Shown in pieces: positions 1 to 33,401 of a stretch of 33,401 nucleotides of DNA (within the stretch, counting starts at the first letter, position 1; each line of letters begins with the position of its first letter). A program made the translations under genes and the position numbers. Location: the IMG/VR virus record IMGVR_UViG_3300032286_000463, positions 1 to 33,401 of that record. One strand, 5' to 3'. The stretch is from a virus. The notes under the pieces were generated by a model. The model had not been told where the DNA came from. It made no database searches and was given only the letters and a program-made list of their open reading frames with translations.

Positions 1-125
1 AAAACTATCGTTCTAATTCAAAGATATGCAAGACATGCCCTATACAAGCGGCTTGTGCTTCTGCAGGTTCTGGAGAGATAAAAATTAAGTCTCTGGAGCC
101 TTTAAATGAAGAACAAACATTGTAA
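1..125 (+). CDS. Partial Cys-rich protein, C-terminal end (possibly WhiB-like)
   Basis: Open from the window edge in the frame starting at base 3, ending at TAA 123-125, so only about 40 C-terminal residues are visible. They contain a C-x2-C-x5-C cluster (CKTCPIQAAC), which is the spacing of the last three cysteines of WhiB iron-sulfur proteins. The GVWGG turn that normally follows is absent. It could be a degenerate WhiB-like protein or another Cys-cluster protein. Its last 20 bases overlap the next gene, as is common throughout this window. Confidence 0.5.
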   Translation, partial: NYRSNSKICKTCPIQAACASAGSGEIKIKSLEPLNEEQTL

Positions 126-405
126 TTGGTGCGATAGTCAATTTAAGACAGCACTGTCTTATCAAATATACTGCTCTGCTGAATGCAGAGAGCAAGCAAC
201 TAGAGAAAAGATTGCTCAGAAATATTTAAAAGACAAAGTTAAAAAACGTATGGGCAAGGTTAGATTATGCAAGACTTGCAACAAACAATTGTCTATGTAT
301 ACTGAGGAAACTATTTGTCAAATATGCGAGGTAAATCCAGATGAAGTTAAAGACACTCTAAAAGAGATTAAGGATATTCTAAATGGTAAAACTAAATTTG
401 ACTAA
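106..405 (+). CDS. Small double zinc-ribbon protein
   Basis: A 99-residue protein of unknown function. The N-terminal half has CNWC (residues 7-10) followed by two cysteines (YCSAEC), and the second half has CKTC (55-58) and CQIC (71-74), so two treble-clef or ribbon-type zinc sites are likely. A Lys-rich helix lies between them and an acidic/Lys helix ends the protein. The ATG at 106 is preceded by a CTGGAG ribosome-binding-type stretch. It overlaps the RuvC-like gene by 23 bases, suggesting translational coupling. A DNA- or RNA-binding role is plausible but is inferred only from the zinc sites and location. Confidence 0.75.
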   Translation: MKNKHCNWCDSQFKTALSYQIYCSAECREQATREKIAQKYLKDKVKKRMGKVRLCKTCNKQLSMYTEETICQICEVNPDEVKDTLKEIKDILNGKTKFD

Positions 406-958
406 AAAACCAAAAAAATTCTGTGCTATTGATGCTAGCACAAACAGTTTGGCATTCGCTATCTTTGAAGATAATCGTATCGTTGCTTGTGGAAAGATTA
501 AATTTGAGGGTGTGTCTACATATGATAAAGTTATGGATGCAGCAAAGAAAACAAAAGCCTTTTTTGATAAGTTTGATTTTGATACCATTATTATTGAGCA
601 CACTGTGTTTATGAATAGTCCTAAAACTGCTGCTCAGTTGGCTATGGTGCAGGGAGCATTGCTTGGTGCTGCTTCTATGGCTGGGGTAAAGAAAATTGGT
701 TCAGTATCTCCTATGACATGGCAAAACTTTATTGGTAACAAGAAACTAACTAAAGAAGAAAAGCATGAGGTTCAGAAAAAGAATCCAGGCAAATCTGTGT
801 CTTGGTTTAAGAACGAAGAACGAAATATTCGAAAACAAAGAACTATTAACTTTATTAATATAAACTATGATAAGCACCTAGAAGATGACGATGTTGCAGA
901 TGCTTGTGCTATTGGTCATTGGGCTTTGAAGAACTGGGATAAGGCGTTTGGATACTAA
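383..958 (+). CDS. RuvC-like Holliday junction resolvase
   Basis: This 191-residue protein has the RNase H-like fold signature of RuvC nucleases. The first acidic strand is AIDASTNSLAFAIF near residues 15-28, the second is IIIEHTVF near 69-76 (catalytic Glu), and a C-terminal helix DDDVADACAIGHWAL near 167-181 carries paired aspartates. These match the Asp/Glu/Asp/Asp metal site of RuvC. Phage RuvC-like enzymes cut branched DNA before packaging, and this one sits just upstream of the terminase genes, which fits. The start at 383 overlaps the upstream gene; the next ATG is inside the core strand, so 383 is preferred. The next gene begins on the stop codon (TAATG). Confidence 0.85.
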   Translation: MVKLNLTKKPKKFCAIDASTNSLAFAIFEDNRIVACGKIKFEGVSTYDKVMDAAKKTKAFFDKFDFDTIIIEHTVFMNSPKTAAQLAMVQGALLGAASMAGVKKIGSVSPMTWQNFIGNKKLTKEEKHEVQKKNPGKSVSWFKNEERNIRKQRTINFININYDKHLEDDDVADACAIGHWALKNWDKAFGY

Positions 959-1113
959 TGGCTAATAAGTTTTATACAAATGAAGCATGGCTAAGGAAGC
1001 GTTACCATGTAGATAAGAAAACTCCAGAGCAGATTGCTTTAGAGTGTGGCACTAGCGTAGAAACAATCTACGTTTATCTAGCCAAATTTGGATTAAGAAA
1101 GAGTAAAAGATGA
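958..1113 (+). CDS. Small helix-turn-helix protein
   Basis: A 51-residue protein beginning MANKFYTNEAWLRKRY. The segment TPEQIALECGTSVETIYVYL (about 22-41) is a compact helix-turn-helix of the homeodomain-like or resolvase type, and the tail is basic. It overlaps both neighbours by the TAATG and ATGA arrangements, so it is surely translated with them. Its position directly before the terminase genes suggests either a small transcription factor or a DNA-recognition accessory of packaging. Confidence 0.75.
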   Translation: MANKFYTNEAWLRKRYHVDKKTPEQIALECGTSVETIYVYLAKFGLRKSKR

Positions 1114-1397
1114 AAAAAGTAAAATTAATTAAACCTCAACAAACTAAGTTTAGTAGAGAGTATCAGTTACAAATTGGGAATTTTACTATTACACAAGGTG
1201 ATATCATTAAGATAGATGGAGAACACGGTGGTAAATTTAAATTTAGTGCTGTTGTAACTAATACTGAAAATGGTAAAGTTTGGGTAGATTGTTTTGACGT
1301 TCACAAAAAGTCTATGGGGGCTTATCGCTCCTACTCAATAGACAGGGTAAAACGTATACCAACAAAACGAGGAAAGCAAAAGAAAAATGTCAATTGA
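1110..1397 (+). CDS. Conserved phage protein of unknown function (small beta-barrel-like)
   Basis: A 95-residue basic protein with alternating hydrophobic strands (FTITQGDIIKI, FKFSAVVTNT, KVWVDCFDV) and a final RSYSIDRVKRI strand followed by a Lys/Arg tail. The pattern suggests a small SH3- or OB-like barrel. I know of similar short proteins next to actinophage terminases but cannot assign a family with certainty. The start overlaps the upstream stop by four bases and the end overlaps the terminase small subunit start by eleven. Confidence 0.7.
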   Translation: MKKVKLIKPQQTKFSREYQLQIGNFTITQGDIIKIDGEHGGKFKFSAVVTNTENGKVWVDCFDVHKKSMGAYRSYSIDRVKRIPTKRGKQKKNVN

Positions 1398-1920
1398 AGA
1401 TTTAACAGTAGAGCATCTTGATGAGATGAACAAGGTTGTAGAGAAATATTTGCAAGGTGAGGAGCCTACTCAAATCTCTAAAGAACTTGCCTTACCTCGT
1501 CAAAAGGTTGTAGCCCACATTAATCAGTGGCGTGTAATGGCTTCTGACAATGCCGCTATTCGTGCTAGGGCAAAGGAAGCCTTGGTTGGTGCAGACACAC
1601 ACTATAACAAACTAATTAGTAAAGCATATGAAGTTATGGATGATGCTACTACTGTTGCTAATCTGGGTGCTAAGACCGCTGCAATTAAACTTGTTATGGA
1701 TATTGAGAGTAAACGTATAGACATGCTACAAAAGGCTGGTCTACTTGAGAACAAAGAACTTGCAGAAGAGATGCTAGAAATTGAACGTAAGCAGGATATC
1801 CTTGTTGGTATTCTTAGAGATATTGCAAGTGAATACCCACAGATTCGTGATGAGATTATGCGTAGACTATCCTCAGTATCTAAAGAACAAGAGGTAATAA
1901 CAATTGTCAATGTTCAATGA
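1387..1920 (+). CDS. Terminase small subunit
   Basis: A 177-residue protein with an N-terminal helix-turn-helix (about residues 25-48: GEEPTQISKELALPRQKVVA) and a long alpha-helical, charged C-terminal part suited to oligomerisation. It lies immediately upstream of and overlaps the large terminase subunit by 17 bases. Small terminase subunits of tailed phages recognise packaging sites on DNA and form rings. The identification rests on gene order, size and HTH rather than a specific motif. Confidence 0.75.
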   Translation: MSIEDLTVEHLDEMNKVVEKYLQGEEPTQISKELALPRQKVVAHINQWRVMASDNAAIRARAKEALVGADTHYNKLISKAYEVMDDATTVANLGAKTAAIKLVMDIESKRIDMLQKAGLLENKELAEEMLEIERKQDILVGILRDIASEYPQIRDEIMRRLSSVSKEQEVITIVNVQ

Positions 1921-3700
1921 TTTTCTTGAAGTACTGAAAAGTAATGTCTTTGCAGAGATGCCAGTAGACGTTAAGACATTTGTCGAAGGTGAAGACTATC
2001 TGCAGCAACCACCACTATCACAAATTCAGTACGACATCGTAGAGGCTATGAGCCAAATCTACAAGTTGGAAGAGGTCATTGAAATCCTAGGGGAAACAGA
2101 GGGTCGTAGATACTACAATAAGTATACAAAGAACGAAGTTATCCTACAACTTGGCAAGGGTTCTGGTAAAGACTTTGTATCTACAGTTGCTTGTTGCTAC
2201 ATCGTTTATAAATTACTTTGTCTTAAAGACCCTGCTCGTTATTTTGGAAAGCCTACTGGTGACGCTATTGATATTATCAACATTGCGATTAACGCACAAC
2301 AGGCTAAAAACGTTTTCTTTAAAGGCTTTAAGAATAAGATTGAACGCTCTCCATGGTTTGCTGGAAAGTATTATGCAAAGGTAGACAGTATTGAATTTAA
2401 TAATGCTATCACTGTTTACTCTGGTCACTCTGAACGTGAGTCTCACGAAGGTCTTAACCTTATCCTTGCGGTATTGGATGAGATTTCTGGATTTGCTAGT
2501 GAGAATAGTACTGGCAATGACCAAGGAAAAACTGCTGACAATATTTATAAAGCCTTTCGTGCTTCCGTAGACTCTCGTTTTCCTGACCTTGGCAAGGTAG
2601 CATTGCTATCATTTCCTCGTTATCCTGGAGACTTTATCTCTCAAAGATACGATGCAGTTATTGCAGATAAAGAAGTGGTGACAAAGAAACATAAGTTTGT
2701 TATGAATCCAGAACTACCAGAAGACACAGAAGGAAATACACTAGAAATTGAGTGGGATGAAGATAACATTTTGGCATACAAGTTTCCTGGAATGTTTGCT
2801 ATCAAAAGACCTACATGGGTGGTAAATCCTACTCGCAAAATTGATGATTTTAAGTTAGCGTTTTATACAGACCTTGGAGATGCCATGATGCGTTTTGCTT
2901 GTGTTCCCACCTATGCTTCCGATGCTTTCTTCAAGCAACAGGAAAAGGTTCGTGCAACAATGACGATAACAAACCCTATTGATTCTAATAAAAGATTTAT
3001 GGATTCATTCAAGCCAGACCCAGATAAAAAATATTTTGTCCATGCTGACCTTGCACAAAAACATGACAAGTGTGCTGTGGCTATTGCTCACGTTGAGAAA
3101 TGGGTAAATGTCCAGGTAGTTAAAGATTACGCACAAGTAATGCCTATTGTAGTGGTAGATGCAGTAGTATATTGGGAGCCAAGAATTGAAGGTCCTGTCA
3201 ATCTTTCAGAAGTAAAACAGTGGATTCAAAATTTACGCAGAATAGGATTTGATTTAGGCATGGTATCCTTTGACCGCTGGCAATCCTTTGACATACAAAA
3301 CGAACTGAAGTCTGTTGGTATAAAGACTGAGACTGTATCTGTTGCTAAAAAACACTATGAGGATATGGCTATGCTTGTATATGAAGAACGCCTTGCTATG
3401 CCAGCCATAGAGTTACTATTTGAAGAATTAACAGAGTTAAAAATTATGAGGGGTAACAAGGTAGACCACCCTAGAAAGTCTTCTAAAGACCTTGCAGACG
3501 CTGTTTGTGGTGCTATTTTTGGTGCTATATCACATACAGTAAAAGATAATAATCAGATGGTTGAAATTCATACATTCCGTGATAAAAAGAAAGTCGAAGA
3601 CATGCATGAATGGGACAAGACTACAATTATTGAAAAGAATAGACCGAATCAAAAAGACTTAGATGCATACTTCAAACAGTTTAATATAAACATAATGTAA
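1904..3700 (+). CDS. terL: Terminase large subunit (packaging ATPase-nuclease)
   Basis: A 598-residue motor protein that pumps DNA into proheads and cuts concatemers. The ATPase half shows a Walker A-like loop LGKGSGKD (83-90) and a Walker B strand LILAVLDE (186-193) ending in the catalytic Asp-Glu. The nuclease half shows the RNase H-like acidic residues: Asp in FVHADLAQKHDK (382), Asp in MVSFDRWQS (457) and Asp in KDLADAVCG (529 or 532). The length is normal for the family. It follows the small subunit by overlap and is the strongest functional anchor in the window. Confidence 0.97.
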   Translation: MSMFNDFLEVLKSNVFAEMPVDVKTFVEGEDYLQQPPLSQIQYDIVEAMSQIYKLEEVIEILGETEGRRYYNKYTKNEVILQLGKGSGKDFVSTVACCYIVYKLLCLKDPARYFGKPTGDAIDIINIAINAQQAKNVFFKGFKNKIERSPWFAGKYYAKVDSIEFNNAITVYSGHSERESHEGLNLILAVLDEISGFASENSTGNDQGKTADNIYKAFRASVDSRFPDLGKVALLSFPRYPGDFISQRYDAVIADKEVVTKKHKFVMNPELPEDTEGNTLEIEWDEDNILAYKFPGMFAIKRPTWVVNPTRKIDDFKLAFYTDLGDAMMRFACVPTYASDAFFKQQEKVRATMTITNPIDSNKRFMDSFKPDPDKKYFVHADLAQKHDKCAVAIAHVEKWVNVQVVKDYAQVMPIVVVDAVVYWEPRIEGPVNLSEVKQWIQNLRRIGFDLGMVSFDRWQSFDIQNELKSVGIKTETVSVAKKHYEDMAMLVYEERLAMPAIELLFEELTELKIMRGNKVDHPRKSSKDLADAVCGAIFGAISHTVKDNNQMVEIHTFRDKKKVEDMHEWDKTTIIEKNRPNQKDLDAYFKQFNINIM

Positions 3701-3703
3701 TGA

Positions 3704-3709
3704 TATAAT
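3704..3709 (+). promoter_or_regulatory. Candidate -10 box after terL
   Basis: A perfect TATAAT sits just past the terL stop. Transcription would start near 3716, directly before the GGAG (3718-3721) of the small gene at 3726. No convincing -35 is seen. Confidence 0.4.
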
Positions 3710-3725
3710 TAAACTATGGAGCATA

Positions 3726-3890
3726 ATGGCTAAAAACGTAAAACCGTTTCATCATCGTGAAAGTGAACATTTACGTTTGCGAAGACCCAGAAACTTGTTG
3801 CGTAGTCAGAAAAAAATGAGTATTGGAAGATACGAAGCCCAAAGTCGTATGGCTCCAAGTAAGCAAAATCAAAATTTATCTTATGAATGA
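3726..3890 (+). CDS. Small basic protein
   Basis: A 54-residue ORF starting MAKNVKPFHHRESEHLRLRR, very rich in Arg, Lys and His. GGAG ends four bases before the ATG, and a TATAAT lies just upstream. The stop is reached shortly before a second promoter. No family is recognised. A nucleic-acid-binding or virion-associated role is possible, but composition is the only clue. Confidence 0.6.
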   Translation: MAKNVKPFHHRESEHLRLRRPRNLLRSQKKMSIGRYEAQSRMAPSKQNQNLSYE

Positions 3891-3891
3891 A

Positions 3892-3923
3892 TGGTATAAT
3901 ATTCTTGTCAGGCACTTCTGACA
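3892..3923 (+). promoter_or_regulatory. Extended -10 promoter followed by a 5' hairpin
   Basis: TGGTATAAT (3892-3900) is a perfect extended -10 (TGnTATAAT). Six bases later an inverted repeat TGTCAG (3906-3911) / CTGACA (3918-3923) with a six-base loop begins at about the expected transcription start. The messenger would therefore start in a hairpin, followed by the AGAGGAGA ribosome binding site of the 3935 gene. Confidence 0.65.
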
Positions 3924-3934
3924 GAGGAGACCCC

Positions 3935-5392
3935 ATGAAAAACCCTATTAAAATTGCAGCATCTTTACTACTATCATTTATGTTTATGATTTCTGCACCA
4001 ATGGCTTTTGCAAACACTACCAATGAGTATAATCAAAAGGTAGCAGAGGCACAGGCAAAGATTAATGATTTAAAAAATCAATTAGATAATGCTCAGGCAA
4101 ATCTTGACAGTTGGATGAACTCGTCTAACGAGCAAGCAAATCTAATTAACAATGCTCAGTCAGCAGCAACTCAGGCAAAAGATGCATTAGAGCAAGCCGC
4201 TAATAATTACGCACTTACCAAGAACAATTATGATTCTTGGTATAATGAGGTTGCCATTGCAGAACAAAAAGTCGCAAATGCAGTTAATGAAGTTCATACT
4301 GCTGCAGACATGGTAGATACTACATATAATAATTATCTTTTGGCACAAAACAATGCAGATAATGCTCAAATTCAAATGAGTCAGGCACAAATCGATTATG
4401 ATACTAAATTAATCAATGATGGAGGTAACGGTAAAAATGCCGCTGGCTTAGTCGTTGATGTTTACACAGGCATTTCTAGTCGAGGAAACCCACCACAAAA
4501 ATCAGATATTGTTTATACCAAATGTAAAACAACTACTGTAACAAACATTGATGCCAACTGGGGTGGTGGAGATATCTTTGGCTGTGGTTCTGACTATGTT
4601 ATGCTTCATTACCGTGGCTACATTACTTATCCAACAACTACTAAAGTTTACTTCCAGGCTCCTGCCGATGATGGTTTTTACATGTCTATTAATGGAACTC
4701 AAATTATCAACGACTGGTCTCTAAAGGGTTGTGGAGCAAACTCAACAGGCTTATTTTCCTTCACTGGTGGAAAATCCTACGCTATTGACGCTTGGTTCTA
4801 TGAATGGAATGGAGGTGCTTGCTCTAGTCTTACTTACAAGCCAATGACTTCTGGTTCATGGCAAGTAGCACCAGCATCATTCTTTACTCAGGGTGCAGTG
4901 GCAAACCTAATAAAAGACCCATCACTTCTTGTTATATTAAACAACAAGATTGCTTCTTATGTTCAAGCGGTAGCGGTAGAAGAACAGGCTAATGAAGTAT
5001 ATTTAAATGCAGAATATAACTATGATGGCAAATACTTAAACTATATAATGCTAAGTCAGGACTTGTCTAATAAAAATTCTACATTAAATCAATTAGAAAA
5101 TCTAACAACTGATTCTGAAAATAATTGGCAAACATGTGCTGATGACAAGGCTGTAAAAGATGCAGAACTTCGTGATTTAAAAGCACAGTATAATTCTACT
5201 TTTGTTGGTATTGAAACTGCTGCATTAAGGGTAGATGATTTAGAAGCAAAACTTGCACAAGCAAAAATAGATTTAACAAACATTCCAAAGCCAACTGCGG
5301 CTGAAAAGAGAAAACCGAAGAAGGTGACACCAAAACCTATGGCTGATGGAGCATATGTGCCTAGACCTACGTTTGCCCCTATCCCAAAATAA
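3935..5392 (+). CDS. Secreted coiled-coil protein with a PA14-like domain
   Basis: A 485-residue protein. The ATG at 3935 is chosen because AGAGGAGA lies four bases upstream and a textbook signal peptide follows (basic MKNPIK, hydrophobic LLLSFMFMI, AMAFA-type cleavage near 26). The longer upstream start would bury this signal. Residues 30-160 are Ala/Asn/Gln-rich heptads. About 171-318 is PA14-like, with YRGYITYP, FQAPADDGFYMSING and several cysteines, the pattern of carbohydrate-binding PA14 domains. About 335-455 is helical again, and the tail is Pro/Lys-rich. The TAA stop is preceded by C CCA AAA, and the reading frame appears to continue in -1. A glycan-binding exported protein is inferred. 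Confidence 0.8.
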   Translation: MKNPIKIAASLLLSFMFMISAPMAFANTTNEYNQKVAEAQAKINDLKNQLDNAQANLDSWMNSSNEQANLINNAQSAATQAKDALEQAANNYALTKNNYDSWYNEVAIAEQKVANAVNEVHTAADMVDTTYNNYLLAQNNADNAQIQMSQAQIDYDTKLINDGGNGKNAAGLVVDVYTGISSRGNPPQKSDIVYTKCKTTTVTNIDANWGGGDIFGCGSDYVMLHYRGYITYPTTTKVYFQAPADDGFYMSINGTQIINDWSLKGCGANSTGLFSFTGGKSYAIDAWFYEWNGGACSSLTYKPMTSGSWQVAPASFFTQGAVANLIKDPSLLVILNNKIASYVQAVAVEEQANEVYLNAEYNYDGKYLNYIMLSQDLSNKNSTLNQLENLTTDSENNWQTCADDKAVKDAELRDLKAQYNSTFVGIETAALRVDDLEAKLAQAKIDLTNIPKPTAAEKRKPKKVTPKPMADGAYVPRPTFAPIPK

Positions 5393-5435
5393 TTCCCCCA
5401 AAGGAATTTGAGGAAAATCCAATCTCAAATATTCC
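5383..5435 (+). promoter_or_regulatory. Candidate programmed -1 ribosomal frameshift site
   Basis: Zero-frame codons are ATC CCA AAA TAA. The heptamer C CCA AAA (5383-5389) fits X XXY YYZ and abuts the stop. Slipping back one base gives CCC AAA ATA and opens 90 more codons. Two alternative hairpins follow: AATTCC/GGAATT (5391-5396 with 5403-5408), and a 10-bp stem GGAATTTGAG (5403-5412) with CTCAAATATTCC (5424-5435, two-base bulge), 13 bases after the slip site. Confidence 0.65.
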
Positions 5436-5661
5436 AGGGCTGGGGGCAGTATTCAGTGGACTGAGCGATGCTTTCAATGCATTGTCAAACATCGGTGCTG
5501 ACTTACCTCCAGCGGTTCGTGAAAAGGCAGAGAAGATTGTGGTATCAGCGATTATTGTGACTCAGATTGCAACACAGGCAGCAGCAATGGCTACTCAAGC
5601 AGCAGCGGCAGCCAGTGCATCTGCATCAGGCTCTGGTAGTTCAGGTAGGAGGAAAACATAA
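5389..5661 (+). CDS. C-terminal extension of the PA14 protein read in -1 frame
   Basis: From 5389 the -1 frame is open for 90 codons to TAA 5659-5661. It opens with IIPPKEFEENP, continuing the Pro-rich tail of the upstream protein. It then has a helical region (IPGLGAVFSGLSDAF), a VREKAEKIVVSAIIV helix, an Ala/Thr/Gln stretch, a Ser/Gly tract and GRRKT. No ATG, GTG or TTG with a ribosome binding site lies near its start; the first TTG is about 30 codons in. The next gene starts on its stop (TAATG), which suggests it is translated. A 575-residue fusion is predicted. The alternative is a real or sequencing frameshift. Confidence 0.7.
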   Translation: MIPPKEFEENPISNIPGLGAVFSGLSDAFNALSNIGADLPPAVREKAEKIVVSAIIVTQIATQAAAMATQAAAAASASASGSGSSGRRKT

Positions 5662-5840
5662 TGAAAGATTTTTTGAACGATATGATAAATCAACTATGGA
5701 CTTTGTTAGGCATGTTTGTTGCATGGGTAGTCTTAGAAGGTTCAGCAAAAACAGTTGTAGGCTATTGCATTTTAGGTAGCACTGTCTTGTGGGGATTAAC
5801 TTACAGACTGAGAAATCCAAAAGACAAGGAGGAAGAATAA
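5661..5840 (+). CDS. Holin-like small membrane protein
   Basis: A 59-residue protein with two hydrophobic segments (about 12-27, LWTLLGMFVAWVVLEG; and 31-47, TVVGYCILGSTVLWGLT) and a charged tail RNPKDKEEE. A strong AGGAGG (5647-5652) lies eight bases upstream, and the start overlaps the preceding stop. Actinophages commonly encode short proteins of this type beside lysis genes. With the next gene it forms a likely holin or lysis-regulator pair; which of the two forms the pore cannot be told from sequence. Confidence 0.75.
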   Translation: MKDFLNDMINQLWTLLGMFVAWVVLEGSAKTVVGYCILGSTVLWGLTYRLRNPKDKEEE

Positions 5841-6133
5841 TGAGACTATTTGGTAATGTATTTATGCGTATTGTTGCTACTTTTGTTGCTTCTGCACTTG
5901 GTGTAGTTGGTGCTGGTAGCGTAGCAAGCGGTATTAGTGGTATCGAGATTCCTATTTGGTTTAGTGCTGTAATGGGCGGTATCTTAGCAGTAGCAAAGGT
6001 AGTAGAGTTACTAGCCTTAGCATTCCTTGAAGATGGCAAACTATCTCGTAATGAGATTAATGCTGCTTTCCGTCAGACTATTGCTCTTAAAGATGTAGCA
6101 CAGGATGATGAGACATCTAAGCCTAAGAAATAA
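5840..6133 (+). CDS. Holin-like membrane protein
   Basis: A 97-residue protein starting MRLFGNVFMRIV at 5840, chosen because AAGGAGG (5826-5832) is seven bases upstream and the start sits on the preceding stop. A more upstream in-frame ATG at 5789 lies inside the previous gene. Two hydrophobic segments (about 10-32 and 38-62) are followed by LEDGKLSRNEINAAFRQ, a polar C-terminal motif I associate with actinophage membrane proteins near lysis cassettes. The tail is charged. A terminator hairpin follows seven bases after the stop. Confidence 0.78.
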   Translation: MRLFGNVFMRIVATFVASALGVVGAGSVASGISGIEIPIWFSAVMGGILAVAKVVELLALAFLEDGKLSRNEINAAFRQTIALKDVAQDDETSKPKK

Positions 6134-6134
6134 C

Positions 6135-6163
6135 TTGACAAACCCCTTTCGTTAGTTTATAAT
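6135..6163 (+). promoter_or_regulatory. Sigma-70-type promoter nested in a terminator
   Basis: TTGACA (6135-6140), 17-base spacer, TATAAT (6158-6163): perfect consensus. Transcription would start near 6170. The -35 lies at the left foot of the terminator stem and the -10 lies in its loop. Confidence 0.85.
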
Positions 6164-6188
6164 AGATATAGACCTGAAAGGGGTTTTT
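6140..6188 (+). terminator. Rho-independent terminator overlapping a promoter
   Basis: AAACCCCTTTC (6140-6150) pairs perfectly with GAAAGGGGTTT (6176-6186), an 11-bp stem with a 25-base loop, ending in a run of five T. It closes the lysis-type operon. Its 3' arm AAAGGGG also serves as the ribosome binding site of the next gene at seven-base spacing. Confidence 0.82.
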
Positions 6189-6190
6189 CT

Positions 6191-6430
6191 ATGTCAATGA
6201 CTTTTGACGAATGGCTACAACATGGCTTAACACAAGGCTGGGTTGGTCCTGCTGTATGCAGTACACACGATGGCATTCCTACCACTAGAGATGAAGATTT
6301 AGAGTGGGAAACTGGAGACCCATGCATCCATGTACTAAGACTATATGAAGATGAAGCAACCAAATTGGCTGTGGAAGAAAATCATGCTCCGTCTGTGTGG
6401 CGAGCAACAAACAGTGGTTACACTGTATAA
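6191..6430 (+). CDS. Conserved actinophage hypothetical protein
   Basis: A 79-residue acidic protein. It has a Cys-x-x-His near the N-terminus (CSTHDGIP), then GDPCIHVLRLYEDEATK and HAPSVWRATN. I recognise this as a type of short conserved protein common in actinobacteriophages, without known function; Cys/His positions leave a metal site possible. It has its own promoter (6135-6163) and uses the terminator 3' arm as ribosome binding site. The stop is followed directly by tRNA genes, so the messenger may be processed at the tRNA. Confidence 0.78.
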   Translation: MSMTFDEWLQHGLTQGWVGPAVCSTHDGIPTTRDEDLEWETGDPCIHVLRLYEDEATKLAVEENHAPSVWRATNSGYTV

Positions 6431-6439
6431 TTAAATAAT

Positions 6440-6511
6440 TGGGCATTAACTCAGTTGGCAGAGTGTTCGACTGTTAATCGTTGATTCCAGATTCGAGTTC
6501 TGGTAGCCCAG
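6440..6511 (+). tRNA. tRNA-Asn (GTT)
   Basis: A cloverleaf can be drawn: acceptor TGGGCAT with TAGCCCA (two mismatches at the inner end), D arm ACTC/GAGT, anticodon loop CTGTTAA with GTT, and T arm CCAGA-TTCGAGT-TCTGG. The lower anticodon stem also has two mismatches, so this is a somewhat degenerate phage tRNA. Confidence 0.75.
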
Positions 6512-6610
6512 CAGAGACCAGACACGCAGACTAAGATTCGGTGGCTTAACAGAAATACTAGTAAAGACTGTTACAGATGTTGTTCCTATTTGGGTTTTTA
6601 AGGAACGTTT
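6512..6610 (+). other. Spacer between tRNA-Asn and tRNA-Trp
   Basis: No cloverleaf found. It holds an inverted repeat GTTCCT (6582-6587) / AGGAAC (6601-6606) just before tRNA-Trp, a possible processing or folding element. Confidence 0.3.
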
Positions 6611-6681
6611 ATCACTCAAGTGTTACGGAAGCACAGCGGTCTCCAAAACCGTTGGACAAGGTTCAATTCCTTGGAGTGGTG
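6611..6681 (+). tRNA. tRNA-Trp (CCA)
   Basis: Acceptor ATCACTC pairs with GAGTGGT (one G-T pair). The D arm is GTG(T)/GCAC, the anticodon stem GCGGT/ACCGT has loop CTCCAAA giving CCA, and the T arm is CAAGG-TTCAATT-CCTTG. The discriminator is G6681. A well-formed tRNA. Confidence 0.88.
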
Positions 6682-6829
6682 CGGATAGATGATGCACACT
6701 ATGGAGTCACCCAGAGCACTGGGCGTGTAGCCCTCCAATGCCTATCTCTGTCAAGTAATGCACTAAGGCAGTTTATTGCAGGGAAGCCCAGCGATAACTT
6801 CGAAGAATTGCTTGAAATGCATTACGATT
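6682..6829 (+). other. Structured spacer between tRNA-Trp and tRNA-Thr
   Basis: No tRNA recognised. CCCAG-AGCA-CTGGG (6710-6723) and GGGC-GTGTA-GCCC (6721-6733) are two mutually exclusive hairpins inside a GGAG/CTCC pair (6703-6706, 6733-6736). It may be a small RNA or a decayed tRNA-like remnant. Confidence 0.3.
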
Positions 6830-6901
6830 GCCACCTTAACTCAGCGGTAGAGTGCCATACTTGTAATATGGAGGTCAACAGTTCAAATCTGTTAGGTGGC
6901 T
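6830..6901 (+). tRNA. tRNA-Thr (TGT)
   Basis: A complete cloverleaf: acceptor GCCACCT/AGGTGGC, D arm ACTC/GAGT, anticodon stem CCATA/TATGG with loop CTTGTAA (TGT), T arm AACAG-TTCAAAT-CTGTT, discriminator T. It reads ACA codons, which are frequent in this genome. Confidence 0.95.
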
Positions 6902-6907
6902 CTAAGT

Positions 6908-6944
6908 AGTAATGCTATAATAGTATTACTATGAACATTCATAG
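6908..6944 (+). promoter_or_regulatory. Extended -10 promoter with 5' hairpin for the endopeptidase gene
   Basis: TGCTATAAT (6913-6921) lies within an inverted repeat AGTAAT (6908-6913) / ATTACT (6925-6930). CTATGA (6929-6934) / TCATAG (6939-6944) forms a hairpin starting at the expected +1. The GAAAGGAAG ribosome binding site follows. Confidence 0.65.
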
Positions 6945-6970
6945 AATACATCTTGAAAGGAAGTATTAAT

Positions 6971-7462
6971 ATGCCAGAAGCAATTTATGTAGAGCCATTC
7001 CCGAAGAATAAGCGTGGAGATGGATTTAAGAACATGGCTTCATACCGAACAAATCCACACCGTGGAGTTGACTGGTCTGTAGCAGGTGGTAGCAAGATTA
7101 AGGCTATCACAGGAGGAACAGTGTTAGAAGTAGGAGAGACTAAGGTGTTGGGAAACTACCTAATCCAGTCAACCTATGACGGTCACTTTATTCTGTATGC
7201 ACACTTTCAGGTTCCATCAACACTAAAACAGGGTGACAAGGTAGAGGCAGGTAAGACAATCGTTGGTCTAGTTGGAACAACAGGTACCGCATCAACTGGA
7301 AATCATTTGCACGTTACCTATGGAACTGTAAAGAACCTAATCACTGCTGATATTAGCAAACTAAATGACTTGTTTGCAGTACTTGATGCAGCACCTAAAA
7401 AGTCTGTTGCAGCCAAGGTTGTTACAGCAGTAAAGAAAGTTGTTCCTACTAAAAAGGCGTAA
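6971..7462 (+). CDS. M23 (LytM-type) zinc endopeptidase, probable endolysin
   Basis: A 163-residue peptidoglycan hydrolase. The ATG at 6971 has GAAAGGAAG seven bases upstream; a TTG 18 bases earlier is less likely. The M23 zinc site is complete: His30 and Asp34 in NPHRGVDW and His114 in NHLHV, with catalytic His112 and His78 in LYAHF. Strands of the beta-barrel (GTVLEVGET, GDKVEAGKTIVG) are in the usual order. A Lys/Val-rich basic tail ends the protein. There is no signal peptide, so holin release fits, with the holin-like genes just upstream. M23 enzymes cut cross-linking peptides. A virion-associated hydrolase is the alternative. Confidence 0.88.
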   Translation: MPEAIYVEPFPKNKRGDGFKNMASYRTNPHRGVDWSVAGGSKIKAITGGTVLEVGETKVLGNYLIQSTYDGHFILYAHFQVPSTLKQGDKVEAGKTIVGLVGTTGTASTGNHLHVTYGTVKNLITADISKLNDLFAVLDAAPKKSVAAKVVTAVKKVVPTKKA

Positions 7463-7479
7463 CTAACAAGAGAAAAACT

Positions 7480-7656
7480 ATGCCAACATATAATTTTAAA
7501 TGTCCAGACTGCGAGAAGACAGCACAAGAGGTAAGACCTTTTGAAGATGCTGACAAAGAATTCCTTTGTGATGCTTGCAATACTGCAATGCATAAGGTAT
7601 ACTCAGTAGGAGCAATTAAATTTAATGGCGGAGGGTTTTACTCAAATGACAAATAA
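7480..7656 (+). CDS. FmdB-type zinc ribbon protein
   Basis: A 58-residue protein beginning MPTYNFKCPDCEKTAQE, with a second pair CDAC near 30-33 and the ending FNGGGFYSND. This is the layout of the FmdB family of small zinc ribbons, whose members are often called putative regulators but have no firm biochemical role. It is too short for most ORF lists. It overlaps the start of the next gene. Confidence 0.85.
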   Translation: MPTYNFKCPDCEKTAQEVRPFEDADKEFLCDACNTAMHKVYSVGAIKFNGGGFYSNDK

Positions 7657-7873
7657 CCTAATAGAACAAATAGACAAGAAGTGGACACTAGATACATCGC
7701 ATCGTTGTGATGTTTGTGGTGCACAGGCTTATGTTCAAACTTTGGGGGTAACAGGTGATTTGCTTTTCTGTGTTCATCACTACGATAATATTATGCGTAA
7801 TGAGAAGGCACAGAAAGCAATGAACCAGTTTGCTTATCAAGTAATTGATGAGCGTGAAAAATTAGATAGTTAG
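7646..7873 (+). CDS. DUF7455-like zinc-binding protein
   Basis: A 75-residue protein if started at ATG 7646 (GGAGGG upstream); an alternative ATG at 7625 would add seven residues. The core HRCDVCGAQAYVQ followed by GDLLFCVHHY gives a Cys-x2-Cys plus Cys/His zinc site typical of a small protein family found across actinobacteria and their phages. Its function is unknown. It supports the actinobacterial host assignment. Confidence 0.75.
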   Translation: MTNNLIEQIDKKWTLDTSHRCDVCGAQAYVQTLGVTGDLLFCVHHYDNIMRNEKAQKAMNQFAYQVIDEREKLDS

Positions 7874-7877
7874 TTAT

Positions 7878-8294
7878 ATGGAATACTTTTTAGGTTCGGC
7901 AATTACCTTGGTGTCCTTGTTTATCTTTAATAAAATGTTAAAGAAAATAACAATTGAAAAATTAAATGTTCCTGTATTCACACAAACTGCAAAAGTAGAA
8001 TTGTTGAAAAATTATTTAATTAGTATTGTTACAAAGAAGCCAGAACAAAAAACACAATCAAGAAATCACTTAAAGAAAAACTCCATGAAGGCTTTCTTTT
8101 TAGGTAAAGATGTTTACTGGATTGAGAGTGGTTTTTTATTCACAGCAAAAATAATTAACAATGAAATTGATGAGTCTACAAAAAAAAGAGTTGACACACA
8201 CAGCATTGATAAGGTAGAATTAGATAAGATAAGTTTTATCGTTGATAAACTAACAGAAGGAAATAAAGATGATAGTGGCAATTCAGGGAAGTAA
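7878..8294 (+). CDS. Membrane-anchored hypothetical protein
   Basis: A 138-residue protein with one N-terminal membrane segment (about 4-20, FLGSAITLVSLFIFNKM) and then a soluble Lys-rich part that contains two beta-like stretches (AFFLGKDVYWIESGFLFTAKI). No family recognised. It overlaps the next gene by 26 bases. Confidence 0.65.
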   Translation: MEYFLGSAITLVSLFIFNKMLKKITIEKLNVPVFTQTAKVELLKNYLISIVTKKPEQKTQSRNHLKKNSMKAFFLGKDVYWIESGFLFTAKIINNEIDESTKKRVDTHSIDKVELDKISFIVDKLTEGNKDDSGNSGK

Positions 8295-8619
8295 AACTTT
8301 TAGTGATTACAATGTATTCCTAAGAGCAATGGGTGTAGCCTTGTCTAGTCTTGATGTAGAAGACATTGAGATATTGGTTGCATCTGCTGGACCAATCAAT
8401 ATTAATAATATGGCTATGGAATTTGTCAATATATCTGAGCGTAGCCTAAAGGCTCGTGGCATTAGAATTAAACTAATTAAGATTCCACCAAGTTGGATTA
8501 AGGATAATATCCATAGTATTGGGTATTTTGCTTATTTTAGTAAACCAAAAGAGCCTGTGTCTGACTTGGTAGACCTTGCTGAAGCAAAAGATGTTGAGGT
8601 TGGCGTTTATCGCTACTAA
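8269..8619 (+). CDS. SLOG/DUF2493-like nucleotide-binding protein
   Basis: A 116-residue Rossmann-like protein. MIVAIQGSKTFSDYNVF matches the opening GSxTFxDY of the DUF2493/SLOG group, followed by EILVASAGPININNMAMEF, where the usual GGA(x)G phosphate loop is replaced by SAGPIN. SLOG proteins bind nucleotide-derived ligands and some act in phage conflict. The function here is unknown. The start overlaps the membrane protein gene. Confidence 0.65.
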   Translation: MIVAIQGSKTFSDYNVFLRAMGVALSSLDVEDIEILVASAGPININNMAMEFVNISERSLKARGIRIKLIKIPPSWIKDNIHSIGYFAYFSKPKEPVSDLVDLAEAKDVEVGVYRY

Positions 8620-8632
8620 CAGAAAGGTGATT

Positions 8633-8854
8633 ATGTTAATTAAATCACTAGAGAAAATGGAAGCAATTGTAGAAAACAATAAGTTTCTATCGTGGGATGG
8701 CTGGACAGTTCTAGAACTAAAAAGGTCTGACGTGGCTTGGATGAAGCCAAATGCTAAGTTCATCAATAACGCATGGTATATTGCTAATCGTTTTGATATC
8801 AATTCAGATGGCTGGAATATACCTGCTAGTTTGGTAAAGAAGAATGACAAATGA
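8633..8854 (+). CDS. Hypothetical protein with a Trp-rich core
   Basis: A 73-residue protein starting MLIKSLEKMEAIVENN. The ATG at 8633 follows AGAAAGGTGA, so the longer in-frame start at 8576 inside the previous gene is rejected. It contains FLSWDGWTVLELKRSDVAWM and NNAWYIANRF. The pattern resembles short conserved actinophage proteins; no function is known. It overlaps the WhiB gene by eleven bases. Confidence 0.68.
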   Translation: MLIKSLEKMEAIVENNKFLSWDGWTVLELKRSDVAWMKPNAKFINNAWYIANRFDINSDGWNIPASLVKKNDK

Positions 8855-9134
8855 AAACTGGAAAGATGAAGGTCTTTGCGTTGGAGATGATGTCAATCTA
8901 TTCTTTGACAAATATGAAGAAGACGTTGAAGTAAGAAAAGAAACAGATTCTTTGTGTGGTATTTGCCCTATGGCTAGAACTTGTTTTGCTGTTGGAGTAT
9001 CCCAGAAAGCAGTTGGAGTTTGGGGTGGTGTATACTTAGATAGAGGCAAAGTGTCTAGGGAATTCAACAAGCATAAGACTAAAGAAGACTGGGGAAATAC
9101 CTGGCAAAATTTAACAATAGATAGAGAGTACTAA
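8844..9134 (+). CDS. whiB: WhiB-family iron-sulfur regulator
   Basis: A 96-residue protein with the full WhiB signature: Cys12, then Cys38-x2-Cys41-x5-Cys47 for a [4Fe-4S] cluster, followed by GVWGG (58-62) and a basic tail (DRGKVSREFNKHK). WhiB proteins exist only in actinobacteria and their phages and work with the primary sigma factor; phage copies can alter host transcription. It lies inside a tightly packed operon, overlapping both neighbours, so it is probably co-expressed with them. The C-terminus after the basic tail is longer than in minimal WhiBs. Confidence 0.95.
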   Translation: MTNENWKDEGLCVGDDVNLFFDKYEEDVEVRKETDSLCGICPMARTCFAVGVSQKAVGVWGGVYLDRGKVSREFNKHKTKEDWGNTWQNLTIDREY

Positions 9135-9367
9135 TGTATACAACAGAAATGGCAACAGCATTTAAAGCAATAGTTCCACCAAAGAATTTTGGTGTTGTTC
9201 TTTTGGAAAACAATGATTTTATTACAATTCAGATTGACCCAAAAGAACTTTTGGCGGTAGCAGAAGATGGAATAGAAGATGCAGTAAAATATATTAACGA
9301 TGTGAAGAATATGCTAGAAGGATTTGGTGCAGCAGTTTTAATTGTAAGAGAAGCATTGGAAGATTAG
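9134..9367 (+). CDS. Hypothetical protein
   Basis: A 77-residue acidic protein. It begins on the WhiB stop (TAATG). Predicted strands (FGVVLLENNDFITIQI) lead into a helix-rich C-terminal half. No recognised domain. Confidence 0.6.
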   Translation: MYTTEMATAFKAIVPPKNFGVVLLENNDFITIQIDPKELLAVAEDGIEDAVKYINDVKNMLEGFGAAVLIVREALED

Positions 9368-9368
9368 C

Positions 9369-9803
9369 ATGGATTTATTAAACTTAGCATTATTTAGTAC
9401 CTCTTTAGTATCAATACTTGTTCTTTTATATTTACTTGTAAAATCAAATATAAGCAAAAGAAAAATACTTGCTTTATATATTCAATCAGAAATGGATAAG
9501 CATATGCTTGGACAAAAGATAGAAGAGTTGCAAAAAGAACTATCTTCAAAAGAACTTTCTGAAACAGATGGCTTTATTAAGTTTATTTCACAATCTCGTG
9601 ATTGGGCATTTGAATACATAGAACAAGTTCAAAAAGTTCTAGAAGAGTTTGACAAAGAAGTAGCACCACAACTTGAATGGGCTAACACCTATGGAAGACT
9701 TGGCGGTGAAACAGTTCATACAAACACAGTAAAAGTAATTTCCGAGGCATATGATAAACTAAAATCAGTATTGCCAGAGAATACCGAAACGCCTAACAAT
9801 TAG
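9369..9803 (+). CDS. Membrane-anchored coiled-coil protein
   Basis: A 144-residue protein with an N-terminal membrane segment (about 5-24, NLALFSTSLVSILVLLYLLV) followed by a long charged helical region (KIEELQKELSSKE) and a mostly helical C-terminus. The topology (N-in anchor plus coiled coil) resembles spanin-like or other lysis accessories, but no motif proves it. It starts one base after the previous stop. A GCCTAA-caa-TTAGGC hairpin (9791-9805) covers its stop codon. Confidence 0.6.
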   Translation: MDLLNLALFSTSLVSILVLLYLLVKSNISKRKILALYIQSEMDKHMLGQKIEELQKELSSKELSETDGFIKFISQSRDWAFEYIEQVQKVLEEFDKEVAPQLEWANTYGRLGGETVHTNTVKVISEAYDKLKSVLPENTETPNN

Positions 9804-9825
9804 GCATTAAATAAGGAGAAATAAA

Positions 9826-10110
9826 ATGAGTACAACTCAACTAAAGGCACTGTTCGCATCATATTTGCGTAGCATCCTATCCGCAGTAGCAGCACTATAT
9901 TTGGCTGGCATTACAGAACCAGAGACTCTTGCATGGTCATTGGTTGCTGCATTGCTACCAGTTGCAACTAGAGCACTAAATCCAAAGGACAAGGCATTTG
10001 GCATTGTTCCATCTGCTGAAGTTGTTGCAGAGGTTCTAAAGGATGTCAAGGTAACAAAGGCACCAGTTAAAAAGACTGTTACAGTTAAGAAAACCGTTAC
10101 AAAGAAGTAA
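9826..10110 (+). CDS. Holin-like membrane protein with Lys-rich tail
   Basis: A 94-residue protein. AAGGAG lies upstream. Two hydrophobic helices (about 12-27, YLRSILSAVAALYLAG; and 33-48, ETLAWSLVAALLPVAT) are followed by RALNPKDKAFGI, a motif I associate with actinophage holin-like proteins, then a Val/Lys/Thr tail. The VKK-type tail resembles that of the M23 enzyme. With the pair at 5661-6133 this makes three candidate holin-type proteins. It is followed by a terminator. Confidence 0.75.
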   Translation: MSTTQLKALFASYLRSILSAVAALYLAGITEPETLAWSLVAALLPVATRALNPKDKAFGIVPSAEVVAEVLKDVKVTKAPVKKTVTVKKTVTKK

Positions 10111-10124
10111 TCTTAACAAGCATT

Positions 10125-10155
10125 AAGGGACAGGTTGCAAGACTTGTCCTTTTTT
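10125..10155 (+). terminator. Rho-independent terminator
   Basis: AAGGGACA (10125-10132) pairs with TGTCCTTT (10145-10152, one G-T pair) and runs into six T. It ends the 6.9-10.1 kb operon. Confidence 0.75.
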
Positions 10156-10190
10156 GCTATAATAAATATGTACCTGCCAATTGGGGGTAC
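10135..10190 (+). promoter_or_regulatory. Promoter overlapping the terminator, with 5' hairpin, for hsp20
   Basis: TTGCAA (10135-10140) sits in the terminator loop; 17 bases on is TGC-TATAAT (-10 at 10158-10163, extended). A hairpin GTACC (10170-10174) / GGTAC (10186-10190) begins at the predicted +1. AAAAGGAG precedes the gene. Confidence 0.7.
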
Positions 10191-10222
10191 AAAAATAACT
10201 CGCTTAAAAGGAGATGATATAA

Positions 10223-10639
10223 ATGGTAATCTATACAGACCCATTCGCAGCACTTAGTCAGGAATTTGATAAGATGCTTGCAACACCAGGAGTACACAGA
10301 GTTGGCTCCACATACCCACCATATAACGTAATTCACTCAAAGGACAAGAATGAATGGTATCTTGAATTCGCTCTTGCAGGATTTGAGAAGGATGACGTAA
10401 CCATCACAACAGACAAGAACATTCTGACTATTGCTGGTGAAACAAAAGAAGATAAAGACCTTCCAGAAGATATCCGTTATGTTTATAAGGGTATTGCTGG
10501 TCGTAAATTCACTCGTTCTTTTACTCTGCCAGAATATGCTGAAGTCGCTAACGCTGAACTAAAGCATGGCATTCTAACTATTGATTTAGTTATTGATATT
10601 CCAGAGGAAAAGAAACCTAAAACAATTACTATTAAGTAA
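10223..10639 (+). CDS. hsp20: Small heat shock protein (Hsp20/IbpA-like)
   Basis: A 138-residue holdase chaperone. The alpha-crystallin domain spans roughly 28-125: YPPYNVIHSKDKNEWYLEFA, LAGFEKDDVTITTDKNILTI, a GIAGRKFTRSFTLPEYAEV strand and the closing GILTIDLVI. A short KKPKTITIK tail carries an I-x-I-type motif used in oligomer assembly. Phages, notably marine T4-like ones, sometimes carry hsp20, probably to protect proteins during infection. It has its own promoter and strong ribosome binding site and stands alone, suggesting separate control. Confidence 0.93.
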   Translation: MVIYTDPFAALSQEFDKMLATPGVHRVGSTYPPYNVIHSKDKNEWYLEFALAGFEKDDVTITTDKNILTIAGETKEDKDLPEDIRYVYKGIAGRKFTRSFTLPEYAEVANAELKHGILTIDLVIDIPEEKKPKTITIK

Positions 10640-10684
10640 ATCGGATGTCCTGGGTATGACGATAAACTGCCTATCTAACAGATG

Positions 10685-10693
10685 TGGTATAAT
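10685..10693 (+). promoter_or_regulatory. Extended -10 promoter giving a leaderless mRNA
   Basis: TGGTATAAT ends at 10693, and the ATG of the Dps-like gene starts at 10700, where transcription is expected to begin. No ribosome binding site is present. The in-frame ATG at 10682 lies upstream of the -10 and is therefore rejected. Confidence 0.65.
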
Positions 10694-10699
10694 AATACA

Positions 10700-11155
10700 A
10701 TGGAAAATTTACTAGAACAATTAAGAACGCTACTGGCAGACAACGTTGCCCTTAAATTTAAAGCACATGGATATCATTGGAATGTAGAAGGGGATGACTT
10801 CCAACAGTTCCACGAATTTTTTGAAGACATTTATTTAAATTATGATGCAGCAACAGATACTTATGCAGAGTGGCTTCGTGCATTAAGACAGTATGCACCA
10901 TATAGATTAACAGATTTCTTCGACATGTCAACAGTTCCAGAGCCAGTTATTGTTGGTGACCCACAGCCTATGTTGAATGACCTTTATCTTTCTATTGAGG
11001 CACACATTGAGGCACTGGTTGCAGCAAGTGACCTTGCCAACGAAGCCAAGCAGTATGGTCTAGCAAATTTCCTTTCTGACCGTCAGACTGCATCACAAAA
11101 GTTTTGCTGGCAAATTCGTGTCAGTATGGAAAATGAAATGGAGATGGAAGGCTAA
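10700..11155 (+). CDS. dps: Dps/ferritin-like protein
   Basis: A 151-residue four-helix-bundle protein. The helix pair containing KFKAHGYHWNVEGDDF, then FHEFFEDIYLNYDAATDTYAEW, carries the His, His, Asp and Glu ligands in the Dps ferroxidase arrangement. Dps proteins store iron, detoxify peroxide and bind DNA as dodecamers. It lacks the basic N-terminal tail that some Dps use for DNA binding. A leaderless transcript is predicted. The stop overlaps the next start (TAATG). A plain ferritin-like role without DNA binding is possible. Confidence 0.85.
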   Translation: MENLLEQLRTLLADNVALKFKAHGYHWNVEGDDFQQFHEFFEDIYLNYDAATDTYAEWLRALRQYAPYRLTDFFDMSTVPEPVIVGDPQPMLNDLYLSIEAHIEALVAASDLANEAKQYGLANFLSDRQTASQKFCWQIRVSMENEMEMEG

Positions 11156-12408
11156 TGCCTTATTCAGTAGGAGCACAAGGTTCAAATGGATGCTCAGGGT
11201 ATCCAGTAGTAAAAGAAGGTGGCGAAGTAATGGGATGCCACAAGACAGAAGCAGATGCAACAGCACAGGTTCGTGCTCTATACGCTGCTGAAGCAGACAA
11301 GGCTGATGGTCCTAACAGTGTTAATCCATCGTCTACCCCAGACCCAATGTATCCAAATGTTGGAGTGAAGACACCAACGTCTATGCGTGGTGGAAAGAAA
11401 GTTAAGATTCGTAAACCAAAGATTCAATCAGGAAATGGTTCGGATGCTTCTGGTGCAGTCTATAGTAGCGGAACATCTATCAGTGCTATGTACAAAGCAG
11501 AAAGAATTGTTGAAGGAGATTATGTGATGGGACTAACAACAGAAGGTGCTGTTGTTGGTCTTGTTGAGCATGTTATGACTGAGGGTGGAGTATATGGTGT
11601 TCCAGGAACAGAATATGCTATTCAATCTACACCAGAGAATCCAGCAATGGCTGTTAGAATTTATGAGTATGAGGAAGACGAAGATAACTGGTGTCCAACA
11701 GCATACTCAATTGGAATGCTTATGTCTGATGCACAAAAAATTTCAGAACTCAATGTAGAGGTTCAAGAACCAGAAGATGACATGGAAGAGAACGACATGG
11801 AAGAAGTTTATAAAGCAGATGGATATGCTCCAACTGCTGGTATGAAGTCTGCAGCGGCTCGTGCTATTCGTTGGAAAGAGCAGGGTAAGGCTAATGGTGC
11901 AGGAACTCCTGTTGGCTGGGGTAGAGCCAGAGATATCGTAGCAGGTCGCTCAATGTCTCTTAGTGTGGTCAAACGCATGTATTCATTTTTCTCTCGTCAC
12001 GAGGTAGACAAAAAGGGTAAAGACTTCAATAATACAAGTAATCCTAGCAACGGTAGAATTATGTGGGATGCGTGGGGCGGTGATTCTGGATATTCTTGGA
12101 GTCGTGCTATTGCAACTAGAGAAGCAGATAAGGCTTTGTTTGCTGATTTTGGTAAAGATTATTCAGACCAGGGACAACTGTCTAAGGCTGGTAGTGTTGG
12201 TAGCATGGTTTCTTGGAATTCTTCTGGCGGTACAGCAACAGGTAAGATTGTTAGAATTATTAGAAATGGTAAGTACAATGTTCCTAATTCAGACTTTACA
12301 GTAACAGGAACACCAGAAGACCCTGCAGCAGTTGTTAGGGTTTATCGTGATGGTAAGCCAACAGATACACTGGTAGGACACAAACTTAAGACTCTTAGAG
12401 CCAAGTAG
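11155..12408 (+). CDS. Multidomain phage protein with WGGD and Tudor-like modules
   Basis: A 417-residue protein. Its N-terminus (about 1-48) is a Cys-containing GCHKTEADATAQVRALYAAE module of the kind appended to prohead proteases and other phage proteins. Residues about 115-205 form a first small-barrel region. About 224-325 has SAAARAIRWKEQGKANGAG, GWGRARDIVAGR, VVKRMYSFFSRHE and WDAWGGDSGYSWS, an association seen at the end of capsid-gene-cluster proteins. About 347-416 (VSWNSSGGTATGKIVRI) resembles hypervirulence-associated TUDOR (DUF2945) barrels. No protease catalytic motif was found. It may bind capsid or DNA. Confidence 0.72.
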   Translation: MPYSVGAQGSNGCSGYPVVKEGGEVMGCHKTEADATAQVRALYAAEADKADGPNSVNPSSTPDPMYPNVGVKTPTSMRGGKKVKIRKPKIQSGNGSDASGAVYSSGTSISAMYKAERIVEGDYVMGLTTEGAVVGLVEHVMTEGGVYGVPGTEYAIQSTPENPAMAVRIYEYEEDEDNWCPTAYSIGMLMSDAQKISELNVEVQEPEDDMEENDMEEVYKADGYAPTAGMKSAAARAIRWKEQGKANGAGTPVGWGRARDIVAGRSMSLSVVKRMYSFFSRHEVDKKGKDFNNTSNPSNGRIMWDAWGGDSGYSWSRAIATREADKALFADFGKDYSDQGQLSKAGSVGSMVSWNSSGGTATGKIVRIIRNGKYNVPNSDFTVTGTPEDPAAVVRVYRDGKPTDTLVGHKLKTLRAK

Positions 12409-12411
12409 CCC

Positions 12412-12440
12412 TTGACAAACACCGCAATATGCGGTAAAAT
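12412..12440 (+). promoter_or_regulatory. Promoter with palindrome in spacer; leaderless start
   Basis: TTGACA (12412-12417), 17 bases, TAAAAT (12435-12440). The ATG at 12447 falls at the predicted +1. The spacer contains ACCGCA-ATA-TGCGGT (12421-12435), a perfect 6-bp inverted repeat suited to an operator. Confidence 0.7.
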
Positions 12441-12446
12441 ATATAT

Positions 12447-12698
12447 ATGAGTAAACCTGATTGGGCTACACGCCTACAACGCACATTTAAACGTAAGTAT
12501 GACCTTGGATATGAAGAAGGTTATAAAATAGGATGGGGAGAGGGATTTGAAGTGGGAAGTAAAAAAGCACTTGCAGAGCAACGTAAAGTTATGATTGCTG
12601 CCATTCAAAAAGATATTAACAAGAATAAGCAACACTATAGTCCAGGAGTCCTTGCAGGTCTTCAGGCATCAATCACAATGATTAGGAAGATGAATTAA
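12447..12698 (+). CDS. Small protein of the GYxxGYxxG repeat type
   Basis: An 83-residue basic protein. The core DLGYEEGYKIGWGEGFEVGSK has aromatic-Gly pairs every four residues, giving a helix with a Gly face. The same pattern recurs in the products at 25537 and 25764, so the three may be distant paralogues. The rest is a basic helix. The start is leaderless behind a good promoter. The next gene overlaps by one base. Confidence 0.65.
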   Translation: MSKPDWATRLQRTFKRKYDLGYEEGYKIGWGEGFEVGSKKALAEQRKVMIAAIQKDINKNKQHYSPGVLAGLQASITMIRKMN

Positions 12699-13030
12699 TG
12701 ATTAAATCAGTTAAAATTGGTCCACAAAGATTTGAGATACTACAGCGTGACCCAAAGCATGATGGTATGCTTAGTGATGGTGCTTATGGATATACTCTTG
12801 ATGCATCTAATCTAATTGTCATAGACTCTGGACTTGGCAACGGTAAGCAGCAAGTAACTCTTTTGCATGAAATTCTACACGCTATTAGAATGAATAATGA
12901 TGGTATGCCAAGACCTAATAAAGAAGATGACTTTGATGCATGGGAGCATTACTTCATTGCTATGTATGAAACTGGATTGTTGTCGGTACTTAAAGACAAT
13001 CCTAAGTTAGTAGAATTTTTCACAAAGTGA
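12698..13030 (+). CDS. Small HExxH metallopeptidase-like protein
   Basis: A 110-residue protein with a zincin motif LLHEILHAIRM (about 55-65: His-Glu-x-x-His), preceded by a strand NLIVIDSGLGNGKQQ and followed by DDFDAWEHYFIAMYETGLL, where a downstream Glu could be the third ligand. Similar mini-zincins are found in phages and resemble ImmA/IrrE-type or SprT-type domains reduced to the core. Substrate unknown. It is part of a chain of overlapping small genes. Confidence 0.72.
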   Translation: MIKSVKIGPQRFEILQRDPKHDGMLSDGAYGYTLDASNLIVIDSGLGNGKQQVTLLHEILHAIRMNNDGMPRPNKEDDFDAWEHYFIAMYETGLLSVLKDNPKLVEFFTK

Positions 13031-13176
13031 TTACTAAGAAAGCCTTGACTTGGATTCTTGTTTATGGTATCCTAGTAATATCAACTGTTCTATGGTTTAT
13101 TATAAATAACAGAACAGAAAACTGTTGGGACAATTACACCACAGAACATGAAGCAATCATTAACTGCGAGGAGTAG
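13027..13176 (+). CDS. Small single-pass membrane protein with two Cys
   Basis: A 49-residue protein using GTG at 13027 (GTGA overlap with the previous stop). A membrane helix (about 7-26, LTWILVYGILVISTVLWFII) is followed by ENCWDNYTTEHEAIINCEE, with two cysteines 14 residues apart that could form a disulfide outside the cell. I recognise this Cys-Trp-x-x-Tyr-x-Thr-Glu layout as a recurring actinophage micro-protein. Function unknown. Confidence 0.68.
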   Translation: MITKKALTWILVYGILVISTVLWFIINNRTENCWDNYTTEHEAIINCEE

Positions 13177-13178
13177 TA

Positions 13179-13346
13179 ATGGAACATCTTCTAGAAATAA
13201 CTTTTGATATACATCATGTTATTGCAGAATTTTTTTGGAATGCAATCTTTGCAATTGGGGTATACCTATTTTCAAAAGCAAGAACATTGAGCAAGATTCA
13301 CAAGTATGTGGATAGCAAACATAATATAGAACACGAGGAGTACTAA
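13179..13346 (+). CDS. Small membrane protein ending HEEY
   Basis: A 55-residue protein starting MEHLLEITFDIHH. A membrane segment near 15-31 (IAEFFWNAIFAIGVYLF) is followed by KARTLSKIHKYVDSKH and an acidic His-containing end. Similar short membrane proteins occur beside the previous type in actinophages. GAGGAG lies eight bases upstream. The end overlaps the next start. Confidence 0.66.
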   Translation: MEHLLEITFDIHHVIAEFFWNAIFAIGVYLFSKARTLSKIHKYVDSKHNIEHEEY

Positions 13347-13678
13347 TGGAGCAAGAAATAGAACTAACCCTGCCAGTCATAGAAAAACTAATGGAACAAA
13401 GTCCATTTGAAAAGGCTGTTTCAGAAAAATACATCGAAGCAGAAGACCTTTTGCTTAGTAAACATAGAGATTACGGACCAAAAAATATTTCTGGTAGTCC
13501 AGGAGGAGCATTGAATGGACTTAGAGTACGCATACATGACAAGTTGGCTCGCATTAATAACCTTTACGACTCTGGTGCTACCCCCGAAAACGAAAGTCTT
13601 AGGGATTCTTTTATTGATATGGCAAACTACGCAATTATCGCATTACTCGTTTTAGATGGGGAGTGGGACAATGATTAA
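13346..13678 (+). CDS. DUF1599/Nmad1-like protein
   Basis: A 110-residue helical protein with KHRDYGPKNISGSPGGALNG, LRVRIHDKLARINNL and SLRDSFIDMANYAIIA, the conserved blocks of DUF1599, also called nucleotide modification associated domain 1. Family members are all-alpha and are linked by genome context to modified DNA bases. No base-modifying enzyme is seen next to it here, so the role remains open. It overlaps groES. Confidence 0.8.
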   Translation: MEQEIELTLPVIEKLMEQSPFEKAVSEKYIEAEDLLLSKHRDYGPKNISGSPGGALNGLRVRIHDKLARINNLYDSGATPENESLRDSFIDMANYAIIALLVLDGEWDND

Positions 13679-13982
13679 AGCACCAGAAGATATTATCATT
13701 ATTAAATTAGAGAAAAAAGATACTGGACCAGAACAAACTAAGAGTGGTCTTTTAGTGCTTAGAAATGAAATGGATGAACCAAAAAACATCGGTACAGTCT
13801 ATGCTGTAGGCGAAGGTAGGCAACTAAAGAGTGGTGTCCGTGTTCCAATGGATGTCAAGGTTGGAGATAAGATTATGTTTAATCCAAACGCAACTATGAA
13901 GTTTAAGCATGAAGAAGAAGATTATTTGTCATTATTTAGCGTTAGTGTTTTAGCCATTCTAGGTGACGAAGATAGTGTATAA
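13671..13982 (+). CDS. groES: GroES-type co-chaperonin
   Basis: A 103-residue Cpn10 fold protein. ATG 13671 is chosen because GGGAG is about eight bases upstream; an in-frame ATG at 13656 lies within the preceding gene. Typical elements are the early strand EDIIIIKL, the mobile loop region with TKSGLLVL, the GTVYAVGEG strand, and VKVGDKIMFNPNA. Phage GroES analogues, such as T4 gp31, replace the host cap on GroEL to fold the capsid protein. No groEL is in this window, so it would work with host GroEL. Confidence 0.9.
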   Translation: MIKAPEDIIIIKLEKKDTGPEQTKSGLLVLRNEMDEPKNIGTVYAVGEGRQLKSGVRVPMDVKVGDKIMFNPNATMKFKHEEEDYLSLFSVSVLAILGDEDSV

Positions 13983-13983
13983 T
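13976..13983 (+). promoter_or_regulatory. Candidate -10 box before the glycan cassette
   Basis: TGTATAAT overlaps the groES stop and places a start near 13990, 15 bases before gmd. No good -35 was found. Confidence 0.4.
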
Positions 13984-14004
13984 TGAATTGTCGAACGGAT
14001 AGTA

Positions 14005-15033
14005 ATGAAAAAAGCATTAATAACAGGTATAACTGGACAGGATGGCTCTTACTTAGCAGAACTGCTACTTGAAAAGGGTTATGAGGTTCATGGTATTAAG
14101 AGACGCTCATCGTCTTTTAACACTGAAAGAGTAGATTATATTTACGAAACAAGTAAAAACTTTTACTTACATTATGGAGACCTAACTGATTCAACTAATC
14201 TTATTAGATTAATTAGTGAAATAAAGCCTGATGAAATATATAACCTTGGTGCTCAGTCCCATGTTCAGGTTTCATTTGAAACTCCAGAGTACACCGCAAA
14301 TAGCGATGCTATGGGCACTCTACGCCTCCTAGAAGCCATTAGAATACTAGGTATGGAAAATACTGTACGTTTTTATCAGGCTTCTACATCCGAGATGTTT
14401 GGACTGGTTCAAGAGATTCCTCAAAAAGAAACTACACCATTCTATCCTCGTTCTCCGTATGGAGTAGCAAAATTATATGGTCATTGGATTACTAAAAACT
14501 ATCGTGAAGCATATGGAATGTATGCATGTAGCGGTATTCTTTTTAACCATGAATCTCCAAGACGTGGAGAAACATTTGTTACTCGTAAGATTGTTTTAGG
14601 ATTAGATGCAATATCTAAAGGCAAACAATCAGTATTAAAATTAGGTAACTTAAATGCTTTGCGAGACTGGGGTCATGCAAAAGATTTTGTTCGTGCTATG
14701 TGGCTAATGCTTCAGCAAGATACGCCAGATGACTTTGTTATTGCTACTGGAGAACAATACTCAGTCAAGCATTTTGTAGAAGAATCTGGAAAACACTTTG
14801 GAATGAACATTGTTTGGCAGGGTAGTGGACTAAATGAAATAGGTATCGATACAATTACAGGGAATACTATTATTGTTGTAGATAAAAAATATTTTAGACC
14901 AGCGGAAGTTGAAACACTTCTTGGTGATGCAACCAAGGCTAAAAATATCTTAGGATGGGTTCCAGAAATATCATTTGAAGAACTAGTAGAAGATATGTGC
15001 GTAACAGAAAGAGATTTTAATGTCATTAAATAA
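14005..15033 (+). CDS. gmd: GDP-mannose 4,6-dehydratase
   Basis: A 342-residue short-chain dehydrogenase/reductase that converts GDP-D-mannose to GDP-4-keto-6-deoxy-D-mannose. The NADP-binding loop is [11 protein letters not shown] (7-17). The active site shows STSE (127-130) and Tyr152-x3-Lys156 in [30 protein letters not shown] is the typical substrate-binding block. The length matches the family. It opens a sugar-nucleotide and glycosyltransferase operon; GDP-mannose must come from the host, since no manB or manC is seen. Confidence 0.95.
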
Positions 15034-16042
15034 ACTAAAATTATTTCATTATACAATGCATCAAGGAGTTTTAGATGACGTTGCTGCTATATTTGCAAAT
15101 ATTAAAAATATAGAAGTTAAAAGTTTTTCACCTATAAACAAGCAGCATGAAAATTATATTATAAGTCACGATAGGGCTAAGGTTCTTTGGGAAGAACATA
15201 AAGAAGATTTTTTAAATTCAGACATTTTATTCTTTTCAGATAATGGTGCATCTTTTAGACCAGTGCTAGAAAATATGAATAAAATTAAAGATACCCAAAA
15301 AATTTTTGTATGGTTAGTTCATAGATTTGATTACGCTAATTACGGTGACACTGATTTTTATAACTTGTTGCTAAAATATAAAGACGATAAAAGAATTACA
15401 TTTTTATATGCAAATAATTATGAAAAAAAGTACATGAATGAAAAATTAGGAAACAATTTTCAAGATATGAAATTCTTTACTTTTTATGGCAAAAGAAATA
15501 AAAAAGATTTTAATTTAAAAAATCAAGAGGACCATAAAAATAAACTATTTGTTATGAATTATCAAAATGAAAAAGACTTTTATCCACTTTATGAAAACTT
15601 AAAACAACTTGGAATAGATTTTTATACAAGAACCTATGTTCCGAGAGAAGATTTTGCTGGTCCTTTTGACATAGAGACCTGTTCTGCCATATTACATATT
15701 CCATATATGGTTAGCACAGTTGCCCAAAGAGAGTACATGTCATTGGGAAAAACTTATATTTTGCCTACTGAAAGTTGGATAGCAAAAAACAATGTTAATT
15801 ATCCATTAATATGGCATGAAGCAGGGCACGGATTATTGCAATATAGCGAATTTTATAAAGAAGAAAACAAAGATTTGTTTGTATACTTTGATGACTTATC
15901 AGAAATTCCAGAAATATTGGAAAACAAAGAATTATTAATTGAAAAAGGTAAAAAATGTTTTGAAAGAACAGAGACTGATAGACAAAACAATATTGCTCTT
16001 TTAGAAAACATAATTTTTCAGAATGAAAGGTTTGAGGTTTAA
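15020..16042 (+). CDS. Probable glycosyltransferase (unassigned, GT-B-like)
   Basis: A 340-residue protein overlapping gmd by 14 bases. No sharp catalytic motif was found. The layout of alternating strands and helices, ending in the segment [19 protein letters not shown] and a helical region, is compatible with a GT-B sugar transferase. Context between gmd and fcl supports a role in the same glycan. The gene is markedly more AT-rich than gmd and fcl, suggesting separate acquisition. Confidence 0.5.
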
Positions 16043-16043
16043 A

Positions 16044-16994
16044 ATGATTTTACCAATGAAGTTAGATAGTAAAATTTTTGTTGCTGGTCATAATGGTTTA
16101 GTTGGGTCAGCAATTGTTCGTAAATTAAAAGAACAAGGATATACAAACATTATTACTATGCCAAAGAGCAAACTTGATTTGCGTGACCAGAAGATGGTTG
16201 CCTGGTTTTTCTCCGTGTATAAGCCAGAGTATGTATTCCTGGCTGCTGCAAAAGTTGGCGGTATTAACTACAACAAGGTAGCACCTGCAGATTTTATCTA
16301 TGATAATCTACAAATTCAGAATAATGTTATTCATAATGCTAATAAGTATAATGTAACTAAATTATTATTCCTTGGCTCTGCCTGTATCTATCCTAAGATA
16401 ACTCCACAACCAATAAAGGAAGAGTATCTTCTTAGTGATTACCTTGAGCCAACCAATGAGGGCTATGCTCTTGCAAAGATTGCTGGACTTAAGATGTGTA
16501 ACTACTACCGCCAGCAGTACGGATTAACTGCAATCTCCCTGATACCAGCAAACCTGTATGGTGTCAATGATAATTTTAATATTGAACAGTGCCATGTCAT
16601 TCCAGCAATGATTGATAAGTTTGTTAAAGCAAAGGAAACAGGAGAGTCTGTTACATTGTTTGGAGATGGGTCTCCGACAAGAGAGTTTCTGTATGTTGAT
16701 GACTTAGCAGAAGCGTGTATTTTCTTGATGAATACATACGATAGCCCAGAGCATATCAACATCGGCTCCTCCGAAGAATACACAATCCTTGAATTGGCAA
16801 ATCTAATTGCAGACAAGGTTGGATTTACTGGTGACATTATTTGGGACACAGAAAAGCCAAATGGTACACCAAAACGTAAATTAGATATATCTAGACTGGA
16901 GTCTTTGGGTTGGAAATCTAGCATTGCCTTAGATGAAGGCTTGACAAGGACTGTTGACTGGTATCTAGAGACTGGTGGCAAACGTAATGCGTAA
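16044..16994 (+). CDS. fcl: GDP-L-fucose synthase-type epimerase/reductase
   Basis: A 316-residue enzyme starting at ATG 16044, with GAGG six bases upstream. It is predicted to act on GDP-4-keto-6-deoxymannose by 3,5-epimerisation and NADPH reduction. The cofactor loop is GHNGLVGSA. Ser112, Cys114, Tyr141, Lys145 and His184 appear in GSACIYP, YALAK and QCHVIPA. These correspond to Ser107, Cys109, Tyr136, Lys140 and His179 of E. coli Fcl at a constant offset. LEPTNEGYALAKIAG is the family hallmark. A ColC-like colitose synthase is homologous and cannot be excluded, given the next gene. Confidence 0.92.
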   Translation: MILPMKLDSKIFVAGHNGLVGSAIVRKLKEQGYTNIITMPKSKLDLRDQKMVAWFFSVYKPEYVFLAAAKVGGINYNKVAPADFIYDNLQIQNNVIHNANKYNVTKLLFLGSACIYPKITPQPIKEEYLLSDYLEPTNEGYALAKIAGLKMCNYYRQQYGLTAISLIPANLYGVNDNFNIEQCHVIPAMIDKFVKAKETGESVTLFGDGSPTREFLYVDDLAEACIFLMNTYDSPEHINIGSSEEYTILELANLIADKVGFTGDIIWDTEKPNGTPKRKLDISRLESLGWKSSIALDEGLTRTVDWYLETGGKRNA

Positions 16995-18141
16995 TTGGAA
17001 ACTGATGGAACAGACTATCACAAAACTTGATAGATTAAAGTTGGCATCATTTGTTCTGACCGCAGACCAATTTACCAATGGTAAAAAGGTTAAAGAGTTT
17101 GAGAAGCAATGGAGTGAGTGGCTTGGATGTAAGTATTCTCTTTTTGTTTCTTCTGGTAGCACCGCAAATTTTTTGCTTGTTGCTGCTATTAAAGAAAAAT
17201 ATAATCTAAAAAACGGTGATAAAGTTGTTGTTCCAGCATGTACTTGGGTAACTAACGTTGCACCAATTATCCAGTTGGGCTTAGAGCCAATCTTTTGTGA
17301 TATCAATATGGATAACTACAGTTTTGATATAGACAACCTTAAAAAGATAAAAAAGCAACATCCAGATGTAAAGATGATTTTTGTTACACACCTACTTGGG
17401 TTTACTGCAGACAATAAAGTTTACAGTGATATTTTTCCAGAGGCACTAATCATTGATGATGTCTGTGAATCTCATGGATGTAGGGATGCTGATGGCTACA
17501 AGGTAGGTGCAAACAGCCTTGGGGCTACTTTTAGTTTTTATTTTGGACATCATATGACCACCATTGAGGGCGGTATGGTATCGACCAATGATGCAGAACT
17601 ATACGACCTAATGAAAATGAAACGTAGTCATGGAATGGCTAGGGAGTCTATTAATTCTGATAAATATGCGGAACAATATCCAGACATTCAACGTTCATTC
17701 TTGTTTATTACAGATGGGTACAATTTTAGAAACCATGAAATTTGTGCGGTATTGGGGCTTGAACAACTAAAAAGATTAGACGCTATGATTGATAAACGTA
17801 GAGAAAACTACAATGCTTTTATCGAACTAATTAAGCAATACGATGACTTATTCTATATTTCAGGAGATAATCCAGGAAACAGTAGTTTTTGTTTTCCAAT
17901 TATAGCAAAAACAAAAGAAACCTATGATAAATTTGTGGTGCTGCTTAAAGAGCATAATATAGAATATAGACCAGTAGTTGGCGGAAATTTGCTGAGACAT
18001 CCATTCTTAAAAGGATATAGGTTAAATAAGAAAAACTCTAATGCAGATATTATTAATGACAATGGAGTGTATTTAGGAAATAGTCATTTTGTTAATAATA
18101 AACAAATTAAATTACTTGGAAAAATATTAAAGGAATTATAG
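16987..18141 (+). CDS. DegT-fold sugar 3-dehydratase, ColD-like (active-site His)
   Basis: A 384-residue PLP-fold enzyme started at ATG 16987. VSSGSTANFLL and ACTWVTNVAPI are typical DegT/DnrJ/EryC1 blocks, and IDDVCESHG holds the PLP-ring Asp. Where aminotransferases have the PLP lysine, this protein reads FSFYFGHHMTTIEGGM. The first His (188 from this start) replaces the Lys, as in GDP-4-keto-6-deoxymannose 3-dehydratase (ColD, His188) and the E1 dehydratases. It should thus remove the 3-hydroxyl rather than add an amino group. It acts on the Gmd product if the substrate matches. The end block YRPVVGGNLLRH also fits ColD. Confidence 0.8.
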   Translation: MRNWKLMEQTITKLDRLKLASFVLTADQFTNGKKVKEFEKQWSEWLGCKYSLFVSSGSTANFLLVAAIKEKYNLKNGDKVVVPACTWVTNVAPIIQLGLEPIFCDINMDNYSFDIDNLKKIKKQHPDVKMIFVTHLLGFTADNKVYSDIFPEALIIDDVCESHGCRDADGYKVGANSLGATFSFYFGHHMTTIEGGMVSTNDAELYDLMKMKRSHGMARESINSDKYAEQYPDIQRSFLFITDGYNFRNHEICAVLGLEQLKRLDAMIDKRRENYNAFIELIKQYDDLFYISGDNPGNSSFCFPIIAKTKETYDKFVVLLKEHNIEYRPVVGGNLLRHPFLKGYRLNKKNSNADIINDNGVYLGNSHFVNNKQIKLLGKILKEL

Positions 18142-18890
18142 TGCCAATTTCATTCAATAGTTTAGGAAACTATGGAAGATTAGGAAACCAGATGTTTCAA
18201 TACGCAGCCCTAAAAGGTATTGCTAATAAAATAAACACTAATTATATTATTCCAGAGTCAAACAATGAAATGTCTTCTCAACAATTAACAGATATTTTTT
18301 TATTAAATAATAATGTTGGATATGGAATAACAAACTATAAACAGGTGCAAGAACTTGATTTTAAATATGATAATTTATTTATACAAACAATAACGGATAA
18401 TACTGATATAAAAGGATATTTTCAATCTGAGAAATATTTTAAACATATTGAGCAAGACATTAAAAATGATTTTACATTTAAACAAACATATTCCATTCCA
18501 GACAAAAAATATGTTTCAATACATGTTAGACGCGGAGACTATTTATTGTTGCAAAATTATCATCCAACATGCTCTATAGATTATTATAAAAATGCTATGA
18601 CTCTATTTCCAAATCATAACTTTCTAGTTATTTCTGATGATATTAATTGGTGCAAAAATCAAGAAATTTTTGCTAATTGTGAGTTTTGGGAAGGTAAAAA
18701 CATTGCTCACGACCTATATGTTATGACAAAAGCAGAACACAATATTATTGCAAATAGTAGTTTTAGTTGGTGGGGTGCTTGGTTAAATCAAAATGCAGAT
18801 AGGATTGTTGTGGCACCAAAACAATGGTTTGGTAATGCAATTCAAAACGATACAAAAGACCTGTATTGTTTTGGCTGGATAATTCTATGA
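18141..18890 (+). CDS. GT11 alpha-1,2-fucosyltransferase-like enzyme
   Basis: A 249-residue glycosyltransferase using GTG at 18141 (overlapping the previous TAG, AAAGGA upstream). It carries GT11 motifs: GRLGNQMFQYA (12-22), the GDP-binding HVRRGDY (128-134) and NSSFSWWGAWL (205-215). GT11 enzymes transfer L-fucose from GDP-fucose in alpha-1,2 linkage to galactose, giving the H-antigen disaccharide; colitosyltransferases are close relatives. Slightly short for the family. Donor genes lie immediately upstream. Its AT content is high compared with gmd. Confidence 0.9.
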   Translation: MPISFNSLGNYGRLGNQMFQYAALKGIANKINTNYIIPESNNEMSSQQLTDIFLLNNNVGYGITNYKQVQELDFKYDNLFIQTITDNTDIKGYFQSEKYFKHIEQDIKNDFTFKQTYSIPDKKYVSIHVRRGDYLLLQNYHPTCSIDYYKNAMTLFPNHNFLVISDDINWCKNQEIFANCEFWEGKNIAHDLYVMTKAEHNIIANSSFSWWGAWLNQNADRIVVAPKQWFGNAIQNDTKDLYCFGWIIL

Positions 18891-18896
18891 TATAAT
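18888..18896 (+). promoter_or_regulatory. Extended -10 promoter inside the glycan cassette
   Basis: TGATATAAT (18888-18896) overlaps the GT11 stop. An AT-only inverted repeat AAATAT (18899-18904) / ATATTT (18912-18917) follows, then GGGAG before the GTG at 18938. Confidence 0.5.
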
Positions 18897-18937
18897 TAAA
18901 ATATCTTAATAATATTTAAAATAAGGGAGATAATGAA

Positions 18938-19888
18938 GTGAAAAAAAAATTTGTAATATGGGGACATCCATTACACACACACACCCATTCATATATTCAT
19001 AATGGATACTATAAAGCACTAAATGCTTTGGGATATGATGTAGTTTGGTTAGAAGATAACGAAGAAAATTCTAATGGAGATTTTGAAAATTGCATCTTTA
19101 TTACAGAAAAACAAGTAATGAGATTTATGCCTGTTACAAATTCATCAGTTTATTTAGTTCATAATCTTTATGGTCACGATGTTTTCAGTTCAGATTTTAA
19201 TAGATTTGCTGGATTACCAGCAAATTTTTATAATTTTTTAGTTTACCATGAAAACTACGACTGGAATGATGAAGTAGAAAAGATTAGTGACACATTATGG
19301 TGGCATCAAAAAAATAAAACTTTTGTAACAATGTGGGCAACTGACCTACTACCATATGAAATAGACCTTCTAGAACCAGTTTTATATGATGCAAATAGAG
19401 AAAACATTAATTTTGTTGGAAGTATCCAAGGAACAAATATTCAAGATTTTGCAAAAATATCTGAAAACAATGGAAAGAAATTTCAACATTTTGGTGGCTA
19501 TGGAAGATTAGAACACACAGTACTCGATGAAGAAAACTATACATCACATTTTTATAATGAAAACTCTGCTATTAATGTAATTAGAAATTCTTATATTTCT
19601 TTTGACATAAGAGAAGGTGGTCATCAAACTAATGGATATAATTCTTGTAGATTATTTAAAAATTTAAGTTATGGAATGCCAACTGGAACAAATGCGGTAA
19701 AAAGTAAAATATTGTTTGGCGACCACATAGTTGCAAATGAAAACTTAAATGACTTATATATTGAGATAGAGGAGTTCTATAAAAATTCTACTTATGACTC
19801 TATTAAAAATTCTATGAACTTTATAAAAGAAAATCATACTTATATAAATAGAGTAAAAGATATACTTTATATTTTAGAAAGAGTATAG
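18938..19888 (+). CDS. Probable GT-B glycosyltransferase
   Basis: A 316-residue protein using GTG 18938, with GGGAG eight bases upstream; the nearby ATG at 18933 is out of frame. It starts KKKFVIWGHPLHTHTHS, with mid-part INFVGSIQG and C-terminal SFDIREGGHQTNGYNSCR and FKNLSYGMPTGTNAVKS, which resembles the donor-binding domain of GT-B enzymes with their Glu-rich end. No family number can be given. Its N- and C-terminal segments recur in the broken copy at 20583-20753. Confidence 0.65.
   Translation: MKKKFVIWGHPLHTHTHSYIHNGYYKALNALGYDVVWLEDNEENSNGDFENCIFITEKQVMRFMPVTNSSVYLVHNLYGHDVFSSDFNRFAGLPANFYNFLVYHENYDWNDEVEKISDTLWWHQKNKTFVTMWATDLLPYEIDLLEPVLYDANRENINFVGSIQGTNIQDFAKISENNGKKFQHFGGYGRLEHTVLDEENYTSHFYNENSAINVIRNSYISFDIREGGHQTNGYNSCRLFKNLSYGMPTGTNAVKSKILFGDHIVANENLNDLYIEIEEFYKNSTYDSIKNSMNFIKENHTYINRVKDILYILERV
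19823..19854 (+). repeat. 32-bp direct repeat, copy 1
   Basis: Identical over 32 bases to 20679-20710. It encodes IKENHTYINRV near the C-terminus of the 18938 glycosyltransferase. Confidence 0.9.
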
Positions 19889-19890
19889 TA

Positions 19891-20586
19891 ATGCAAAATA
19901 AAAAAATTTGTATTATAAACATTGCAACCAACAAATATATTAAATTTATAGAACCTCTTTGGGAATCTATTAATAATAATTTTTTAAAAGATTGTGTGGT
20001 AGAATCTTTATTATTTACAAACCATGACATAAAACCAATTACTAAAAATGGAAAAGTTTCTAAAATTGAGCATGAACCATTTCCTACACCAACATTAATG
20101 AGATATCATTATATTAATAGCGAATCGGATTATTTAAAACAATTTGATTATTGTTTTTACTTAGATGCAGATATGCTTATTGAAAGTAAAGTTGGTGAGG
20201 AGATTTTAGGAGATTTAGTAGCAATTATTCATCCAGGATTTTTTAACAAAAGCCCCAATGAATTTACTTATGAAAGAAATGAGGCTTCTTTAGCATATAT
20301 TCCTATCGATAATGGGAATAAGTATTATGCTGGAGGTTTTAATGGTGGTACACCAGAACAATTTTTAAAAATGTCTGAAACTATTTTAAAAAACATTGAC
20401 ATAGATAAAAAGAATGATATAATTGCTATATGGCATGATGAAAGTCATCTTAATCGTTATTTGTTGGATAATCCACCAACACTAGAACTTAATCCAGACT
20501 ATTGTTATCCAGAAAGTTGGAACATTCCATTTGAAAGAAAAATATTGGCACTAGATAAAAATCACGAGGAGGTAAGGTCTTTATGA
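19891..20586 (+). CDS. GT6 glycosyltransferase (ABO blood-group transferase family)
   Basis: A 231-residue retaining glycosyltransferase. It is strikingly like the catalytic domain of vertebrate ABO transferases: FYLDADM with DxD (Asp92, Asp94), HPGFF (114-118), FTYERNEASLAYIP, YYAGGFNGG (145-153), IWHDESHLNRYLL (catalytic-type Glu184) and the closing KNHEEVR. GT6 enzymes add GalNAc or Gal in alpha-1,3 linkage to Gal, often requiring an alpha-1,2-fucose, and a GT11 gene lies just upstream. The known bacterial GT6 enzymes I recall have NxN instead of DxD; this one keeps DxD, suggesting metal dependence. A GT6 has been noted before in a cyanophage. Confidence 0.92.
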   Translation: MQNKKICIINIATNKYIKFIEPLWESINNNFLKDCVVESLLFTNHDIKPITKNGKVSKIEHEPFPTPTLMRYHYINSESDYLKQFDYCFYLDADMLIESKVGEEILGDLVAIIHPGFFNKSPNEFTYERNEASLAYIPIDNGNKYYAGGFNGGTPEQFLKMSETILKNIDIDKKNDIIAIWHDESHLNRYLLDNPPTLELNPDYCYPESWNIPFERKILALDKNHEEVRSL

Positions 20587-20753
20587 AAAAAAATATTATA
20601 TGGGGGCAGCCATATTTAAATTTAAAAAAAGATTATTCAAATGCAACGGAACAAAAGATTAGGTTAGCAATGAATTACATAAAAGAAAATCATACTTATA
20701 TAAATAGAGTTAAATCTTTATTTATTGTTTTAGGAGAAAATAATGAAAATTAA
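20583..20753 (+). pseudogene. Internally deleted remnant of the 18938 glycosyltransferase
   Basis: A 56-codon ORF. Its start MKKNIIWGQP matches the N-terminus (KKKFVIWGHP) and its end MNYIKENHTYINRV matches the C-terminus of the 18938 enzyme, while some 260 central codons are missing. The DNA shares a 32-base identical block. This is a decayed duplicate. It overlaps both neighbours and may now only couple translation. Confidence 0.8.
20679..20710 (+). repeat. 32-bp direct repeat, copy 2
   Basis: Second copy of the repeat at 19823-19854, 856 bp downstream, in the remnant gene. A substrate for recombination that would delete the GT6 gene. Confidence 0.9.
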
Positions 20754-21540
20754 TTTTATAACAACGGTAGTAAATAGACCCAAATTTGTTGAAATACAAT
20801 ATTTATTATTTAAAAAATATTGCACTATAGATTTTGATTTTTATGTTATAGATGATTCACATAATAATAATTTGTCAATTGAATTTTACGATATTTGTAA
20901 TAAATACAATATTAATTATATCAAAAAAGAAAGTGTTAATCAAAAATTTACTAATCCAGGAATGAATAATAATCCAAATGATGACTGTGCCCATGCTGTG
21001 CAATGGACATACGACAATATTATTTTTAAAAATATGAAAGATGATTACGTTTTATTTTTAGATTCGGATATGTTTTTGATTGATTATTTTAATCCGATAG
21101 AATACCTAGAAGATTATGTTATGTGTGGATTAGAACAAATTAGGGAAACAGAAAATAAAAATAAATTAGTTGATTATATTTGGAATGGCATAATGTTTTT
21201 TAATATGAAAAAAATGTTAGAAATTAATGATTATCCAGATTTTTGGTGTGGAACAGTTTATGATATTCCTGTAGACGTTGGTGGGCAGTTGCACTTTTTC
21301 ATTAAAAATAATAATTTAAATTGGAAAAAAACTGACGTTTTGTATCCAGAAAAAATATTTAATTATGATGTAAAAGATATAATTGCTAATTTTGAATTTC
21401 ATTGCAATAAAAAATTCTTGCATTTTCATGCTGGAACAAATTGGCATTTAGATTGGAAAAATAAAAAAGATTTAGATTTTAAAAAAGCAGAAGTTTTTGA
21501 AAAAATAATTAATCAATATTTAGGGCATAATGAAAATTAA
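20743..21540 (+). CDS. GT-A glycosyltransferase
   Basis: A 265-residue protein with an N-terminal nucleotide-binding strand MKINFITTVVNRP, a DxD-type motif VLFLDSDMFLID near residue 110, and a C-terminal LHFHAGTNWHLDW where His/Asp residues could coordinate metal or the acceptor. GT2-like in layout; linkage and donor unknown. AGGAG lies upstream. It is very AT-rich and overlaps the next gene by eleven bases. Confidence 0.75.
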   Translation: MKINFITTVVNRPKFVEIQYLLFKKYCTIDFDFYVIDDSHNNNLSIEFYDICNKYNINYIKKESVNQKFTNPGMNNNPNDDCAHAVQWTYDNIIFKNMKDDYVLFLDSDMFLIDYFNPIEYLEDYVMCGLEQIRETENKNKLVDYIWNGIMFFNMKKMLEINDYPDFWCGTVYDIPVDVGGQLHFFIKNNNLNWKKTDVLYPEKIFNYDVKDIIANFEFHCNKKFLHFHAGTNWHLDWKNKKDLDFKKAEVFEKIINQYLGHNEN

Positions 21541-22201
21541 TTTATTAGATATTCCAGTATATTATATTTCTTTAGAAGACCAATATGAAACACATACAAG
21601 AATGAACAATATGTTAACTGAACTTGGTTTTAAAAATATTATAAAGTTTATTGTTCAAAAACATCCAAGTGGCAAAATTGTTGGTTGTGCAGACTCTCAT
21701 GCTCAAATATTTGAAATGAATCCTGAGACTCCTTTCATTATTTTAGAGGATGATTGTTTTTTGAATACAAACTTTGTAGCAGAAATAGACATACCAGACG
21801 ATGCTGATGCTCTATATTTGGGAGTTTCAAGATGGGCACGGTATTGCAATCTTTCTGGAGACTATCTTCATGCAAAACAAAAAGATAAGAACCTGTATCA
21901 GGTCTATAATATGCTGGCTACTCACGCTATCCTATACATCAATAAGGAATATATAAGTAATTGTAAAAGAATAGCAAGATGGTCTGCAAACAAAAATCAA
22001 CATTTAGATATTGGTTTTGCCGAAAGCCATAAATTCTATAATGTTTATTCATTTGATAAACCATTGTTTTATCAAGAAAGTAGCAGAGAGATTACTAATA
22101 AAAACATTAGTAGTTTTAATGGTCATAATGATGCTGCATATCATGGAATTAATGTTTTTTTAAATCAGATGACTGGGTTTTTTCCGCTACCTTTGATGTG
22201 A
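21530..22201 (+). CDS. GT25-like glycosyltransferase
   Basis: A 223-residue protein. VYYISLEDQYETHTRMNNML, KIVGCADSHAQIF and PFIILEDDCFLN follow the pattern of GT25 (LPS/LOS galactosyltransferase and collagen transferase) enzymes: an opening SL..R, the GC..SH block and the E-D-D metal site. GT25 enzymes commonly use UDP-galactose, which the downstream GalE could provide. AT-rich like its neighbours. Confidence 0.75.
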   Translation: MKINLLDIPVYYISLEDQYETHTRMNNMLTELGFKNIIKFIVQKHPSGKIVGCADSHAQIFEMNPETPFIILEDDCFLNTNFVAEIDIPDDADALYLGVSRWARYCNLSGDYLHAKQKDKNLYQVYNMLATHAILYINKEYISNCKRIARWSANKNQHLDIGFAESHKFYNVYSFDKPLFYQESSREITNKNISSFNGHNDAAYHGINVFLNQMTGFFPLPLM

Positions 22202-22207
22202 TATACT
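22199..22207 (+). promoter_or_regulatory. Extended -10 promoter
   Basis: TGATATACT (TGn plus TATACT) directly after the GT25-like gene. The start would be near 22214, 18 bases before the next gene. Confidence 0.45.
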
Positions 22208-22231
22208 TAAAATATAGAGAAAGAATAAGTT

Positions 22232-22924
22232 ATGAAAATTGGGTTAATTATTCCATGGAGAGAGCAACCATCTAGGATAAAAGCCTTTAAAAAGGTCTGT
22301 GAGTGGTACCAGGACAACCTTCCAGAAGCAAAAGTCTATCTTGTAGATAATGGCAATGAAACCTGGGAAATGTCTGCAACAAGAAATCTGGGGGTACGTT
22401 TAGCAGAACAAGACAACTGCGATGTTATTATAATCAATGATGCAGATACAATTCCACAGATAGGTCCGTTGAGAGAGGCTATTAATGATGCTTTTAAAGA
22501 CAATATGATTCATAATCCTTATACTATTTATACCCTTTTTGATAAATCTGAAACTGAATTACATTTAGAAAAAGGTGTTCCTTTAAATAAATTAAAATGT
22601 AGTGTTTTTGCAGATGTTGCCTGTTCTGGAACAATAGTTTTTACACCAAAGGCTTGGTGGGATTTAGGGGGTAATGATGAGAAGTTTATTAAATGGGGAT
22701 ACGAAGATACAGCACAAAATTTAGTTCATTTTGTTATTCATGGAACTAAAATTGTTAAACATACTGGAACTGTGTTTGCCTTTTCACATGAAGTCCAGGA
22801 TAGGTTAGAAAAACCTAGTGAGCAGTTGCTTAAGAATAGAAGTCTTTATAAAAGATATCTTGCTGTTTCAAAGGGTATGAATCCTAAAGAAAATATATTA
22901 GCATTAGTGAAATCAAAAGAATGA
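22232..22924 (+). CDS. GT-A glycosyltransferase (galactosyltransferase-like C-terminus)
   Basis: A 230-residue protein. LIIPWREQPSRIKAF opens the nucleotide fold, VIIINDADTIP carries DxD, and GGNDEKFIKWGYEDTAQNL is the Glu-Asp acceptor/catalytic block seen in galactosyl- and polypeptide GalNAc-transferase-type GT-A enzymes. The composition is less AT-rich than the preceding transferases. It overlaps the next gene (ATGA). Donor possibly UDP-Gal or UDP-GalNAc, by inference from GalE. Confidence 0.78.
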   Translation: MKIGLIIPWREQPSRIKAFKKVCEWYQDNLPEAKVYLVDNGNETWEMSATRNLGVRLAEQDNCDVIIINDADTIPQIGPLREAINDAFKDNMIHNPYTIYTLFDKSETELHLEKGVPLNKLKCSVFADVACSGTIVFTPKAWWDLGGNDEKFIKWGYEDTAQNLVHFVIHGTKIVKHTGTVFAFSHEVQDRLEKPSEQLLKNRSLYKRYLAVSKGMNPKENILALVKSKE

Positions 22925-23154
22925 TAAATAGTAGTTATACTTATACTATGAAGTGTTCGGTATGCGAGGAACAGTTAGTTCCCATTGTTTATGGATTCCC
23001 CACTTATGAGCAGATAATGTCTGCCAAAGAAGACAAGATTGTCTTAGGCGGATTGCCTAGACCTCTTGCTCCAACTCATTTTTGTATTCCTTGTCAGGAA
23101 GAGTATCGTCTGGATGGGGACACTCACACACCCAAGTTTTCTCATAATAACTAA
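22921..23154 (+). CDS. Small zinc-ribbon protein
   Basis: A 77-residue protein if it starts at ATG 22921 (ATGA overlap); an alternative ATG at 22948 would give 68 residues starting MKCSVCEEQ and lies exactly at +1 of a TATACT box (22936-22941). CSVC and CIPC, 46 residues or so apart, make a zinc ribbon around VPIVYGFPTYEQ and IVLGGLPRPL. Similar short proteins occur in bacteria and phages without known role. Confidence 0.72.
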   Translation: MINSSYTYTMKCSVCEEQLVPIVYGFPTYEQIMSAKEDKIVLGGLPRPLAPTHFCIPCQEEYRLDGDTHTPKFSHNN

Positions 23155-23201
23155 TAATTTTTTTACAGTTCCAGTGATGTCCTGTCATGCAGAAACCACA
23201 C

Positions 23202-23573
23202 TTACGCAAGTTGATGCTCTACTATGTTTGACAATTTAATTAGGTATCCTTTAGATGGGTTTGGCTCAATCTTACATTCAATTGGTCTACCACTTTTTTC
23301 TACAACAGCCTTCAAATCTTCGGTGGTAGTGATAACAACCATATTCTCAAGAACAAATGCATAATGAGTAGCCTTGGATACACTAAGACCAGATGGTTTC
23401 CAAGACTGAGAAGCATTATACCAACACTCAGTTTCTATGTATAGGTTGCCTGTTTCTTTCCAACGTTTATCACGCTTAACCTCTACTGTCTCAATAGAGA
23501 GGATATTGGCTACTGTTGCTTCGCCTTGCTGACCAAACTTTAGGTCAATATCAAAATCACTATTTGCTGGCAT
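23202..23573 (-). CDS. PD-(D/E)XK-like nuclease
   Basis: A 123-residue protein. FDIDLKFGQQGEATVANIL provides an early Asp/Glu, VEVKRDKRWKETGNL the E-x-K core, and YIETECW a following acidic strand; together they look like the PD-(D/E)XK nuclease fold common in phage Holliday junction or restriction-like enzymes. The C-terminal part is strand-rich. It is the last gene of a short minus-strand operon facing the glycan cassette. Function as endonuclease is inferred from motif arrangement. Confidence 0.68.
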   Translation of the reverse strand: MPANSDFDIDLKFGQQGEATVANILSIETVEVKRDKRWKETGNLYIETECWYNASQSWKPSGLSVSKATHYAFVLENMVVITTTEDLKAVVEKSGRPIECKIEPNPSKGYLIKLSNIVEHQLA

Positions 23574-23574
23574 A

Positions 23575-23682
23575 TTAAGCCTTAATTAGTTTACGTTTGA
23601 TTGGGTCAAACTTTAGTGGATGCTTCTTAGAAGCCTTACCGTTTTGTCTGTTGCTGTTTCTTGCACCTTTTGCTTTAGCCAT
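23575..23682 (-). CDS. Very small basic protein
   Basis: A 35-residue ORF, MAKAKGARNSNRQNGKASKK and on to the end, rich in Lys, Arg and Asn. A strong AAGGAGG sits about eight bases before its ATG, and it fits exactly between two genes (TGATG overlap upstream, one base before the next ATG). Possibly nucleic-acid-binding. Confidence 0.65.
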   Translation of the reverse strand: MAKAKGARNSNRQNGKASKKHPLKFDPIKRKLIKA

Positions 23683-23867
23683 CAGATGTCCTCCTTAACC
23701 ATTAGCACACCTGTCATCATAGCAGTAAAAATTGCAGCAGAAGTTTCCAGTATAGCAACAGTGAGTGAATTAAATCCTATTGCACTGAACAGAATAAGCA
23801 ACGGTAGTTGTGAACTAAGCCATAGCAATCCCCATGTAATAATAAATGTTAATCTTTGTCTAGCCAT
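23682..23867 (-). CDS. Small two-helix membrane protein
   Basis: A 61-residue protein starting MARQRLTF at 23867 (AAAGG upstream and TAATG overlap). Two hydrophobic helices near 8-32 and 37-57 are followed by the short end KEDI. No family recognised. Confidence 0.65.
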   Translation of the reverse strand: MARQRLTFIITWGLLWLSSQLPLLILFSAIGFNSLTVAILETSAAIFTAMMTGVLMVKEDI

Positions 23868-24049
23868 TAGAACCAACCTTTTCCTTCTTCATCTAAATCT
23901 TGCAATGTTTTAATTAATTTATCAGTCTTTCTAACACCATATCCCATCTGGATAATGTCAAGACCAGACACCTCTACCTCATCACCATCGTCTAATTTAA
24001 CGACATAGGTGCGGTCAGGGTCAATGATAAATCGTATTTTATGTGGCAT
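23867..24049 (-). CDS. Hypothetical protein
   Basis: A 60-residue protein if started at 24049 (MPHKIRFIIDPDRTYVV); a further in-frame ATG at 24064 lies before the -10 box and is less likely. Strand-rich first half (RTYVVKLDDGDEVEVSG), helical second half. A TGCTACAAT box (24063-24055) ends five bases before the ATG, so the message is probably leaderless or nearly so. Confidence 0.6.
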   Translation of the reverse strand: MPHKIRFIIDPDRTYVVKLDDGDEVEVSGLDIIQMGYGVRKTDKLIKTLQDLDEEGKGWF

Positions 24050-24054
24050 ACTTA

Positions 24055-24063
24055 ATTGTAGCA
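24055..24063 (-). promoter_or_regulatory. Minus-strand extended -10 for the 23202-24049 operon
   Basis: Reads TGCTACAAT on the minus strand and would start transcription at or next to the ATG at 24049. It is divergent to the promoter at 24098-24126. Confidence 0.5.
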
Positions 24064-24094
24064 TAAGTTCGGTCGAAAATAAAGAGGCAAAATA

Positions 24095-24126
24095 CGCTTG
24101 ACAAGCAAGCGATTATCCTGTACAAT
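24095..24126 (+). promoter_or_regulatory. Promoter with operator-like palindrome at the -35
   Basis: TTGACA (24098-24103), 17 bases, TACAAT (24121-24126). An inverted repeat CGCTTG (24095-24100) / CAAGCG (24106-24111) overlaps the -35 box. Confidence 0.72.
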
Positions 24127-24159
24127 TAATGTATAAGGTCCATTAAACGATAGGAACGT

Positions 24160-24660
24160 ATGCAAACCTTTTTACCATTTAAGCAGTTCGATAAGTCTGC
24201 ACAAGCCCTAGATAATAAGAGATTAAATAAGCAAGTATTAGAGTGTTACCAGATTCTTAAGGTGTTGTCTAATGATGACCCACATGCTGCTTGGCGTAAT
24301 CATCCTGCTGTTAAGATGTGGCGTAACCATGAGGGACAGTTATGGCTGTACACTATGGCTATGGTTAAAGAAGCAGATATCCGTGGCATTAAGACTGATA
24401 AGAACGTTAGCAATCTTAATGAACTTAAGGCTGTGGCTGGGGATAGTTGGGGGTATTCAATTACTCCGTGGTCTAAAGACCCTTTCGTAATGTCTAGACT
24501 AACTACTAGCCATAAGGCTAACCTGTATACTAAAGACCCTGTGTATTATTTTGAGTTCTTTAGTGCTTTGGCTACATCTAATCCTTGTTGTCCTGAGCGT
24601 AAAGAACCTTGTAAGTACTACTGGGTTGCACATGACACACAGTTTAAGGTGGCTGCATAA
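24160..24660 (+). CDS. MSMEG_6728-like protein (pyrimidine dimer glycosylase-like family)
   Basis: A 166-residue protein. MQTFLPFKQFDKSAQALDNK, RLNKQVLECYQILKVL, WRNHPAVKMWRNHEGQLWLY and the C-terminal CCPERKEPCKYYW match a small family annotated MSMEG_6728 and sometimes related to pyrimidine dimer DNA glycosylase. A role in DNA repair is suggested by that annotation but not established from sequence. It has its own promoter. The coding strand here is T/G-rich, unlike the A-rich genes to the left. Confidence 0.7.
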   Translation: MQTFLPFKQFDKSAQALDNKRLNKQVLECYQILKVLSNDDPHAAWRNHPAVKMWRNHEGQLWLYTMAMVKEADIRGIKTDKNVSNLNELKAVAGDSWGYSITPWSKDPFVMSRLTTSHKANLYTKDPVYYFEFFSALATSNPCCPERKEPCKYYWVAHDTQFKVAA

Positions 24661-25559
24661 TGAATATTCTTGTTACTGGTGCGGCTGGGTATGTTGGTTC
24701 TCATATTGTTAGGTTGTTGGAAGACACGGAGCATAAGGTAATACTAACTGATTATAGGTTGGACGGTATTGATTTAGCCAATGACTATTTAGATTTAAAA
24801 TCATTGTTTATGAATAATGATATAGATGTTGTTATCCATACTGCCGCTAAAAAGGCGGTAGGTGAATCTGTAGACAATCCAGAGTACTATTATGAACAAA
24901 ACATACAAGGTATGAATAACCTATTGAAAGTTATGAAAGAATATAATGTTAAGAAGATTATTTTTTCATCTTCTGCTGCTGTCTATGGTGTGCAGGGTTC
25001 TGGTATAATTAAAGAAGATAGTGTTTGTGAGCCTATCAATCCTTATGGGGAGACAAAACTTATTAATGAGTGGATGCTATCTAATGGTGCTTCTTGGGGA
25101 TTACAGGCGATTAGTCTGAGATTCTTTAATGTTGCTGGGGCAGGTTGGGAAGACCTAAAAGATACTGGTAATGCTAACTTAATTCCTATTATAGAATCTA
25201 ATTTGGCTAATGGTGTTGCTACAAAGGTTTTTGGCACAGATTATGACACGCCTGATGGTTCTTGTGTTAGGGATTATGTTCATGTTTTAGATGTTGCTAA
25301 TGCACATCTGTTGGCTTTGGATGGCTTTAAAAATGGTCATCAAGTCTTTAATGTGGGTACAGGTAAAGGCTATAGCGTTCTAGAGATATTAAATGCTTTA
25401 AACGCAGATTATGAGGTTGTCCCAAGAAGACTTGGAGACCCATCTAGTTTGTTTGCAGATGTAGGTAAGATTAAGGATACTTTGGGGTGGGAGTCTAAAT
25501 ACACTCTCGAAGATATATTGAACGTAGGAAAGATAAATGAAACTATTAAAGATATTTAA
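24660..25559 (+). CDS. galE: UDP-glucose 4-epimerase
   Basis: A 299-residue SDR epimerase interconverting UDP-Glc/UDP-Gal and possibly the GlcNAc/GalNAc pair. Motifs: TGAAGYVGSH for NAD, HTAAKKAVGESV, SSSAAVYG, Tyr-x3-Lys in NPYGETKLINEW, and RFFNVAGA. It is about 40 residues shorter than E. coli GalE, with trimmed loops but a complete active site. It starts on the previous stop. Donor supply for the GT6, GT25-like and other transferases upstream is the likely purpose. Confidence 0.92.
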   Translation: MNILVTGAAGYVGSHIVRLLEDTEHKVILTDYRLDGIDLANDYLDLKSLFMNNDIDVVIHTAAKKAVGESVDNPEYYYEQNIQGMNNLLKVMKEYNVKKIIFSSSAAVYGVQGSGIIKEDSVCEPINPYGETKLINEWMLSNGASWGLQAISLRFFNVAGAGWEDLKDTGNANLIPIIESNLANGVATKVFGTDYDTPDGSCVRDYVHVLDVANAHLLALDGFKNGHQVFNVGTGKGYSVLEILNALNADYEVVPRRLGDPSSLFADVGKIKDTLGWESKYTLEDILNVGKINETIKDI

Positions 25560-25776
25560 GTGGCGATTACGCCTTGTTCAGCAAGGATATGACCTTGGCT
25601 GGGAGCATGGCTATGAAGCAGGTATGATTGAGCAGAAGAACCAGATTGTGGATAAGGTTGATAAGTTTGTCAAAGATGTTGATTGGCTTAAAGAAGAACC
25701 TTATACTCGTAAAGATATTGTTGAAGCAATCAAGAACCATGAACCAGAGAAGGAGTTAGTGGGATGGGCAGACTAA
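25537..25776 (+). CDS. Small GYxxG-type protein, paralogue 2
   Basis: A 79-residue protein overlapping the end of galE by 23 bases. YDLGWEHGYEAGMIEQKNQI has the same aromatic-Gly spacing as the 12447 product. The remainder is charged and helical. Function unknown. Confidence 0.65.
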   Translation: MKLLKIFKWRLRLVQQGYDLGWEHGYEAGMIEQKNQIVDKVDKFVKDVDWLKEEPYTRKDIVEAIKNHEPEKELVGWAD

Positions 25777-26018
25777 AAGATATAGATTCAGAGATGCATG
25801 AGTTACCTGATTCAGTTAAAGAGACTCAGGAACAATTGGATAGCACTAAGAAGATGAGGGCATTTGTTATTGGCTTTGAGATAGGTCAGGAAGCAGAGAG
25901 AGACCATATCGTTAAACTGTTAAGCAGGATAGCAGATGAGTATCTTGAAGACAAGATGCTACTTGCCTCATCAATTATTCATAACGCTATTGCTTCTATC
26001 AAAAATTCGGGGGAATAA
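25764..26018 (+). CDS. Small GFxxG-type protein, paralogue 3
   Basis: An 84-residue helical protein. FVIGFEIGQEAERDHIVKLL continues the Gly/aromatic helical pattern of the preceding gene, which it overlaps by 13 bases. The C-terminus DKMLLASSIIHNAIASIKN resembles in position the end of the 12447 product. Function unknown. Confidence 0.62.
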   Translation: MGRLKDIDSEMHELPDSVKETQEQLDSTKKMRAFVIGFEIGQEAERDHIVKLLSRIADEYLEDKMLLASSIIHNAIASIKNSGE

Positions 26019-26040
26019 AAGAAGCCTTCATAATCCCTAG

Positions 26041-26046
26041 TATAAA
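26041..26046 (+). promoter_or_regulatory. Candidate -10 box before the 26072 gene
   Basis: TATAAA within ATCCCTAGTATAAAATACA, a sequence closely repeated at 26708-26729 in the origin region. No clear -35. Confidence 0.4.
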
Positions 26047-26071
26047 ATACACCTAGTAGAAAGAATAACCT

Positions 26072-26293
26072 ATGAAAAGAATACACACCTATAGACATCA
26101 AGTACTTGGTAAAGGACCTATCAGACAATCTCCTATCAAGATAAGAATATGGTTTTGGGGATTTGCTTTAGGCTATCTCACAAACAAACACATGGGTGGA
26201 TTAGTCTTGACAGCCAAGAAAACACCACATCCAACAAGACCAATTGCTGATAGTTATACACAGAAATACCCTCGAAAAACACATAAAAAATAA
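26072..26293 (+). CDS. Small basic protein
   Basis: A 73-residue protein rich in Lys, Arg, His and Pro with one short hydrophobic segment (IWFWGFALGYL, about 26-36). A weak AGAAAG ribosome binding site. No family recognised. It is the last plus-strand gene before the origin-like interval. Confidence 0.5.
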   Translation: MKRIHTYRHQVLGKGPIRQSPIKIRIWFWGFALGYLTNKHMGGLVLTAKKTPHPTRPIADSYTQKYPRKTHKK

Positions 26294-26319
26294 AGTTATT
26301 GGCTACGCCATAGTTGATT

Positions 26320-26360
26320 TTATCAACATATCCACAGGGTTATACACATAGTTATCCACA
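26320..26360 (+). promoter_or_regulatory. DnaA-box cluster
   Basis: Four same-orientation nonamers near the TTATCCACA consensus: TTATCAACA (26320), ATATCCACA (26328), TTATACACA (26340) and a perfect TTATCCACA (26352). The last three start 12 bases apart. Confidence 0.75.
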
Positions 26361-26589
26361 GATAAATCTTACTGTATATCTTTGATAGCATAGTGGAGGG
26401 AAATGGAGAGATGTGGTATGGGTAATTGTACATCATATATCTTAAACTTAATAAACATCCACAAATCCCCTAGCCCCATATCCCCAAATACCCCTATCAT
26501 ATTTATGCCAATTTGTCAAGTGTTTTTATCAAATTGTTATAAAAAACATATCAAATATTAAATAAATAGATATAAAAATATCATATTTT

Positions 26590-26615
26590 GGGGAAAATAA
26601 ATAGCCCTTCGTAAT
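26590..26615 (+). repeat. Bipartite GGGGAAA-N11-TTCGTAAT motif, copy 1
   Basis: GGGGAAA 26590-26596 and TTCGTAAT 26608-26615. It lies just downstream of the minus promoter at 26630-26635. Confidence 0.75.
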
Positions 26616-26629
26616 GTCCTGTGTTATAT

Positions 26630-26635
26630 ATTATA
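26630..26635 (-). promoter_or_regulatory. Minus-strand -10 box in the origin region
   Basis: TATAAT on the minus strand, preceded by TATCCCTAG and an ATGTCTCTG element resembling the ATGTCAGnGGT promoters. It would transcribe leftward across the AT-rich stretch; no gene is there. Confidence 0.45.
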
Positions 26636-26737
26636 CTAGGGATATCAGAGACATTCTCCTCTACCCTGGCTCTGCCAGCCCCTTCGGGGTATATAAAAGA
26701 TAAGCCTTATCCCTAGTATAGTAAATACATATACCTC

Positions 26738-26766
26738 TTGACAAATAGGGGAAAGTATGCTATGTT
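26738..26766 (+). promoter_or_regulatory. Plus-strand promoter in the origin region
   Basis: TTGACA (26738-26743), 17 bases, TGC-TATGTT (-10 at 26761-26766). It reads through the iterons into a minus-strand gene, so any product is non-coding. Confidence 0.55.
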
Positions 26767-26772
26767 CGTAAT
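26748..26772 (+). repeat. Bipartite GGGGAAA-N10-TTCGTAAT motif, copy 2
   Basis: GGGGAAA 26748-26754 and TTCGTAAT 26765-26772. It brackets the -10 of the plus promoter. Confidence 0.75.
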
Positions 26773-26796
26773 GTCTGTTTATTCTAATTTGTATAA

Positions 26797-26866
26797 TGTA
26801 ACCTAAAAGTTACAAAACAAAATGTAACCTAAAAGTTACAAAACAAAATGTAACCTAAAAGTTACA
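26797..26866. repeat. Three palindromic iterons, 26-bp period
   Basis: TGTAACCTAAAAGTTACA at 26797-26814, 26823-26840 and 26849-26866, all identical, separated by AAACAAAA. Each is an inverted repeat TGTAAC/GTTACA with a six-base centre. Confidence 0.92.
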
Positions 26867-26872
26867 TATTTT

Positions 26873-26898
26873 GGGGAAAAATATTATACCATCGTAAT
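26873..26898 (+). repeat. Bipartite GGGGAAA-N11-ATCGTAAT motif, copy 3
   Basis: GGGGAAA 26873-26879 and ATCGTAAT 26891-26898. It encloses the -10 of the perfect minus promoter. Confidence 0.7.
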
Positions 26899-26911
26899 AC
26901 CTTTTTGTCAA
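26883..26911 (-). promoter_or_regulatory. Perfect-consensus leftward promoter
   Basis: On the minus strand TTGACA (26911-26906), 17 bases, TATAAT (26888-26883), with TGG completing an extended -10. Transcription from about 26876 passes through the three iterons toward the DnaA boxes with no coding gene. Confidence 0.85.
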
Positions 26912-26955
26912 TAGTTGGATTATAACAATTTGGTAACTTTGGTCGGCACAAGATA

Positions 26956-26975
26956 GCCCCCATGTCAATAGGGGC
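26956..26975 (-). terminator. Hairpin after the 26982 gene
   Basis: GCCCC (26956-26960) / GGGGC (26971-26975). The following minus-strand sequence is only moderately T-rich, so termination may be weak. GGTCGGCACA (26941-26950) follows it. Confidence 0.5.
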
Positions 26976-26981
26976 ATCCTG

Positions 26982-27251
26982 TTATTCTTCTTCTGGTAAG
27001 TCTAGTAAAGCATTTAGACTATCAAAGCCAGTGTCTTCCTGCTCTAGCCCAGATAGCAATAAAGCAAATGTTTCTTCAATAAACTTATTTGTGTTCTCAT
27101 TTGCTACAACAATCTCGTTGTCTAAGGCATAAGCCAAAGGCAATCCTAAATCGTTGTATTCAAAAAAGTCTGCGAATGTTTCGTCATTGCTGTATGTAAT
27201 CCATAGGTCAGCAAGTATCTCTACTTTTTTACTGAATGTTGTTTCTGCCAT
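26982..27251 (-). CDS. Acidic hypothetical protein
   Basis: An 89-residue helical, acidic protein starting MAETTFSKKVEILADLW. The start at 27251 has an AGAAAGAGAAAAG leader and lies below the ATGTCAG-type promoter at 27301-27323; the longer in-frame ORF to 27323 is rejected because it would begin at that promoter. No domain recognised. Confidence 0.65.
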   Translation of the reverse strand: MAETTFSKKVEILADLWITYSNDETFADFFEYNDLGLPLAYALDNEIVVANENTNKFIEETFALLLSGLEQEDTGFDSLNALLDLPEEE

Positions 27252-27432
27252 TTTGCTTTTCTCTTTCTTCTTCTGCTGTTTCACTGATGATTGTAAATCT
27301 ATTATACAAGACACCCCTGACATTGTAGGCTATGTAATACCCCACCATTTCTAAATCTAGTGTGATGTCTGCTAATTTATCTAGGATTATCTTTGCTAAC
27401 TTTTCTTCTTTCGTGATTATTCGTCTACGCAT
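27229..27432 (-). CDS. Hypothetical helical protein
   Basis: A 67-residue protein starting MRRRIITKEEKLAKIILDKL. Helical with a charged Glu-rich end (SETAEEEREKQ). Its own terminator-adjacent promoter (TGGTATAAT, 27465-27457) and an AGAGAAATA leader support it. Its 3' part contains the promoter for the next gene and overlaps that gene by 23 bases. Confidence 0.55.
   Translation of the reverse strand: MRRRIITKEEKLAKIILDKLADITLDLEMVGYYIAYNVRGVLYNRFTIISETAEEEREKQNGRNNIQ
27301..27323 (-). promoter_or_regulatory. ATGTCAG-class promoter
   Basis: Minus strand ATGTCAG (27323-27317), ten bases, TATAAT (27306-27301). Same layout as 30354-30376 and 33253-33275. No TTGACA-like -35. Confidence 0.7.
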
Positions 27433-27456
27433 TATTTCTCTATTCTCTTATGCTCT

Positions 27457-27465
27457 ATTATACCA
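27457..27465 (-). promoter_or_regulatory. Extended -10 promoter
   Basis: TGGTATAAT on the minus strand, immediately after the terminator at 27474-27509; leads to the gene starting at 27432. Confidence 0.65.
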
Positions 27466-27473
27466 AAAATTGT

Positions 27474-27509
27474 GGGGAAGCACAAGTAGCAATTTACCTA
27501 TGCTTCCCC
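27474..27509 (-). terminator. Rho-independent terminator
   Basis: GGGGAAGC (27474-27481) / GCTTCCCC (27502-27509), a perfect 8-bp stem, followed on the minus strand by ACAATTTTT. Confidence 0.78.
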
Positions 27510-27529
27510 TGGTTGACCAGACACAGAAA

Positions 27530-27557
27530 CCCCTAACTGCTCTAGTCGTTAGTAGGG
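27530..27557 (-). terminator. Weak hairpin after the 27565 gene
   Basis: CCCCTAAC (27530-27537) pairs imperfectly with GTTAGTAGGG (27548-27557). On the minus strand it is followed by GTTTCTG. Together with the next hairpin it separates two transcription units. Confidence 0.4.
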
Positions 27558-27564
27558 AGTGTTC

Positions 27565-27942
27565 TCAACCCACTAAGTTATGTAAGTCACTAATAGTCTT
27601 AACATTGTGTAGGCTATCTTGTGATTCGATGTTTATGCTGTAAGGGTCAGGTAGGTCGTTCAGCCAGTCGTTGATGTCCTTGCTAATCTCCAGAGCGTAT
27701 AGTTCGTCCCTAAAGTCCCACCAGTCCATACCGTATTCTAGTTCCTTACGATGCTCACGAATCATTGCAGTCTCCACTACCCCACATTCATACAGGATGC
27801 CTGTGTATACCTTGACTACATTGTCTTCATCTAATACATATATAGCAGGATTAAGAGTGATTGTATCTGACCACTGATTGATGCCATGCTCATCATGTCC
27901 TAAATCTCTAAACCAAACATTTATATCCCAATACTTTGTCAT
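27565..27942 (-). CDS. Hypothetical protein
   Basis: A 125-residue acidic protein. The first 70 residues alternate strands (YWDINVWFRDLG, NPAIYVLDEDNVVKVYTGI), followed by helices. No family recognised. It is the last gene of a chain of four overlapping minus-strand genes. Confidence 0.65.
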   Translation of the reverse strand: MTKYWDINVWFRDLGHDEHGINQWSDTITLNPAIYVLDEDNVVKVYTGILYECGVVETAMIREHRKELEYGMDWWDFRDELYALEISKDINDWLNDLPDPYSINIESQDSLHNVKTISDLHNLVG

Positions 27943-28097
27943 ACTATTCGTTGCTCCAGTTCTTCTAGTGTAGGTCCCTTGAATCTATCAGTATACCGCA
28001 TCTGCTTCGAAATGTCAAGCACATACTCAATAGCAGACTGCCATCCAGTTTCCCATGCTTTTTCTAATAGTTCATCTATGTTAGTATTATCTTCCAT
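27939..28097 (-). CDS. Small helical protein
   Basis: A 52-residue protein starting MEDNTNIDELLEKAWETGWQ at 28097, on the stop of the gene above (TAATG). The longer in-frame start inside that gene is rejected. The sequence AWETGWQSAIEYVLDI is reminiscent of the Gly/aromatic helices of the small paralogues at 12447 and 25537. Confidence 0.6.
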   Translation of the reverse strand: MEDNTNIDELLEKAWETGWQSAIEYVLDISKQMRYTDRFKGPTLEELEQRIV

Positions 28098-28459
28098 TAG
28101 TCCATGCTCCATTCTGTATATACACCATCGCCACCACATTCAGGGCAGTCGGGGTTACCTTCGCCTTCGTCATCCATACATTCGCACTCAACGAACTTGC
28201 ACACAGTTACGAAAGGGTCTTCGTCATCTGTCCACGGTATCTCAGTGATGTAGTATTGAATACGATTAGCCAGATGATATCCAGCCACAATGTAAACACC
28301 TTCGTCACCATCTAACTCAGTCCATACGGTAGAGTGTGGCTGTAAACAAACATAGTCTAGTTCTTCACCATAGGTCTCAAAGGCATAGCCATCGTTAGTT
28401 ATCTTGTTCTTGATAGGTCTATACTTTGTACGCCATTCGCTTTCAGTTATCTCATTCAT
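28097..28459 (-). CDS. Conserved phage protein with C-terminal zinc ribbon
   Basis: A 120-residue protein. The body contains FETYGEELDYV, STVWTELDGDEGVYIVAGYH and ANRIQYYITE, a pattern seen in phage proteins of unknown function. The end has Cys-rich ECECMDDEGEGNPDCPECGG, a zinc-ribbon-like segment. It overlaps both neighbours. Confidence 0.7.
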   Translation of the reverse strand: MNEITESEWRTKYRPIKNKITNDGYAFETYGEELDYVCLQPHSTVWTELDGDEGVYIVAGYHLANRIQYYITEIPWTDDEDPFVTVCKFVECECMDDEGEGNPDCPECGGDGVYTEWSMD

Positions 28460-28601
28460 CGTCTACCACCGTTGCTAGTAGAAGTTGGTTTATATAACTA
28501 TACACATCATCTGCCATAGGGTGTGGTATGTTGCCAACCATATCCATAATCTCATAGAGTTCATCTACAAGGCTTTCAGGTTTTGCTAGTATTTTTATCA
28601 T
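28452..28601 (-). CDS. Small hypothetical protein
   Basis: A 49-residue ORF starting MIKILAKPESLVDELYEIMD at 28601, with AGAGAAAG upstream in the leader type shared by this arm. It overlaps the next gene by eight bases (ATGAATGA). Mostly helical, acidic. Function unknown. Confidence 0.6.
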   Translation of the reverse strand: MIKILAKPESLVDELYEIMDMVGNIPHPMADDVYSYINQLLLATVVDDE

Positions 28602-28615
28602 AGGGTTTCTTTCTC

Positions 28616-29164
28616 TTAGAAGTGGAAATCTACTGGTACTAAACAGTATACACTACGATACTGCTTGTTGTCAATACCCAGTTTTTTTCTTAGGTAGGAA
28701 GTCTTTACTGTGCAGTCGCTAGTGTCAAAGAACCCACTGTCGTAGTTCCAGTAGCCACGCATAATCTTCAATGCACTTGACAGGCTAGGAATGTTAGATT
28801 CGTAAATCTCACCAAAATCAAGGGTATCTCCATTAGAATACTTAGTCATAATGGTATTGATAGTAGGGAAGTCAAACTCAGCAAAGTATTTGTTGAACTC
28901 ATCTAACTGTTGCTTATCTACATTATCTAATGCTTCTAAGAATGAACAGGCATTGTCATCATTGTAGATAAGGACAGGAACATCTTCCCACCTGCCACCA
29001 ACTGCATGCCAGTCAGACCAGCCACCAATGAAGCCATTGCCATCTGATTCGTGAAGCAGCCATTCACCTACTTCTTCCTTTGCTATGGCTGTAATTTCTT
29101 CGTCTGTATATTCTTCATCTAATTCAAGTTCTAATTCTGTTGCTAGGTATTGCATAGTATGCAT
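28616..29164 (-). CDS. Phage protein with DWHAVGGRW motif
   Basis: A 182-residue acidic protein. The centre SDWHAVGGRWEDV matches a Gly-Gly-Arg-Trp motif recurring in uncharacterised phage proteins; the C-terminal half contains MRGYWNYDSGFF and YRSVYCLVPVDFHF. The start has AGAGAAAGAG and its own promoter (29195-29223). It has been described in other phages only as hypothetical, as far as I know. Confidence 0.7.
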   Translation of the reverse strand: MHTMQYLATELELELDEEYTDEEITAIAKEEVGEWLLHESDGNGFIGGWSDWHAVGGRWEDVPVLIYNDDNACSFLEALDNVDKQQLDEFNKYFAEFDFPTINTIMTKYSNGDTLDFGEIYESNIPSLSSALKIMRGYWNYDSGFFDTSDCTVKTSYLRKKLGIDNKQYRSVYCLVPVDFHF

Positions 29165-29194
29165 GGGTTTACTCTTTCTCTAGGTTATATATCT

Positions 29195-29223
29195 ATGATA
29201 CAGGATAGGGTTCGTAAATACAA
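29195..29223 (-). promoter_or_regulatory. Promoter of the 28616-29164 gene
   Basis: Minus strand TTGTAT (29223-29218), 17 bases, TATCAT (29200-29195). Confidence 0.6.
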
Positions 29224-29230
29224 GCATTTC

Positions 29231-29255
29231 GGGGAAAAAGTTATCACTTCGTAAT
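29231..29255 (+). repeat. Bipartite GGGGAAA-N10-TTCGTAAT motif, copy 4
   Basis: GGGGAAA 29231-29237 and TTCGTAAT 29248-29255, just upstream of the minus promoter at 29195-29223. A further lone TTCGTAA lies at 29211. Confidence 0.75.
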
Positions 29256-29290
29256 CATTAGGCATGTCTAATAAAATTATTATGTAAAGT

Positions 29291-29335
29291 TGTCGGCACA
29301 AAACCAGGGCAGTCAGATTGCTCCAACCACCCTGG
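29291..29335 (-). terminator. Terminator followed by TCGGCA motif
   Basis: CCAGGG (29304-29309) / CCCTGG (29330-29335), then TTTTGTGCCGACA on the minus strand. Inside the loop, GGGCA/TGCTC gives a second small hairpin similar to the conserved 3' hairpins. Confidence 0.72.
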
Positions 29336-29348
29336 TCCCCTATTATCC

Positions 29349-29528
29349 CTATATGTCAGCCAAAACTGCTTTAGCATGTGAAACAAAGTTATCAAACTCT
29401 TCGTCTCGTGTTAGTCTCATCTCTATTAGTTTCAATACTTCTAGAGTAGGCATTTGATTTATACTCCTGACTTTTTTGAAGCCATCAATCATAGACAGGA
29501 CGATTTCTTTATCAGTCATCTCAGACAT
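29349..29528 (-). CDS. Small helical protein
   Basis: A 59-residue protein starting MSEMTDKEIVLSMIDGF at 29528, eight bases after GGAG. The in-frame ATG at 29543 inside the preceding gene is rejected. Helical, no recognised domain. Confidence 0.62.
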   Translation of the reverse strand: MSEMTDKEIVLSMIDGFKKVRSINQMPTLEVLKLIEMRLTRDEEFDNFVSHAKAVLADI

Positions 29529-29793
29529 TATGGAACTCCACACTAATCATATCTGTCAGGTCATTATACTTGACAGAATTATAAATGATTTCTGCTAATT
29601 TTTTGATTGCTGAACGCTCTAGTTCTTCGTCAGTTCTCTTCAAATCTTCGTAGTCTTCTTCGGTTCCGTCTTCAGTATCAAAGTCTTCTACTTCACTGAT
29701 AAAGATGTTATCTTTATTGACATCAATCATGTATGTAATTGTTGCTGAAACCATTCTCTTAGTTTCGTAGTGTTCGTCAGTTAGTTCAAGCAT
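29521..29793 (-). CDS. Acidic hypothetical protein
   Basis: A 90-residue protein starting MLELTDEHYETKRMVSATI at 29793, after GGAGAAG; a longer start at 29832 lies within the gene above. A run of Asp/Glu (residues about 38-60) separates a strand-rich front from a helical end. Very acidic proteins of this sort sometimes mimic DNA, but nothing proves it here. Confidence 0.62.
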   Translation of the reverse strand: MLELTDEHYETKRMVSATITYMIDVNKDNIFISEVEDFDTEDGTEEDYEDLKRTDEELERSAIKKLAEIIYNSVKYNDLTDMISVEFHNV

Positions 29794-30136
29794 ACTTCTT
29801 CTCCTGCTTCTCCCAGTATTCATCCTGAGCAATCATACTATCCAAATCGCTAATGCGACCTTCAATACAAGCAATAGCAAATCTGCTCAATGCTTTAGTG
29901 TGTAGTTCGTGTTCTAGCATTGCTAGTTCTTCTCTGTGTTGCTCCAACATAGTTTTTTCCAAGTCTTCTTCTTTCTCTTTATACATAGTTAGATAAATGT
30001 TTGCTTGTTCTGCTTCCCATTCATCGTGGGTAGGGCAGTAATCTTGATTACCTTCGCAAATGCGACAGAATGAGTGGCAGTCAAAACCGCCATCGTGGAC
30101 AGGGCATTCAACCTTATCGCATTCACACTCACTCAT
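29786..30136 (-). CDS. Cys/His-rich N-terminus plus coiled-coil protein
   Basis: A 116-residue protein. The first 37 residues have eight cysteines and three histidines (CECDKVECPVHDG, CHSFCRICEG, YCPTHDE), likely two zinc sites. A long charged helix KEKEEDLEKTMLEQHREELA follows, giving a zinc-finger-plus-coil layout. It overlaps both neighbours. Confidence 0.68.
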   Translation of the reverse strand: MSECECDKVECPVHDGGFDCHSFCRICEGNQDYCPTHDEWEAEQANIYLTMYKEKEEDLEKTMLEQHREELAMLEHELHTKALSRFAIACIEGRISDLDSMIAQDEYWEKQEKKYA

Positions 30137-30320
30137 CTTCTTCGTCTTCTTCTTCGTCTTCTTCCAGTTCTTCTACTCTAATGTCTTCAACGCTGTCGTA
30201 TTCAAGGGTAGCGTTATCGCCATAGTAAGAGTGCCAAGCCATTTCTTCCGCTTGTTCTTCGCTATCTGCGACAATCTCTCCACAGTAGTTTACTTGGATT
30301 TCTACATAGTATTTTGGCAT
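30129..30320 (-). CDS. DpnD/PcfM-like small protein with acidic tail
   Basis: A 63-residue protein. YYVEIQVNYCGEIVADSEEQ followed by AEEMAW fits the DpnD/PcfM-like fold (strand, turn, helix). The tail is an uninterrupted run of Glu/Asp. It is the first gene of the 29521-30320 unit behind an ATGTCAG-class promoter, with AGAGAAAG as ribosome binding site. Confidence 0.65.
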   Translation of the reverse strand: MPKYYVEIQVNYCGEIVADSEEQAEEMAWHSYYGDNATLEYDSVEDIRVEELEEDEEEDEEDE

Positions 30321-30353
30321 TTGTTATCTTTCTCTTAGGGTTGTTATGTATTT

Positions 30354-30376
30354 ATTATAGGGGATACCACTGACAT
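30354..30376 (-). promoter_or_regulatory. ATGTCAG-class promoter
   Basis: Minus strand ATGTCAG (30376-30370), ten bases, TATAAT (30359-30354). The ATGTCAG begins at the upstream stop codon (TAATGTCAG). Confidence 0.72.
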
Positions 30377-30684
30377 TAGAACATCTGTGATGCTTGCTCT
30401 AACATCTCATCTTCTAGGATTTGATGATTATACTTGATAAGGCTATCAGTCTTCTCATTGTAGATACCCCTAATCATCTTTAGGAATGACTGGAACTCTG
30501 GACCACTGGTATCGTGCCAACCACGCTGGGCACTGTCCCATAGTTGCTTCTCTAGGCTTTCCAATCCCCACACGATAAACTGTAATCTTTGGTAAGATTG
30601 TAGGTCGCTTGCGTCAGGGTAGATGTAAGGGGCATTGTCTTCATCATAAACAGGGGTAAGGATAATAGTTTCGTTTTCATTCAT
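30376..30684 (-). CDS. Hypothetical protein
   Basis: A 102-residue protein starting MNENETIILTPVYDEDNAPY. Central helices (LQFIVWGLESLEKQLWDSAQ, EFQSFLKMIRGIYNE). No family recognised. The ATG lies at the expected +1 of its promoter, with no ribosome binding site, so translation is probably leaderless. Confidence 0.65.
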   Translation of the reverse strand: MNENETIILTPVYDEDNAPYIYPDASDLQSYQRLQFIVWGLESLEKQLWDSAQRGWHDTSGPEFQSFLKMIRGIYNEKTDSLIKYNHQILEDEMLEQASQMF

Positions 30685-30690
30685 AAGTCA

Positions 30691-30719
30691 ATTATACAGA
30701 TGTAGCACAGGATAGTCAA
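30691..30719 (-). promoter_or_regulatory. Promoter giving a leaderless mRNA
   Basis: Minus strand TTGACT (30719-30714), 17 bases, TATAAT (30696-30691), then six bases and the ATG at 30684. Confidence 0.78.
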
Positions 30720-30726
30720 TAGATTT

Positions 30727-30751
30727 GGGGAAAGCGTTACCCTTTCGTAAT
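30727..30751 (+). repeat. Bipartite GGGGAAA-N10-TTCGTAAT motif, copy 5
   Basis: GGGGAAA 30727-30733 and TTCGTAAT 30744-30751, upstream of the promoter at 30691-30719. Confidence 0.75.
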
Positions 30752-30819
30752 CGAAATAAATGATTAACTAGTTAGAAATTGCCGACCCAAATTCCCCACT
30801 TTTGTCAAGTAGGAAATGG

Positions 30820-30842
30820 TGAGCAGTTTGAAATCTTGCTCA
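30820..30842 (-). repeat. Conserved 3' hairpin, copy 1
   Basis: TGAGCA / TGCTCA with an 11-base loop, 12 bases after the stop of the DUF932 gene. Same family as 32056-32078 and 32599-32621, with paired stem substitutions. Confidence 0.78.
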
Positions 30843-30853
30843 GGATTGTTTTG

Positions 30854-31867
30854 CTATACGGAAGCCAAGACCAAGTTCATTAGTCTATTCTTCTCAGCGT
30901 TGATTACAGGGTCAAAGCCAGAAGCAGAAGCGTAAATACTTTCGTTGTTAGTTCCACGAGCATTACGATACCAGTCTAGGCGTTCTGTTAGAGCATTCAA
31001 AGCACCCCAAGCAGTTCCAGAGATAGTGTTATTGTAATCGCCAACATAGATAGATTGAATTAGGTCAATCTTGTCTGTCCACTTTTTCATAGAACCCTTG
31101 CTGTCCTTAGTTGGCATAGGGTAAGCCTTGAGAACAATCTCATCAAACTTAGCCTGAGTGATTTCTTTGCTAATCATTTCCTTAGCAAGTAAATCAAACT
31201 CGTCTAGGTAGTGATTAGCCAAGCCCAACGCTTCACGAGCAACAGCAATTTTACCTTCTGCTGTTTGTGTGTGTCTAATCTTGAATGACTGCTTCAAACC
31301 CTTTTTACCTTTTAGAGAAGATAGAGCAAGGTTTAGAGTGTTAGCACATACAACACGAACAGGAGTGATAGAAGCCTGAATTGCGATAGAACCATCGTGA
31401 GATGTGTTTAGCAATAGATAAGACTTGACAACATCAGACACGCCATTAGGGTCAAGAACAGTCTCACGCTCTAAAGCGATTGAACCAAAAACTTGTCTGC
31501 CACCCTTGATTGAACCAGCAGTTTCCCAACGCCCACCACCATCAAGCAGATTATCGCCAAACGAGAACAAGTCTTCATTCTGTAATGGAACATAACGCTC
31601 ACCAACGACACCAAGAATGTCTGTCTGCTCTGCGTTGAATGGATTGGTGCGAGATACGAACGAGTAGTTTCTGTCGCTAGTGAAACCAGCAGGAACAGCA
31701 ACATCTTCAAGTCTGACATTCCAGTTGTCTAGGCTTGCGAGTGATAGCATTTCTGCGGTAGATACTTCTTCCTGAAACACAGTTCCAAGATTGTGCCAAG
31801 CAGGTTGGCGGAGTGAAGCAAAACTAGCCTGACCAGTTGCTTCGTTGATTTCTAATTCGTGAGCCAT
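30854..31867 (-). CDS. DUF932 phage/plasmid-like protein
   Basis: A 337-residue protein starting MAHELEINEATGQASF at 31867, with AAAGGTG nine bases upstream; in-frame starts further up lie in the leader. Family blocks include RQPAWHNLG, FVSRTNPFNAEQTDILGVVGERYVPLQN, a GGRQVFGSIAL strand, ITPVRVVCANTLNLAL and the C-terminal WGALNALTERLDWYRNARG. DUF932 proteins are frequent in phages and plasmids; their role is unknown, and links to DNA metabolism rest on genome context. It has a strong promoter (31908-31936) and a 3' hairpin. Confidence 0.9.
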   Translation of the reverse strand: MAHELEINEATGQASFASLRQPAWHNLGTVFQEEVSTAEMLSLASLDNWNVRLEDVAVPAGFTSDRNYSFVSRTNPFNAEQTDILGVVGERYVPLQNEDLFSFGDNLLDGGGRWETAGSIKGGRQVFGSIALERETVLDPNGVSDVVKSYLLLNTSHDGSIAIQASITPVRVVCANTLNLALSSLKGKKGLKQSFKIRHTQTAEGKIAVAREALGLANHYLDEFDLLAKEMISKEITQAKFDEIVLKAYPMPTKDSKGSMKKWTDKIDLIQSIYVGDYNNTISGTAWGALNALTERLDWYRNARGTNNESIYASASGFDPVINAEKNRLMNLVLASV

Positions 31868-31907
31868 AGGGACTACACCTTTCATTGTTGGATTTGTTTG
31901 ATACTCA

Positions 31908-31936
31908 ATTGTCTCACGATTTGGGGGAAATGTCAA
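31908..31936 (-). promoter_or_regulatory. Promoter of the DUF932 gene
   Basis: Minus strand TTGACA (31936-31931), 17 bases, GACAAT (31913-31908). Confidence 0.72.
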
Positions 31937-31948
31937 GTGTTTCGTAAA
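31924..31948 (+). repeat. Bipartite GGGGAAA-N10-TTCGTAAA motif, copy 6
   Basis: GGGGAAA 31924-31930 and TTCGTAAA 31941-31948. The N10 is exactly the -35 region of the DUF932 promoter. Confidence 0.75.
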
Positions 31949-31984
31949 CTAATTTTACATTAGTTATCATTTCGTTACTTTTGC

Positions 31985-32054
31985 GGTCGGCACAAAAAAT
32001 CCCCCTGCTAATTTTACCTATCTAATTAGGATAGTCAATCTTCACAGGGGGATT
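31985..32054 (-). terminator. Strong terminator followed by TCGGCA motif
   Basis: AATCCCCCTG (31998-32007) / CAGGGGGATT (32045-32054), 10-bp stem, loop containing CTATC/GATAG, then six T and GTGCCGACC on the minus strand. Confidence 0.88.
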
Positions 32055-32055
32055 G

Positions 32056-32078
32056 TAAGCAGTTTAGACACTTGCTTA
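32056..32078 (-). repeat. Conserved 3' hairpin, copy 2
   Basis: TAAGCA / TGCTTA with loop GTTTAGACACT (plus strand), 12 bases after the stop of the 32090 gene. Confidence 0.8.
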
Positions 32079-32089
32079 GGTGTTTACTT

Positions 32090-32527
32090 TTACAGCAAAT
32101 CCAAAACGGAGTTGTATGTGCTGGAAGTAATGGTTTCTTGGTCAGTTAGTTTTAGAAGTTTTAGGGTCTTCTCCAACTGCTCTTTGTTTTGTCTGTTCTG
32201 CCAAGTGTCAGGGTCGCTAGGCTTCTCTGGCTTTGTGCCAATCTTAGCAACGATTTCCTTACCAACTGCGATAGAAACAGAACCACGATAATCGCTGTTG
32301 ATAGAGATGTTGTCTTCCTGATTGCCATAGTCGCTATAATCAACAATAGACTTTTTGTTTTTGCTAACCAAGTCAATTAGGTCTGCTGTGAAAGAAACAA
32401 TCTGCTTCTTGTATGCTGATAGCAACTTTGGATACTCTACTTCTGCCTTAGCAATTTCTGCTAACTTGGTTTCAACCATTTCAACTACTACTGATGTTGG
32501 GATTTTTACGGATACGGAACGAGCCAT
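32090..32527 (-). CDS. Conserved actinophage hypothetical protein
   Basis: A 145-residue protein starting MARSVSVKIPTSVVVEMVET. An N-terminal strand-helix is followed by a YPKLLSAYKKQIVSFTADLI helix, a Gly/Ser strand region (RGSVSIAVGKEIVAKIG) and PDTWQNRQNKEQLEKTLKLL. This opening and overall layout are familiar from conserved early genes of actinophages; the function is unknown. Leader AGAAAGTAG. Confidence 0.72.
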   Translation of the reverse strand: MARSVSVKIPTSVVVEMVETKLAEIAKAEVEYPKLLSAYKKQIVSFTADLIDLVSKNKKSIVDYSDYGNQEDNISINSDYRGSVSIAVGKEIVAKIGTKPEKPSDPDTWQNRQNKEQLEKTLKLLKLTDQETITSSTYNSVLDLL

Positions 32528-32569
32528 AATGTTTTGCTACTTTCTATTTGTGGGTTTATGTATAGTTCA

Positions 32570-32598
32570 ATTATACAGGATTTAGGGAAATTTGTAAA
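32570..32598 (-). promoter_or_regulatory. Promoter of the 32090 gene
   Basis: Minus strand TTTACA (32598-32593), 17 bases, TG-TATAAT (-10 at 32575-32570). It abuts the hairpin at 32599-32621. The spacer carries a degenerate TTTCCC half motif. Confidence 0.72.
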
Positions 32599-32621
32599 TG
32601 GGCAGTTTAGACATTTGCCCA
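32599..32621 (-). repeat. Conserved 3' hairpin, copy 3
   Basis: TGGGCA / TGCCCA with loop GTTTAGACATT (plus strand), 23 bases after the stop of the 32644 gene. It may also terminate that message. Confidence 0.8.
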
Positions 32622-32643
32622 GATGTTATAGTTCTGTTATGAA

Positions 32644-32802
32644 CTACTTGGCAGTTGTCCAGCGTGACTGACCAGCAACATCAAGTTTGATACGGAACGA
32701 GCCGTTTGCGTTCTTGATTACTTCCTGAACAGTGCCAACAACGCCAGACTTCTGGGTTGCGAACTGTGAGCCAACAGTTGGAACGGAAAATGTGTTTCCC
32801 AT
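32644..32802 (-). CDS. Small conserved protein (SH3-like)
   Basis: A 52-residue protein starting MGNTFSVPTVGSQFATQKSG. Strand-rich, ending SFRIKLDVAGQSRWTTAK. Likely a tiny beta-barrel. Leader AGAAAGAAGC; a promoter with a 5' hairpin lies upstream. Function unknown. Its codon use includes more C and G than most of its neighbours. Confidence 0.65.
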   Translation of the reverse strand: MGNTFSVPTVGSQFATQKSGVVGTVQEVIKNANGSFRIKLDVAGQSRWTTAK

Positions 32803-32828
32803 TTTTGCTTCTTTCTACTTGTAGTGTT

Positions 32829-32879
32829 TTACAACTTTTGTTGTAATACAAGTATAAGGGATAATCGTGGGAAAGTCAA
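32829..32879 (-). promoter_or_regulatory. Promoter with 5' hairpin for the 32644 gene
   Basis: Minus strand TTGACT (32879-32874), 17 bases, TATACT (32856-32851). TTACAAC-AAAA-GTTGTAA (32846-32829) begins near the predicted start. Confidence 0.78.
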
Positions 32880-32892
32880 GGGTATTCGTAAA
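32868..32892 (+). repeat. Bipartite (G/T)GGGAAA-N10-TTCGTAAA motif, copy 7
   Basis: TGGGAAA 32868-32874 and TTCGTAAA 32885-32892, over the -35 of the 32644 promoter. A second TTCGTAA is at 32898. Confidence 0.7.
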
Positions 32893-32927
32893 AGATTTCG
32901 TAAGCGTTATCATTCTGTTATTTTTGG

Positions 32928-32939
32928 GGTCGGCAAAAA
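32928..32939 (-). other. GGTCGGCAAAAA post-gene motif
   Basis: Fourth same-orientation copy of the GGTCGGCA(C)AAAA element (others at 26941, 29291, 31985), just after the stop of the 32947 gene. Confidence 0.6.
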
Positions 32940-32946
32940 CTAGAGC

Positions 32947-33126
32947 CTAAGCCCCAGCCTTATCCCATTCATACGCTTCGATAAAGTTCTTAGCAGTAAG
33001 CCAAGCACGATACATAAGTTCGTCTTCCTGACCTGTCAAGTCCCAACGCAATAGTCTTCCTATTGTGTGTGAGTTTCTTTCTTCTAAGTCTGCTAATACT
33101 ATTTCGTATGCTTTTTCTAGTTCCAT
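32947..33126 (-). CDS. Small hypothetical protein
   Basis: A 59-residue helical protein starting MELEKAYEIVLADLEERNSH. It contains LLRWDLTGQEDELMYRAWLT. It starts on the stop of the gene above (TAATG). No family recognised. Confidence 0.65.
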   Translation of the reverse strand: MELEKAYEIVLADLEERNSHTIGRLLRWDLTGQEDELMYRAWLTAKNFIEAYEWDKAGA

Positions 33127-33227
33127 TAGTACCCTGCTTCTTCTAGGATTTTTAGCAAGGCTTCTGCTTGCTCATCTGTTAGTTTTGCTATTGCTTCTTC
33201 GTTGATTACATTATCAAAGTTTATCAT
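33126..33227 (-). CDS. Very small helical protein
   Basis: A 33-residue ORF starting MINFDNVINEEAIAKLTDEQ and ending LEEAGY. AAAGGAAG lies eight bases before the ATG, and it is coupled to the next gene. It follows an ATGTCAG-class promoter. Confidence 0.6.
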   Translation of the reverse strand: MINFDNVINEEAIAKLTDEQAEALLKILEEAGY

Positions 33228-33252
33228 TAGGGCTTCCTTTCGTTAGAGTTCT

Positions 33253-33275
33253 ATTATACTTGCTACCACTGACAT
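33253..33275 (-). promoter_or_regulatory. ATGTCAG-class promoter
   Basis: Minus strand ATGTCAG (33275-33269), ten bases, TATAAT (33258-33253). As at 30376, ATGTCAG starts on the upstream stop (TAATGTCAG). Confidence 0.72.
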
Positions 33276-33401
33276 TAGATTTGTATTCTTTTGAAATCGT
33301 TTATCCATTCTTCACATACAGCACAGGCAAACTCCATACCCTGCTCTTCTTCAAACTCGTGGTCGTTATCAGCAAACCATTGAACATAGTCAGGTCTAAG
33401 C
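33275..33401 (-). CDS. Partial protein with CxxC, C-terminal end
   Basis: Open from the right edge of the window; 41 codons visible to TAA 33277-33275. It ends EFACAVCEEWINDFKRIQI after an acidic stretch (DNDHEFEEEQ). The Cys-x2-Cys suggests half of a zinc site. The remainder lies outside the window. Confidence 0.6.
   Translation of the reverse strand, partial: LRPDYVQWFADNDHEFEEEQGMEFACAVCEEWINDFKRIQI

Follow-up and report, generated by a model that had tools for sequence, protein, structure and literature searches.

Does the stop codon of a PA14-domain gene in a viral genome simply end one protein, or does it mark a point at which some ribosomes slip back by one base and continue into a second product? 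The gene lies in the 33,401-base virus record IMGVR_UViG_3300032286_000463, the whole of which was analysed and is called the window here; the PA14 gene and the cassette features located below are on its plus strand. The 0-frame open reading frame (ORF; 3935–5392) starts at the ATG at 3935, encodes 485 amino acids and ends in CCT ATC CCA AAA TAA, such that the slippery heptamer C CCA AAA (CCCAAAA, 5383–5389) is in phase with the ATG and directly abuts the TAA stop codon (5390–5392). The tail in the -1 frame (5383–5661) stays open for 90 codons past the shift, up to a stop at 5659–5661, predicting a product pair of 485 residues (0-frame) and 575 residues, the latter with 90 codons added after K485. 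The tail frame has its earliest ATG, GTG or TTG, a TTG, 99 nt 3′ of the first base of the heptamer, and the tail stop shares one A with the ATG of the next gene (TAATG, 5659–5663). On all of these points, our reading agrees with a preliminary description of the locus, which had proposed that a programmed -1 frameshift extends a secreted PA14 protein whose tail has no usable start of its own.

Across the 41 genes of the window, an in-phase X XXY YYZ pattern occurs at 68 of 7619 codon positions, and the PA14 gene is the sole one with the pattern within one codon of its stop, indicating that the placement of the heptamer is not due to chance. Two more in-phase heptamers (TTTAAAA, at 4069–4075 and 5176–5182) are present within the PA14 gene, away from any stop.

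The -1 junction and its heptamer recur in related contigs

Relatives were collected from viral contigs in scans that used the PA14 protein, the tail or an alignment of either as query, one of these scans representing the best 80 of 100 relatives, and the locus was found on at least 88 contigs, or 89 with the window. Junctions were read mechanically, by profile searches on stop-to-stop ORFs. The PA14 region and the tail lie in different frames in 50/89 contigs (window included), with a -1 relationship in every one; the two are fused in one ORF of 331–1286 residues in 25/89, and the other 14 loci are cut by contig ends (13 PA14-only and one tail-only). Neither a complete PA14 ORF without a tail nor a tail as an independent gene was found among the 89 contigs. 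Because a search with the tail might favour one arrangement, we also made a tail-blind count from the PA14 alignment alone, which gave 44 frameshifted, 23 in-frame and 13 cut loci among the best 80 of 100 relatives.

Related phages, to which the preliminary description had pointed for conservation of the heptamer, keep it wherever the tail is out of frame: an in-phase X XXY YYZ is present in 50/50 frameshift contigs, directly at the stop in 47 and one codon upstream in three, and every one of the 50 uses TAA as its 0-frame stop. The heptamer is CCCAAAA in 25 contigs, TTTAAAA in 23, AAAAAAA in one and AAAAAAG in one, the last of which also carries CCCAAAA one codon upstream. In a tree that holds 44 of these 50 contigs, built from full-length rows with the last 12 residues removed, the first triplet of the heptamer (CCC, TTT or AAA) switched at least five times, or three times when only CCC and TTT rows count, and remained slippery at each switch; recombination could have contributed to some of these changes. 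Most junctions read AUA AUA or AUA AUU. The first possible ATG, GTG or TTG in the tail frame lies between 21 and 147 nt downstream across contigs and its position is unconserved; these relatives were also searched for the two parts as separate genes, the tail having a conserved start of its own, and none shows this arrangement. An upstream Shine-Dalgarno (SD)-like stimulator was detected in 1/50 frameshift contigs, such an element being optional for -1 frameshifting in bacteria.

In-frame relatives carry the same protein plan

A PA14 match is present in all 25 in-frame ORFs, although that of L054, which begins at a contig edge, is partial. Alignment of 13 of these relatives shows a common plan of a hydrophobic N-terminus, a coiled coil (in most), the PA14 domain, a linker, the tail module and a basic C-terminus. 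The linkers contain FN3 domains in L126 and (by Pfam) L055, and are Ala/Glu-rich or Pro-rich in others. In a tree built from 69 PA14 rows (45 frameshift and 24 in-frame, with six short rows left out), a single change divides the frameshift group from the in-frame group (SH-aLRT 93). Together, the 25 in-frame relatives and this single change indicate that the fusion of PA14 and tail is a real protein, to which the frameshift adds a short form. Immediately 3′ of the in-frame PA14 gene, L102, L104 and L106 have a nuclease-like ORF, presumably of the staphylococcal-nuclease type.

Selection acts on the tail and on the site

Selection was measured in the 46/50 frameshift contigs with enough codons, 42 of which were left once near-copies had been removed, and dN/dS was taken from pairs with dS of 0.1–1.2. 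The median dN/dS of the tail, read in the -1 frame, is 0.159 (297 pairs); the final stretch of the PA14 ORF has a median of 0.161 (97 pairs). Measured against expectation, synonymous variation drops to 0.00 at the heptamer and to roughly 0.1–0.7 in adjacent windows, and is about 0.8–1.3 across most of the remaining tail, the junction windows having the lowest values in the 325-column alignment. The tail dN/dS and this synonymous minimum indicate translation of the tail in the -1 frame and constraint on the frameshift site at the nucleic-acid level.

A stem-loop is predicted downstream of the heptamer

Folding places a stem-loop 3′ of the heptamer in most relatives. In the window, the predicted stimulatory structure spans 5395–5446, starting 5 nt 3′ of the heptamer after a UAAUU spacer, with a base stem pairing CCCCCA (5395–5400) with UGGGGG (5441–5446) and a predicted inner stem pairing 5403–5412 with 5424–5428 and 5431–5435. 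The two competing hairpins of the preliminary description are thus better drawn as a single irregular stem-loop with an inner stem. Across contigs, the C-run begins 5 nt past the heptamer in 40/50 and 3–7 nt past it in the others.

When compared with synonymous-codon shuffles, in which protein and codon usage are preserved, the 62-nt window directly 3′ of the heptamer has a mean z of -3.20 in 42 sequences, with negative values in 42/42, values below -1 in 38/42 and -3.3 for the window gene itself; the mean z at the remaining 28 offsets ranges from +0.5 to -1.2. Dinucleotide shuffles of 12 chosen single sequences gave z values from -0.38 to -4.57 (-1.08 for the window gene). In L052, L090, L092 and L095, the structure 3′ of the heptamer is weak or of a different build (z of -0.58 to -0.78). 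The base stem is without covariation because its pairs never vary in 33 aligned sequences. For one group of sequences, 5 of 500 shuffles reach the covariation score, and for the other 49 of 500 do so, or 279 of 500 when pairs changed on both sides are scored, such that covariation lends the stem weak support.

An exported-looking PA14 stalk with a helical extension

The PA14 identity given in the preliminary description is borne out by a Pfam match to PF07691 (E = 6.8e-6; 26.4 bits against a cut-off of 24) over residues 198–284. The 485-residue protein is laid out as a hydrophobic, signal-peptide-like N-terminus, a coiled-coil arm, the PA14 head, a second coiled-coil arm and a disordered basic and Pro-rich end; by its hydrophobic N-terminus alone, it appears to be secreted. 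An AlphaFold2 model (34 aligned sequences, pLDDT 82) consists of a helix (29–157), a beta head (158–328), a returning helix (329–448) and a disordered end. Among the Foldseek matches to the head are sugar-binding PA14 domains, yeast adhesins and PA14 proteins of uncultured phages. PrgA of Enterococcus, a surface protein built as a stalk with a head, is a weak fold match at rank 40 (PDB 6z9l); this bacterial protein is made without a frameshift, and the likeness is one of fold alone. A sequence search of solved structures returned a PA14 match to RsgI3 and otherwise coiled-coil matches only. In a comparison with Rz-like spanins, by profile and architecture, the N-terminus and coiled coil (residues 5–91) match phrog_739 (E = 4.5e-4). 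In annotated phage records, the PA14 region has partial matches only, to HTVC008M and one faecal phage, such that no annotated relative gave a host or function.

The tail consists of a helical module (IPGLGAVF..NIGADLPPAVREKA..VVSAIIVTQ) followed by an Ala/Ser/Gly linker and a basic C-terminus, the last of which is seen in nearly all of 49 frameshift tails. Its best 19-residue hydropathy is 1.63–1.92 in 49/49 tails (that of L056 being too short to score), just above the usual threshold of 1.6, a value reached by 16/25 in-frame relatives. A model of the in-frame relative L105 also shows a helical tail, at a low pLDDT of 67. The sequence and model make a membrane or wall tether plausible, and a membrane role in particular is weakly supported because the hydropathy barely exceeds 1.6. 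Searches of Pfam and PHROGs assigned the tail to no family and no match to the tail was found in annotated phage records, and a genome-collection search with the tail alignment returned 19 pattern stretches and no relative. A resemblance of ADLPPAV in the tail to an LPXTG-like sorting signal was dropped as too dissimilar.

The PA14 gene heads a lysis cassette

Directly after the tail, a gene for a small hydrophobic protein (5661–5840; 59 residues, ..QLWTLLGMFVAWVVLEGSAK..) starts within the tail stop, and is followed by a gene for a 97-residue, holin-like hydrophobic protein (5840–6133). The latter matches PHROG 26427, labelled ‘nuclease’, a label that is probably wrong for so strongly hydrophobic and holin-like a sequence. 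An M23-peptidase endolysin (6953–7462; PF01551, E = 5.8e-17) forms the downstream end of the cassette. Elsewhere in the window, a third tRNA (6440–6511; 42.7 bits against the Rfam gathering score of 29), missed by ARAGORN, adjoins tRNA-Trp and tRNA-Thr; an Hsp20-type small heat-shock protein gene lies at 10223–10639, and several genes for nucleotide-sugar epimerases, aminotransferases and glycosyltransferases make up a glycan-modification cluster at 14005–25559.

The small hydrophobic protein gene, for which no match was found in annotated phage records, lies downstream in 47/47 frameshift contigs with at least 400 nt of sequence there and in 25/25 in-frame contigs, and a terminase-like gene lies upstream in 10/28 contigs, the window among them. 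In 44/45 frameshift contigs with the small gene directly after the tail, the start of this gene and the tail stop share 1 or 4 nt; the overlap was left unscored in 5/50, three of them at contig ends and two (L090 and L092) with the small gene about 450 nt further on. An SD-like sequence of its own precedes the small gene in 42/45, and, given this and the start overlap, coupling of the small gene to the frameshift is possible, though not required. In L090, the tail and the small hydrophobic gene are separated by an endolysin-like ORF, which we take to be of the CHAP/NlpC type, and a match to this ORF occupies the corresponding position in L092.

Since the PA14 gene stands first in a lysis cassette, a role in host lysis, or in handling of the envelope at lysis, is probable. 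The gene neighbourhood is the one basis for this role, and an M23 or CHAP-like endolysin is found downstream in 33/34 frameshift contigs with at least 2.5 kb of sequence, as against just 4/9 in-frame contigs.

Weighing explanations for the junction and its product

A sequencing or assembly error that split one gene would fit the 25 relatives with both parts in one frame; the -1 arrangement and its heptamer nevertheless recur in 50 contigs from many metagenomes, with differing heptamer types, and since an error cannot recur in this way, the extra base that the preliminary description had kept in view can be set aside almost entirely. We give equally little credence to transcriptional slippage at the A-run, which would produce a mixed mRNA population: every heptamer does have a short A-run, but this amounts to just four A in CCCAAAA and TTTAAAA, runs known to slip in transcription being far longer, and the phased heptamer and the stem-loop spaced 5 nt from it would be left unexplained. 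Slightly less far-fetched, though still very improbable, is that the tail is a separate gene entered by reinitiation at an AUA or AUU overlapping the UAA. Most junctions read A AUA AUW, in which an Ile codon overlaps the stop, and reinitiation would also couple the genes, yet L095 (ACA GTA ACC) and L096 (GTA ACC CAA) have neither AUA nor AUU at this place, and an SD-like element lies upstream in only one of the 50. Moreover, reinitiation explains neither a heptamer kept through whole-triplet changes nor the in-frame fusions. From the comparative sequence evidence, we regard the junction as very probably an evolved -1 programmed ribosomal frameshift site, as had been proposed, all 50 non-fused junctions being -1 with a heptamer zero or one codon before the TAA. 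The mechanism would be canonical, and the gene appears to be new for -1 frameshifting.

For such a frameshift site, it is conceivable, though we lean against it, that its main effect is on how strongly the overlapping gene for the small hydrophobic protein is translated, with the tail peptide secondary. The overlap of 1 or 4 nt in 44/45 contigs speaks for this reading; against it, purifying selection acts on the tail (dN/dS 0.159), the tail is retained in in-frame relatives, 42/45 small genes have their own SD-like sequence, and the small gene is displaced by about 450 nt in L090 and L092, with the endolysin-like ORF intervening in L090. It is less likely again that the protein is a virion part, such as a capsid or tail decoration, and not a secreted lysis protein. 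PA14 folds are found in phage tail-type and adsorption proteins, and the phage frameshift extensions described in the available sections of PMC5009743 and PMC6316719 sit on virion proteins, but the hydrophobic N-terminus, seen in the window and in most in-frame relatives, and the neighbouring hydrophobic proteins and endolysin argue for a secreted lysis protein.

Discussion

In the mechanism that we propose, ribosomes would translate the PA14 stalk gene to P484–K485 on C CCA AAA, where the UAA in the A site and the stem-loop 5 nt downstream would slow them. Both tRNAs could then slip back by one base and pair with CCC AAA, after which some of the ribosomes would read 90 further codons and produce 575 residues in place of 485. 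Common to the two forms would be the hydrophobic signal for export and a coiled-coil stalk, folded as a hairpin, that bears the PA14 head, of sugar-binding type, at its tip, and the long form would gain the helical, moderately hydrophobic tail with its basic C-terminus. Through this tail, a minor share of the stalks may be anchored to the membrane or to the lysis machinery, the short form being released or free to diffuse in the wall. Shifted ribosomes would also run onto the start codon of the small hydrophobic-protein gene, which overlaps the tail stop, and may set the output of that gene. We hypothesise a division of labour between the short and long forms, whose tether-and-lysis role is tentative and, in our estimate, somewhat short of an even chance. 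A broader and more doubtful reading is that the site acts as a translational switch of the lysis cassette, yielding from one mRNA mostly a soluble exported PA14 stalk together with a fixed, membrane-tethered minority, and delivering slipping ribosomes to the overlapping holin-like gene; one site would then set the ratio of an envelope-binding factor to a lysis membrane protein, having arisen once from a tethered-only ancestor.

The available sections of PMC5009743 describe -1 shifts that give C-terminal extensions of phage virion proteins, in the head and tail of Lactobacillus phage A2, in gene 10 of T3 and T7, and in Listeria phages A118 and A500. The locus resembles these in that a shift in a phage gene gives a second product with a C-terminal extension that is in frame in some relatives; unlike the exported-looking protein here, with its lysis cassette and helical, basic-ended tail, theirs are virion proteins, often with Ig-like extensions. 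In gp17.1/gp17.1* of SPP1, the shift likewise occurs on a proline codon touching a UAA and the extension is 87 residues, but the shift is +1, at CCCUAA, and adds an FN3-type extension to a tail tube protein (PMC6316719, available sections), whereas here it is -1. The -1 shift of lambda gpG/gpGT is similarly conserved across divergent phages (PMC5009743, in the same sections), although gene, location and product differ, and no tail-assembly genes adjoin the PA14 gene, whose neighbours are terminase-like (in the window), small hydrophobic and endolysin genes.

Where available to us, the texts of PMC5009743 and PMC6316719 place phage frameshifts in tail chaperones, in capsid and tail proteins and in A2 cro, and that of PMC10885494 lists lysins with the genes in which frameshifts are said to occur, so that lysis-related frameshifts are not unheard of. 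A literature search, mostly of papers outside subscription, returned no published PA14 or exported phage protein made by frameshifting, and the words frameshift, lysis, PA14, endolysin and holin are all absent from PMC10202952, on isolated phages of freshwater actinobacteria.

Compared with the phage frameshifts in the accessible portions of PMC5009743 and PMC6316719, mostly in tail chaperones and virion proteins, the product here is apparently an exported, lectin-like stalk heading a lysis cassette. Annotations of environmental phage genomes probably list genes of this kind as short PA14 proteins and miss their tails. The in-frame relatives provide a natural comparison and, together with the switches between heptamer types, make this locus an unusually clean case for the origin and upkeep of frameshift sites.

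Follow-up and report, generated by a model that had tools for sequence, protein, structure and literature searches.

A phage genome fragment of 33,401 nucleotides (IMG/VR virus record IMGVR_UViG_3300032286_000463, hereafter the window) encodes a glycosyltransferase of family GT6, the ABO family, within a glycan cassette that extends from the GDP-mannose 4,6-dehydratase (GMD) gene through a GT25-like gene (positions 14005 to 22201, Table 1). As a GT6 the enzyme is unremarkable and has the normal metal-binding version of the active site. The unusual part is its carrier, whose backbone, judging from protein sequence kinship, is that of actinobacteriophages akin to Streptomyces phages. This kind of GT6 is already known; some interest is added by the carrier phage and by the cassette at a variable site of its genome. 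An earlier note on this DNA had described a GT6 with an intact DxD motif in a phage. The virus record and its terminase gene agree with the phage origin; the note had overlooked that the phage is probably not a cyanophage, as well as the cassette around the gene.

Table 1 Genes of the cassette and of the surrounding backbone (positions in the window)
Feature	Position	Strand	Remarks
Probable small terminase subunit	1387..1920	+	Matches Streptomyces and Rhodococcus phages only; some records label it small terminase
Large terminase subunit, backbone marker	1904..3700	+	53-55% identical to terminases of Streptomyces phages (94-99% of query covered)
WhiB-family protein, actinophage marker	8844..9134	+	Domain 8859-9032, 41.3 bits vs cut-off 23.6
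Cpn10-like co-chaperonin	13656..13982	+	Left border of the variable site
GMD	14005..15033	+	Opens the cassette; TIGR01472 (NCBIfam) E 3e-171, above cut-off
340-aa protein	15020..16042	+	Without Pfam, NCBIfam or PHROG family; GT-B-like is a guess
GDP-L-fucose synthase-like protein (Fcl or ColC type)	16023..16994	+	PDB GDP-fucose synthetase 1bsv E 4e-91
ColD-type PLP-dependent GDP-4-keto-6-deoxymannose 3-dehydratase	16975..18141	+	Closest PDB WbdK/ColD 2gms E 7e-57
GT11 (alpha-1,2-fucosyltransferase family)	18141..18890	+	Pfam PF01531 E 9.6e-24; HxRRGD motif
GT-B-like protein	18938..19888	+	Weak Glyco_trans_1_2 match, E 0.022; relatives in 28 viral GT6 loci
GT6 (ABO-family) glycosyltransferase	19891..20586	+	DxD Asp92-Asp94; Glu184 at catalytic position; AGG donor motif 147-149
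56-aa ORF	20583..20753	+	Probably what a deletion left of a second gene resembling 18938-19888
Possible GT-A-like glycosyltransferase	20743..21540	+	Without family match; DSD motif by eye; related genes in 49 viral GT6 loci
GT25-like glycosyltransferase	21530..22201	+	Pfam E 1e-4, just under cut-off
GT7-like (galactosyltransferase-like) gene	22232..22924	+	Assigned to the backbone locus
UDP-glucose 4-epimerase GalE	24660..25559	+	Possible donor supply; NCBIfam TIGR01179 292 bits, cut-off 262

The GT6 ORF starts at an ATG and encodes 231 residues. Its product matches Pfam Glyco_transf_6 (PF03414) with E 2.6e-46 (158 bits vs a cut-off of 25) and PHROG 3317 glycosyltransferase with E 1.4e-61, yet remains below the cut-off of NCBIfam Gltr_6 (E 8e-64; 215 vs 250). 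In a search of PDB sequences, the best match is Bacteroides ovatus BoGT6a (4ayj, E 2e-49); the alpha3GT entries range from E 8e-38 to 2e-35 and human ABO is at E ~5e-36. The motifs HPGFF, FTYER, AYIP, GGFxGG (GGFNGG here) and WHDESHLN, earlier likened to vertebrate ABO transferases, are all present in the alignment. The AlphaFold model (pLDDT 93.7, pTM 0.89) has a predicted GT-A fold with the GT6 active-site residues, including WHDE with the catalytic Glu, and superposes on BoGT6a with a Z score of 34.0 (1.4 Å over 225 residues) and on human GTA/GTB with Z ~31. The Pfam match, the superposition and Asp92-Ala-Asp94 bear out a GT6 with an intact DxD. The protein is a bona fide GT6, and chance resemblance is excluded.

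In the active site, Asp92-Ala-Asp94 is aligned with human Asp-Val-Asp and with Asn95-Ala-Asn97 of BoGT6a, while Glu184, His114 and Thr126 match BoGT6a Glu192, His122 and Thr134. Ala147-Gly148-Gly149 is identical to BoGT6a Ala155-Gly156-Gly157 and aligned with human Leu266-Gly267-Gly268, so that the Ala and Gly previously read at human positions 266 and 268 are confirmed as Ala147 and Gly149. The latter is the small residue of human A-type enzymes (Gly268).

The GT6 of Prochlorococcus phage P-SSM2 (AAX44645) is 52% identical to that of the window, the identity reaching up to 68% with contig L034. P-SSM2 and related cyanophage contigs share DxD and YYAGGFNGG with the window, and have GMD, fucose synthase, GT11, GT25-like and epimerase genes as common neighbours. 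However, P-SSM2 has a cyanophage backbone, and its cluster is without a ColD-type gene in the stretch compared. BoGT6a (PDB 4ayj, 4cj8) has the same fold, catalytic residues, Ala-Gly-Gly and catalytic-domain-only size, but it carries NxN, is metal independent, shows 42% identity and belongs to another clade. The Parachlamydia acanthamoebae enzyme (PMC3961637) has DxD like the window GT6, in a bacterial chromosome instead of a phage; it is likened here by description, the sequences compared being those of Chlamydiota relatives. Human ABO (PDB 1wsz) and bovine alpha3GT (PDB 1gwv) share DxD and WHDESHLN with the window GT6, which also has the C-terminal KNHxxVR of human ABO and the Gly at human position 268. 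In contrast, identity to the human catalytic segment is 36%, Ala replaces Leu266, and vertebrate GT6s are type II membrane proteins. The C-terminal Arg was discarded as a separator of DxD from NxN enzymes, since it also aligns in 29 NxN rows.

The earlier note considered the intact DxD noteworthy because bacterial GT6s usually carry NxN. The premise agrees with a 2014 paper, in which bacterial GT6s are mostly NxN, two bacterial DxD cases are known and GT6 genes are reported in two cyanophages (PMC3961637). The conclusion is not supported. DxD is found in 95 of the 96 other phage or viral GT6s read, and at least 34 of the bacterial loci read have DxD against 44 with NxN, proportions that are not population frequencies because the viral loci compared are the 80 nearest out of 486 and the genome scan used two patterns, one of which favoured DxD. 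The sole viral NxN belongs to an unverified 7.7-kb fecal contig, and all cyanophage GT6s examined, including that of P-SSM2 (annotated as GT6 in GenBank), have DxD. Bacterial DxD enzymes are common in Dependentiae, Chlamydiae and Verrucomicrobia. As a separate observation, GT6 genes with DxD occur in many genomes of Candidatus Dependentiae and Chlamydiae (loci L094-L128), far more than the two bacterial cases cited in 2014.

The phylogeny is consistent with these counts. In a 133-row tree, whose bootstrap is not fully settled and whose motif columns were kept in, NxN forms one derived clade, the DxD and NxN states need a single change, and the window GT6 lies inside a clade (42 rows, support 99/90) made up of phage DxD enzymes alone. 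An AU test on a 61-row tree rejected forcing the window GT6 with the non-DxD rows (p-AU 0.004). Hence, the phylogenetic check proposed earlier places the enzyme outside the NxN bacterial clade of BoGT6a type, from which its DxD also separates it. The counts and the tree together rule out that DxD is exceptional in the window GT6. A supposed oddity thus becomes the rule: phage GT6s keep the DxD site. The metal-free NxN form looks like one derived bacterial branch, which bears on the placement of vertebrate-like GT6s in the family.

Among tested GT6s, DxD goes with metal dependence and NxN with independence, and metal dependence was shown for the DxD enzyme of P. acanthamoebae (PMC3961637). Since the window GT6 has DxD and is set apart from the NxN enzymes, a need for Mn2+ or Mg2+ is likely by analogy but not special to it, DxD being the rule among phage GT6s. 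The Ala/Gly residues, equal to those of the GalNAc transferase BoGT6a, weakly hint at a GalNAc donor; Ala-Gly-Gly does not settle Gal vs GalNAc, and Gly at position 268 is insufficient for donor specificity. The literature searched yielded no phage GT6 that had been assayed. Several cyanophage-type records (L082, L040, L046) contain two GT6 genes each. The second has a Gln-Gly-Cys or Gln-Gly-Ser donor motif and falls in a clade with long branches, so a single phage may hold GT6s of differing donor specificity.

The backbone argues for an actinophage. WhiB, regarded as an actinophage indicator (PMC10202952), is over the cut-off in 19 of 32 related records tested, and together with the terminase kinship it identifies the window as an actinobacteriophage related to Streptomyces phages. 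The host of this uncultured phage is probably an actinobacterium, as its relatives suggest. The records with the nearest GT6 genes are of cyanophage type (psbA on 18 of 42, gp23 on 8 of 42). A cyanophage origin of the window was considered and appears unlikely: the terminase, the small-terminase candidate and WhiB point to an actinophage. Neither psbA nor T4-like gp23, which are Kyanoviridae marks, was found on the 33-kb fragment, and the terminase is of another lineage. No actinophage appears among the 71 phage records matching GT6 by tblastn, a set that may omit records very close to the window, and no actinobacterial locus, judged by record title, among the best 80 genome GT6 loci.

The cassette occupies a variable site of this backbone. 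From Cpn10 to the gene at 22921, thirteen sister loci (two from one contig) have 0.7-4.1 kb with the GT7-like gene, and the window has 8.9 kb; the GT7-like gene is counted with the backbone because it is common to sister phages without the cassette. The independent contig L264 has the same Cpn10-GMD junction, with 88% nucleotide identity, and continues after GMD directly with a fucose-synthase-like gene, without the 340-aa gene. The left edge of the cassette is therefore real and its content variable among near relatives. GC is 23-30% in the glycosyltransferase and unassigned genes of the cassette, 34-38% in the GMD, fucose-synthase and ColD-type genes, and 36-43% in backbone genes. Through the 56-aa ORF that looks like the remnant of a second 18938-19888 gene, a 64-nt direct repeat (19814-19877 and 20670-20733, 83%) lies on either side of the GT6 gene and may mark how GT6 was inserted.

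That the contig was mis-assembled, a cyanophage-type glycan cassette being joined in silico to an actinophage fragment, is improbable. It would fit the drop in GC inside the cassette and a search of 31 + 41 records from this lineage and related ones, in which GT6 was absent although the same search recovers the window's own. However, the L264 junction recurs independently, cassette genes abut or overlap like one operon, sister gene order is kept on the right side, and L387, a phage record with backbone kinship, has GMD, fucose synthase, a ColD-type gene and GT11. The small chance of mis-assembly concerns the middle part, because L264 backs the left junction and not GT6, and no other contig of the lineage was found with GT6. 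In L387 (a 100-kb virus record), these genes lie at 6070-10500, again without GT6, and the kinship to the window amounts to 44% for terL and 50% for the TUDOR-protein. L387 is a possible second actinophage with the pathway.

The fucose-synthase-like product reaches 422 bits against NCBIfam Fcl, below the cut-off of 500, and this lone gene could serve fucose or colitose. The ColD-type product has His where aminotransferases have the PLP Lys, at the position altered in 3b8x and 2r0t; the His argues for a ColD-type dehydratase, and an aminotransferase was rejected. The 340-aa protein has tblastn matches at 22-46% in 19 GT6-bearing viral loci; single-sequence patterns found no relatives in viral contigs. 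In the fetched flanks of 90 viral or phage GT6 loci, GT11 is near GT6 in 75, a GT25-like neighbour in 79 and a ColD-type match in 15, while GMD (75) and fucose-synthase-like (80) matches include weak ones to other epimerases. A swappable glycan cassette that also occurs in marine cyanobacterial phages sits at a variable site of an actinophage. It is best read as laterally shared, from a pool spanning phages, cyanophages above all.

In the explanation we consider fairly probable, the cassette caps a (deoxy)fucosylated galactoside, in the style of blood groups, in a WhiB-bearing actinobacteriophage. GMD and the fucose-synthase-like enzyme would make GDP-fucose or, with the ColD-type dehydratase, GDP-colitose. 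GT11 would transfer L-fucose or its 3-deoxy form, colitose, to the galactose of a beta-galactoside, and GT6, as a soluble, catalytic-domain-only, retaining enzyme with a working DxD site, would then attach GalNAc or Gal through an alpha-1,3 linkage, in the manner of BoGT6a and human ABO. UDP-Gal could come from GalE, and the neighbouring transferases may extend the glycan. The cassette would have been inserted from the shared phage pool into the variable site, and the glycan probably alters the surface of the infected cell or the virion. BoGT6a uses 2'-fucosyl acceptors (PMC3961637), and a published description of cyanophage genes for GMD, fucose synthase and fucosyltransferase assigns them to cell-wall modification (PMC9602691). 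A simple hydropathy scan saw no transmembrane segment in cassette proteins, and neither a flippase nor a priming transferase was recognised within the window; the products would therefore use host carriers or cytoplasmic targets, such as virion proteins. Counting against this explanation is Phe64, where 128 of 133 aligned GT6 rows have a Trp that touches UDP in BoGT6a.

It is possible, though not likely, that GT6 needs no fucosylated acceptor, as is the case for alpha3GT and Forssman synthase, or uses another donor, GT11 being just cassette company. Vertebrate GT6s do include enzymes with non-fucosylated acceptors (PMC3961637), gene order in the cassette is fluid, and some GT6 loci are without GT11 or GMD in the fetched flank. 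Nevertheless, GT11 is close to most GT6 genes, and BoGT6a, its nearest structural counterpart, takes fucosylated acceptors and has the same AGG motif. It is very unlikely that modified phage DNA, and not a glycan of the surface or virion, is what the transferases glycosylate. A protein with DUF1599 (nucleotide modification associated domain 1) is encoded at 13346-13678, and DNA protection is among the proposed roles of phage glycosyltransferases (PMC10202952). But sister phages that lack the cassette have DUF1599 too, galactoside and fucoside glycans are the known setting of GMD, fucose synthase, GT11 and GT6, and the window, which is only part of a genome, showed no recognisable gene for base hydroxymethylation.

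Within the preferred reading, a capped (deoxy)fucosylated galactoside, it is rather doubtful that a true ABO-like cap, in which fucosyl- or colitosyl-galactose bears alpha-1,3-linked GalNAc or Gal, is made by a phage of Gram-positive actinobacteria through a cassette traded with cyanophages. If so, the same cassette would work in hosts with quite different envelopes, and its target would be a phage-made or generic carrier, such as the virion, and not LPS. With an actinophage as carrier, phages of unrelated hosts are seen to harbour a glycan cassette of blood-group-like type, which makes action on the host surface vs the virion testable. Beside the cassette, genes for Hsp20, a ferritin/Dps-like protein, the DUF1599 nucleotide-modification-associated protein and Cpn10 are clustered at 10223-13982 and kept in many sister phages. 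A pyrimidine-dimer DNA glycosylase-like gene (PF03013, 24160-24660) is likewise kept in sister phages.

Follow-up and report, generated by a model that had tools for sequence, protein, structure and literature searches.

The window analysed here (the whole 33.4 kb virus record) is a fragment, with genes that include a WhiB-type regulator, the large terminase (TerL) and DUF932. A DNA-level search returned no cultured-phage match to the window, and its relatedness to the Stanwilliamsviridae was gauged on two proteins. By TerL, the nearest cultured relatives were Streptomyces phages of this family (53-55% identical over 94-99%); the DUF932 protein was ~52% identical to that of cultured phages. 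The WhiB gene points to an actinobacterial host, and WhiB is also found in phages isolated on 'Ca. Nanopelagicales' (PMC10202952). Plus-strand genes to the left and minus-strand genes to the right of the gap at 26294-26981 both run inward, making the gap convergent. An earlier note on this DNA had the left-hand genes correctly running toward the gap and had those on the right running away from it; the latter also run toward it. The gap was described there as the only long gene-free stretch, but 32586-33401 is likewise without an ORF of at least 60 aa. That second stretch contains two TTCGTAA copies (32885 and 32897) and, on the minus strand at 32879, a promoter-like site.

A box search placed a host DnaA-box array at 26320-26360 (plus strand), with homologous arrays at 11-12 bp spacing in relatives. 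The four boxes, TTATCAACA (26320), ATATCCACA (26328), TTATACACA (26340) and TTATCCACA (26352), have at most one mismatch, lie on one strand and start within ~32-33 bp; those at 26328, 26340 and 26352 are 12 bp apart. Simulated windows (300 + 300 Markov simulations, 33.4 kb each) never contained four such boxes, the maximum being 2. The four same-orientation boxes with three at 12 bp spacing, as first described in the earlier note, were thus present and far above chance in 600 simulated windows, and the AT-rich stretch described with them was visible at about 26515-26590. From their sequence, binding of host DnaA to the array boxes is probable. An outlying box, TTATACACA (26254-26262, plus strand), lies within the ORF at 26072-26293, and similar outlying boxes were found in three relatives (L002, L004 and L006). 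In some relatives, extra DnaA-box pairs lie in intergenic early-gene DNA, 6-13 kb from the main array on its right side (G003:C1 21705-21725; G014:C1 71950-71969 and 77235-77255; L014:1948-1968).

The left ends of the direct terminal repeats (DTRs) of five cultured Stanwilliamsviridae phages (NootNoot, Jay2Jay, Coruscant, Bmoc and Gilson) were compared by aligning the record starts to the right-hand repeat copy. All fell in the homologous gap, right after GTGTGTAAT[AGT] or, in Gilson, GAGGGTAATA, the sequences directly before the five repeat starts being GTGTGTAATA, GTGTGTAATG, GTGTGTAATA, GTGTGTAATT and GAGGGTAATA (Gilson). In each of the five, the virion genome began and ended with the same sequence, and the repeats of cultured relatives were ~11 kb long. 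The ends of NootNoot and Jay2Jay had been mapped through read starts and doubled coverage (PMC5764925), and that of Coruscant by PhageTerm (PMC7650747). In NootNoot the DTR left end falls in the homologous convergent gap beside DUF932, and the opposite-strand gene block with DUF932 lies inside the repeat; DUF932 occurs twice in NootNoot because the record holds both repeat copies.

The window carries TATGGGTAATT, including the GTAATN motif, at 26417-26427, the place matching the cultured-phage ends, and its repeat is therefore predicted to begin at 26428. On this homology the predicted end is at 26427/26428, with GGGTAATN up to the cut and, in the wider sequence, GGTATGGGTAATT before it and GTAC after it. 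Cleavage by terminase at 26427/26428 in the window phage is, judged from sequence, very likely, although the modest identity of its TerL to those of the cultured phages (53-55%) counts against it. The genome-end core begins with a conserved block, AATCTTACTG (26365-26374, plus strand); its TTACTG lies 8 bp beyond the end of the last DnaA box. An AT-rich segment and then a C-poor purine tract, TAGTGGAGGGAAATGGAGAGATGTGG, follow (26375-26419, plus strand), and the core closes with the cut motif GGGTAATT (26420-26427, plus strand), after which homology to the five cultured-phage ends puts the DTR left end. Toward the cut the order is AATCTTACTG, then GTGGAGnnAAGTGGAG, then GGGTAAT. From the cultured relatives, 26428-33401 is predicted to be the left part of the terminal repeat, the window being a fragment that stops before its predicted repeat does. 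The minus-strand gene block (26982-32527), of which the DUF932 gene (30854-31936, minus strand) is part, lies in this predicted repeat. A few contigs (L094, L131 and L143) end right after the cut site, a number too small to be of use, since a locus often stops where its contig does not.

Relatives were gathered with DUF932 as an independent bait, yielding 80 loci, of which 59 reach the gap. Many DUF932 loci had a box array of one orientation and 11-12 bp spacing a few kb from DUF932. The array together with the TTACTG core was found in 39 of the 59 gap-reaching loci (in L058 the match sits apart from its array). Over the DUF932 set, the core was accompanied by boxes in 42 relatives and had no box within 60 bp in 22. 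In 36 of the 42 box-bearing relatives, the end of the last box was exactly 8 bases ahead of TTACTG, a fixed register from which it follows that the boxes are placed relative to the core. The box-less relatives keep AATCTTACTG, the C-poor purine tract and a GTAAT-type motif. As the core is kept in these 22 relatives, it is most likely a packaging site, on sequence grounds, and not a DnaA or unwinding element.

The Stanwilliamsviridae (clusters BE1/BE2) resemble the window and its relatives in the convergent gap by DUF932, in the repeat end after GTGTGTAAT[AGT] and in having boxes near the end in five of seven phages (NootNoot, Jay2Jay, Bmoc, Paradiddles and Evy). Distances of the boxes from the repeat end, on its outer side, are 36-113 bp in NootNoot, Jay2Jay and Bmoc; Paradiddles and Evy also have boxes near the end. 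They differ in that the boxes of the freshwater relatives share one orientation and the 8-bp register with TTACTG, whereas those of the cultured phages are mixed. Coruscant and Gilson have the DTR end and no DnaA boxes; given this absence and the mixed orientation in cultured phages, cutting does not require the array. A pattern search for the element returned at least 120 stretches in viral contigs and 7 matches in 257 Gb of cellular genomes, the latter about the chance expectation for 18 fixed bases by our own estimate. A copied host origin was rejected, the element being not above chance in cellular genomes. Exactly one element was present in 15 of 22 large contigs, and two in none.

The gap had been proposed as a replication origin. 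In favour of that claim, the array is beyond chance and its position and register are conserved in 39 of 59 loci, but the core that surrounds it is best read as the left end of the repeat; that replication starts next to the terminal repeat in a DnaA-dependent way is plausible from the sequence, at somewhat below even chances. The strongest rival explanation is that the array belongs to a DnaA-dependent phage origin and that the packaging site lies beside it incidentally, which we consider a real contender that falls a little short of an even prospect. Tandem boxes of one orientation, with their 3' ends facing an AT-rich segment, match the layout of the unwinding region and R1 in E. coli oriC. 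TTATCCACA also serves at the origins of small actinobacterial genomes (1.2-1.5 Mb), some of which show a textbook box-trio arrangement. The phages have replisome genes and no initiator: DnaB-type helicase and Pol III alpha were found in 12 of 12 relatives and DnaA domain IV in none of the 12, and NootNoot encodes its own helicase, primase, SSB and DnaE. Relatives with boxes also had a slightly higher AT content after TTACTG (0.81) than box-less ones (0.72). Against this stands the conservation of the core in box-less relatives and of the repeat end in the box-less cultured phages Coruscant and Gilson, and convergent genes would face outgoing forks head-on.

Likeness to the basal unwinding system of bacterial oriC (B. 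subtilis; L253-L255) lies in TTATCCACA boxes set in tandem and oriented toward an AT-rich segment. A profile of 122 elements had T at +2, +5, +8 and +11, initially resembling the B. subtilis system. Beyond the last box, runs of 5'-NTN-3' (DnaA-trios) were, however, no longer in relatives with boxes than in those without (p 0.46), and the window has no trio-like triplets beyond TTACTG, both of which weigh against the origin. The phages differ from bacterial origins in having no (CTA)n trio run specific to box-bearers and in a core that persists without boxes. Unwinding through B. subtilis-like trios was rejected on the equal runs, on the block being kept in 22 box-less relatives and on the lack of further triplets in the window. 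Cumulative GC skew within the window had a maximum at the gap, not a minimum, and is confounded by the convergent genes; same-strand third-position GC skew weakly hinted at a cumulative maximum. Plus-strand genes tended to have positive skew to the left and negative skew to the right, a weak trend that also speaks against an origin. For Pseudomonas phage PseuGes_254, which has terminal repeats, Ori-Finder predicts an origin with DnaA boxes (PMC11512268); that case differs in being a prediction from a single phage.

Alternatively, the boxes could be a datA-like decoy that takes up host DnaA in infected cells and so stalls the host's replication. In keeping with such a role, some relatives have several box clusters in one genome, and phage copy number would multiply these, but strong boxes number only a handful per genome and titration needs no fixed 8-bp register by the genome end, which makes a decoy improbable. 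Slightly less probable again is that array-bound DnaA blocks RNA polymerase, ending rightward late transcription and shielding the convergent gap. The array does come directly after the last plus-strand gene, in the convergent gap, and complexes of DnaA with its boxes stop transcription in E. coli; this block would nevertheless leave the TTACTG register and the extra box pairs elsewhere unexplained.

The injection stop signal of phage T5 carries four DnaA boxes (PMC13250531), but that the main array here serves as a stop of this kind is very improbable: although the T5 boxes (9437-9518, inside the annotated signal) share the 12-bp spacing, and T5 and these phages both have terminal repeats of ~10-11 kb, the T5 boxes are within the repeat, towards its right end, T5 has none at the position equivalent to the main array, and the array here lies outside the repeat, beside its right-hand copy. 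The extra box pairs 6-13 kb rightward in some relatives could serve in this way, and by analogy these may play a T5-like role. Overall, T5 resembles the window's relatives in its ~10-kb direct terminal repeats and its 12-bp-spaced DnaA-box pairs in non-coding DNA, and differs in that its boxes are inside the repeat, near the right end, with none at the left boundary. A T5-type signal would place the box-bearing region within the repeat, by its inner end; the main array lies outside the repeat.

The reading that we favour, and hold to be more likely than not, is that a long DTR has its left boundary in the gap, with an array for host DnaA fixed just outside it. Its sequence-based parts are the box array, the conserved core, the 8-bp register and the homology to ends mapped by others. 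Terminase would recognise AATCTTACTG, the purine tract and GGGTAATT and cut replicated DNA at 26427/26428, and the minus-strand block from 26982 rightward would sit within the repeat. As the boxes are on the non-repeated side, each virion would have one main array, adjoining the repeat copy on the right. On binding there, host DnaA would most likely open or bend the DNA; phage helicase and polymerase might then be loaded next to the repeat, and loading there would perhaps help to copy the repeat ahead of cutting. That host DnaA is in this way built into the genome-end machinery, starting replication into the repeat or remodelling the site to let copying of the repeat precede the cut, is a tentative proposal that we regard as rather doubtful.

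To our knowledge, how terminal repeats of ~10 kb are copied before packaging is an open question. If true, the reading of DnaA in register with the core would tie packaging to the host's replication starter, and an array 8 bp from a block that ends at the repeat boundary offers a testable link between the formation of genome ends and the start of replication. For a comparison, NootNoot and Jay2Jay are available as cultured Streptomyces phages with boxes, and Coruscant and Gilson as ones that lack them. The end motif provides a sequence rule for placing physical ends in hundreds of uncultured phage contigs. The parts are already known; on our best reading, the new element is their combination, in which a host-DnaA array sits in fixed register with a packaging terminus.

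Further elements were found in the gap, to the right of the predicted end. Three identical TGTAAC-CTAAAA-GTTACA units start at 26797, 26823 and 26849 (26797-26866). The earlier note had called them identical 18-bp palindromes at a 26-bp period; the identity and the spacing held, and only the 6-bp arms are palindromic. TGTAAC-N6-GTTACA recurred as two units in L005, the sole such locus among ~200 relatives' loci. Their proposed role as iterons does not stand, the units being specific to the lineage of the window and L005 and not a conserved direct repeat; from their sequence they are probably an operator. TATAAT directly precedes the three-unit array. The several convergent promoters seen previously could not be told from background, 30 promoter-like sites being found in 24000-33401 against 28.5 +/- 5.7 in shuffled sequence. 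A perfect sigma-70-type match (TTGACA-17-TATAAT, 12/12; 26883-26911, minus strand) is directed leftward into the gap.

TCGTAAT occurs three times on the plus strand (26609-26615, 26766-26772 and 26892-26898). Over 111 gaps it was strongly strand-biased, with 446 plus and 2 minus copies, and often had GGGGAAAA and an A/T run before it; the NootNoot gap has five copies of the related TCGTAAA. It may belong to leftward early promoters or be bound by a phage regulator. A conserved hairpin pair, TACCCTGGCTCTGCCAGCCCCTTCGGGGTA (26662-26691, plus strand), of the form TACCC-TGGCnnnGCCA-...-GGGTA, lies just inside the predicted repeat. Its shape is conserved, with few paired changes and a weak covariation test; it might represent a small RNA or else a structure formed by the DNA. 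A minus-strand G-quadruplex at 26467-26494 was rejected, as it was present in only 3 of 116 gaps.

Two other regions of the window were noted. A tRNA-like Rfam match (42.7 bits) lies at 6440-6511, where ARAGORN makes no tRNA call, beside two tRNA genes that ARAGORN also finds. Sugar-nucleotide and glycosyltransferase-like genes, judged by eye, form a run at 14005-22924; GC content is ~26-27% over much of 15-22 kb, compared with ~37% in the surroundings, and the gene run looks recently acquired.

Follow-up and report, generated by a model that had tools for sequence, protein, structure and literature searches.

Activators such as CRP at class I and class II promoters, p4 of phage phi29 and Ogr/Delta of phage P2 act from helically phased upstream sites, and p4 and CRP either activate or repress depending on the position of the site. 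The stoperators of L5-type mycobacteriophages are asymmetric repeats with a 13-mer consensus that occur both in promoters and between genes and are oriented according to the direction of transcription (PMC9283540). In the middle promoters of phage T4, the -35 element gives way to a MotA box centred at -30, which is used together with a sigma70 -10 (PMC2988021). Phages of the BE cluster carry terminal repeats of 11-12 kb and are presumably virulent, without lysogeny genes (PMC10690885).

Here we describe a bipartite repeat, termed E1, in a 33-kb virus record, of which the entire stretch analysed (33,401 nucleotides) is called the window. A preliminary description had likened the repeat to L5 stoperators of a different sequence. 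The difference in sequence is borne out, since E1 is a bipartite element of 24-25 bp and not a 13-mer, and it is unrelated to the 13-bp L5 consensus. Among the papers searched, none described the E1 motif or its regulation. As a phage regulatory element E1 is new, although its general kind is known; fixed orientation, a variable gap, confinement to one arm and phasing form an unusual combination in it.

A co-oriented repeat in one arm of a phage genome

The terminase and the DUF932 protein of the window are about 54% and 53% identical, respectively, to homologues in Streptomyces phages of the Stanwilliamsviridae and, judged by these homologues, the window comes from a phage related to this family. 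The DUF932 gene (phrog_1221; 30,854-31,885, minus strand) is the marker of the arm that carries E1. The DUF932 block of the Streptomyces phage Angela, a cultured relative, forms the direct terminal repeat of 11 kb, with genes 1-22 recurring as genes 258-279. By homology to Angela, the E1 arm would also form a terminal repeat in the phage from which the window derives, and early genes are therefore probably carried there. DUF932 relatives are encoded on 447 viral-contig stretches, and phages of this kind are common in sequence data from the environment.

Read on the minus strand, E1 is TTACGAA-N10/11-TTTCCCC (GGGGAAA-N10/11-TTCGTAA on the plus strand), with A/T flanks that are weakly conserved. 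The exact pattern occurs five times in the window, compared with 0.00 expected occurrences in 100 shuffles; the repeat is real and strongly non-random. The exact copies are located at 26,590-26,614 (gap 11, score 31.0), in a noncoding cluster, at 26,748-26,771, upstream of a -35/-10 pair at 26,744-26,715, and at 29,231-29,254, 30,727-30,750 and 31,924-31,947, the last four with gap 10. Two further copies, at 26,873-26,897 (TTACGAT-N11-TTTCCCC, with ATCGTAA on the plus strand) and 32,868-32,891 (TGGGAAA), have one mismatch apiece. The seven copies originally counted thus comprise five exact and two imperfect ones, and an eighth, weaker copy had been overlooked at the left edge of the noncoding region (26,009-26,033, GGGG(G)AAT...TTCATAA, or TTATGAA-N11-TTCCCCC on the minus strand; score 24.8). 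All eight copies share the minus-strand orientation, no copy falls within a gene encoding 70 aa or more, and a profile scan of the other 26 kb of the window found no comparable site (next best PWM score, 14.5). The copy at 31,924 is inside a TTG-extended ORF (30,854-31,936), the ATG of which is at 31,885.

A DUF932 search of viral contigs supplied 80 related loci (81 with the window). The 80 loci contain 24 exact E1 copies of gap 10 and 33 of gap 11; reversed and reverse-complement control patterns gave no exact match in the same loci. A two-block profile (PWM) trained on the 80 loci, counted above a score of 18, identified 745 sites on the DUF932 strand of the 81 loci and a single one on the opposite strand; since the profile was trained and counted on the same loci, the opposite strand and the exact-match count serve as controls. 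Only 14 of 566 non-redundant sites (~2.5%) lie deep inside ORFs, compared with 26% of random positions. The shared orientation and the location between genes, both noted earlier for the window, hold across the relatives too, and the motif is neither frequent inside genes nor absent from close relatives.

In records of about 100 kb, strong copies are almost all found within one arm of ~10-15 kb, as illustrated by a 91-kb record with 15 sites at 68.7-80.9 kb and none elsewhere. Some more distant records (G007 and G013) have fewer and weaker sites. The cultured Streptomyces relatives carry only weak copies, mainly in the noncoding left end, where they are seen in Angela and Jay2Jay, so that a link between E1 and gene promoters was not observed in a cultured phage. 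An unbiased pattern scan of IMG/VR returned at least 120 stretches with E1; among the matches listed, every one of the 62 stretches that hold at least two copies encodes homologues of proteins of this phage group. In 84,980 cellular genomes, a stricter and longer E1 pattern had 16 scattered single matches, none of them in a named actinobacterium.

The plus- and minus-strand genes of the window converge at 26,300-26,980, and this noncoding 3'-3' junction holds three E1 copies, three near-identical 26-bp repeats and, adjoining the E1 cluster, three DnaA-box-like 9-mers (TGTGGATAA, TGTGTATAA and TGTGGATAT; 26,328-26,360, minus strand). Similar noncoding regions with at least five E1 copies are present in two related loci (L141 and L158). 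By its sequence features, the region looks like a replication origin. It also contains a hairpin near 26,655-26,700, with no Rfam match, which is a strong fold in the window (z -4.4) and not in the relatives.

Spacing between E1 and core promoters

In addition to being co-oriented, confined to one arm and specific to one phage group, E1 is phased with respect to promoters. Promoters were called as sequence matches, and offsets are counted from the first T of TTTCCCC. The -10 starts at ~16.5, 27, 37, 49.5 or 61 bp, with a period near 11 bp, and the -35 at -6.5 (within the gap), 14, 25.5 or 38 bp, with a best period of 11.6 bp (p<0.0002 against a smoothed null; 95 downstream-gene families). At promoters that bear a second element, E3, the -10 offsets are 27, 36-38, 48-51 and 60-62 bp, with a period of 11.3 bp and a phasing power of 33.5 against a null maximum of 11.8. 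The -10 test on sigma70-type promoters without E3 had its best period at 15, the edge of the tested range, and not at 11, although their -35 test is helical. E1 is downstream of the -10 in only 8 of ~180 E3-type matches, and its centres fall near -35, -45, -55, -67 and -79 relative to the inferred start site. An orthologous gene (family 0) has E1 in different phases in different phages. The variable position relative to the promoter that had been described is correct, but across the relatives the positions form discrete helical classes.

In the window, the copies at 29,231 and 30,727 belong to the 37-bp class, in which the -10 begins 37 bp past the start of TTTCCCC, and are followed on the minus strand by TTGTAT-N17-TATCAT (29,195-29,223) and TTGACT-N17-TATAAT (30,691-30,719), respectively. 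The copies at 31,924 and 32,868 have the -35 in their gap: the former overlaps the DUF932 gene promoter (TTGACA-N17-GACAAT; 31,908-31,936, minus strand) and encloses its consensus -35 TTGACA, and the latter encloses the TTGACT of TTGACT-N17-TATACT (32,851-32,879, minus strand). In class A, a consensus -35 is straddled by the two half-sites of E1, and sites of classes A and F straddle a -35 or a -10 box. At 26,873, the -10 within the E1 gap belongs to a promoter that matches the consensus perfectly (TTGACA-N17-TATAAT with TG, 12/12; 26,883-26,911, minus strand), lies under E1 and reads into noncoding DNA.

E3 is AATGTC(A/G)GWGG, located ~17 bp upstream of TATAAT, and was found in 449 instances, as a rule with no conserved -35. 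In the arm, many promoters bear it in the form AATGTCAGTGG-N7-TATAAT, including those at 33,253-33,276 and 30,354-30,377 of the window (element ATG starting at 33,275 and 30,376, respectively), and a promoter at 27,301-27,324 has the form AATGTCAGGGG-N7-TATAAT (ATG starting at 27,323); all three are on the minus strand and have a weak -35. E3 promoters with E1 upstream have a mean -35 score of 2.18, with 45% good boxes, compared with 0.64 and 17% for those without E1. The E1-linked E3 promoters have the better -35 boxes, so E1 does not make up for promoter weakness, as the site of a simple activator might be expected to do.

Candidate regulators and competing readings

The explanation that best fits the fixed orientation and the whole-turn spacing is that an asymmetric protein sits on E1 and makes contact with RNA polymerase from a single face. 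We give about an even chance to the reading that E1 is the site of such a putative protein, probably phage-encoded, which would control the promoters of one arm as an upstream activator or dual regulator. This protein would bind in one orientation and on one helix face relative to a host-type RNA polymerase and would most likely act through contact with the polymerase; we infer its existence, this contact and the sign of the regulation. A phage-encoded regulator, as previously proposed, is likely, given that E1 is asymmetric, co-oriented, intergenic, repeated and restricted to one phage group. E1 upstream of the -35 would result in activation, which is favoured by the upstream centres near -45, -55, -67 and -79, and E1 over a -10, as at 26,873, would probably result in repression. 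Of the features that mark phased activators, whole-turn spacing is present (11.6 bp on the -35 and 11.3 bp on the E3-type -10, with the sigma70-type -10 alone not clean), but weak, site-dependent core promoters are not, as the E1-linked E3 promoters have better -35 boxes. Sites that straddle a -35 (class A) or cover a perfect promoter (26,873) are typical of operators and speak against a simple activator. The best period of 15 at the -10 of sigma70-type promoters and the weak E1 copies of the cultured relatives also count against the preferred reading.

Owing to these better -35 boxes, the straddled consensus -35 and the covered promoter at 26,873, the activator or dual regulator is preferred at no higher strength, and repression is retained as a less probable alternative. 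E1 would then be the operator of a phage repressor that shuts the early promoters of the arm and possibly blocks elongation in the manner of a stoperator, with the strict orientation known from the L5 repressor. Such a repressor would account for asymmetric, co-oriented and intergenic sites like those of L5, for the class A and class F sites that straddle a -35 or a -10 box, for the better -35 boxes of the E1-linked promoters, for the perfect promoter at 26,911-26,883 covered by E1 and for the E1 cluster at the noncoding 3'-3' junction. Phased sites with centres at -55, -67 and -79, upstream of the -35, are, however, unexpected for steric repression or elongation blocks, and searches of the nine long relatives yielded neither a tyrosine or serine integrase nor an HTH_3 domain above cut-off. 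The origin-like noncoding region also brings a role in replication into consideration, whereby E1 would primarily be a replication or packaging site (iteron-like, at an origin or at the end of a terminal repeat) and its promoter positions would be secondary. Same-orientation E1 clusters occur beside DnaA-box-like sequences and A/T-rich noncoding DNA, the E1-like copies of Angela are in the noncoding left end beside the physical terminus, and a universal MerR-like gene adjoins the DnaB helicase gene. This role is nevertheless improbable, as most E1 copies are found at single promoters over 10-15 kb and phased to the -35/-10, which it leaves unexplained.

It is very unlikely that E1 itself is a promoter recognised by a sigma factor or an RNA polymerase of the phage, even though its two oriented parts, with a spacing that differs by roughly one base, recall a -35/-10 pair. 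A gap of just 10-11 bp separates its half-sites, the second of which is rich in C; downstream of E1, sigma70-type or E3-type promoters are located at preferred phases, and no sigma region 4 was found above cut-off in the nine long relatives. On the spacing, the C-rich half-site and the lack of region 4 matches above cut-off this candidate was rejected. An ECF-type promoter on the plus strand was discarded too, as the spacing falls 4-5 bp short of the ECF consensus. Equally slight is the chance that the phage exploits the site of a conserved host transcription factor, to which the association of E1 with host-type promoters could be attributed: among the viral matches listed, every multi-copy contig is from this phage group, and the strict genome pattern yielded only the scattered single matches, which together make a host site unlikely and led to its rejection.

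As regards the protein that the preferred activator or dual regulator would require, two leads are available. A WhiB-like transcription factor is encoded in the window (8,844-9,134, plus strand) and in all nine long relatives, and is a candidate partner, WhiB proteins being known to bind sigma region 4. The MerR-like protein, whose gene is present in all nine long relatives and in Angela, has HTH_17 matches below the curated cut-off in seven of the nine. This MerR-like gp69 homologue was rejected as the E1 binder and kept as a lead only, as it had no significant sequence match in the PDB and a low-confidence model (pLDDT 61) without a significant fold match. MerR-family regulators are among the weak fold matches of this model. 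A conserved arm protein (32,090-32,527) was likewise dismissed, being a predicted long helix with no obvious DNA-binding fold.

Comparison with described systems

E1 is a specific and testable marker of a whole regulon and of the likely terminal-repeat arm, and the proposed model predicts that orientation and helical phase matter. Together with E3, it raises the question of host enzyme redirection by actinophages without a recognised sigma factor. Rather unlikely, but worth stating, is a phage-specific promoter grammar of actinophages in which a WhiB-type protein on sigma region 4 and an E3-binder would redirect the host polymerase, as an independent counterpart of T4 AsiA/MotA, with the E1 protein as an enhancer or switch for the terminal-repeat genes. 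The layout of E3 promoters resembles that of T4 middle promoters: E3 takes the place of the -35 or lies next to it, always a fixed distance from a TATAAT -10, and all nine long relatives encode a WhiB protein, a member of a sigma-binding family. E3 differs from the MotA box in sequence (AATGTCAGTGG) and in position (about -31 to -20), and E1 is without a T4 counterpart.

With the Stanwilliamsviridae (Samistivirus/BE-cluster), the window shares the DUF932 and terminase homologues and an arm that matches the 11-kb terminal repeat of Angela; E1-like copies, though weak, are present in the noncoding end of these phages. In Angela, neither strong E1 at gene promoters nor E3 promoters turned up. The likeness to L5 stoperators holds in so far as E1, like the operators and stoperators of cluster A mycobacteriophages, is asymmetric, repeated, intergenic and oriented with transcription, in phages of actinobacterial hosts. 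A stoperator function is not supported: E1 has two half-sites separated by a variable gap of 10-11 bp instead of a 13-mer, is confined to one arm instead of being distributed across the genome, and is phased to promoters, the nine long relatives gave no integrase or HTH_3 match above cut-off, and BE-cluster relatives are reported to be presumably virulent. Although E1 is non-palindromic, fixed in orientation and different in sequence, it shares with the sites of CRP, phi29 p4 and P2 Ogr/Delta the discrete upstream centres that lie about one helical turn apart.

Gene content and base composition

The nucleotide-sugar epimerase family phrog_540 is matched by three separate genes of the window (14005-15033, 16023-16994 and 24660-25559), and G+C content falls to about 26-27% in stretches of 15001-22000 (15-16 kb and 18-22 kb), as against 32-44% elsewhere.

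The noncoding region

The noncoding stretch at 26300-26980 is origin-like, combining A/T-rich DNA, DnaA-box-like 9-mers and three 26-bp repeats (AATGTAACCTAAAAGTTACAAAACAA, 26795-26872). A stable hairpin with TACCCCGAAGGGGCTGGC...GCCAGGGTA (26621-26725, minus strand; z -4.4), for which Rfam returned no match, is conserved in sequence in the related viral loci L141 and L158, yet folds poorly in both. The promoter-like repeat ATCCCTAGTATAnnATA occurs in both orientations (26033-26049, 26627-26643 and 26708-26727).

A second promoter element and repeats upstream of E1

A second promoter element, AATGTC(A/G)GWGG-N7-TATAAT, which lacks a conserved -35, is conserved in the window (minus strand, 33253-33276, 30354-30377 and 27301-27324) and its relatives, located mainly in the gene block carrying DUF932 and the bipartite element E1. 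The GTGCCGACC/TTGCCGACC repeat (minus strand, 26941-26949, 29292-29299, 31985-31993 and 32928-32935; inverted copy at 30780) lies about 45 bp upstream of E1, directly after terminator-like hairpins. At comparable places, the cultured Streptomyces phage Angela carries TGTCCG...CGGACA palindromes.

Follow-up and report, generated by a model that had tools for sequence, protein, structure and literature searches.

Hairpins and neighbouring features in the window

The window, the whole 33,401-nt stretch of viral DNA analysed here, carries three minus-strand genes that are each followed by a small hairpin. The hairpins lie at 30820-30842, 32056-32078 and 32599-32621, where the original prediction had placed them, and ORF coordinates put their stems 11, 11 and 22 nt past the stop codons. 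The loop at 30820 is one base off the form said to be common to all three, GTTTRRAMAYT. Chance alone yields many perfect 6-bp stems with 11-nt loops in a window this rich in AT, which holds 23 of them, and therefore bare hairpins mean little. The sequence GCAGTTTRRAMAYTTGC, allowing up to two mismatches, matches three times in the window against 0.14 expected, and none of 100 shuffles reaches three. Conservation of the loop comes from the pairing of one half with the 5' flank, a point that the original prediction missed; this pairing and the chance frequency of such hairpins led us to reject a view of the hairpins alone.

A covariance model of flank plus hairpin, together called the knot below, finds exactly four copies in the window, the next match (E 0.52) being noise. 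Copy 1 (30820..30847, minus strand) follows a DUF932 gene (ORF 30854-31936) with E 6.4e-10, a match by construction, as its 28-mer is one row of the training alignment. Copy 2 (32056..32083, minus strand; E 2.1e-7) has its hairpin stem, S2, 11 nt past the stop of a 145-aa gene at 32090-32527, and in copy 3 (32599..32626, minus strand; E 4.5e-4) S2 begins 22 nt past the stop of a 52-aa gene at 32644-32802. Copy 4 lies far away on the plus strand (10646..10673; E 3.4e-6), with S2 11 nt past the stop of a gene at 10223-10639 that encodes Hsp20 (PHROG 432, E 2e-34). A different fourth element, proposed within the terminator loop at 29304-29335, is not a copy and does not appear among the 15 matches of the model up to E 10.

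Several minus-strand features adjoin these copies, the hairpins and stem among them being read from the sequence. A small hairpin, TAGTTC-ATAACA-GAACTA (32629..32646), includes the stop codon that copy 3 follows; in several relatives too, where the knot stands farther from the stop, a small hairpin often covers the stop codon itself. A sigma-70-like promoter, TTTACA-17-TATAAT (32570..32598), agrees with the consensus at 11 of 12 positions and begins immediately after copy 3 ends. One nucleotide after copy 2 begins a long terminator-like stem, AATCCCCCTG...CAGGGGGATT, followed by T6 (31998..32054), which our short-loop terminator scan did not report. Downstream of copy 1 lies the hairpin CCTACTT-GACA-AAAGTGGGG (30794..30813); an apical CTTGACA(A)AG or CTTGACAG is common to it and to several terminator-like hairpins elsewhere (L019, L022, L026, L031, L047). 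A GTCGGC / GCCGACC box recurs near terminators in the window (31980-31990, 30780-30790, 32930-32935 and 29290-29297) and in relatives; the minus strand has, after the box, a stretch resembling TAACGAAA..GATAAC and a sigma-70-like promoter, and the box may be a phage regulatory site. For the tRNAs of the window, Rfam gives three (6440, 6611, 6830) and ARAGORN only two, the discrepancy lying at 6440-6511.

Pseudoknot architecture and covariation

We are nearly certain that each site is a compact H-type pseudoknot, of which the hairpin is only half. Its 28 nt comprise a first stem S1 of 4-5 bp, in which the bases just ahead of S2 are paired with the opening half of the former loop, a loop L1 that is a single C, the 6-bp S2, a 1-nt L2 and an L3 of the form NNAAAC. 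In copy 1 the RNA reads, on the minus strand, AATC C TGAGCA A GATT TCAAAC TGCTCA: the flank strand F occupies 30847-30844, the L1 C 30843, S2 30842-30837/30825-30820, L2 30836, the partner strand F' 30835-30832 and L3 30831-30826. Among relatives flank and loop change together (ACAC/GTGT, AATC/GATT, AGAC/GTCT, CAAC/GTTG, ACAT/ATGT, CGTG/CACG and others). In 189 unique hairpins, collected without reference to the flank, at least three of the four flank-loop positions pair in 183; with the loops redistributed at random over the flanks, 76.7 would be expected. In a scan of loop geometries the setting L1 = 1, L2 = 1, L3 = 6 stands out with 297 matches, the other 53 settings giving 108-213; within it, L3 ending in AAAC forms an outlier class, and L1 is C in 108 of 108. 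A second class, with L3 ending in GAAA, has 36 matches, and by eye one such loop lies inside a tRNA.

Both stems covary. Our cleanest set, the copies behind DUF932 genes, is mostly protein-fetched (two rows, L090 and L152, come from pattern-fetched loci) and yields 35 distinct rows from the 47 copies whose loop has 11 nt (the cluster numbers 48), each of which had passed a finder that demanded the C, AAAC, at least three consecutive S1 pairs and at least five of six S2 pairs. In these rows all four S1 pairs have changed on both sides, with 99.3% of cells paired; S2 is 94.3% paired, and of its six pairs two have changed on both sides, two on one side and two are invariant. The covariation score is 0.558, compared with 0.181 after shuffling (0/500 as high) and at most 0.119 for slid partners. 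In the larger set of 541 unique copies with flanks, flank and loop pair in 332 of 333, a value biased upward by the pattern-fetched loci that are mixed there with protein-fetched ones: the patterns fix part of the loop and, in the IMG/VR and GTDB sets of at least 120 and of 96 stretches described below, also the last two paired flank bases. The consensus retains, beyond pairing, the invariant C, TNRGYA and AAAC, and holds no UUCG.

Which strand carries the structure can be read from the mispairs. Among 338 copies picked blind to wobbles, the cells that are not Watson-Crick pairs comprise 164 G-U, 43 A-C and 133 others, and the excess of G-U over A-C therefore places the structure in gene-sense RNA, that is, on the minus strand for copies 1-3. 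The flank-loop pairing, the covariation, this G-U bias and the stop-codon spacing given below lend strong support to the initial proposal that selection maintains an RNA structure behind these stop codons.

Placement behind stop codons and distribution

We find that the position of the knot is tied to the upstream stop codon and not to downstream sequence. An ORF of at least 35 codons ends within 70 nt upstream of 461 of the 541 copies, and from its stop to S2 the distance is 10-11 nt in 153 of the 461, the mode, and below 9 nt in only eight. This spacing has a sharp lower edge, with the distance to the next start being broad; a sizeable tail of copies stands 16-70 nt past the stop, even within single gene families. 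By a crude ORF rule for gene calls, 16 of a first set of 277 copies fall in a same-strand ORF, 61 in an opposite-strand ORF and 200 between genes. The genes upstream fall into 47 clusters. An apparent scarcity of TGA stops (1/183) was dropped when 17 of 242 close stops in a wider set proved to be TGA.

What comes after the knot varies. A tRNA begins 3-10 nt behind 25 of the 277 copies, exactly 3 nt behind in 15 of these; elsewhere there is a ribosome-binding site with ATG, a GC-rich hairpin (by eye) or, at copy 3, a promoter. A T-run lies directly behind the knot, within 12 nt, in 59 of 541 copies, compared with 4-12 in later windows, and about one in ten copies looks as if it also serves as an intrinsic terminator. 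A crude scan for U-tract terminators within 100 nt found them behind 24 of 274 knots, fewer than at random positions (13.9%).

The DUF932 loci add that the knot can be exchanged. It is present at 64 of 81 such loci, and at all of the other 17 a strong hairpin occupies the same place, with -24.5 to -32.5 kcal/mol over the first 64 nt; several of these replacements are terminator-like. In cultured relatives with DUF932 genes (Streptomyces, Rhodococcus and Arthrobacter, including four whole actinophage genomes) no knot was found, the best match having E 0.37 in one genome.

Beyond the window the knot turns up hundreds of times, in phages and mobile elements unrelated to one another, so that the absence of further copies, which might have refuted the original prediction, is plainly not the case. 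Of 30 related viral contigs, 26 carry a strict core pattern, and none of the 30 has a match to its reversed control. In cultured roseophages the knot stands once per genome, behind the class II ribonucleotide reductase gene and mostly before glutaredoxin; carriers are Roseobacter SIO1, in which the next annotated feature is PhoH, Lentibacter ICBM1, CRP-6, CRP-13 and, by blast plus model, Celeribacter P12053L. The model also matches Paracoccus ParKuw1 (E 6e-6), a Christensenellales phage (E 3e-8), Vibrio D456 (E 2e-5) and, less strongly, Sinorhizobium ort11 (E 0.003), and in the last three the annotated surroundings are not all of one layout. One variant of the pattern occurs in at least 120 stretches of IMG/VR and in 96 stretches of GTDB genomes; in the GTDB set 91 of 101 matches have at least three S1 pairs, two of them supplied by the pattern itself, and at least five S2 pairs; another search pattern gave no match in GTDB, and a blast query with another knot variant gave none in phages and only weak ones in plasmids.

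Among bacterial loci, four from Lactobacillaceae (L301, L310, L311, L351) have the knot 9-11 nt past a gene for a minor head protein. The next gene, checked in two of the four (L301 and L310), is a head scaffolding gene in both, as it is in L331; neither ROOL nor GOLLD was found beside the Lactobacillaceae copies. Of 20 neighbour proteins scanned at genome loci, nine match phage families and 11 do not. In three loci of Streptococcus or Enterococcus (L297, L302, L350) the knot is followed by a similar, untranslated-looking stretch of about 270 nt, perhaps a conjugative element's structured leader.

A CRISPR array provides a different kind of record. In Ignavibacteria Ch128a (loci L368 and L398; G031:C1, about 1029-1056 kb) the core pattern occurs five times, all in the spacers of one array and all five in one orientation, with no match elsewhere in the genome. 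The repeat of the array has 139 exact copies in the genome, and the array adjoins Cas1, Cas2, Card1-type nucleases, Csm4 and Cas10, which marks it as type III-A. Of the four knot spacers seen in full, two stop 1 nt past S2 and another stops at CTTTTTT. If the ATTGAGAC end of the repeat is the crRNA 5' tag, the crRNAs would be complementary to knot RNA, and elements that attack this host would then be transcribing the knot in the sense deduced above. Many other spacers of the array look like hairpins or terminators, and the spacers fold better than mononucleotide shuffles (-4.1 versus -2.9 kcal/mol). An RT-Cas1 as the source of spacers was rejected: the genome has no RVT_1 match.

Possible functions and comparison with known RNAs

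What might a structure so placed do? The structure, its strand, its locking to the stop codon and its exchange with strong hairpins have direct support. Since the knot swaps with plain hairpins at one site and is indifferent to what lies downstream, it most simply protects the message that ends there. We therefore consider the best explanation, and a fairly probable one, to be that the knot is a cis-acting pseudoknot in the mRNA of the upstream gene that would act as a roadblock to exoribonucleases. Standing as near to the stop codon as a terminating ribosome permits, it would physically block these enzymes as REP hairpins do, and the upstream message would keep an intact 3' end whether that end were made by termination, by RNase P cutting at a following tRNA or by an endonuclease cut in the next cistron. 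Where a T-run comes immediately behind, some copies might double as the terminator hairpin, and an intergenic knot could in addition guard the 5' end of a downstream message after processing. That very different hosts and phages carry the knot favours a mechanism without a specific partner, and an L1 and an L2 of 1 nt each would leave little room for a ligand pocket. Protein binding, processing and antitermination had been offered side by side as roles in the original prediction, with no choice made among them; the sequence evidence favours a nuclease roadblock or 3'-end element over antitermination, and it is from such evidence that we infer both nuclease blocking and stabilisation of mRNA.

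Some observations sit uneasily with the roadblock. The invariant C, TNRGYA and AAAC exceed what a bare roadblock needs, and tertiary contacts could explain these extra bases. Copy 3 abuts a promoter, with no terminator in between. In the Lactobacillaceae prophages where the knot precedes a scaffold gene, protecting or regulating the downstream message is equally plausible. REP hairpins are described as exoribonuclease barriers (PMC12306157), but reports exist that REPs no more than 15 nt from a stop codon stall ribosomes and lower expression (PMC12306157, PMC5009743), an opposite effect that counts against the roadblock reading.

As an alternative, and as has been proposed for stop-proximal REPs, the knot might touch a ribosome whose A site holds the stop codon, slowing termination or provoking mRNA cleavage/tmRNA, and so tune down the upstream gene. 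The modal 10-11 nt with its sharp lower edge places such structures where they encounter a ribosome positioned at the stop. We regard this as unlikely, though it is the alternative that survives best: it does not suit the tail at 16-70 nt, nor the 17 DUF932 loci where strong, partly terminator-like hairpins fill the position of the knot, and a lytic phage would presumably gain little from damping its RNR or Hsp20.

A transcription element, either a put-like antiterminator or a pause or termination signal acting on RNA polymerase, seems to us improbable. Copies do often stand upstream of terminators, as copy 2 does and as in the region before scaffold genes, and T-runs directly follow some, but the knot is locked to stop codons instead of promoters or terminators, a tRNA or ribosome-binding site follows many copies with no terminator present, the crude scan finds U-tract terminators less often than at random positions, and roseophage genomes have only one knot each.

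We give little credit to the idea that the knot, like the gene 32 or coat-protein operators, is bound by an RNA-binding protein of phage or host that would put a set of genes under common control. The invariant C, T..A and AAAC beyond pairing would suit such a site, and the T-even gene 32 pseudoknot binds gp32 (PMC3014915). Against it, the carriers share no evident gene, the upstream genes are as diverse as their 47 clusters, and orthologous sites swap the knot for plain hairpins.

Two further readings are very improbable. Recoding by readthrough or frameshifting at the stop codon draws on the 5-6 nt between stop and S1, a spacing similar to that of recoding pseudoknots, but we rejected it, as no open frame past the stop is conserved (median extensions of 8, 7 and 6 codons in the three frames, 183 cases) and the downstream contexts are unrelated. 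A frameshift fusion of RNR with glutaredoxin in roseophages was likewise rejected, the annotated frame relation varying between phages. A DNA-level element such as a cruciform, recombination or packaging site would account for a short inverted repeat with several copies per genome, but hardly for the pairing of flank with loop on one strand, which makes up half of the structure, or for the G-U bias, the gene-sense orientation behind stop codons and the single orientation of the CRISPR copies.

To return to the roadblock, we put forward tentatively, and with less confidence than the roadblock itself, a wider proposal: that one small RNA family, in phages, prophages and mobile elements of many bacterial phyla, may be a self-contained RNase roadblock placed by the ribosome at the stop codon, and so common in foreign transcripts that a host with type III, RNA-targeting CRISPR collected several spacers against it. 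The knot would then offer a possible reason for the repeated targeting of one short motif by a single array. A strongly covarying 28-nt element is present in roseophages sequenced long ago, such as SIO1, and in prophages of lactic acid bacteria; it lends itself to testing how phages set the stability of individual genes inside long transcripts, and could serve as a portable mRNA-stabilising part and as a signature for annotating mobile-element transcripts.

The knot is apparently uncatalogued and without an Rfam entry. Rfam 15 (4227 models, gathering score) placed no family on the knots of the scanned stretches, reporting only tRNA and tmRNA away from them; scanning three short stretches at permissive settings turned up no convincing match, and text searches of openly licensed literature listed no description of the element. 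The antiterminator RNA canT, of the put/canT type that suppresses downstream termination in cis, is described without the word pseudoknot in the accessible text of PMC11658703. The STAXI motif resembles the knot as a pseudoknot near mobile-element genes, but it comes in two or three tandem repeats with frequent UUCG loops (PMC2864571). The knot is mostly single, with 28 pairs within 150 nt among 741 copies and no UUCG in its consensus, and so lacks the tandem repeats that define STAXI. ToxI-type RNA antitoxins of type III toxin-antitoxin systems share an H-type pseudoknot unit of about 30 nt, whereas the knot forms no tandem array and follows many gene families. The pseudoknot of T2/T4 gene 32 mRNA, another compact phage H-type structure with two coaxial stems, is very close in geometry, with a 1-nt L1 and a long S2. 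It lies, however, 67 nt upstream of the gene 32 start codon and binds gp32 (PMC3014915), in the 5' leader of a single-stranded DNA-binding protein gene, whereas the knot takes its position from the stop codon upstream, and the genes that it follows belong to many families. With the REP hairpins of E. coli the knot shares an extragenic position close behind a stop codon, REPs being intercistronic or 3'-UTR structures that often stand just there (PMC12306157). REPs, however, are plain palindromes with many copies per bacterial chromosome, whereas the knot is a 28-nt pseudoknot with an invariant C and AAAC, present in few copies per element in phages, prophage-like loci and mobile elements.
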